Shown in pieces: positions 1-28,834 of a stretch of 28,834 bases of DNA. The translations under genes were made by a program, and so were the position numbers. Origin of the DNA: a virus; IMG/VR virus record IMGVR_UViG_3300034198_002073, positions 1 to 28,834 of that record. One strand, given 5' to 3'. How positions within the stretch are numbered: position 1 is the first letter of the stretch; every line of letters starts with the position of its first letter. The notes under the pieces were generated by a model. The model made no database searches. It worked only from the letters and a program-made list of their open reading frames with translations, and had not been told where the DNA came from.

Positions 1-111
1 AAGCTGAACTACAAATCCTTCGAGGCTTACGCTACCTTGATGCTCGCTACGGAGAATCTGCGTGCCGTGCTTTACGACACTCTGATCGAAGAGGATGGTA
101 CTGATGAATGA
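1..111 (+). CDS. C-terminal end of an unidentified small phage protein (partial)
   Basis: The plus-strand frame is open from the first base and ends in TGA at 109-111, giving 36 residues of a C-terminus (KLNYKSFEAY...). It overlaps the next rightward gene, whose ATG is at 104, by 8 bases, and overlaps like this are usual for the tiny early genes of actinophages. The visible part is mildly acidic, looks helical and has no cysteines. I do not recognise a family, and the start lies outside the window. Confidence 0.55.
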   Translation, partial: KLNYKSFEAYATLMLATENLRAVLYDTLIEEDGTDE

Positions 112-265
112 AGAAGAGCTGAGGGATTCCATATCCCAGGCTATACTTGGGTGGCACACACCGGAAGATAACAGGACTCCCTGTTGCTACGGTGAGTGTA
201 CGCACGAAGAAGATGCTGCAATAGCTAGAGGGGAGGTGGACTATGATCCGATCCGTGATATTTAA
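104..265 (+). CDS. Small acidic Cys-containing phage protein, function unknown
   Basis: A 53-residue reading frame runs from an ATG at 104 that sits inside the stop region of the preceding gene. A purine-rich GAGGA lies about 8 bases upstream. The protein is acidic and carries a compact cysteine group, CCYGECTH, at about residues 27-34, which could bind a metal. It overlaps the next gene by 23 bases in another frame. Support comes from the overlapping layout, the ribosome-binding site and the motif. No function can be assigned. Confidence 0.55.
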   Translation: MNEEELRDSISQAILGWHTPEDNRTPCCYGECTHEEDAAIARGEVDYDPIRDI

Positions 266-431
266 TACCTGGCTAACGGTGGGGATGCGGGCGGGCTGGA
301 TATCCAAGCCTTACTGTGTGACGCACGAAGGAAATTATGAATATATGAATGAGGAAGAACGCGAAGAATGGGATGAGGGTAATGATCCTTGCCATATCGG
401 AGTGTCTGTTTTGATCTTTAATAAAATGTAA
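243..431 (+). CDS. Small phage protein with spaced Cys/His residues
   Basis: This 62-residue protein starts at an ATG at 243 that is preceded by a near-perfect Shine-Dalgarno sequence, GGAGGT at 232-237, five bases away. It contains CVTH at about residues 25-28, an acidic middle (NEEEREEW at about 36-43) and C-H near residue 50, which suggests a small metal-binding fold. It is the last gene of the rightward block, and a hairpin follows 43 bases downstream. Short proteins with such spaced Cys/His residues are common in actinophage early regions, usually without known function. Confidence 0.7.
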   Translation: MIRSVIFNTWLTVGMRAGWISKPYCVTHEGNYEYMNEEEREEWDEGNDPCHIGVSVLIFNKM

Positions 432-473
432 GCTAAAGTATAACCATTGCAGATAACCTCTAATCTGCTCATC

Positions 474-507
474 GTAGCCTCGCCGTTATCTCTTCCGGCG
501 GGGCTAC
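474..507. terminator. Hairpin between converging gene blocks, probable bidirectional terminator
   Basis: A 12-base stem, 474-485 with 496-507, closes a 10-base loop; all pairs are Watson-Crick except one G-U. It lies between the end of the rightward genes (431) and the end of the leftward genes (514). A weaker hairpin precedes it (449-454 with 463-468). Neither side has a strong U-run, so efficiency is uncertain, but position and stem strength fit a shared terminator. Confidence 0.6.
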
Positions 508-513
508 ACTCCT

Positions 514-693
514 TTAATTCCTGTGATCGGTGCTATAGAAACCGCTACCCTTAAAGGAGATAGCGGGAGAACTCCACTTACGCCGGAAGTCCTTACTGCA
601 TTGAACGCAAACAATAATTTCTTCGGGGTCACTCATCTTGCGTTCTATCTGACGAGTATCACCACACCCTGGGCATTCATACTCATAGATCAT
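514..693 (-). CDS. FmdB-type zinc-ribbon small protein
   Basis: This 59-residue protein begins MIYEYECPGCG and has a second Cys pair, CVQC, at about residues 29-32. That is the pattern of the FmdB/CxxC-CxxC putative regulatory zinc-ribbon family, which is common in actinophages. The C-terminus contains the typical SPAISFKGSGFY stretch. The start at 693 is fixed by an ATGA overlap with the stop of the upstream gene, so the two are probably translationally coupled. It is the last gene of the leftward early block and stops 7 bases before the hairpin. FmdB-like proteins are thought to act in regulation, but the role in phages is unknown. Confidence 0.85.
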   Translation of the reverse strand: MIYEYECPGCGDTRQIERKMSDPEEIIVCVQCSKDFRRKWSSPAISFKGSGFYSTDHRN

Positions 694-1073
694 AGCTTGA
701 TAGCCTCATCTATACTTAAGTAACCTACTAACTTATCTACCTTGTAACGGTTGGAGAACTCGGAAGTAGCGGGCATACGATGGGTTACCCACTCAGGTTC
801 AGGAAGATCCATAAGATCAAAAGAATAGATACCTTGTGGGGTGGAGTTGATATAAAAGGGAATGAGATCCAGCTCTGCTGATTGCGTGATGAGCTTCTTA
901 TACTTCATCTCTTCTATAAGTAGCGTATCATAATGAGTATAGCGACATTTTAATTCGATGTAGTGGCCAGCCTTGGCGCTGATGCAGTCAAAGGAATCAT
1001 AGATACCTGGTGATTTCTCTAAGTCTGGGTATAGACTTTCCTTAAGTTGATTAAAGAGATCCTGTTCTTTCAT
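690..1073 (-). CDS. Probable PD-(D/E)XK-type phage nuclease
   Basis: The protein has 127 residues from the ATG at 1073; an in-frame TTG at 1088 would add five. Around residues 29-42 the series D29...E40-L-K42 resembles the D-x(n)-E-x-K core of PD-(D/E)XK nucleases. No other domain is visible. It sits between the sigma-like gene, five bases upstream, and the FmdB gene, with an ATGA overlap. Two better-supported nucleases of the same superfamily lie upstream in this block, which suits a role in DNA processing or host DNA breakdown. The assignment rests on one short motif. Confidence 0.5.
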   Translation of the reverse strand: MKEQDLFNQLKESLYPDLEKSPGIYDSFDCISAKAGHYIELKCRYTHYDTLLIEEMKYKKLITQSAELDLIPFYINSTPQGIYSFDLMDLPEPEWVTHRMPATSEFSNRYKVDKLVGYLSIDEAIKL

Positions 1074-1078
1074 ATTCT

Positions 1079-1711
1079 CTACGCCCAAGGTGTTTCACCG
1101 CCAAGCTTCTGTTGCAATCTACGCATAGATGCAGAGCACTTGCGATCAGCGGTGGATGTAGCGCAGCCCAATACCCCGCCTATTTTTTCAAGCGTGAGAT
1201 TCTCGTGATAGCGTAAGCGAAGCAAATCTTTATCGGGTTGTTCTAGTGCAAGATAACCCTTCTTAATATCAAGTAAAGTGGCCAGGATGTTTCCACCCTC
1301 AGATGGGCTACTGGATCCTTTAGGTTGGCCATCCATCATCATCTCTTGGGCTTGTTCTAGCACGGTTCCATCAACGATCGAAGCAATTACAAAGGGCAGT
1401 AACTGACCTAGCGTAAAGGATTCATAGTAAACCTCATCGCTAATATGATAGCCAGACTTAGATGCCTTCTCTTTGCGTGCAACGCGTTCAGCATTACGCA
1501 TCATCTGCCAGGCTATCTTGCGTTCATTATGCTGGCGCTGTTCTGGATCACTAACAGATAGTTGCTCGTGGATATATGAATCTCTGCTTAGAGCCCATTC
1601 ATAGCAAACTTGTTTAAGATCATCGCGTTCAATGAAGCTCCGGTATCTGCGGTGTACTGCATAGCTAACGGTAGAAGCAGCTTCATAGGCCAATGGATGT
1701 ATCTCAGTCAT
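1079..1711 (-). CDS. Sigma-70-like transcription factor
   Basis: This 210-residue protein has a C-terminal segment (about residues 151-205) that matches sigma region 4. LRLRYHENLTLEKIGGVLGC is followed by a recognition-helix-like stretch and RRLQQKL, a typical sigma helix-turn-helix. Near the N-terminus, IERDDLKQVCYEWAL (about 28-42) recalls the core of sigma region 2. The roughly 100 residues between show no conserved region 3. It probably redirects host RNA polymerase to phage promoters, and together with WhiB makes a two-part transcription takeover set. The start at 1709-1711 overlaps the upstream 35-residue gene by 8 bases. Confidence 0.75.
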   Translation of the reverse strand: MTEIHPLAYEAASTVSYAVHRRYRSFIERDDLKQVCYEWALSRDSYIHEQLSVSDPEQRQHNERKIAWQMMRNAERVARKEKASKSGYHISDEVYYESFTLGQLLPFVIASIVDGTVLEQAQEMMMDGQPKGSSSPSEGGNILATLLDIKKGYLALEQPDKDLLRLRYHENLTLEKIGGVLGCATSTADRKCSASMRRLQQKLGGETPWA

Positions 1712-1811
1712 CGGTATTTTCTTTAGCTATCTGTTCTCGCGCCCACTTAACACCAGCATCCCAGCCCTTGCTGTATCCAAGATCAAAGTTCAGTCGATCA
1801 AACTCTGCCAT
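1704..1811 (-). CDS. 35-residue phage microprotein, function unknown
   Basis: The reading frame starts with an ATG at 1811, 16 bases after the upstream stop, and ends in TGA overlapping the sigma-like start by 8 bases. AGGG lies about 13 bases upstream. The sequence (MAEFDRLNFDLGYSKGWDAG, then VKWAREQIAKENTDD) is a plausible helix with a conserved-looking Tyr/Trp core. Such Gly-Trp/Ala-Arg-rich helical microproteins recur in actinophage genomes. It fills a space between genes that would otherwise be empty. No function can be inferred. Confidence 0.6.
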   Translation of the reverse strand: MAEFDRLNFDLGYSKGWDAGVKWAREQIAKENTDD

Positions 1812-1827
1812 AGTATCGCTATAATCC

Positions 1828-2208
1828 CTACTCACGGGGCCAGTTCCCATCAAGTACCATCAACGCAATAGCTGAGTAGTTAAGTAAATCTATGAAGGAG
1901 TCGCGTAAGCTTTCGTTCTCCGGTGTTGCACCTGAGTCGATGAGGTGATTGATCCTTGCTGTTTTGTCGTGCATACGCACGCGCAGTCCGTTGAGTGGGC
2001 CACCTGGCGATAGACTAATGTTTGTCGGACCATAATCTCTGTGCTTACTAAGGAGTAAGTTGCCGGCTGAGTCAAGGACTTCCCACATATCTGCTGCAAA
2101 TTGATTCACCTCGTTGCTATTGGGCGTACTGTTATCGTTTCGCTTCTCTGATCCTGCCGGATGATCTGGAACCCAGCCTCTTGCAATAGCATTATGGTAT
2201 TCAGCCAT
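1828..2208 (-). CDS. DUF1599 / Nmad1-domain protein
   Basis: In this 126-residue protein, residues about 45-125 match the DUF1599 fold. Landmarks are LLLSKHRDYGPTNI, GLRVRMHDKTARI, then DSFIDLLNYSAIALMVLDG. The family is called nucleotide modification associated domain 1 and resembles all-alpha MazG-like pyrophosphatases. Many phages carry it beside DNA-replication or base-modification genes. Here it follows the TOPRIM primase gene by six bases. The first 40 residues look like a variable extension. Likely roles are nucleotide-pool clean-up or DNA modification, with the substrate unknown. Confidence 0.8.
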   Translation of the reverse strand: MAEYHNAIARGWVPDHPAGSEKRNDNSTPNSNEVNQFAADMWEVLDSAGNLLLSKHRDYGPTNISLSPGGPLNGLRVRMHDKTARINHLIDSGATPENESLRDSFIDLLNYSAIALMVLDGNWPRE

Positions 2209-2214
2209 TCTTCT

Positions 2215-2886
2215 CTACTCACCCTTCTCACCTATAAGTAATGCTCTCGTTGCTTCTGCACCGTAAGCCAAATAATAATCATTGATATCCATACCTGGTG
2301 GTAGTGTAACAATAACCGAGTTCAATATCTCACTAGCCACGCGCTTAGAAAACTGTTGCCCTGGGTTGATTTCTTCGTCCGGATCTAGCGGGTTGGCTTT
2401 CGGAATATCGTTATCACCGGCTATGTATACGGTGTCGTAACCCGTAAAGAGCTTAGGGAAGTGTGGCTTCCAGGCTTGTACCCCAGGCACACCTACCGAT
2501 GGGATCCCCAGAACACCGCTAACTATGATGCAATCAAGCTCACCTTCGGTGACTACCATATGCCTGCTGGCAAGGGTAATATCACATACGTTATACAGAT
2601 GGGACTTCTGGCCCGTTGGCCCACCATACTTAGGCTTACCTTCATCTACTCTACGAAACTTAAAGCCTACGCAATGACCCATAGCAGTAATGTAAGGAAT
2701 AGATATCCACCCCTCGTACTGCTCGTGTCCATTCATAGGATCCGTAATAGTTCCTAGCTGAAAACGTGCCGCTACTTCTTCAGATATCCCACGTTCTGCG
2801 AGCACGGCCAGCGCCTTTGGACTTATTTCCTGAGCGTAGCGTTGCGCCGCTTCCAGTAGCAATTTCGATTGCACGTTTAATGCCAT
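2215..2886 (-). CDS. Primase TOPRIM-domain protein (catalytic half)
   Basis: This 223-residue protein carries the TOPRIM signature: VVTEGELDCI at about 111-120, with the invariant Glu at 114, and AGDND at about 156-160. DMNDYYLAYG-like residues follow near the C-terminus. It corresponds to the polymerising half of a DnaG-type primase and lacks the zinc finger, which is encoded just upstream in another frame (2780-3151). The start at 2886 has its own GGAG seven bases upstream, so separate initiation is more likely than frameshifting. The 107-base overlap with the zinc-finger gene is notable. It probably makes primers with the DnaB-like ATPase. Confidence 0.88.
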   Translation of the reverse strand: MALNVQSKLLLEAAQRYAQEISPKALAVLAERGISEEVAARFQLGTITDPMNGHEQYEGWISIPYITAMGHCVGFKFRRVDEGKPKYGGPTGQKSHLYNVCDITLASRHMVVTEGELDCIIVSGVLGIPSVGVPGVQAWKPHFPKLFTGYDTVYIAGDNDIPKANPLDPDEEINPGQQFSKRVASEILNSVIVTLPPGMDINDYYLAYGAEATRALLIGEKGE

Positions 2887-3151
2887 CCTTGAACTCCAAG
2901 TTCTCTAAGATACATACAATGCTGACTGAGTTACCACCCTTACCGCAGGTATGGCAGTAGTACAAGTTGTCGTACGTATTGATTACGGCAGATCTTCTAG
3001 AGTCACTATGTAAGCAACACTTGACTGAGGCTGCCTTGCCCTCTCTTACTTCACCGCCGTAGTTGGCGACGATTGCTCCGATTGGGATGTCTGTAGCTTC
3101 AATGCGTCCTTTGGTTTTGCGATTAGACCTGGACCAGTCTGATGTTGGCAC
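2780..3151 (-). CDS. CHC2 zinc-finger protein (primase N-terminal half)
   Basis: The protein has 123 residues from the GTG at 3151, which is preceded by GGAG seven bases upstream. The in-frame TTG at 3157 is too close to that site. It has a primase CHC2 zinc finger: C45, H48, C66 and C69 in the order CCLH...YYCHTCGKGG. The finger helps recognise single-stranded template in DnaG primases. The tail (KSKGAGRARRTWDI) is basic and ends where the TOPRIM gene is already being read in the +1 frame. Its first 106 bases also overlap a small zinc-protein gene, so both ends are doubly coding. Confidence 0.85.
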   Translation of the reverse strand: MPTSDWSRSNRKTKGRIEATDIPIGAIVANYGGEVREGKAASVKCCLHSDSRRSAVINTYDNLYYCHTCGKGGNSVSIVCILENLEFKDGIKRAIEIATGSGATLRSGNKSKGAGRARRTWDI

Positions 3152-3207
3152 GGACAATCTCCTCTACATTTGCGGTGCATCTTAAATCTGCAAGCCTCAC
3201 AAATCAT
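3046..3207 (-). CDS. Small Cys/His-rich putative zinc protein overlapping the primase
   Basis: The predicted 53-residue protein starts MICEACRFKMHRKCRGDCPC followed by QH, a dense C-x2-C...H...C...C-x-C-x2-H metal-binding pattern seen in several actinophage microproteins. The ATG at 3207 lies inside the last codons of the preceding gene (stop at 3197-3199). The cysteine part occupies roughly residues 3-22. The remaining tail is read out of frame over the CHC2 gene and is rich in Ser/Gln/Lys, so it may be unimportant. No strong Shine-Dalgarno is seen, and translation probably depends on coupling. Confidence 0.6.
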   Translation of the reverse strand: MICEACRFKMHRKCRGDCPCQHQTGPGLIAKPKDALKLQTSQSEQSSPTTAVK

Positions 3208-3415
3208 CTGCTTCAGCCTTGGATAGTTCTTCTTCAGCTACTTGCGTAACTTCTTGCACGGGTTCTGGTTGATCCCATAACTCTGTTGTGGTGATTACAC
3301 CCTCTGGTACTGGCATAGTTATTACTACCTTTCCCCATCTCTGGGATTGACTCATCGGCTTACCACGCTGTGTGGTGCGCCGCCTACGGCGAAGAGGTCT
3401 AATAGCTACAGCCAT
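3197..3415 (-). CDS. Small phage protein with Arg-rich N-terminus, function unknown
   Basis: The start at 3415 is chosen because it forms a TAATG overlap with the upstream stop and follows an AAAGGAG element. A longer in-frame start exists but lacks a site. The 72-residue protein has a strongly basic N-terminus (RPLRRRRRTTQRGKP), a short beta-like core (GKVVITMPVPEGVITTTELW) and an acidic tail. The polarity suggests nucleic-acid binding, but no family is recognised. It lies between the resolvase-like gene and the primase genes, so a replication-linked role is possible. Confidence 0.75.
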   Translation of the reverse strand: MAVAIRPLRRRRRTTQRGKPMSQSQRWGKVVITMPVPEGVITTTELWDQPEPVQEVTQVAEEELSKAEADDL

Positions 3416-3768
3416 TATTCCTTCTCCTTTAACCATTGTTCTAGATTCTGTATTACCCAGGCATCTTTAATGCCAGAGTTGCGACGCTTAACTACAACAT
3501 AGTGAAGTGGCACTTCCCCAATACCACGAGCCTTTGCGTAATTAAGCGCCTCAACTTCGGCCTCAGCCCAGAACTCTGGTAGGTTCAAGGCCTTTCGGTT
3601 TTTGAGTTCGAGTATGTATGTCTTTCCCGCGACAATGGCAACCATATCTCCCTCGTCCTTACTTCCAGCTTTAGTCAGGCGTTCCGCGAGGACACCTGGA
3701 ACTGATCGTAAGAATTTCATTACATCGGTTTCAAACTGGGCGCCTTTGCGTCCGTTAGGATTGGCCAT
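3415..3768 (-). CDS. Holliday-junction resolvase-like PD-(D/E)XK nuclease
   Basis: This 117-residue protein resembles the small Hjc/VRR-NUC-type resolvases found in phages. It has an N-terminal GRKGAQFETDVMKFL with E13, then GSKDEGDMVAI with D41, then ILELKNRK with E54 and K56, followed by a helix and a beta-strand LHYVVVKRR. These are the expected catalytic positions of the fold. It probably resolves branched DNA before packaging or during recombination. It overlaps the upstream 61-residue gene by 14 bases and the downstream gene by one (TAATG). Confidence 0.85.
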   Translation of the reverse strand: MANPNGRKGAQFETDVMKFLRSVPGVLAERLTKAGSKDEGDMVAIVAGKTYILELKNRKALNLPEFWAEAEVEALNYAKARGIGEVPLHYVVVKRRNSGIKDAWVIQNLEQWLKEKE

Positions 3769-3940
3769 CTTTTGTATTCAACTTATACGTAATGCTTCCG
3801 TCTTCGTGTTTATCCGCAAAAAGGATTTCATTATGTAGTAGAACAGAAATAAGATTAGTGATGTCCTTTGCTAATAATAAATTCTGTTCTTCAAGAATAG
3901 CTACTCGCTCTTCTATCGTGAGGTTTAGTTCATTCGTCAT
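3755..3940 (-). CDS. 61-residue coiled-coil-like protein, function unknown
   Basis: The protein starts at 3940 with AAGGAG five bases upstream and an ATGA overlap with the helicase stop. Residues 8-40 (IEERVAILEEQNLLLAKDI and onwards) form a heptad-like helix with regularly spaced Leu/Ile, followed by a short basic tail. Small coiled-coil proteins of this kind are common in replication blocks of actinophages and could act as adaptors. Nothing in the sequence shows a catalytic role. Confidence 0.75.
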   Translation of the reverse strand: MTNELNLTIEERVAILEEQNLLLAKDITNLISVLLHNEILFADKHEDGSITYKLNTKDGQS

Positions 3941-4797
3941 ACTTGCTCCTTGATAATATAGGGTCCATTGTACCCATTACGTGCATCTCTTTGATACATC
4001 GATCCATATTCATCCCCGTCAGCTATCTGGCAGGCTGCATAATTAACATAAAGTGTAGCGTAATCAGAAGCATCTGCGGTGTGTGGCCCGAAACGATTCT
4101 TAACTGCCGCTACTTTAAGTGTGGCGTAATTAGGGTCGTAACCTAGCGTCAGGATCAACGCTGGTAACTGGCTAACCTTGCCGTGAATGGCGCGTCTAGC
4201 AGGTGGGTTGGTTGGGGTTCCATACTCTGATTGCTCTGATACGTGGTGCAGTACCAAGACACAGGCCTCAGTCTTGCGTGCCATATCGTGGAGATCCATC
4301 ATAATCGCACGGAGCCCAGCCCATTCATTATCGGTTTCAGCTGCTACGTTCATTAGGTTATCTATAACGATTAACTCCGGAGAGATTCCATAGAGTTCAA
4401 CATAAGCGCGGATTTCTAATTCGATATCATCTAGTGAGGGTGAAGAATCAAAGACCCACTTGATGTGACTTAGCTTTCCGAAATGATGATCGTAATAGTG
4501 ACTATCAGAAGATAGGTTGGACTCAACAGTTACTTGAGAATGCCCCGATGTATGAGCCGCAGCTCGGATCATCACGGTAGTAGTATCTGTATCTGCTGAG
4601 AAGAACAGAGTTGGAACCTCTGCCTTGATAGCATAGATAAAAGCAAACATAGATTTACCGGCGTTAGGTGCGGCAGCAACCATACAGACTTGCCCTCTGC
4701 GGAACTTAATCTGTTTGGATGCTAGTCCAGACCATACATCAGGTAGAGGTGTTGCTTTAGTAAGGACTGTTCCCCACGCTCGTTGTAGCGTCAGCAT
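3937..4797 (-). CDS. DnaB/RecA-like replicative ATPase
   Basis: This 286-residue protein has a Walker A loop AAPNAGKS (42-49) and a Walker B strand LIVIDNL (142-148), followed by VLVLHHVSE (about 180-188), where DnaB-type enzymes sense the nucleotide. The length fits a RecA core without the DnaB N-terminal domain, as in compact phage helicases. The first Gly of Walker A is Ala, which the family tolerates. With the split primase downstream it probably forms the phage primosome. A perfect AGGAGGT lies five bases before the ATG at 4797, inside the end of whiB. Confidence 0.85.
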   Translation of the reverse strand: MLTLQRAWGTVLTKATPLPDVWSGLASKQIKFRRGQVCMVAAAPNAGKSMFAFIYAIKAEVPTLFFSADTDTTTVMIRAAAHTSGHSQVTVESNLSSDSHYYDHHFGKLSHIKWVFDSSPSLDDIELEIRAYVELYGISPELIVIDNLMNVAAETDNEWAGLRAIMMDLHDMARKTEACVLVLHHVSEQSEYGTPTNPPARRAIHGKVSQLPALILTLGYDPNYATLKVAAVKNRFGPHTADASDYATLYVNYAACQIADGDEYGSMYQRDARNGYNGPYIIKEQV

Positions 4798-5077
4798 TGC
4801 CTACCTCCTCTACGGCTATATCGAGCCTCTTGCGAACCAGTTTACGATCACCTTCGGTGAGAGCACCCCAGATTCCATAACGCTCGTGCTTTAATCCCCA
4901 TTGCTGGCATTCAATTTTATGAATGCAACCTCTGCAAACTCTCTTTGCAAATGCAATTTCTAGTTGCCTTCCATCTGTACCCGAAGGATAAACTACATCC
5001 CTTTCCTTTTCAGGGAACCAGAAATCACCACCTACTTCACGACAACCAGGAGATTCAAACTCGTGTGGATGTCGCAC
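4757..5077 (-). CDS. whiB: WhiB-family iron-sulphur transcriptional regulator
   Basis: The 106-residue protein, from a GTG start, has the four WhiB cluster cysteines C12, C48, C51 and C57 in the order C-x35-C-x2-C-x5-C. The family hallmark turn GIWGALTEGDRK is at 68-79, followed by a basic helix RKRLD. WhiB proteins bind a 4Fe-4S cluster and regulate by contacting the host principal sigma factor. Phage copies such as WhiBTM4 are known to repress host whiB genes and affect superinfection. This is the strongest evidence for an actinobacterial host. The GTG at 5077 follows AGGG closely; the true N-terminus could differ by a few residues. Confidence 0.95.
   Translation of the reverse strand: MRHPHEFESPGCREVGGDFWFPEKERDVVYPSGTDGRQLEIAFAKRVCRGCIHKIECQQWGLKHERYGIWGALTEGDRKLVRKRLDIAVEEVGNADATTSVGNSPY
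4803..4809 (-). promoter_or_regulatory. Consensus Shine-Dalgarno for the helicase gene, inside whiB
   Basis: AGGAGGT on the minus strand, with a five-base spacer to the ATG at 4797, fixes the helicase start even though it lies 41 bases inside the WhiB reading frame. It is the best match to the anti-Shine-Dalgarno sequence that I saw in the early block, suggesting high translation of the helicase. Confidence 0.8.
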
Positions 5078-5082
5078 TATCC

Positions 5083-5472
5083 CTACTTAAGAAAGATAGA
5101 GTCGCACTTATCTGGAGCACCCTTTGGCGATGGACACATATAGGCCCGCCAGGATCCCCGTGCGTTAGTTCCTTCACGGTAGTTCATCGGGCCGTGCTTA
5201 CAAGACTGGCCATCTGATGGTGGAATATTAGGTTGTTGGGATGGAGCAACTGTTGTAGCACCTGGAAATATTTGTGCTACATTTGAAACGGCTGTAGCCA
5301 ATGCGCTACCCCCGCCAAGGTCTTTGCCTGTATCTTTAATTAAAGTCGCAAGCATTCCGAGATCGGCAAGACCTGTCTCTAGATCCTTAACATCCTTTGC
5401 ATAAAGGTTGATGAGTGTTCCATCAGTTAACTTATAGTTAATCTGGAACTTGGTTGTATCTGGTGCAGCCAT
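5083..5472 (-). CDS. Conserved phage protein with C-terminal zinc-ribbon-like segment
   Basis: This 129-residue protein has an N-terminal beta-rich part that starts KFQINYKLTDGTLINLYA, then a Pro/Gly/Ala linker (about 50-88). It ends in a Cys/His segment, SCKHGPMNYREG (about 90-101) and MCPSPKGAPDKC (about 111-122). The CxHG...REG...CPxPKGxPDxC pattern recurs in many actinophage replication-region proteins and probably binds zinc. The start has GGAGGAAAG directly upstream, and the gene abuts the nuclease stop with no gap. Its position between nuclease and WhiB hints at DNA metabolism, but no role is established. Confidence 0.75.
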   Translation of the reverse strand: MAAPDTTKFQINYKLTDGTLINLYAKDVKDLETGLADLGMLATLIKDTGKDLGGGSALATAVSNVAQIFPGATTVAPSQQPNIPPSDGQSCKHGPMNYREGTNARGSWRAYMCPSPKGAPDKCDSIFLK

Positions 5473-6432
5473 TTACTTTCCTCCATTAGATTTGATATGT
5501 AGTCTTACGGTTTCGCTACCAATAATCTTTGGTACGTAACCAAGAAGCTTTTCAACTTCCGTAGAGTCAACTGTCTCACGACCTTTAACTTTTGTCCAGG
5601 CGATTTCAATACCACTTTTAGTAGTACCTACTGTACCTTCGAGCGAAGCCTTCAAAGAATCTTTCTCTTTTTCCAGCTCTTTGATCTTGCTGTCTAACTG
5701 TAAGTAGTGCAACGCGTGCTTGTCGATCTCATCGTCCTCTATCACTACTTCACTAAGGACGATACGTTCTTTTTTTAACCCAGCGCAACCCATCTCTTCT
5801 GTTGCATCATAGTACTGGCAGTAATCTTTACAGAATGATTGATCCTTTTCTGGTTCAGGTAATGTTGTTGAAGCTTTGACCTCATTCAACCAGGCAAACG
5901 CCTCAAGCGCAACAGCTTCATCGTAAGGTTCTGTGTGTACCTTAACATCTTTTTCTGCACCATCGCGTGCAATAGCTACCAGGTTAACGGTCTTAACCTC
6001 ATAGCCATTCATTGATAGAAGATAACCGTAGACCTGTACTTGCCAACGCTGTTGCTTTGATGGGAAGTAGCTGAGGTTCTTGACTTTAGATGTCTTCCAA
6101 TCGATAACGGCACCGGTGCTCGGCACAAATAAGTCGACGTGTGCTTTCATATCGCCATAAGAAACAGCTGTTTCTACCAGGTATTCTTTACCTTCTGGAT
6201 CTATAAAACCAATAGCGTCTTCGATAGCCGCGTGAATTGCAGTACCCATAATTGCAGCAAGTTTAGATTGGTTCTCATTAGTTTCAGGCTGTGCATTTAA
6301 TCGATACCAAACCTTACGGCGACAGCTACCGATTTCTGATGGACCTACCTGTGTTTGTTTACTGCGATCACGACTAGCATCTTTGTTGTGTAGTACGTGT
6401 AGTAGTAATTCTTTTGGATCCTCTATTGCCAT
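5473..6432 (-). CDS. Cas4/RecB-like PD-(D/E)XK exonuclease with Fe-S cysteines
   Basis: The protein has 319 residues from the ATG at 6432, chosen for its TAATG overlap with the 28-residue gene. The nuclease core reads C37 (GSCRRK), H67/E71, D100 (AHVDLF), D111-W-K113 (VIDWKTSK), then the QxxxY motif Q131-Y135. Three further cysteines, C201, C205 and C216, with C37 match the four-cysteine iron-sulphur site of Cas4/AddB-type nucleases. A coiled coil (DSKIKELEKEKDSLKASL) follows at roughly 248-265. Likely roles are recombination or end resection. No CRISPR genes are nearby, so this is not an adaptation module. Confidence 0.87.
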   Translation of the reverse strand: MAIEDPKELLLHVLHNKDASRDRSKQTQVGPSEIGSCRRKVWYRLNAQPETNENQSKLAAIMGTAIHAAIEDAIGFIDPEGKEYLVETAVSYGDMKAHVDLFVPSTGAVIDWKTSKVKNLSYFPSKQQRWQVQVYGYLLSMNGYEVKTVNLVAIARDGAEKDVKVHTEPYDEAVALEAFAWLNEVKASTTLPEPEKDQSFCKDYCQYYDATEEMGCAGLKKERIVLSEVVIEDDEIDKHALHYLQLDSKIKELEKEKDSLKASLEGTVGTTKSGIEIAWTKVKGRETVDSTEVEKLLGYVPKIIGSETVRLHIKSNGGK

Positions 6433-6518
6433 TAGCGCCCATCCCTCCATTGTAGCCAAGCATCAAAGCCATAAGCTCCAACCCAGCCTAGCAATAAACC
6501 AAATAAAAAAGCAACCAT
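6432..6518 (-). CDS. 28-residue membrane microprotein
   Basis: The reading frame is locked between two TAATG junctions, with the stop of the metallopeptidase gene at 6518 and the start of the Cas4-like gene at 6432. GAGGAG lies upstream. The product is one hydrophobic helix, MVAFLFGLLLGWVGAYGF, followed by a short DAWLQWRDGR tail, so it should sit in the membrane with a basic end outside the bilayer core. Its function is unknown. Confidence 0.7.
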   Translation of the reverse strand: MVAFLFGLLLGWVGAYGFDAWLQWRDGR

Positions 6519-6859
6519 TATTTATTCTCCTCTTCTGTAGTTTTTTCGGATTCTTTATTTCCGAATAACCATTCTACCAGCGCCGGGTTATCTTTCAAAG
6601 TATCTACGATGTGATAACCCACCAGGTCACACACCTCTTCTACGTCAAAGCGTTTCCTGTTAGCGAGTAGGGACTCGTGGATAACGGCGTGACTAACCTC
6701 GTGCATAAGCACGTGAATCATCTTATCTTCAGGTAGGTTATGCCTAAGAGAGATACGGTTGTGTTCAGATATAGTTACACCGTAACTATCTTCGTCGTGG
6801 TGCTTATAGTCGATCTTATATTTTTGCCCAAAGATTTTGACCGAGTAGATCCTAGGCAT
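6518..6859 (-). CDS. Small HExxH metallopeptidase (ImmA/IrrE-like or SprT-like)
   Basis: The protein has 113 residues from the ATG at 6859; a GTG three bases upstream could also serve. MHEVSHAVIHE (residues 52-62) contains the zinc motif HEVSH with H53, E54 and H57, and a third ligand is probably a Glu in DVEEVCDLVGYHI. The N-terminus is a small beta sheet (KIFGQKYKIDYK). In ImmA-like proteins the peptidase cuts a repressor; others are of unknown target. It is the first gene of the leftward early block, just behind the divergent promoter region. The tail is acidic and disordered. Confidence 0.75.
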   Translation of the reverse strand: MPRIYSVKIFGQKYKIDYKHHDEDSYGVTISEHNRISLRHNLPEDKMIHVLMHEVSHAVIHESLLANRKRFDVEEVCDLVGYHIVDTLKDNPALVEWLFGNKESEKTTEEENK

Positions 6860-6879
6860 CACTTACCCCGCGAGATATT

Positions 6880-6910
6880 TTCATAGTCCTAGCCTATCAC
6901 GGCGTGTCTA
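6880..6910 (-). promoter_or_regulatory. Weak candidate promoter for the leftward early block
   Basis: On the minus strand TAGACA (6905-6910), one base from the -35 consensus, is followed after 19 bases by TATGAA (6880-6885). An alternative -10 is TAGGCT (6891-6896). Both precede the metallopeptidase gene in the only divergent intergenic region of the window. The spacing is not ideal. Confidence 0.3.
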
Positions 6911-6912
6911 AC

Positions 6913-6943
6913 TTACCATTAGTGGGCGTAGTATGAGTACAAT
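6913..6943 (+). promoter_or_regulatory. Candidate promoter of the lone rightward gene
   Basis: TACAAT at 6938-6943 is a strong -10 match, with a partial -35 (TTACCA, 6913-6918) 19 bases before it. Transcription would start near 6950, at the in-frame GTG at 6951, which would make the message leaderless. Leaderless messages are frequent in actinobacteria. The upstream ATG at 6933 would then not be used. Confidence 0.4.
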
Positions 6944-7250
6944 ACGAGGCGTGAGCCGAGTTAAACAGACAGGCGACCCTAAAGGTCGCAGCCGGACAGA
7001 GCTAACCGTCCGGCTCCGTCTACCACGCCTGCCTAAATTCAAGCGCCGAGCCCACGATACCCTTCCTGAGCCTTTTGGGACCGATCTGAGGGGCTTAGGC
7101 CCCCTCCACGTGTGTCCGTGTGGATCTCAGGTCTTTAACGTGATGGCCTCCTTTGATGACTATGAGCTCACCTGGTATTTCCTTGACGCCACCTGTGTAA
7201 GCTGTGGAAACCTGGTCACCGTACCTTGCCCAGCCGACAAAATAGAATAA
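6933..7250 (+). CDS. Conserved zinc-ribbon phage protein, sole rightward gene of the central region
   Basis: This 105-residue protein has CPCGS (about 61-65) and CVSCG (about 88-92) around a beta-rich core (FDDYELTWYFLDATC), ending VPCP. The LHVCPCGSQVFNV stretch is typical of a widespread actinophage protein of unknown function. The first 45 residues are strongly basic. No Shine-Dalgarno precedes the ATG at 6933. An in-frame GTG at 6951 is a good alternative if the message is leaderless. Two abutting hairpins (6973-7015) lie within the basic coding part. It faces opposite to both neighbouring blocks and is closed by the shared terminator. Confidence 0.75.
   Translation: MSTIRGVSRVKQTGDPKGRSRTELTVRLRLPRLPKFKRRAHDTLPEPFGTDLRGLGPLHVCPCGSQVFNVMASFDDYELTWYFLDATCVSCGNLVTVPCPADKIE
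6973..7015 (+). other. Two directly abutting perfect hairpins
   Basis: Hairpin one pairs 6973-6978 with 6984-6989 (six G/C-rich pairs, five-base loop). Hairpin two pairs 6990-6997 with 7008-7015 (eight pairs, ten-base loop) and starts at the very next base. They lie 20 to 65 bases after the likely transcription start of the rightward gene. A structured leader or coding-region RNA element is possible. Confidence 0.55.
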
Positions 7251-7292
7251 AAAAGAAGCCCCCCACCCAGGATTTCTCCTGAGCAGGGGGCT
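7247..7292 (-). terminator. Strong terminator closing the late block, also serving the rightward gene
   Basis: The stem pairs 7257-7263 with 7286-7292 (seven pairs, mostly G-C), with an inner stem 7268-7272 with 7277-7281. For leftward transcripts it is followed by a U-rich run (complement of the A-rich 7247-7254), the classic intrinsic form, just after the lysis genes. For the rightward gene (stop at 7250) the same hairpin works but lacks a good U-run. Confidence 0.85.
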
Positions 7293-7315
7293 GTTTGCCT
7301 CGCGCTGCGGGTTAA

Positions 7316-7504
7316 CTACTTAGACCCACGACCAAAATCAGTAGACTTTGGATCAAGCCACTTGAGAAGTGGACCTGCGATTGCAGATACTCCTGCTGCT
7401 GCTAGTGCCTTTGGATCGGTGATTCCTGCTAAGTACAGAGCAAGCACGGATGCTACTGCTGCACGAAGATATGATGCAATTACTGCCTTTGTTGTTTTGT
7501 TCAT
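7316..7504 (-). CDS. Holin-like small membrane protein
   Basis: This 62-residue protein has two hydrophobic segments, about residues 8-27 and 32-50, separated by a short turn containing Asp-Pro (GITDPKALAAAG). A polar tail ends FGRGSK. GAAGGGG lies upstream of the ATG. It directly follows the endolysin gene by two bases and is the last gene of the late block. Size, two-helix layout and position fit a phage holin that opens the inner membrane to the endolysin. The family cannot be fixed by eye. Confidence 0.7.
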   Translation of the reverse strand: MNKTTKAVIASYLRAAVASVLALYLAGITDPKALAAAGVSAIAGPLLKWLDPKSTDFGRGSK

Positions 7505-7506
7505 TG

Positions 7507-7950
7507 TTACCCCTTCTTAGGTAAAGGTTTGATTGCTGCCTTTACTTTGCTTAACTTAGTTGCTGCTCCAAGCCAAGGAAACCAAGGCGAGGTGTCTCCT
7601 CCACAAGTCTCCTTGATGGAGATGTGAAGATGTTTAGTGTGCTTATTAGGGCCGGTATATTCACGGTTCCCTTTTTCTTTGGACCAGATTCTTCCACTAA
7701 AGATTAAGTATTTAACTCGTGGATCTTCTTGTAGTTTAGTAAAAGCAATAACGCAGTCAATGCCATTGATGGGATCGTGCGTGATATCTACTGCATACCC
7801 TGAGTTGTGGTCAGAGTTTGGATTCTGATGTACGTGCGCCTTGGATGGAAGTAATCCATCGCTTGCCTTCTTGCGCTTAGGGCGTAGAGCTGTAGCCTGA
7901 CGCAGTGCTGCGATAGCAGAAGGTGCTGCTTTCTTTGCTAATGGAATCAT
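7507..7950 (-). CDS. Endolysin, peptidase M15 (D,D/L,D-peptidase) type
   Basis: This 147-residue protein has the M15/VanY-like zinc motif SDHNSGYAVD with H48 and D55, and the second motif HLHISI with H107 and H109, the expected zinc ligands. It should cut the peptide cross-links of host peptidoglycan. No separate wall-binding domain or signal peptide is seen. The basic N-terminal 30 residues (RPKRKKAS) and the basic tail may help adhere to the wall. It lies between two membrane proteins as a three-gene lysis cassette. Confidence 0.88.
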   Translation of the reverse strand: MIPLAKKAAPSAIAALRQATALRPKRKKASDGLLPSKAHVHQNPNSDHNSGYAVDITHDPINGIDCVIAFTKLQEDPRVKYLIFSGRIWSKEKGNREYTGPNKHTKHLHISIKETCGGDTSPWFPWLGAATKLSKVKAAIKPLPKKG

Positions 7951-8150
7951 TTCTTTACCAGTTCTATTACTAGGTCTTTAATAATACTTACTTCGTGCTT
8001 TAGTCCAGTCAATTCATCTCGCATACTGGATCCTGAATTGGGTTTAAGTTCAGCGAGATAGTGCTTAACTAACCAGCGTACTACTGCTACAAACCCACCA
8101 ACGATGGTCATCACCGCAACTGTTACTGTTGCATAGTCTTCTGCTTGCAT
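7947..8150 (-). CDS. Single-pass membrane protein of the lysis cassette
   Basis: This 67-residue protein has one membrane helix at about residues 7-27 (ATVTVAVMTIVGGFVAVVRW), then a polar region and an amphipathic C-terminal helix (LTGLKHEVSIIKDLVIELVKK). It starts with a TAATG overlap with the tail gene and ends in an ATGA overlap with the endolysin gene. A second holin, an antiholin or a spanin-like role is possible. One-helix proteins with a coiled tail are common beside endolysins in actinophages. Confidence 0.7.
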   Translation of the reverse strand: MQAEDYATVTVAVMTIVGGFVAVVRWLVKHYLAELKPNSGSSMRDELTGLKHEVSIIKDLVIELVKK

Positions 8151-10207
8151 TAAACTGTCCTAATCGTTACTAGAAGGTACCCACCCCAACCAGAAAAACG
8201 CTTGTCTTCAGGGGTGATGTTGATGAAATCCATTTCCTCGATGAGTCCGATATATGATTCATTAACGCGGAAATCCTCTACTCTAATAGTGTCGCCTAGG
8301 TTCTCTATATTCTTAAGCTGAGAAAAGCGATCATAAGCTGATCCTTCATAGCCAACTTCATTATTGAATTTATCGCTTTCGTGATCAAAGCAGAAGAGTG
8401 GGTACTGGATTAACTCCTGGCGTGGCACAGCAGGTAATGCCTTGATCTGGTATCCGGTAAATAAAGGACCTTTTGTAGAGTCCTGGTTTGATCTAATGAG
8501 AGTAAAAGCAAAGCCAAGATATTCTTGAGCTGTTGTTGGATAGTTAATATTTATCTCTGGAACTGCTGCTCCTTGAGCAAAGCTACCAATGCGATAGAAG
8601 TCATCTTGTGCATCGATAGAATCAATTCCAATACCGCCATCTGCTGTATAAATTCTAGCTTGTAAGAGCTTGTAGACTTTATTCTCCAGGGTATTGTACC
8701 TAATGTAACCAGTCCTTAGAAATCCTTCTGGAACCAATCTAGATATATCTTCAGTGTAGACGTGTCCGTTGTTCACGCCTACAGCCGTAGTAGCAAATGC
8801 AAGTTGATCTGTGTTTCCAAGAAATGCTGTTGCTACAGTATCGTATCCTTCTACCTGTAACTCTGGATCTTCTGGACTCCAAGCAAGGTCAAAGCAATAT
8901 GCAAAGACCAATTCTCTTTGAGGCAATGGAGATCCAAGATCTAATCTAATAACCCCTGGATTGTCCTCTACTCCTGTGGCAGCCCAGACAAAACTTCCTC
9001 GTGTTGCAAAGTCAAAGACAGGTTGTATCGTTTCTACGATAAGTGGACCGTATTGTACAGATCCATCTGTATCTGAGATAACACCGGCACGGATTCCCTT
9101 ATTGGTTCCAAAGAGCATATATCCCAAGTATGAATGAATCTTAAAAATTATTTCACCTGTCGGCATCTGCACTGAGGTAATTGCAGAAGTTAAAGTAGGC
9201 ATAGCGCCTGAAGTATTAAGGGTAAACTTGATAACGGATGATTGTGTGCCATTAAAGCCAGACACATAGATAGCTGAACCTGATTCGGTGATACTGGTGT
9301 AGATGTAGCTTACAACTGGATTTGTGTATAAAGGTGCAGGCAAGTTGCTAGTTGTCGTTAGGTCTAGTATTTCATAAATGCTATTATTCACCACGAGAAC
9401 TAAGCGATCTTTAACAAATTCAATAACAGCTCTATCGATAACAAGTCCTGTTTTACTTATTAAAAGCTGTACGTCACCAGTCGGGGTATTGCCAGGTGTG
9501 CCTGTTGTGTGATCTCCGGAAAGAGGTTTTCTGAATAGATGGAATCTGTTTGCCCCACCACCTGATGACCTATTGGTTACGAAGTAGGCATAAGTTCCAT
9601 CATCGCATATGGCATAAACAGGCTCTGATCCAGGTACGTATTCGATAAAATGATCTTCACCGCCATCCCATATCTTATCTACATCATAACCATCGTGGAG
9701 CAGTGCTCCCTCATACTGAACAAGCGGAGTGCCAGACTTCCAACGAATGCTACGAAGGAATTGACCCGGTCTTCCGTTGGCGTTTTCTACTGTAGTTGTG
9801 ACGTGGCCTTCATTTGTATCACGAAGAAGGGTGGCTTGCCCCTTTGTCCAAGGGTTAATGCCCCTTGATAGAGTGTATTGAAATCTTAAAGATTCATCTG
9901 ATGTAGCATAGCCAGTCGATGCTGGCTCATAGAACTTAATACCCTGCCCGTAGTGAAACGATGACTGTGATCGCAACCACCAGCCGCTAAGAGTTTGCTC
10001 ACCAGGCTCACGGCTTTGGTCAATCTGTTGCTTTCGATACTGCGCCGTTACACGGCGGTAAGGCTTCTCATCGTTAGGAGCTACGAAGAACGGTAGACCG
10101 CTAATAGCAATGTCGTAGGCTTCGCCTGTGGCGATAAAGTTTGTGGAACCACTAGGGTTAGATAATTGATACGGAATCGGATCCGTGATATCGTCGCCAA
10201 AGGCCAT
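8150..10207 (-). CDS. Large tail protein with repeated beta-strand segments
   Basis: The 685 residues are nearly all beta strands and turns. The N-terminus (IAISGLPFFVAPNDEKPYRR, then SGWWLRSQSSFHYGQGIKF) is characteristic of a tail protein widely found in actinophages. Residues about 150-460 repeat strands such as DDGTYAYFVTNR, KDRLVLVVNNSIYEIL and GSAIYVSGFNG, resembling a beta-propeller. The C-terminus may form a second domain. A virion surface or tail-hub role in host contact is likely. It sits next to the lysis genes with AAGGAG upstream of the ATG. Confidence 0.7.
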   Translation of the reverse strand: MAFGDDITDPIPYQLSNPSGSTNFIATGEAYDIAISGLPFFVAPNDEKPYRRVTAQYRKQQIDQSREPGEQTLSGWWLRSQSSFHYGQGIKFYEPASTGYATSDESLRFQYTLSRGINPWTKGQATLLRDTNEGHVTTTVENANGRPGQFLRSIRWKSGTPLVQYEGALLHDGYDVDKIWDGGEDHFIEYVPGSEPVYAICDDGTYAYFVTNRSSGGGANRFHLFRKPLSGDHTTGTPGNTPTGDVQLLISKTGLVIDRAVIEFVKDRLVLVVNNSIYEILDLTTTSNLPAPLYTNPVVSYIYTSITESGSAIYVSGFNGTQSSVIKFTLNTSGAMPTLTSAITSVQMPTGEIIFKIHSYLGYMLFGTNKGIRAGVISDTDGSVQYGPLIVETIQPVFDFATRGSFVWAATGVEDNPGVIRLDLGSPLPQRELVFAYCFDLAWSPEDPELQVEGYDTVATAFLGNTDQLAFATTAVGVNNGHVYTEDISRLVPEGFLRTGYIRYNTLENKVYKLLQARIYTADGGIGIDSIDAQDDFYRIGSFAQGAAVPEININYPTTAQEYLGFAFTLIRSNQDSTKGPLFTGYQIKALPAVPRQELIQYPLFCFDHESDKFNNEVGYEGSAYDRFSQLKNIENLGDTIRVEDFRVNESYIGLIEEMDFINITPEDKRFSGWGGYLLVTIRTV

Positions 10208-10216
10208 TGCTTCTCC

Positions 10217-10309
10217 TTAGATAAATGGGTTTAGTAATACTTCATCGATTGCGTCATCAATGTCGCGTGGTTGCAACTCGACTGTACAATCTCCTTCTTG
10301 GTACGGCAT
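10217..10309 (-). CDS. 30-residue microprotein, function unknown
   Basis: The frame starts in a TAATG overlap with the upstream stop (10309) and ends ten bases before the tail gene start. The product MPYQEGDCTVELQPRDIDDA plus IDEVLLNPFI is acidic and compact, ending in a hydrophobic tip. Without it a gap of about 100 bases would remain in a tightly packed block. No function is suggested. Confidence 0.55.
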   Translation of the reverse strand: MPYQEGDCTVELQPRDIDDAIDEVLLNPFI

Positions 10310-10536
10310 TACTTTGTGAAGTTCTCTCCGTCAAAGTTATAGCCGACAAGATATTCTCCTGGGTTTTCTTTAACCCAATCTGTTGCTTCGATAATCTGTG
10401 GCTGACTAAGAAGGATCGCAGCCATACGCTCTTCCGTGTGGATCACATCCACCACCTTGCCATCAATGACGAAGGCAATTTTTACTGGTGGAAGTGGCTG
10501 TGGCTGTGGCTTTGCTGGTGGTTTAATCTTGCTCAT
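10309..10536 (-). CDS. Small phage protein with Pro-rich N-terminus and beta core
   Basis: The start at 10536 is selected by AAGGAG five bases upstream; an upstream in-frame start at 10572 overlaps the previous gene and has no site. The 75-residue product begins with a Pro/Lys/Gln stretch (KPPAKPQPQPLPPV), then KIAFVIDGKVVDVIHTEERM and a C-terminal YLVGYNFDGENF. This looks like the small virion-associated proteins found beside tail genes in many aquatic phages. Function is unknown. Confidence 0.7.
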   Translation of the reverse strand: MSKIKPPAKPQPQPLPPVKIAFVIDGKVVDVIHTEERMAAILLSQPQIIEATDWVKENPGEYLVGYNFDGENFTK

Positions 10537-10808
10537 TTGGTCTCCTTGTAGGGCATATTTACTGCGTGCCATTTACCCTTTGGGCAATAGGCATTTGGAA
10601 GCTTTGTCTTTGCGGCCATAAAGCAACCGCACTCGCTGCAAGTTCCGGCAGCTTGTAAGAATGGACAGCCCTTGCATATCTCCATACGCTCTGCTGCTAC
10701 TTCTGTTTCTACTCTGCCGAGCTCTTTGTTAAATAGATCCCAAGGCCGAGCTGGGCGATCATAAGGCGTTTCCGCCTTCTTGTTAAAGAATTGCTTGAAA
10801 GTTGTCAA
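10533..10808 (-). CDS. Conserved phage zinc-ribbon protein
   Basis: The product has 91 residues from a TTG at 10808 that follows AAGGAG by about six bases; no ATG fits. It contains RPARPWDLF and the Cys pairs CKGC and CSECGC, then YCPKGKW, as in a conserved protein of cyanophage- and aquatic-phage tail regions. The cysteines probably bind zinc. It overlaps the preceding cysteine-rich tail gene by 26 bases and the next small gene by four (10533-10536). The role is unknown, possibly assembly. Confidence 0.8.
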   Translation of the reverse strand: MTTFKQFFNKKAETPYDRPARPWDLFNKELGRVETEVAAERMEICKGCPFLQAAGTCSECGCFMAAKTKLPNAYCPKGKWHAVNMPYKETK

Positions 10809-12066
10809 CGCTATCTCCTTGATTGAAGTTGGATGGTGTCCGAATTATACCAACACCAGGTGCTGTTGAAGGGGAAGACGGGGTTACAACTAGCGGATTG
10901 CTTATAGGTCCGACCAAGCCAGGGCTTGAATAGGCTGTTGTTGTTACTGTGCCATTAAGTAGGTCTACCTTGAGTGATTGAACTGGAGACAGCGTGGCCG
11001 AATTAACTACAATATTCGAGCTTGATTCGGTAACTATATTTCCAGATATAGAGCTAATCATTTTGATCTGTGTTGTATAAGTAGTAACGACTGTTTCAGT
11101 AGTTTGAGTAAAACAGGAGTACTGAGTTGGTTGCTGTGTTGTTGAGGTATATCCGTAATAGACTGCTGGGTAATAACTAAATCCTGTATAACCAGAGTAG
11201 GTTGTAGGTGTGACCGTATTTGCCGTGAAGCAAGCATATGTAACGCTAGATGTAGCCGCATAAGAACGAGCAGGAAAAGTACAGGTTCCTCCGTTAGCGG
11301 AGGTATATGTTCCACCCTGGTTTTGGCAAGACTGAATATTTGTTAAATTTGTTCCGTAGGGAGAAACTACTTGTTGCGGCACATTACAAGTAGTTCCTGA
11401 AAGCGAACCACCTTGAGGGCAAGAATACGTTGTGGTGGATGTGCTAGATCCACAGCAAGAACTTGTGTTGGTTAGCCCACTAGCATAGTTGGCATTACAT
11501 ACACTAGACCCTGGGTTGGTAGAATAACCACCGCAGAATCCTGATGTAGTTGTTTGGGTTTGATAGCCTTGATCACAGGACTGATAAGCAGGATCGACAG
11601 ATGTGATAGCACAGAATATTCCAGAATTAGTGGAGCTCGTGTAACCGGCGTTACAGACTTGACCACCAGGCGTTGAGGTTACCGTAGAGCAGCAAGATGC
11701 CGATGGTGGATTAGAAGTATTGGTTACCTGTACCGCATCACAAGTAAAGACAGAGTTATTGTTTTGTACATAGTTAGGCACAGATGCCCACCAGTTATTA
11801 TCATCCGATGTCCAATAAGATAGACCTACTCCACCATTAAATACGTCGGTAGACAAAGTCGCACTAGAGGCAAAAGGAATAGATGCTATTGGATAAGTGG
11901 AAGCAGCATCGCTAGTTTGCGCTCTAGTTCCATTAGCAAACCAAGCCCCTCGAATTGCGTTCCAAGTTTGGCCTGTGTTTGCTGCACCAAGAGATCCAGT
12001 AGTGGTTCTATTGAAATTATCAGAAATAATTTTTATGATAGAAGCAGCAAAGTTTCCAATTTTCAT
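10783..12066 (-). CDS. Tail fibre-like protein with inserted 26-residue cysteine ladder
   Basis: This 427-residue protein has an N-terminal beta-sandwich (about 1-104, DNFNRTTTGSLGAANTGQTW to NNWWASVPNYV) that seems to resume at about 330-385 (QIKMISSISGNIVTESSS, VQSLKVDLLNGTVTTTAYSS). Between them lies a Ser/Thr/Gly-rich insert with 16 cysteines at 109, 125, 126, 138, 152, 164, 178, 190, 204, 205, 216, 227, 247, 262, 279 and 318. Many are spaced 12 then 14 residues apart, a 26-residue repeat. It most likely sits on the tail tip and binds the host. TAATG overlap at 12066. Confidence 0.75.
   Translation of the reverse strand: MKIGNFAASIIKIISDNFNRTTTGSLGAANTGQTWNAIRGAWFANGTRAQTSDAASTYPIASIPFASSATLSTDVFNGGVGLSYWTSDDNNWWASVPNYVQNNNSVFTCDAVQVTNTSNPPSASCCSTVTSTPGGQVCNAGYTSSTNSGIFCAITSVDPAYQSCDQGYQTQTTTSGFCGGYSTNPGSSVCNANYASGLTNTSSCCGSSTSTTTYSCPQGGSLSGTTCNVPQQVVSPYGTNLTNIQSCQNQGGTYTSANGGTCTFPARSYAATSSVTYACFTANTVTPTTYSGYTGFSYYPAVYYGYTSTTQQPTQYSCFTQTTETVVTTYTTQIKMISSISGNIVTESSSNIVVNSATLSPVQSLKVDLLNGTVTTTAYSSPGLVGPISNPLVVTPSSPSTAPGVGIIRTPSNFNQGDSVDNFQAIL
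11380..11691 (-). repeat. Four 26-residue cysteine repeats in the tail protein
   Basis: Codons 126-229 of the tail gene encode four units beginning at C126, C152, C178 and C204, each with a second Cys 12 residues on (138, 164, 190, 216). CNAGY, CDQGY and CNANY follow the second Cys in units one to three. The fourth unit ends with CPQGG. DNA identity between units was not measured. Confidence 0.7.
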
Positions 12067-12851
12067 TAGGCCTGTGTGTCTCCAGACAGTAGGAATACGT
12101 TCGGAGCAATACAGATAAGTGTCGCAGCAGACCCATTGGTACGCAGTCTTGGACCAAGTGATGACTTAATCGTCACTCCAGATCCTGAAACAGTTACTTG
12201 ACCTATGTTGTTTTGCAGTAAGTTGATTTGCGCTCCAGTAGCAAAAATCCCAGAAGGTACTGTTACCGTTACAGATGCAGCATTTGTGAATGTCTTAAGC
12301 TTTCCGATATCAGATGCCGATAGGGTATAGGTTGTAGTGGCTACGTCTTCGACCACAATAGTTTCAGAGTAATTGTTGACCCACTTTAATCCAGTTGCTT
12401 CTGCGGAGTTAACAGCAAGGATCTGACCCTGTGTTCCGACTGGCAATACTCCTGTTTCCTGGATACCTGTTCCAGCGATCATATCTCCCTTGGAGTTGAT
12501 GCCAGAGTCAGTCAGGGCATTTACCACTCCGTTGTTGAAGAAGATAAGGTCATCGGATGTAAGTACGTGGCGTACTGTTGCACCGCCTGAGTGACTGATG
12601 TTAGAAGAACCAGCTTCTCCACGACTAATTGTAAACGTATCTCCCGACACGTTAGAGATAAATATAATTTCTTCGTTGATAGTATCTGGATCAACAGCTA
12701 CGGTAAACTGATCTGATCCATTAGGGTTAAGCACTACACCACCTAGAAGAGATGCTCCTGTTCCAAGTGCTACAGTCATCGATGTCTGTGTAGAAGATAT
12801 ACCTGATGCAAGTGTTGTCTCTACGCTGATACTTGAATATTCACGGGTCAT
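12066..12851 (-). CDS. Tail fibre-like structural protein
   Basis: This 261-residue, mostly beta protein is rich in Ser, Thr, Val and Gly. The N-terminal part (TLASGISSTQTSMTVALGTG, then DPDTINEEIIFISN and FTISRGEAGSSNISHSGGA) is the short baseplate-like domain found in many phage fibres. The C-terminus (SVTVTVPSGIFATGAQINLL, SGSGVTIKSS, RTNGSAATLICIAPNVFLLS) is a typical phage fibre-end beta domain. Together these suggest a fibre or tail-spike component. The gene is between the adaptor and the cysteine-ladder protein. Confidence 0.7.
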   Translation of the reverse strand: MTREYSSISVETTLASGISSTQTSMTVALGTGASLLGGVVLNPNGSDQFTVAVDPDTINEEIIFISNVSGDTFTISRGEAGSSNISHSGGATVRHVLTSDDLIFFNNGVVNALTDSGINSKGDMIAGTGIQETGVLPVGTQGQILAVNSAEATGLKWVNNYSETIVVEDVATTTYTLSASDIGKLKTFTNAASVTVTVPSGIFATGAQINLLQNNIGQVTVSGSGVTIKSSLGPRLRTNGSAATLICIAPNVFLLSGDTQA

Positions 12852-12860
12852 TTTTCTGCC

Positions 12861-13754
12861 TTATTTTGTGTAGTGGATACGGATTGGGAAACGATCTTGT
12901 AGCTTGAATGCTTCTTCTTGTAGGCGATTCTGATATACGGCATAGATATAGCGTGATGATGCAGTACCAGCATTAGATGGCATCTTGCTATCTGCCAGGT
13001 CTGACTCTGCACTTGTAAGGGTAATTCGTCCTGAGTCAACATAAGAGAGAAGCTTATATGAGGCACCAAGTGTTACAACATCTCTTGCAGAAGCAGGTAG
13101 TCCTGTTAGATCAAACTCATCTGTTGAGTTTTCAAGAGACAGAGCTCTTTTTGTGTAATAGACCTGTACTGTTCTACCAGGCTGGATGTTCTCATAAATG
13201 TTAATTGTGTTTGTTGTACCAAATGTTGCTATGTTAGCCATAGAGTCCATACGCCAACGGTTGATCGGAAGCCATTCAAGGCTTGATCCTGTTGTCTGCC
13301 AAGAAGCGTAGAGAATAGACTCTACGTCATTTGGTAGTTCGTATGTTGTTTGAGAAGCGTTAAAATTAAATGTAGTAAAGCCTACGCCCCAGAGTTTAGG
13401 GAAGAGACTCTGGATCGAATCATTGATCGCCTGCTTAATTACAGATCGTGGAAAGGTAGGAGATAAAGTTACTTGGGTATACTGTGGGTGAGCTTCTTTG
13501 GTTGTACCTTGGAATCCTCGACCAAATCCAGGAGCAGCATTAAGAGTGTTAAGGGATTTATTAAAGTTATCTATCCAGACGAGTTCATCGCCCACCTCGA
13601 TAATACCTTTAGCTAGGTTGTTCTGTGAACCAACTTGAAAGCTAAGAGATGTATCGCTGACTGGAACTTGTAGGTAAGTGATTCTATCCTGGCGAAGCGT
13701 ATAGCCGGCCAGAGATGATCGGACCTCATCAATCATTTGACTAAGAGTTGCCAT
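12861..13754 (-). CDS. Head-tail adaptor / connector protein (probable)
   Basis: This 297-residue protein begins MATLSQMIDEVRSSLAGY and has RSVIKQAINDSIQSLFPKLW, a helix pair typical of phage head-tail adaptor proteins. It then has a beta core (TYELPNDVESILYASWQ, TVQVYYTKRALSL) and a final helical stretch (ARDVVTLGASYKLLSYVDSG). In podovirus-like phages this protein links portal to tail. GGAGGAAGG lies upstream. The assignment depends on pattern and order, not a diagnostic motif. Confidence 0.55.
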   Translation of the reverse strand: MATLSQMIDEVRSSLAGYTLRQDRITYLQVPVSDTSLSFQVGSQNNLAKGIIEVGDELVWIDNFNKSLNTLNAAPGFGRGFQGTTKEAHPQYTQVTLSPTFPRSVIKQAINDSIQSLFPKLWGVGFTTFNFNASQTTYELPNDVESILYASWQTTGSSLEWLPINRWRMDSMANIATFGTTNTINIYENIQPGRTVQVYYTKRALSLENSTDEFDLTGLPASARDVVTLGASYKLLSYVDSGRITLTSAESDLADSKMPSNAGTASSRYIYAVYQNRLQEEAFKLQDRFPIRIHYTK

Positions 13755-14103
13755 TGTCGGTTCCTTCCTCCAAGTTTAATTCTTTCCAAGATAAATTTTC
13801 TTCATCCCAAAGCCAAGACCTTGCATCGTCTTCAGGATATGGAACAGGTGCCTTCCAGGTGCAAGTTTCTTCATCAAGGATCCAGGATTCAAAAATCTTA
13901 GGAGGAAGAAAGGCATCTAGATCAGCGGAGTATGTCCCACCAACTTGTGCAAAGTTCTTTCTAATGTTTCCATTGTAAGAAGTTTTAACCCAGGTACCAC
14001 CTAAAGATTTTACAAATGATTCACCTTCATCTGGTGCGCTGTTACTACCAACGACTACCCGAAGAACTGTGTTGTCCTTATTTAATTCAGCCCAATGTGA
14101 CAT
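13741..14103 (-). CDS. Conserved phage tail-region protein (aquatic-phage SHWAEL family)
   Basis: This 120-residue protein begins MSHWAELNKDNTVLRVVVGS. It also has WVKTSYNGNIRKNFAQVGGT, AFLPPKIFESWILDEETC, and WDEENLSWKEL at the end. This pattern occurs in many marine and freshwater phages, often near fibre genes, and is of unknown function. The many aromatic residues suggest a beta-rich structural protein. It overlaps the adaptor gene by 14 bases, and the upstream adhesin stop is one base away. Confidence 0.75.
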   Translation of the reverse strand: MSHWAELNKDNTVLRVVVGSNSAPDEGESFVKSLGGTWVKTSYNGNIRKNFAQVGGTYSADLDAFLPPKIFESWILDEETCTWKAPVPYPEDDARSWLWDEENLSWKELNLEEGTDNGNS

Positions 14104-14104
14104 A

Positions 14105-15775
14105 TTATTTAGCCCACCTTATTATGAATAGTCCAGAACCTGGTCCGTGACGGCTTACTGTTCCACCGCTTCCGGTGTTTGCACCACCACCTCCACCAAG
14201 TCCATCTGCTCCAATATCATCGTTAGACCATCTTCCACCGCCGCCGCCAGCATAGTAACCGTTGTTTACTCCAGTAGAAGTGGCTGTAGCCCAATCAGAG
14301 AACTGTAATCCGTTTCCTCCTCTTGCATTAAAATCTCCTGAAACGACAGCACCACTTCCTGCTTGACCCGCACCGCCACCGCCGCCGCTTGCAGCGTTAC
14401 AGCCAGAGGTCCTGTATCCATTGCCACCGTTGTAACCCTGTCCTGCGGTTCCGGCACCTCCGCCACCACCCCAGTCTCCGCCGCCACCTGATCCGCCTGA
14501 CCCTGCTCCTGTGTAGTACAGATTGGCTCCTTGGCCACCGCCAATAGCAGTTTTTGTAAGACTAGATCCTGTAAGCGATGAGTCATTTCCTCCTCCTGCA
14601 CCAATGATCACAGAATATGAACCTAGTTCAAGAGATGGAACAGTTTCGTTTATCAATCCACCTGCGCCACCGCCGCCGCCATTTCTAGCAGCTCCGCACC
14701 AAAATTCTCCAGGGCCATTGAACCCACCGCCAGCAATAAGAAGTATCTCAGCATTCGTTAATGCAGCATTGGAGATCGTCAGTGTGTCGCTTGCTAAGAA
14801 TGTTCTGTAGTAATAGTTTGAGTCTTCACTCAATGTTCCACCAGTAACTACTGCACTTGGTAGAGTTTCCACGCACATATTTGTACTTGGATCAAACAGT
14901 CCACCATTAGGACAGTTGTATGCTGGGGTGATAGTTACCGTACTAGAGTAGTTAATTCCTGTATCAGATACTGAAATATACTGTACTCCGTAATACCCAT
15001 CTGGCTGAATGACGTAGTTTGACTGACCCCAACCAGCAGCGTTTGGATAAGTATTTCCAACTACTATTTTTGTTTCAAGCTGTCTGATTACCGTTCCATC
15101 ATCATATCGCCAAGAAGCTGGGAAACCATTATATGGTTGATCATTTGCTACTATCCATCCTTGATAGTAGTAAATACTATTTCCTAGGAAGGTTGCTGGA
15201 TATTCGATAAATGCTGGAGTTGCTCCAGGAGATGTTGCAGCTGGACCCCAACCAAATGAGTTGTGTGCTTCAACTGTAAAGAAGTACAGAACTCCGTTGG
15301 TTAGATCAATAAATGTATAAGGACCGGAAGCTACTTCAACAGGCAAAAACTCTGGATGATCCACTACGGTTATTCTATATTTATCAACAGGGGCGGAGCC
15401 TTCATCCGCTGGAGGAGCCCAGTTGATAGTTGCCGACTCATTACCTGGTGTAGCAATAAGAAGAACCGGAGCACCAGGTGTAGTAATTTGCGGTGTTCCT
15501 GTTAATTGTCGGAGAGCTGCTGCCGCAGGTAGGCCAGTAGTGCCAGCGAGGTAATTACATACGCCACTATAGTCAAGCCAAGAACCACGAGCAAGCCCCG
15601 CAATTTCATTTAATAGTCCCACCGTATCTGTTGTTGTTGGTACAATTCCTTCTCTTTCAGCCCAAGCTCTTGCCGCAGCTGCTTCGTCTAAGGTATTGAC
15701 AGGAGGATAAGTTCCACCGTTGGCAAGGCGATTGAGCTCACTTAGGAGCGTTGAGTTCGGATTACCTGTTGGCAC
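14105..15775 (-). CDS. Tail adhesin with FN3 domain and Gly-rich C-terminal domain
   Basis: The 556 residues start at a GTG preceded by AGAGGACATA. Residues 99-188 are a fibronectin type III domain (PGAPVLLIATPGNESATINW, YRITVV, GVLYFFTVEAHNSFGWGP). Residues about 190-285 are beta-rich. YNCPNGGLFDPSTNMC (287-301) is a small disulphide module like one in the cysteine-ladder protein. Residues 312-556 form a Gly-rich domain (EILLIAGGG, YSVIIGAGGG, then long Gly runs), the fold used by phage receptor-binding adhesins such as T4-like gp38. Likely the host-recognition protein. Confidence 0.8.
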   Translation of the reverse strand: MPTGNPNSTLLSELNRLANGGTYPPVNTLDEAAAARAWAEREGIVPTTTDTVGLLNEIAGLARGSWLDYSGVCNYLAGTTGLPAAAALRQLTGTPQITTPGAPVLLIATPGNESATINWAPPADEGSAPVDKYRITVVDHPEFLPVEVASGPYTFIDLTNGVLYFFTVEAHNSFGWGPAATSPGATPAFIEYPATFLGNSIYYYQGWIVANDQPYNGFPASWRYDDGTVIRQLETKIVVGNTYPNAAGWGQSNYVIQPDGYYGVQYISVSDTGINYSSTVTITPAYNCPNGGLFDPSTNMCVETLPSAVVTGGTLSEDSNYYYRTFLASDTLTISNAALTNAEILLIAGGGFNGPGEFWCGAARNGGGGGAGGLINETVPSLELGSYSVIIGAGGGNDSSLTGSSLTKTAIGGGQGANLYYTGAGSGGSGGGGDWGGGGGAGTAGQGYNGGNGYRTSGCNAASGGGGGAGQAGSGAVVSGDFNARGGNGLQFSDWATATSTGVNNGYYAGGGGGRWSNDDIGADGLGGGGGANTGSGGTVSRHGPGSGLFIIRWAK

Positions 15776-15787
15776 TATGTCCTCTTT

Positions 15788-16045
15788 CTACCACTTGACT
15801 TTGTCTGCCCAATAAGCGGCAGATAGTTTTCCTTTAGCAATGTTCTTTGCGTGTCGTGCTTTGAATGAAGCCTGACGTGCAGTTGGCTTTCTATCCCCAA
15901 TTACGCCCTGTTGTCCAAAGCGAATAGTTCTTATTTGATCTCCTTCTTTAGCCACAACTACGTGCGACTTAGTAGGATGATTAGGAGTACGCTTGGGCTT
16001 ATTGAAGCCCGCTACTCCTGCTCGTTCTAGTCTTGGATCCTTCAT
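15788..16045 (-). CDS. DUF6321-like basic phage protein
   Basis: This 85-residue protein begins MKDPRLERAGVAGFNKPKRT and continues with VVVAKEGDQIRTIRFGQQGV and SFKARHAKNIAKGKLSAAYW. This pattern is conserved in cyanophage and pelagiphage proteins annotated as DUF6321. It is strongly basic. It starts with a TAATG overlap with the Lys/Pro-rich gene. A virion-associated or DNA-binding function is possible, but none is established. Confidence 0.8.
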   Translation of the reverse strand: MKDPRLERAGVAGFNKPKRTPNHPTKSHVVVAKEGDQIRTIRFGQQGVIGDRKPTARQASFKARHAKNIAKGKLSAAYWADKVKW

Positions 16046-16296
16046 TATCTTTTCTTAACTGCTGCTTTTTTCTTAGCTTTTTCTTTTTTGATTGTTGCTG
16101 GATCGTTGTAACCTGGGATGATCACATCAGCATCAGATGGAGCCGTGCGCCAGTTCTTATTAGGCTTTAGCGGAGGACTGTATAAAGGCTTTGGCTTCAC
16201 TGGTGTTGGCTTTGGTGTTGGCTTTGGCGTTGCCTTGACTGTAGCCTTTGGTGTTGGTTTCTTTGCGACAGCCTTCTTAGGCTTCATTCCTGGCAT
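16045..16296 (-). CDS. Lys/Pro-rich histone-tail-like protein
   Basis: This 83-residue protein has a first half of Lys, Pro, Ala and Thr repeats (KKPTPKATVKATPKPTPKP and so on), resembling histone H1 tails or disordered DNA-binding tails. A central segment (YSPPLKPNKNWRTAPSDADV) precedes a basic KKEKAKKKAAVKKR tail. The DNA has matching short repeats (GGCTTTGGTGTT type on the plus strand). It may condense DNA or act as a disordered linker. No enzyme motif is present. Confidence 0.7.
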   Translation of the reverse strand: MPGMKPKKAVAKKPTPKATVKATPKPTPKPTPVKPKPLYSPPLKPNKNWRTAPSDADVIIPGYNDPATIKKEKAKKKAAVKKR

Positions 16297-16303
16297 AATT
16301 ATT

Positions 16304-16459
16304 CTACTCTCTTGCAGCAGCTGCGTTGTCTATTAGATTCGGATAAGGACGTCCAGCTTTTTTAGCAGCAGCCTTAGCTTTAGCGATTTGAGCTGGAGTT
16401 AACTTCTTTGAAGTTTTCTTAGGATTCTTTTTATCCCAAAATGCTTTCTTGGCTTTCAT
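16304..16459 (-). CDS. 51-residue Lys/Ala-rich protein
   Basis: The frame starts in an ATGA overlap with the upstream stop (16456-16459) and ends in TAG at 16304-16306. The product (MKAKKAFWDKKNPKKTSKKL, TPAQIAKAKAAAKKAG, then RPYPNLIDNAAAARE) has the GRPYPNLIDNAAAAR ending common in small phage proteins next to head genes. It is basic and helical. Probably a virion or DNA-associated peptide; function unknown. Confidence 0.75.
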   Translation of the reverse strand: MKAKKAFWDKKNPKKTSKKLTPAQIAKAKAAAKKAGRPYPNLIDNAAAARE

Positions 16460-16626
16460 TTTTTAGCCTTTTTCTTTGGCTTGGCTTTCTTCTTTGCTTT
16501 CTTCGCTTCCGAAAGTGCAATAGCGACAGCCTGCTTCTGTGATGTGACGACTGGGCCTTTCTTGCCAGAATGAAGTGTTCCTTCCTTCCATTCCCCCATC
16601 ACCTTCTTGACTTTATTAACAGCCAC
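16456..16626 (-). CDS. DUF6496-like small basic protein
   Basis: The product has about 56 residues if the GTG at 16626 is used, giving MAVNKVKKVMGEWKEGTLHS, the start usual in this family; a GTG at 16638 would add four residues. VTSQKQAVAIALSEAKKAKK is characteristic of DUF6496-type phage and bacterial proteins. The tail is Lys/Ala only. The upstream 23-residue gene overlaps it by 11 bases. No strong Shine-Dalgarno is seen, so coupling is likely. Role unknown; basic and likely DNA-associated. Confidence 0.75.
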   Translation of the reverse strand: MAVNKVKKVMGEWKEGTLHSGKKGPVVTSQKQAVAIALSEAKKAKKKAKPKKKAKK

Positions 16627-16687
16627 AAGACTTGCCACAGTTTTTGCACTTGCCTTTTGGCTTTGCTGATGTCTTCTTCATTGCCAT
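16616..16687 (-). CDS. 23-residue Cys-rich metal-binding microprotein
   Basis: The ATG at 16687 overlaps the stop of the upstream gene (TAATG). The product ends KGKCKNCGKSCGC, four cysteines in a C-x2-C-x3-C-x-C arrangement fit for binding one metal ion. It fills a spot between two coupled genes and is too short for most gene callers. The regular junction and the cysteine motif are the evidence. Confidence 0.6.
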   Translation of the reverse strand: MAMKKTSAKPKGKCKNCGKSCGC

Positions 16688-16836
16688 TACTTTGCTGCCT
16701 TTCCTGCTGCGCCTGTCTGGATTGACTCATATGTTGTGTAGCGAAGGTTGCCTGCATACTGCTTATCCGCTGCTGGGTATGGTGTGTAGTCTTCTTCCTG
16801 ACCTACTTCTTTTACCTCGATTGGTTTCATTTCCAT
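16687..16836 (-). CDS. 49-residue protein, function unknown
   Basis: AAGGAGTAATA precedes the ATG at 16836. The product (MEMKPIEVKEVGQEEDYTPY, PAADKQYAGNLRYTTYESIQ, TGAAGKAAK) is acidic at the start and ends in a small-residue tail. It ends in a TAATG overlap with the 23-residue gene. It looks like a virion-region small protein; no family recognised. Confidence 0.7.
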   Translation of the reverse strand: MEMKPIEVKEVGQEEDYTPYPAADKQYAGNLRYTTYESIQTGAAGKAAK

Positions 16837-16838
16837 TA

Positions 16839-17120
16839 TTACTCCTTGAAGGTTAGTGTTGTTCCATCGAATGCCTTACCGACTTCGTTGGAAAGATGAA
16901 CTGCTTTATTGATATCCTCCATCTTGGTAGATCGAGGCTCAACTCCTTGCGCTATGGCACTTCTATATGCCGCTAGTTCTTTCTCGTCTTTCTTTACTTT
17001 GTCGGCATCCCACCCTGTCTTACTTGGGTTTACTCCGACAAACATAGGAGAGTTCTGACGTAGGCACTCACCATAGGATTCGTGATCCTGCGTCTTACAC
17101 GAGCTTGTACAGCTAGACAT
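16839..17120 (-). CDS. Conserved actinophage protein with Cys-rich N-terminus
   Basis: This 93-residue protein starts MSSCTSSCKTQDHESYGECL, with Cys at 4, 8 and 19. It continues with NPSKTGWDADKVKKDEKELA and a C-terminal helix (INKAVHLSNEVGKAF). The CKTQDHxSYGECLR pattern occurs in small proteins next to capsid genes of actinophages and may bind a metal. TAATG overlap with the upstream gene at 17120. Function unknown. Confidence 0.75.
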   Translation of the reverse strand: MSSCTSSCKTQDHESYGECLRQNSPMFVGVNPSKTGWDADKVKKDEKELAAYRSAIAQGVEPRSTKMEDINKAVHLSNEVGKAFDGTTLTFKE

Positions 17121-17443
17121 TATTCCTCCAGAATTGGTGTGAGGTACTCTGCGTACCCAGCTGCAATAAGCACAGCCGCTTGTTCATTACTGATCGTGTA
17201 CTCGTGACCACCGAGGAAGTAGTAGTCAGCAGCGGCAAGATCATCTTGGCTAGGTGTCTGGTTTTCTACCACTGTAGTTCCAGTTACTAATAAAGATATA
17301 CCTCTACGGATATCAGTCATAGAATATGGAATAGCACCTGTATATGTACCACCAATTAACCTACGTCCAGCAAGTCGAGAGTATGGAGTAAACTGATCCA
17401 TAGCATACGTTTGATTATTGAACGGTGTTACTAATGTGTACAT
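17120..17443 (-). CDS. Small head-region protein downstream of the capsid gene
   Basis: The start at 17443 is selected by AAAGGTTAG just upstream. A longer in-frame start at 17554 would run back into the capsid gene and across a hairpin. The 107-residue product begins MYTLVTPFNNQTYAMDQFTP, has a beta-rich core (GGTYTGAIPYSMTDIRRGIS) and a helical C-terminus (SNEQAAVLIAAGYAEYL). Position next to the capsid gene suggests a head-completion or decoration protein. This is inference only. Confidence 0.65.
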   Translation of the reverse strand: MYTLVTPFNNQTYAMDQFTPYSRLAGRRLIGGTYTGAIPYSMTDIRRGISLLVTGTTVVENQTPSQDDLAAADYYFLGGHEYTISNEQAAVLIAAGYAEYLTPILEE

Positions 17444-17464
17444 ATCTAACCTTTCTATAGTGAT

Positions 17465-17488
17465 GGAGGACAGGTTTCCCTGCCCCCC
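17465..17488 (-). promoter_or_regulatory. GAAA-tetraloop hairpin just downstream of the capsid gene
   Basis: On the minus strand ten bases (17479-17488) pair with 17465-17474, with two G-U pairs, around a GAAA loop (17475-17478), a stable GNRA tetraloop. It lies 11 bases after the capsid stop codon, with no U-run after it, so it is more likely an mRNA-stability, attenuation or processing element than a full terminator. Confidence 0.55.
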
Positions 17489-17498
17489 ACCGTGCAAC

Positions 17499-18686
17499 TT
17501 AGTAGCTTGAACCTGTCTGAATGTTGTACAGAGCAGCTTCACGAAGGCGTGCAAAGCCTCCGAAGTAGTACCAACCGATGGTACGGAAGCGACGGAGCGC
17601 GTCGATCTCTGGACCGATAACGGTAGAGATATCTGCTGCTTGTGCTTCTGCTAGTGCTTCACGGCCAGCGACGATTGCGTAATACGCTCCGCCTGCTGAT
17701 GGGTAAGAAACATCTCCATCTATTCCTCCAGGAGATGTCTGTTGTTCCCAAGTTCCTGTGGAAATGTTGAAAGTGCTTCCCATAGTGCTTCTGTTAGTAA
17801 CAGTTGCTGATGTTCCATTGAACCCAGCATTAGCTCCAGTAAGATTAGAGAATGTAACAACGTCGCCAATTTCAGGAAGTGTTAACAAGTTGCTAATTGC
17901 AAACTGAGCTCCTGGCAAACCTGGAGTAACATAAATTGCATCTAAGCCAGCTGTTTGACTTGGCTGAACGATTTGTCCGTTGACATTTGTACCGAAGAGA
18001 ACGCGTGGTGTCTCAACGATGTATGCACCTTCAAGTACGCCGATTGAACCAGCGGTGAATGGTGTGCGCTCTACGTACTTTGTGAGCTCCTGGAAGCCAC
18101 CTGTACCTGCTTCAGCGCGGAGATCCGCTGACTGACGTGGGTGTAGGTATGCTGCATAGAGTTCGCCAAGGCGTGGAAGTGCCTTGTTTGTACGAAGGTT
18201 AACCACAGCCTGACGGACGAGATCAACAGACATAACGCCTGGAGTCGCACCTGGAGCTACGATTGAGTTCTGACCTGTTGAAAGTGTGTTAGCCACGATC
18301 TTATCAATAGAGTCAGCTGCGTTGTAAGCGATGATGTCAGCAAGAGCTGAGTCAACATCGTTGAATGAGGTAAGGTTGAGCTTCTTTGTTGTTGTTACAG
18401 CTGAACCGTACTCGTTTAGTGTTACTGAAACCTGTGTAGGGTTTCCGAGTGCAATGCTTGATACATCTGTTGCCTCTGTCAATGTTGAAGTTGCCTGAGC
18501 AAGATCTGAGTAGATAGAGAATACAACTGATGAACCAGGCATAGCTTGCTGAACAGGCTTGACGTCTGCGACTGAACGCATCACAGGGATATCGCGAAGA
18601 GCCATACGAACGTATTGATCATACGCTGTCTGGACCAACGCGCTAATTTGCGCCGTGCCTGTTGTAGCACCATTTGGAATTGCCAT
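17499..18686 (-). CDS. Major capsid protein, N4-gp56 family
   Basis: This 395-residue protein opens with SALVQTAYDQYVRMALRDIP and continues with SSVVFSIYSDLAQATSTLTE, then VTLNEYGSAVTTTKKLNL and a helix DSALADIIAYNAADSIDKIV, the usual N4-gp56-type capsid pattern (HK97 fold). GELYAAYLHPRQSADLRAEA and the C-terminal helix (REALAEAQAADISTVIGPEID) follow. Residues about 237-332 are a Ser/Thr/Asn/Gly-rich insertion that may form a surface Ig-like domain. The scaffold gene is directly upstream, as is normal, and AGAAAGG precedes the ATG. Confidence 0.9.
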   Translation of the reverse strand: MAIPNGATTGTAQISALVQTAYDQYVRMALRDIPVMRSVADVKPVQQAMPGSSVVFSIYSDLAQATSTLTEATDVSSIALGNPTQVSVTLNEYGSAVTTTKKLNLTSFNDVDSALADIIAYNAADSIDKIVANTLSTGQNSIVAPGATPGVMSVDLVRQAVVNLRTNKALPRLGELYAAYLHPRQSADLRAEAGTGGFQELTKYVERTPFTAGSIGVLEGAYIVETPRVLFGTNVNGQIVQPSQTAGLDAIYVTPGLPGAQFAISNLLTLPEIGDVVTFSNLTGANAGFNGTSATVTNRSTMGSTFNISTGTWEQQTSPGGIDGDVSYPSAGGAYYAIVAGREALAEAQAADISTVIGPEIDALRRFRTIGWYYFGGFARLREAALYNIQTGSSY

Positions 18687-18720
18687 TTGGTTGCTTACCT
18701 TTCTTTAGTTGGTTGTTGGA

Positions 18721-19191
18721 TTAGAGACCAGACTCTGCAATAATGTTGGCCAACTCTTCCTTACTTTTCGCACTCATTAGACGATTATGGATATCTTGTC
18801 CGTGCTCAGGTGTGAAACCTGCGTCTACGGCTCCTGTCATTTTCTGATATGCAGTAATGTGAGCTGGATCTACATTAGGCCTTGCCTGGTTTTGCCCGAT
18901 ATCTACGCCGAAAACATCTGCGTATTCTTCAAGCCATTTCGACACCGACTCTTCAGTTGGGTCAATGTCCTGTGGGATAAATGAAGCGATCTTCTGATTT
19001 ACCCCGCGAGCTGCGAGGGTATCCTTAATTGCTCTTTCGCGTTGCGCCTTGCTAAGTCCTTCAAACTGTGCCTTAAGTTCAGCAAGTTCTTTGTCCTTTT
19101 GCTTAGATGCTTTGCGTAGTTGCTTTACTAGGTCATTAGACGAGTCATTGGTGTAGTCGTCGTCATCGTCCTCGTAGTCGTAATTGGACAT
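18721..19191 (-). CDS. Scaffold-type capsid assembly protein
   Basis: This 156-residue protein is acidic at the N-terminus (DYEDDDDDYTNDSSNDL), with a coiled-coil helix (VKQLRKASKQKDKELAELKA, residues about 22-41) and a helical C-terminus. This composition, together with the position immediately before the major capsid gene, is the norm for phage scaffolds. It would guide capsid assembly and be lost in the mature virion. No protease motif is visible. The ATG is preceded by GGGAGATGG. Confidence 0.8.
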   Translation of the reverse strand: MSNYDYEDDDDDYTNDSSNDLVKQLRKASKQKDKELAELKAQFEGLSKAQRERAIKDTLAARGVNQKIASFIPQDIDPTEESVSKWLEEYADVFGVDIGQNQARPNVDPAHITAYQKMTGAVDAGFTPEHGQDIHNRLMSAKSKEELANIIAESGL

Positions 19192-19313
19192 AGTCCATCT
19201 CCCTTATCGTTAGTTGATTTCGCCAGCCTCACACTCCATTGGGGGATGGGTATGGCTCTGACTCCTGGTTTTATTGTCGCTCCACCGGTCCAGTCGCTCC
19301 GGTGGCAGGTCTG
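19192..19313 (-). other. Longest gene-free stretch of the window, upstream of scaffold and capsid
   Basis: These 122 bases separate the 390-residue virion protein from the scaffold gene. They contain a perfect seven-pair GC-rich hairpin (19282-19288 with 19299-19305) with a ten-base loop. An eight-base repeat, GGAGCGAC on the minus strand, occurs once in the loop region and once just after. I see no clear promoter, U-run or gene with a start codon. Position suggests a signal that sets capsid-gene expression. Confidence 0.5.
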
Positions 19314-20486
19314 TTAGTAGGCTTGATTACGACTTAGTGCCGTACTTGTTATGCCTGTTTTCTTTGAGAAGGATGCTTGCTCCATCTCATTGATCTTTTC
19401 GCGTTGGCGCTTGGCTTCTGTAGCGTTGCCGAGTCCATAGACTTCAGCTTCTACTTGCTCCATACCGTATGGACCTTGTCCATATAGTGCAGCTAGTTCG
19501 CTACCGCGAGGTGCTGTCTCCTTGATAGCCTGGGCTCCAAGGCGTGCCTTCTCAGCTGTGACACCTTCACGCTGTAATCTTTCAGCGTTAGCGACATCGA
19601 TAGAATCTGTGAGTCCAGCACGTAGATATTCTCCGCCGATCTTAGCGGCACCGATCTTAGATTGGATCTGAGTCAATGCGTTCTTTGGATCCAGTACATA
19701 GGCCATAAGATCGCCACGTTGAATGTCTGGATAGAACTGCTTGATAGCATCAATATATTCTTTTGGACCCTTATCAATAACATCGGATGCTTGTTGTATG
19801 CGGTTCTCTAGCTCTACCGCTGATACGTCCCCAGCAATAAGTTTGGTAAAACCTTCTTGCGTTCCCATCTCATCTTTTGTGTAATAGCTGGCAGGTAAGC
19901 CATAGTTACGCATAATGTTCTGGTACTGATCTTCCATAGCAATATAATCTGCCTCATCTAATGCGGCAAGACCTGCTGCTACTCTTTGCTTGTTAGCCGC
20001 AAAGCGCTTTTGATACTGAGGTGTTCCTCTTAATTCCATAGTAAATTCAGCTGGGCTTGCGCCCTTGACAATAAGATTCCTAAGCGGTTCTACTAGAGAA
20101 CCTAGTCCGTATTGTGCAAACTGGGTGTACAAAATATCATATGCTGACTGCCCTGCACGACGCTTATCTTCAGCTGCTGCTCTATCGGCAGCTTCTCTAT
20201 CTGCTACAACCGTACCTTTTTTGCGCACTGTTTCTGTGCCATCGTCGTAGATATCAATAACATCTCCGGTCTCAGGATCAGAATAAGTAGACTGAAGTTT
20301 TCTTCTAACTATTGGATCCATCTCCAGAGGCTTTAATGTTTTAACAAATTCTTTCTCCGCTGCACTTGCGGCAGTTTGAGCAGCAATATCAGCTTGAAGA
20401 TTTTCTCTAGTTGATTCTGTTCCTTGAATACTTTTAAGTAGGTCATCGTATTGCTTAAGTTTTCTTTTTTGAGCTGCGGTTGCCAT
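19314..20486 (-). CDS. Internal virion protein, probable ejection component (390 aa)
   Basis: The protein is largely helical and rich in Ala, Glu, Lys and Gln, with a coiled start (AQKRKLKQYDDLLKSIQGTE). Segments such as YQNIMRNYGLPASYYTKDEM and FTKLIAGDVSAVELENRIQQ recur in phage proteins between portal and capsid genes of podovirus-like actinophages and pelagiphages. No enzymatic motif is visible. GGGGTAAAG precedes the ATG. It is probably one of a set of internal or ejection proteins with the next three genes. Confidence 0.6.
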   Translation of the reverse strand: MATAAQKRKLKQYDDLLKSIQGTESTRENLQADIAAQTAASAAEKEFVKTLKPLEMDPIVRRKLQSTYSDPETGDVIDIYDDGTETVRKKGTVVADREAADRAAAEDKRRAGQSAYDILYTQFAQYGLGSLVEPLRNLIVKGASPAEFTMELRGTPQYQKRFAANKQRVAAGLAALDEADYIAMEDQYQNIMRNYGLPASYYTKDEMGTQEGFTKLIAGDVSAVELENRIQQASDVIDKGPKEYIDAIKQFYPDIQRGDLMAYVLDPKNALTQIQSKIGAAKIGGEYLRAGLTDSIDVANAERLQREGVTAEKARLGAQAIKETAPRGSELAALYGQGPYGMEQVEAEVYGLGNATEAKRQREKINEMEQASFSKKTGITSTALSRNQAY

Positions 20487-20488
20487 CT

Positions 20489-22006
20489 TTACCCCTGGAA
20501 TCCAAAGTCACGCAGTACGTTAAGAGCTGCATTAGATACCTCTTCACGCGCCTGCTCTGTGTATTGCCATCTTTTATCTTGCTTAAGAGCTTTCTTAAAG
20601 TCGTAGATATTCATATCACCCTTATCGCTAATGGCCATACGAAGAGTCTGATCGTTGAGATCAATTTGATCAGGGTTAATCTCTAAAATGCTTGCCATAG
20701 TATTTTTATATGGTGAGTAGATTTGATCTAGGTTATAGCCTTGTCCTAGTAGATCACGGACATACTGTGGTTGACCTTGCGCTGCAAGCTTACGCGCATC
20801 TTGTGCTAGACGATCTGCATCAATAGTTCCTTTAGCCAGGCCCTGTAATACCATCTGCTCATTCTGCCCACCAGGAAGAACGTCACTGATCTTAAACCCA
20901 TTACTTCTGGCAATATTCTGGATAGCCTGATAGTCCTTAAGAGCTTCTCCAGAATAACCTTCGGTCTTAACGCCAGCTATAGTAGAAGTTATTGGGCGGA
21001 TAGCTGCCGCAATAAAGTCATTGGTCATAGCGTCGTCAATGCCAACATTGGTGATGTACATATTCTCAGCAGCTCTGCGAAGAGCTTCTGGATCTGATGC
21101 TAAACCAGAACCTATCTTGCGTGCTTTATCGGCAAGCTTTCGTTCAAGTGTAGAAACCTGCTTTTCGTAGTCAGTGGATCCATCTGCCTGACCAGTTGCT
21201 ACTAGATCACGATAGTTGTATAGCTGCACATAACGTGCCTTGATCTCAGCTGAATTCTTGCGATACCAGTTGTCGTCACGGATTGCTTTGCGGAGCTTCT
21301 CTGGCGTCCAGTCTTCTTTGACGTATCTATTTAATAAAGCCTTTAGGCTAGGTACATTATTGAAGATAGTTTCAGGTAAAGCAAAGTCTTGCCCAGCTGC
21401 TACATCTAGTGCTTCAGCGCGTTGCTCTTCATCGGTAGGAACAGCTTTTTTATCTTCGCCTTTGCCACCCTTGCCGCCTGTGCTCCCACCTACACCTTTG
21501 CTACCTGTGCTACCTGTGCCAGAATCAAGAGCAGGTGTTTCCTCTGTCTTTGGTTTAATAGGAGTATTTGGGTCTTTATCTATACTGTCTGGGATACCAT
21601 CTCCATCAGTATCATTTGCCTTGCCGCCTGTCATTCCAGGCTTTCTTTCTCTGGTTTCAAACCCAGGCATAGGCTTTCCGTCGAGACCAACTGGAACTAT
21701 TCCAGCCTTCTTCATCTCATTGATGATCTTATCGGCTTCTGCTTTATCTCCGGTTGCAAGCGCTAAGTCAAGCTTAGGTTGAAGATCTTTTTTAGCTTTA
21801 GTTCTTTTCTCTTCTTGCTTTAATTCTCTTTCTAAGCCTTTAAGTTTATCGTATCTTGCTTGAGCATTTTGTACTTGCTTGAGAAAGAATTTGTAGTCGG
21901 CATTATCTACTCCACGTTCTCTTGCTATTTTTTGAAGAACAAGTTTTGACTGATCAAGAGCTCGAAAAGCATCGCGTATTTCTGCGGAGTATTTATTATC
22001 TGCCAT
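20489..22006 (-). CDS. Internal virion protein with calcium-binding-like motif (505 aa)
   Basis: The N-terminal 100 residues form a coiled coil (VQNAQARYDKLKGLERELKQ). They are followed by DTDGDGIPDSIDKD at about 132-145, a thrombospondin type-3-like calcium loop with Asp at 132, 134, 136, 140, 143 and 145. A Gly/Ser/Lys-rich linker follows (about 162-188). The C-terminal 300 residues are helical, with ENMYITNVGIDDAMTNDFIA and similar. A virion ejection or internal role is inferred from position. TAATG overlap with the upstream gene. Confidence 0.6.
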   Translation of the reverse strand: MADNKYSAEIRDAFRALDQSKLVLQKIARERGVDNADYKFFLKQVQNAQARYDKLKGLERELKQEEKRTKAKKDLQPKLDLALATGDKAEADKIINEMKKAGIVPVGLDGKPMPGFETRERKPGMTGGKANDTDGDGIPDSIDKDPNTPIKPKTEETPALDSGTGSTGSKGVGGSTGGKGGKGEDKKAVPTDEEQRAEALDVAAGQDFALPETIFNNVPSLKALLNRYVKEDWTPEKLRKAIRDDNWYRKNSAEIKARYVQLYNYRDLVATGQADGSTDYEKQVSTLERKLADKARKIGSGLASDPEALRRAAENMYITNVGIDDAMTNDFIAAAIRPITSTIAGVKTEGYSGEALKDYQAIQNIARSNGFKISDVLPGGQNEQMVLQGLAKGTIDADRLAQDARKLAAQGQPQYVRDLLGQGYNLDQIYSPYKNTMASILEINPDQIDLNDQTLRMAISDKGDMNIYDFKKALKQDKRWQYTEQAREEVSNAALNVLRDFGFQG

Positions 22007-22599
22007 TATCGTAGACCTCCCAGTTCTTCCATCATAATTGCATAAGCATCTGTTGCTGAGTTAGTCTTGGCTTCGGCAGTGGCACCGATCTTCTCTTCGA
22101 TAAATGCCTGCTCATCTACTCCACCTCGTGTTGTAGAAAAGCCTTTTCCAGATGTAGTTGTAGAAGGGCTTGCTTGCTGTTCTTTATTGATAAGACTTGT
22201 GTACTTTGCCTTCTCAGCCTTGGTTAGCTTTCTTCCAAGAAGATCCTGTGCTACATTGTCGAGCAGCTTTGCTGTCTGTGAAGCACTGGTGATATATCTA
22301 GTTGTCGTTGTAGTAGGAGATCCATCTCCACCACCGGCTTGGTTTTTGTAAATCAATGAAGTCAAAACATCGTAACGTCCGGCTGGCTTTGCTGTACCTA
22401 GAATCTGATCGACAGAAGCCTGCTGCTTATACTCTTCTTCAAGACCTACGAGCGCCTTATAGTAATCAGCATCAATAGTAGAAGATGGCGCAACCTTTAA
22501 TAAACCTGCATTTTTTAATTGCTTTGCTAAGGCAAGGCGTGCTTCGTCCGATTCTTTGGACAGCTGTTGAACGAATTCCTTGAGTGTCATCTCAGCCAT
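22006..22599 (-). CDS. Internal virion protein (197 aa)
   Basis: The N-terminal helix (MTLKEFVQQLSKESDEARLA) and YYKALVGLEEEYKQQASVDQ precede a Gly/Ser/Thr-rich linker (about 88-102) and a second helix set (TKAEKAKYTSLINKEQQA). The C-terminal helix (TDAYAIMMEELGGLR) ends the protein. It lies between the giant protein, which it overlaps by 8 bases, and the 505-residue protein. No family motif is recognised; a virion role is inferred from context. Confidence 0.6.
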   Translation of the reverse strand: MAEMTLKEFVQQLSKESDEARLALAKQLKNAGLLKVAPSSTIDADYYKALVGLEEEYKQQASVDQILGTAKPAGRYDVLTSLIYKNQAGGGDGSPTTTTTRYITSASQTAKLLDNVAQDLLGRKLTKAEKAKYTSLINKEQQASPSTTTSGKGFSTTRGGVDEQAFIEEKIGATAEAKTNSATDAYAIMMEELGGLR

Positions 22600-25500
22600 T
22601 GTTGTCTCCTAGTAATGATGCAAACAGCGTGTTATATGCGCTCCTTGTATTTTCGTTCTTCTGTGAAAGTTCTCTCATCTTTACGATGGTGTCATCCTTC
22701 ATAAAGGCTACGAGGCTTGTAGTTCCAGATATGTCTCCTAGTGCTTCCTTCTGAAGCTTGAAGTCATCGTATAGATCAAGCATCTCTTTTAATGCTTTCT
22801 GGATAGGGCCACGCACTGTAACTTCTTTATCGTTGAGCATAGAGCGAAGATCGTTAATGGCGTTCATACGTTCAATGGCTTTCTTTCCACCCTGTGCAAG
22901 TTCTTCCTGTACTACAGGACGCCCTGCCTTAAATAGTTTAGCCCACTGTTGGAACTCATCACGAGCTAACGCTCTCTCATAGTCAGTAGGAAGTTCCTCT
23001 AGGCTTAATTCGTATTCATTCTTCTTTGAGTAATACACCTGAAGATCAGCCGCTGACTGTACATCCTTGAGGTAGTCATCTACTCTCTTGTTGTACTTAA
23101 GTCCCATATTCTTCATAGTCTTGTAGGCATCCCAGGAAAAACCTGACTTATGTGGGATAAGAAAAGCTGCACCTTGCGGGTACTTCTTAAACAGTTCTTG
23201 ATTCTGCTCTACCCAATTACCTGACTCTTCTGCATACTTTACGATTGCAACTGTTTTCTTTTCAGACTCTGGCACAGTAAATGGAATCTCATTTGGAAAC
23301 AGCTCTACCCATTTAGCCATAGCTCCGTCATAGTCACCCGCATATTGGTCAAGGAGTCCATTCCAAGCTTGCTTAAAGTTTGCTTTTCCATTGTCTTTGA
23401 CCCAAGCATTCATAGTATCCTTGAGTTGAACTGTTGGTGAGGCTGGTGCAAAGAAGCCAAATATAAAACGAGTTCCCAAGATAGAAAGCGTCGTGTTCTT
23501 TACTTGCTCACGATATGTTTCTTGCTCCTGGATCGTAGGGGGAATCAGGTTCCCAAGATCATCATACCTCTTTGGTAATCCGTGACCACCTGCTTCTAGG
23601 TAGGTTACAGCTTTGCGCCAGGCACTTGCATACTGTGAATCACGTTCATCTGTGTTCATAGTCTGGTATAAACGATTGACGTGAGCTGGCAAGAATGAAG
23701 AAAGATATGACTGACCTACTGCATATTTACCCATTGTAAGCTCAGTAATTCTATCAGCCGCTCCTGGTGCTCCGAATACATCGACTAAATTTGTAAGAGT
23801 CTTAATCGATACTCCGGCTAATGGGCCATTGAATGTAGGAATAAGTGAATCCTGGTTAAGAGACGGGGTTAACATCTTAACCTGAGCACCGAACTGAATC
23901 GGCATTGGAATCTTGAACTCCGCATCAACACCCATTGCCTGCATAGCTGTCTGCACAGCGCGATACATAGGCTCTACGGCTGGGTACATAAAGTACTTCT
24001 CACCCTGATCGTCTTCTTGGATCCATCCGTTATGGCTGATTCCATCTAGCGTAAGAGCTGCTTTGCGAAGTGCCATTGGGTTATAACGAGTAACCCTATA
24101 TATACGGCGATAAAAGTCTTCTGTTGCACGATAGAATCGTGAAAAGTTACGCACATTAAAAGCAATTTGTGTACGGATAAGTGGGTTATCCACATACTCT
24201 AAAGTTTGCATTACTGCACGATCTTCTATGATCTGAGCATATTGTCTCTTTGCTCGCTCGGTGGCTCTTGCTACCTTTTTAGGATCTGCCTGATCGACCT
24301 TACTAACGACTGATTCAATATAGCGTTGCTCAAGTCCTGACTTCTTCATTTGCTTACGCATAGTAATCATTTGATCAAATACGATTGGCTCACGCGACAT
24401 ACGTGCGTTTGCCATACCAAGCCAAGTCCAGCCTTTTGTTACTAGAGCAGATGTTATTCCACTATCAGATACCGGCACAAGTGTTGGACCTAATACGTAC
24501 TCAGGGATGTCTAGGTTGTTGTCTGGCAAATCATCAAGAGATAGCTTTCCAGATACTTTCCATTCGCCAAGCTCATCTTGAACTCTTATTTTATTAAGAA
24601 GGTCTAGATTTACCTCTGTTGCTCCACCTTTTGTTTTAGCTCGCTTTTCAAATATTTCTTTAGCTCTACTAAAGATGAGTTCTGCGTGCTCTCTTTCGTC
24701 AATTCCTCGCGCATCAAGCTGTGCTTCTTTGCGGAACCCTGGATTCTTTTTCATCCAGTCCTGAATCTTAGCTAATGCTACTTTTTTGTTGTCAAGGTTG
24801 GCTACAGCAATCGCACCTAGTTCATCATTGGCATAGTAGTTGATACGCATAAGCCAGGAAATCATAGATGCTTCATCATTTACGCCTAGAGACCTATCTT
24901 TGTACTCTCCCTTTTCCCCTTTACCGCGAGCATACTTCTTTGCTCTAGGGTCATCAATAATAAGAGCTTCTGATCTTACGCCGTGCTTGCGTGTAAATAG
25001 TGTAGATCGAGTAATATAGTCAGCACCTGTGGCAAAGTTAAATCCACCCTCAGATACCATAGCTACCGCATTGTCGAGATTACCGTAAAGTAATTGCTCT
25101 GCCATAATTGCAGCTTCTTCTTCAAACATTGGCTTCATACCTAATGCCTTACGGTAACGGTTGATTCTACCGGAAGTAAGAGCCTCGGCAAAGATCCTAC
25201 GGACAGCCTTTTCGTGACCGCCTTTTGTCCTAGCCTCAAGAAATGCTACCCTATCTTTAATTCCTTTAAGTTTTCTTGCTTCTGGATTAAGCTTGATATT
25301 GGCTTTAAGTTCCTTTAGCTCTTTAATAGATTCATCAATAGATAGAATTTCAGCTTCGTACTTAGCTGCCTCGTCCTTATTAAGAATACGTAATACTAAT
25401 CCAAGAGGATTGTCGCTCCAGTTTCCAGATTTACGCGCACCCTCAATGGCTGTATTAAGTCGCGTAGATAAGTAACGTCCTTTTGCCAAACCCCAAGGAG

Positions 25501-27415
25501 TTGCACCGATTGCAAGATGGATCATCAGATCTTCGGCTGCATTACGGATAGCGTAGCGTGGCCCAGCAAGGGTAAAGAATGACCAGTAACCTGTCATCTT
25601 ATCTACCCATTGTTTGTTGCCAAGGTTTAATATAGTTCCTATTAAACCTGAACGCGCTGAAGCTCTATCGATATCCACCAAACTAGGTGTAGACAAGAGG
25701 CTTGAATAATCAGAAGGAAGTGCGCCAAGATCTGGATACTTGTCTCCAAAATTTCCTACAGAAAACTTTGCATCACCTTTACCAAGCATAGTTTTGGTTA
25801 TACTTTGTCCAGATTCTGTTAGGTTAAGACCGCGTGCCTCTGCGATGGTGTCCCATAGGCCCTTAACCATTTCTTTGCGCTTTCCGGTATCACTTACTGC
25901 ATCAAATGTTTCCGAGATAACCTTGGCATCATTCTTCGTCATAACCAAACGTGCTAGGCGATACACCTGAGTTGTTGCATCTGCCGCCTTTACATCAAAG
26001 GTATCATCCTTAAATAAAGGAGCAATATTAAACTTAGCCTTAGCTCTATCTAACCTTAGAGCGATTGCTTCTCCTGATAGACGAGAAAATCCCTTTTGTG
26101 TCAGATTCTCTCTGATCTTCTGACCAATTTCTTTTCCTTGTTCAGATAAAGATTTAACGATTCCATCTGTTGTAGAAGGCCCACCAAAGAAGTCATTTAC
26201 AATACTTGGACCAAAGCGATCAATGTTAATTACCTTATCTGCTTGTGTCACAGTAAAGATACGAGCTTTGCGTGAAGCATCTAAGGTGGGAAGTAATACA
26301 CGCTTTCTTCCTGCTGATCCTTGAAGAATTTTAATTGATTCTTCTGTATTTAGAAGAAAAGCTTTTGCTGAATTAGCATCAGTTATGTCAGCTTTGAGAA
26401 AAGCGTTTACTACAGTTGGACCAAATTCGGGAGCTGTTATTTCAAGCTGTCGACGTGCTTCAGCAATAGCAATAGGGTTTCTTGACTTCCTTGCTTTAGC
26501 AAAGTTATTGAGTTTTGCACCGTAGTCATTCCAGAAATCTACTGTTTTTGTTTTAGCAAAGTAATCGTCTACTTTACCTGCTCCACCTAATACTACATCA
26601 AGTGAATACTTTCCGATGGCTATTCCAGCCTTTATTTTAGATGCTACGACAAGTGGATCAGCAAATAATCTATAGAGCGCATCGGTTGTTCCAGATACTA
26701 AACTGTATACAAGACCACTTTTCTCAATCTGTTCAGGAAGTATAGCTGTTGCTAGTTGACGTCCAGGGGAGAACTTAGCTCTATCTACCACTCCAAGTGT
26801 TTCGTTCCAAAGAGCTCGTTCTTTTTCTACATCTACTACGCCATCGATAACAGTATTATTTGTGTCATCGAGCATAAGGTATTTTCTTTGCTCTGGTGTA
26901 GAACTAGCCCAAATCTTTGATGAGTCTTCTCCGGACTTGATGCGCATAGCAAGATCAACCGCTGTTTGTCCGTACTTTCTTTTTGCATCTTCAATGCGAC
27001 CTTCGTTGTATACCTTGTCGCCCTTGTCATTTGCTTTATCCCAAGCAAATCCAATATCTCCTTGAGACATAGGTATAGCTATAGCTCTATAAGTACGTGT
27101 TGAAAGATCAGAAAGTTCAGTTATTCCTTTGAATCCAAGTTTGACTGTTTCTACAGGAATAAAACTTGCATAGTGCCAGGCTGTACCTAGCCAACCACGT
27201 GATGGTTTGGTTTCAGGATCTTCTGTTCCATAAGTTTTTACAAGAGCATCTTGTTGATCTTGTGGAAGTGAGGTAAATTTTTTATTAGCGACATCCCTAG
27301 GAAGGCTAGATAACTCTTTGTGTATGAATAAAGATTTGACTAGATCATCAACTTGTTTCTTCTGTTCACCTTGAAGGTTAGATGTAACTGCTGCTGCCTT
27401 AAGACCGTCGCTCAC
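22592..27415 (-). CDS. Giant internal virion / DNA-ejection protein (1607 aa)
   Basis: At 4.8 kb this is the largest gene in the window. It starts at a GTG preceded by GAGGTAATTA, in a TAGTG overlap with the 136-residue gene. The protein is mainly helical, with charged segments, a hydrophobic stretch at about residues 234-280, and coiled parts. I saw no polymerase, protease or lytic motif. Large proteins between portal and scaffold form internal core or ejection tubes in podoviruses (T7 gp16, P22 gp16). The same role is likely here, but sequence alone does not show it. Confidence 0.65.
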   Translation of the reverse strand: MSDGLKAAAVTSNLQGEQKKQVDDLVKSLFIHKELSSLPRDVANKKFTSLPQDQQDALVKTYGTEDPETKPSRGWLGTAWHYASFIPVETVKLGFKGITELSDLSTRTYRAIAIPMSQGDIGFAWDKANDKGDKVYNEGRIEDAKRKYGQTAVDLAMRIKSGEDSSKIWASSTPEQRKYLMLDDTNNTVIDGVVDVEKERALWNETLGVVDRAKFSPGRQLATAILPEQIEKSGLVYSLVSGTTDALYRLFADPLVVASKIKAGIAIGKYSLDVVLGGAGKVDDYFAKTKTVDFWNDYGAKLNNFAKARKSRNPIAIAEARRQLEITAPEFGPTVVNAFLKADITDANSAKAFLLNTEESIKILQGSAGRKRVLLPTLDASRKARIFTVTQADKVINIDRFGPSIVNDFFGGPSTTDGIVKSLSEQGKEIGQKIRENLTQKGFSRLSGEAIALRLDRAKAKFNIAPLFKDDTFDVKAADATTQVYRLARLVMTKNDAKVISETFDAVSDTGKRKEMVKGLWDTIAEARGLNLTESGQSITKTMLGKGDAKFSVGNFGDKYPDLGALPSDYSSLLSTPSLVDIDRASARSGLIGTILNLGNKQWVDKMTGYWSFFTLAGPRYAIRNAAEDLMIHLAIGATPWGLAKGRYLSTRLNTAIEGARKSGNWSDNPLGLVLRILNKDEAAKYEAEILSIDESIKELKELKANIKLNPEARKLKGIKDRVAFLEARTKGGHEKAVRRIFAEALTSGRINRYRKALGMKPMFEEEAAIMAEQLLYGNLDNAVAMVSEGGFNFATGADYITRSTLFTRKHGVRSEALIIDDPRAKKYARGKGEKGEYKDRSLGVNDEASMISWLMRINYYANDELGAIAVANLDNKKVALAKIQDWMKKNPGFRKEAQLDARGIDEREHAELIFSRAKEIFEKRAKTKGGATEVNLDLLNKIRVQDELGEWKVSGKLSLDDLPDNNLDIPEYVLGPTLVPVSDSGITSALVTKGWTWLGMANARMSREPIVFDQMITMRKQMKKSGLEQRYIESVVSKVDQADPKKVARATERAKRQYAQIIEDRAVMQTLEYVDNPLIRTQIAFNVRNFSRFYRATEDFYRRIYRVTRYNPMALRKAALTLDGISHNGWIQEDDQGEKYFMYPAVEPMYRAVQTAMQAMGVDAEFKIPMPIQFGAQVKMLTPSLNQDSLIPTFNGPLAGVSIKTLTNLVDVFGAPGAADRITELTMGKYAVGQSYLSSFLPAHVNRLYQTMNTDERDSQYASAWRKAVTYLEAGGHGLPKRYDDLGNLIPPTIQEQETYREQVKNTTLSILGTRFIFGFFAPASPTVQLKDTMNAWVKDNGKANFKQAWNGLLDQYAGDYDGAMAKWVELFPNEIPFTVPESEKKTVAIVKYAEESGNWVEQNQELFKKYPQGAAFLIPHKSGFSWDAYKTMKNMGLKYNKRVDDYLKDVQSAADLQVYYSKKNEYELSLEELPTDYERALARDEFQQWAKLFKAGRPVVQEELAQGGKKAIERMNAINDLRSMLNDKEVTVRGPIQKALKEMLDLYDDFKLQKEALGDISGTTSLVAFMKDDTIVKMRELSQKNENTRSAYNTLFASLLGDNNG

Positions 27416-27825
27416 TAATTACCTCGCGCTAGTGCGTCCTGGTACAATACTGCAATTTCGCCAGTCGTATCGAATGGAAGCATTGTTGCCAATGAATCTG
27501 ATAGTTTTACTTGAACCTTTTGCATACCTAGGGCGTTTGAACCAACGCCTTCTCCACGATCAATACCTGATGTAATAGGCTCTTGCTTGCGTTGTGACTC
27601 GTCAAAGAGCCCAATCGACGGAGCTTGCGCAGCAGAGCGAACTTCTGAAGCTGGTGCTGGACGTGTATCTGGAGTCTTAGAAAGCGGAGCGCCAGACTTA
27701 ATAGCCTGCGTCTCTACGCCTTCACCATATGCGATGGAGCCCATCTTCATCTCTGGTGTTCCAACATCTGTGCGCTTTGAATAAGAACCTGGGCCGGAAA
27801 CTCCAGCTGCTGGATTATTTGCCAT
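27415..27825 (-). CDS. Conserved small virion-region protein (aquatic-phage family)
   Basis: This 136-residue protein begins MANNPAAGVSGPGSYSKRTD, has YGEGVETQAIKSGAPLSKTP and a C-terminal helix (SDSLATMLPFDTTGEIAVLY). The NPAAGVSGPGxxSKRTD pattern is widespread in marine and freshwater phages beside portal genes. The middle is Ser/Pro/Ala-rich and probably disordered. Function unknown. It overlaps the neighbouring gene by 11 bases, with GAGGAAACAG before the ATG. Confidence 0.8.
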   Translation of the reverse strand: MANNPAAGVSGPGSYSKRTDVGTPEMKMGSIAYGEGVETQAIKSGAPLSKTPDTRPAPASEVRSAAQAPSIGLFDESQRKQEPITSGIDRGEGVGSNALGMQKVQVKLSDSLATMLPFDTTGEIAVLYQDALARGN

Positions 27826-28039
27826 CTGTTTCCTCCCATAATGTTTCTAGATCGGTGGTCATTTCTTGCCACACTTCGTTTTCTTTTGTTTTGCGATTAG
27901 CGTGATATATAGATAACTCATATAGATCTTCGCAAAATGTGCTTACTGACTTAGTAAGATTCATTACAAGCCCTGCTGTTACTACAGCAACATCTGACAG
28001 GCGTACTGGGCGTGGAAGCCTTTTATCGTTTTCTGACAC
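27815..28039 (-). CDS. Small conserved phage protein, function unknown
   Basis: The product has 74 residues from a GTG at 28039, chosen because AAAGG sits eight bases upstream; a GTG at 28048 is too close to it. The product starts MSENDKRLPRPVRLSDVAVV and has a central helix (CEDLYELSIYHANRKTKENE) and an acidic tail. The family appears in aquatic phages next to the portal. No function is known. Confidence 0.7.
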   Translation of the reverse strand: MSENDKRLPRPVRLSDVAVVTAGLVMNLTKSVSTFCEDLYELSIYHANRKTKENEVWQEMTTDLETLWEETDGK

Positions 28040-28059
28040 CCAGTACACCTTTCATCAAA

Positions 28060-28179
28060 TTAACCTCTGCGTCCTGCTGGAGTTGTACCGAAGTACACCT
28101 TACCTGGAGTCTTTGCTGTATCCTTCTTGCCCTCGACAGGCTTAGATAGTGGTGCAGCTGCACGTGATCCCTTATTCAT
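28060..28179 (-). CDS. 39-residue basic small phage protein
   Basis: GGAGGTG seven bases upstream precedes the ATG at 28179. The product MNKGSRAAAPLSKPVEGKKD, then TAKTPGKVYFGTTPAGRRG, is strongly basic and Gly-rich. The VYFGTTPAGRRG-type end is seen in conserved small phage proteins near portals. Function unknown. It ends 20 bases before the 74-residue gene. Confidence 0.75.
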   Translation of the reverse strand: MNKGSRAAAPLSKPVEGKKDTAKTPGKVYFGTTPAGRRG

Positions 28180-28195
28180 ATTTACACCTCCTCCA

Positions 28196-28834
28196 CTATC
28201 TTCCGCCGGTAATACCGGCTAGTAGTTGCGCTATATCGGGTTGAGATTGACCAGCAGCAGGGGCCGCACCAGTTTGTTCTTGTGGTTGCTGCGAGGCAGG
28301 AGCTGGGGTCTCTCCTGCTGCTGGAGTCATAGGAGCACCTGGTTGTGCAGCCATTTCTGGTTGCATTGGTTCTGGAGCGGGTGCTGGCTCCGGAGCAAAG
28401 ATTTTTTCTACAATAGACTCTAAGGCAATACCTTTTTGACGTCCTTTGATAACCTCTGCAAGACGAGTGACGATTTGTGTTGGGTCTTGACCCTGTGCTG
28501 CAATAGCAGGGATGGCTTGAGCATATTGAGCTATAGCGATACGGAGTGAATCACGCATCTCTTCAATATCTACACGCTGTTCTTCTTGAGTTACGTTGAT
28601 CTCAATAGGTAGCTCACGACGTACATAGTCACGTGATACGAGCTTATCGGAACGCATCTGAAGCAAAGCAATAATGGCACGGTTTGGATCCATACCAGAC
28701 ATAAGGCCATAGCGAACATCTACTGAGTAATCGCCCTTAATATCTTTAGCAGGTGTGTACTTCATCTGGTACGGAGTACCATCATCTGTACCCTTGATTG
28801 TCTTTGTAATGTTACCAAAGATCTTCTCATCTAC
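28196..28834 (-). CDS. Portal protein, C-terminal part (cut by window edge)
   Basis: The frame is open to the window end; an internal ATG at 28765 is not the true start, because 23 more codons continue upstream in frame. The 212 residues carry DYSVDVRYGLMSGMDPNRAI, IALLQMRSDKLVSRDYVRRE and EMRDSLRIAIAQYAQAIPAI, typical of the C-terminus of phage portal proteins. The tail is a long Pro/Ala/Gln-rich stretch that is probably disordered. The portal would form the DNA channel at one capsid vertex. The N-terminal part is outside the window. Confidence 0.8.
   Translation of the reverse strand, partial: VDEKIFGNITKTIKGTDDGTPYQMKYTPAKDIKGDYSVDVRYGLMSGMDPNRAIIALLQMRSDKLVSRDYVRRELPIEINVTQEEQRVDIEEMRDSLRIAIAQYAQAIPAIAAQGQDPTQIVTRLAEVIKGRQKGIALESIVEKIFAPEPAPAPEPMQPEMAAQPGAPMTPAAGETPAPASQQPQEQTGAAPAAGQSQPDIAQLLAGITGGR

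Follow-up and report, generated by a model that had tools for sequence, protein, structure and literature searches.

The carbohydrate-binding-type domains of the mycobacteriophage Douge CFP and of BppU bind mycobacteria and their glycans (PMC13033339). The C-terminal domain of the Douge central fibre gp20 and the carbohydrate-binding module of BppU have the same sandwich fold as the protein described here. Douge gp20, however, is located at the tail tip of an actinobacterial phage and its glycan binding has been shown experimentally, whereas location and binding of the present protein are predicted; in addition, Douge gp20 and BppU align with it without the long insert of its family and have no sequence match to it. 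Its best fold match, CBM66 of Bacillus subtilis, is likewise a compact domain without insert, and the C-terminal receptor-binding domain of mycobacteriophage TM4 gp23 (9n6a) matches the fold of another member of the family but leaves the insert unmatched. A disulphide-stabilized knob with diverse cysteine patterns, carried on a beta-strand stalk, has been described in bovine ultralong CDR H3 antibodies (PMC6440498, PMC5994613). These share with the adhesin proposed here the principle of beta-sandwich, stalk and knob, although the adhesin stalk is only predicted, the antibody domain is unrelated and has no common ancestry with it, and the likeness is one of working principle; moreover, the antibodies vary by somatic mutation, whereas the adhesin varies between phage lineages. 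Disulphides in a phage tail have been shown by cryo-EM and mass spectrometry for phage Milano (PMC10811340), where they form a fixed network within and between tail subunits, whereas those of the adhesin would lie inside the variable insert of one protein. Finally, the Planktophila phages E7 and F5, which infect Ca. Nanopelagicales, carry a 5-kb variable island with tail-fibre and collagen-like genes, for which a role in host recognition has been proposed (PMC10202952). Lying next to homologous backbone genes (46% identity), this island is the same kind of slot as that of the present gene, but in E7 it holds glycine-rich and other proteins and no cysteine-insert protein.

The gene lies in the IMG/VR virus record IMGVR_UViG_3300034198_002073, the 28,834 bases of which were analysed as a whole and are called the window below. 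It occupies positions 10783..12066 on the minus strand and encodes a protein of 427 amino acids. The reading frame is real, as neighbouring genes overlap it (its start overlaps the upstream stop in TAATG) and both halves of the protein match independent family profiles, those built without the window protein reaching E 2.4e-18 for the N-half and E 1.2e-8 for the C-half. The N-terminal half of the sandwich (residues 10-108; 11743..12039, minus strand) is free of cysteine and has the motif GVGLSYWTSDDNNWWASV in its last strand; the cysteine-rich insert (residues 109-318; 11113..11742, minus strand) follows, and the C-terminal half (residues 319-426; 10789..11112, minus strand) ends in VDNFQA. 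The original prediction of 16 cysteines within residues 109-318 was borne out by a count in the open reading frame, of which residues 105-330 correspond to window positions 11077-11754: cysteines occur at 109, 125, 126, 138, 152, 164, 178, 190, 204, 205, 216, 227, 247, 262, 279 and 318, and nowhere else. At 3.7%, the cysteine content stands out against that of the genes at 12066-28834, which are mostly structural and nearly cysteine-free, at 0 to 0.9%, with 3.2% in one small open reading frame.

An AlphaFold2 model of the window protein, built on an alignment of 50 members of its family, had pLDDT values mostly above 90 in both flanks and below 50 over most of the insert. Two long strands border the insert, formed by residues 90-109 (11740..11799, minus strand) and 319-339 (11050..11112, minus strand), and the first and last cysteines (109 and 318) lie at their ends; in the former strand pLDDT was ~97 up to residue 100 and ~80 at residues 101-110. 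In VIA-align, the flanks matched CBM66 with a Z of 18.2 (2.3 Å, 151/161 residues, 13% identity) in an alignment that spans the model range 16-426 and skips the insert, and they matched the Douge central fibre tip with a Z of 16.8 and BppU with a Z of 14.8. The confidence of the flanks and the CBM66 match uphold the earlier proposal that the flanks are two halves of one beta-sandwich and the ladder an insert; in the predicted structure, the flanks are one concanavalin-A-like/CBM66-like sandwich domain. As a Pfam search returned nothing at E 0.1, the window protein is assigned to this class by fold only. A second model, of member L127 with 8 cysteines and an insert of ~90 residues, reached a mean pLDDT of 87; here the insert itself was modelled mostly at 79-93, with short strands and a hairpin at each CPSGG...C unit. 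CBM66 and Douge headed the fold matches of L127 as well; the receptor-binding domain of TM4 gp23 was also listed for this member, at a Z of 14.2, and is absent from the best 50 fold matches of the window protein. A search of viral structures matched six uncharacterised proteins of uncultured phages.

The regular spacing seen in the window protein is genuine: as had been predicted, cysteines 126, 152, 178 and 204, and likewise 138, 164, 190 and 216, lie 26 residues apart. Six cysteine pairs at distance 26 exceed chance expectation (P ~1.5e-4 for that distance, and P ~0.005 for the best of any cysteine-cysteine distance from 4 to 79), as do two four-cysteine runs sharing one spacing (P 0.006). 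The copies of the ladder begin at residues 109, 138, 164 and 190, and a further copy, which has the form of a CP unit, begins at residue 216. Unit 1 (residues 109-137, beginning CDAVQVTNTSNPPSASCC; 11656..11742, minus strand) is the copy nearest to the units of relatives, and is followed by unit 2 (residues 138-163; 11578..11655, minus strand), unit 3 (residues 164-189; 11500..11577, minus strand), unit 4 (residues 190-215; 11422..11499, minus strand) and the CPQGGSLSGTTC unit (residues 216-227; 11386..11421, minus strand), which the family uses more often than any other cysteine unit. The homologous ladder unit of relatives has the pattern CDQ-x(n)-NPPxGxCC-x(n) and a length of 26-31 residues; among the window copies only the first (residues 109-134, 37.7 bits) clearly resembles it, the others retaining mainly the cysteine register. 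The exact 26-residue spacing is therefore local; since relatives have units of variable length or quite different cysteine patterns, the period had to be given up as the defining feature, and by sequence comparison it is incidental rather than a conserved property.

The family was found on ~100 environmental phage contigs. By sequence, the window protein matched nothing in 50,697 phage records, in Pfam or in the PDB; used at full length as a query it retrieved nothing among viral contigs or phage records, and a PHROG search gave a weak match only. Neither did tblastn with other family members succeed, and no relative of the N-half was found in genome contigs. The family was first retrieved from viral contigs with a degenerate DNA pattern for Y.CP.G..L.GT.C, which yielded many proteins of a shared layout: the N-half closes with G.GVAFWV.DANNWWA, the middle is rich in cysteine, and the C-half closes with a motif resembling VDNF. 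A DNA pattern for WT.D..NWW, tried as another probe, retrieved unrelated contigs only. An alignment scan with the N-half added further members, a motif from the first ladder unit of the window led to closer relatives, in which that unit occurs up to seven times, and scanning with the C-half revealed still other members with up to 64 cysteines. The same sandwich is present in every member, and an insert of ~50-570 residues always breaks it at one and the same hairpin. Relatives cleanly lacking the insert, which the original prediction had led us to seek, were not found by sequence, and the insert-free counterpart exists only at the level of the fold, as in CBM66. As literature searches gave no description of such proteins, the cysteine-insert proteins are an undescribed family. 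Among the variants, two members (L384 and L385) have very long inserts with tandem CTGGTVSCTDSTNTCTP units, L384 having 52 cysteines, and the inserts of L176 (1651-3231), L174 and L147 also carry tyrosine-rich tandem repeats (AQLNPAYSFSYS) without cysteine.

In most cases, the family gene comes after a gene for a fibre or minor-tail protein, and the phages, which have several different backbones, often encode WhiB. Of the genes directly upstream of members, 31/75 have a match to phrog_8780, a minor-tail family, and further ones to families of tail fibres; a C-terminal domain present in 40/75 of them also occurs in the upstream gene of the window (E 9e-19, with a profile made without the window). 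That upstream gene (12066..12851, minus strand) is of tail-fibre type, matching phrog_38058 (tail fibre) and phrog_23837 (virion protein). The family gene thus adjoins tail-fibre genes, a feature by which receptor-binding proteins are recognized. A separate observation is a match to a beta-1,4-glycosyltransferase family in 8/75 of the upstream proteins (best E 6e-116). In the window, the adhesin gene occupies a variable slot (8150-12851, from the fibre-type gene to phrog_11667) that was compared in L004-L011 and L035-L114. The conserved backbone genes phrog_7578 (12861..13754, minus strand; weak SU10 adaptor match) and, on the far side of the slot, phrog_11667 (8150..10207, minus strand) have counterparts in Streptomyces phages such as WRightOn (Manuelvirus, subfamily Beephvirinae) and closer ones (~46% identity) in two records, among them OX376640, which is named LanE43-AprE7. 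In backbone relatives, the slot is either empty or filled with glycine-rich proteins, propeller-like repeat proteins or other small genes; a cysteine-insert protein is absent from all 88 of their loci. The WhiB-like domain is a marker of actinobacterial phages; it is encoded in the window (4841..5050, minus strand; E 7.8e-13) and in 12/13 family-bearing records longer than 60 kb, compared with 0/22 comparison records. The family-bearing phages probably infect actinobacteria, and the host of the window phage probably belongs to the freshwater actinobacteria.

Comparison of family members revealed that the insert is the part that changes. In 81% of 226 member pairs, its similarity was below that of either flank, and for pairs with 90-97% identity in the N-half the mean identity was 94% in the N-half, 68% in the insert and 88% in the C-half; a variable part on a conserved anchor is a further feature of receptor-binding proteins. 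A reverse transcriptase (PF00078), by which a diversity-generating retroelement would be recognized, was present in 0/31 records, several of them fragments. In composition, the insert is high in Thr, Ser, Gly, Cys and Tyr, low in charge and contains 0.4% His. One member (L207) adjoins tail-sheath and tail-tube genes and thus belongs to a contractile phage, whereas another (L265) lies in a backbone resembling that of the window, which indicates that the module moves between phage types.

We consider the best explanation, with a probability of about 0.68, to be that these proteins are glycan-type tail adhesins in which a beta-hairpin stalk carries a diversified knob tied by disulphides; the stalk, the location, the binding and the disulphides are what we infer. 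The hairpin of strands 90-109 and 319-339 would leave the sandwich and act as the stalk, with the insert at its tip binding the host receptor, be it a glycan or another molecule. All cysteines of the insert would pair with one another to give a rigid, protease-resistant surface, and the insert would alter as cysteine units are duplicated or lost and as substitutions rapidly accumulate. Because the sandwich would stay constant meanwhile, the phage could acquire a new binding surface and leave the tail as it is. The receptor-binding arm of the original prediction thus stands as the best reading of the insert in a tail-associated protein; the binding part could also be the sandwich itself. The latter is what would hold if the insert were a stiffening or protective element, such as a spacer or protease shield, and the sandwich alone bound glycans. 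The sandwich does match glycan-binding domains, and the tail of Milano is indeed stabilized by disulphide networks (PMC10811340), but one would not expect an element that serves only as a spacer to outpace its flanks in divergence or to vary its cysteine pattern freely, and we regard this explanation as rather unlikely.

The numbers of cysteines bear directly on the proposed disulphide-tied knob. When cysteines were counted from the start of the sandwich in complete members only, their number was even in 89/89 members, where it ranged from 4 to 40 and took 17 values, and in all 11 of the 11 further complete members found through the C-half, which have up to 64; the count is thus even in 100/100 complete members, over a range of 4 to 64. 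Six members with apparently odd counts (L137, L155, L205, L232, L278 and L282) are even from the sandwich start, their extra cysteines preceding the sandwich, in three of the six within an apparent over-long start. The 89 members fall into 75, 36 and 24 clusters of insert similarity at 90%, 60% and 50% identity, respectively; if the 60% clusters are treated as independent tosses of a coin, all of them would come out even with a probability of ~1.5e-11, a value that is a guide only, given shared ancestry. As a control, 38% of the other open reading frames of the same loci with at least 4 cysteines have an odd number. Cysteines are concentrated in the insert (1,192 in 13,421 residues, compared with 0 in 7,534 for the N-half and 7 in 8,200 for the C-half). 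Because the ladder units of the relatives of the window protein hold three cysteines each (C...CC), duplication of units does not by itself force even totals. Furthermore, of 106 member pairs at least 70% identical, 54 differ in their cysteines, always by an even number, and the changes among close relatives include a C-x4-C that has become Y-x4-Y and cysteines gained together at two positions separated by 71 columns. The even totals, together with gain and loss two at a time, strongly imply from the sequences that the insert cysteines are fully paired as intramolecular disulphides, and the disulphides envisaged in the original prediction are thus very probable.

Binding of metal by the insert cysteines in place of disulphides would fit the closely spaced cysteines of many members, but we consider it very improbable: counts such as 6, 10, 14 and 22 misfit Cys4 sites, histidine is as scarce as stated above, pairs come and go together even at the distance just mentioned, and the related CPxGGxLxGTxC units sit in secreted, membrane-anchored or TraN proteins. 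For the disulphide-tied adhesin, the cysteines would be oxidized in the virion, most likely outside the cytoplasm and probably once the cell has lysed, because the cytoplasm in which phage proteins are synthesized is reducing. None of 21 records, one of them the window, yielded a DsbA-like gene. The whole family poses the question of how, and at what stage, a protein from a reducing cytoplasm gains up to ~30 disulphides.

The CPxGGxLxGTxC unit is found outside the family as well, in proteins that lack the sandwich: bacterial proteins that are secreted or anchored in the membrane, and TraN of F-type secretion systems. On account of this distribution, the unit looks like a general extracytoplasmic disulphide unit. 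Gut Bacilli, for example, have membrane-anchored proteins with ~30 to 40 cysteines and CPxGG units (L312, L317, L319, L322, L355 and others). The original prediction had also raised imitation of a cysteine-rich surface protein of the host. Such mimicry would agree with the presence of the units in secreted bacterial proteins and with viral contig L139, which encodes a signal-peptide protein of the same kind of units (YTCPNGG...C, 30 cysteines, no sandwich). However, the genome matches were mainly to Bacilli, sphingomonads and others, with few actinobacteria, and no related unit surfaced in Nanopelagicales genomes. Imitation of the host therefore gains no specific support from so widespread a unit, and we give it little credence. 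Finally, neutral, fast-drifting low-complexity sequence would account for the Ser/Thr/Gly-rich composition, the repeats and the many gaps, but drift predicts about half of the counts to be odd and is contradicted by the lack of a single odd count in 100 members, so that it is the least credible explanation of all.

The adhesin with a disulphide-tied knob can be placed in a wider frame, which we propose tentatively, at somewhat less than even odds: actinobacterial phages may possess an antibody-like display system, in which a lectin-type sandwich bears a hypervariable knob with 2 to 32 disulphides on a hairpin, is swapped between contractile and non-contractile phages and acquires new specificities through gain and loss of cysteine pairs or units. 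The fast-changing insert with its even cysteine numbers suggests that these viruses vary a disulphide-tied binding surface in a manner that recalls cow antibodies. If this is true, phages of very common freshwater bacteria would present a fast-evolving surface for binding that is rich in disulphides and differs from the fibres of cultured phages, and the family would be a natural collection of cysteine-rich binding scaffolds. Two minor features of the window may be added. The small gene just downstream of the adhesin gene (10533-10808) encodes six cysteines of the CxxC type, matches DUF6171 (E 1e-6) and is possibly a zinc ribbon, and a 12-base tandem repeat of 4.8 copies is present at 16201-16257.
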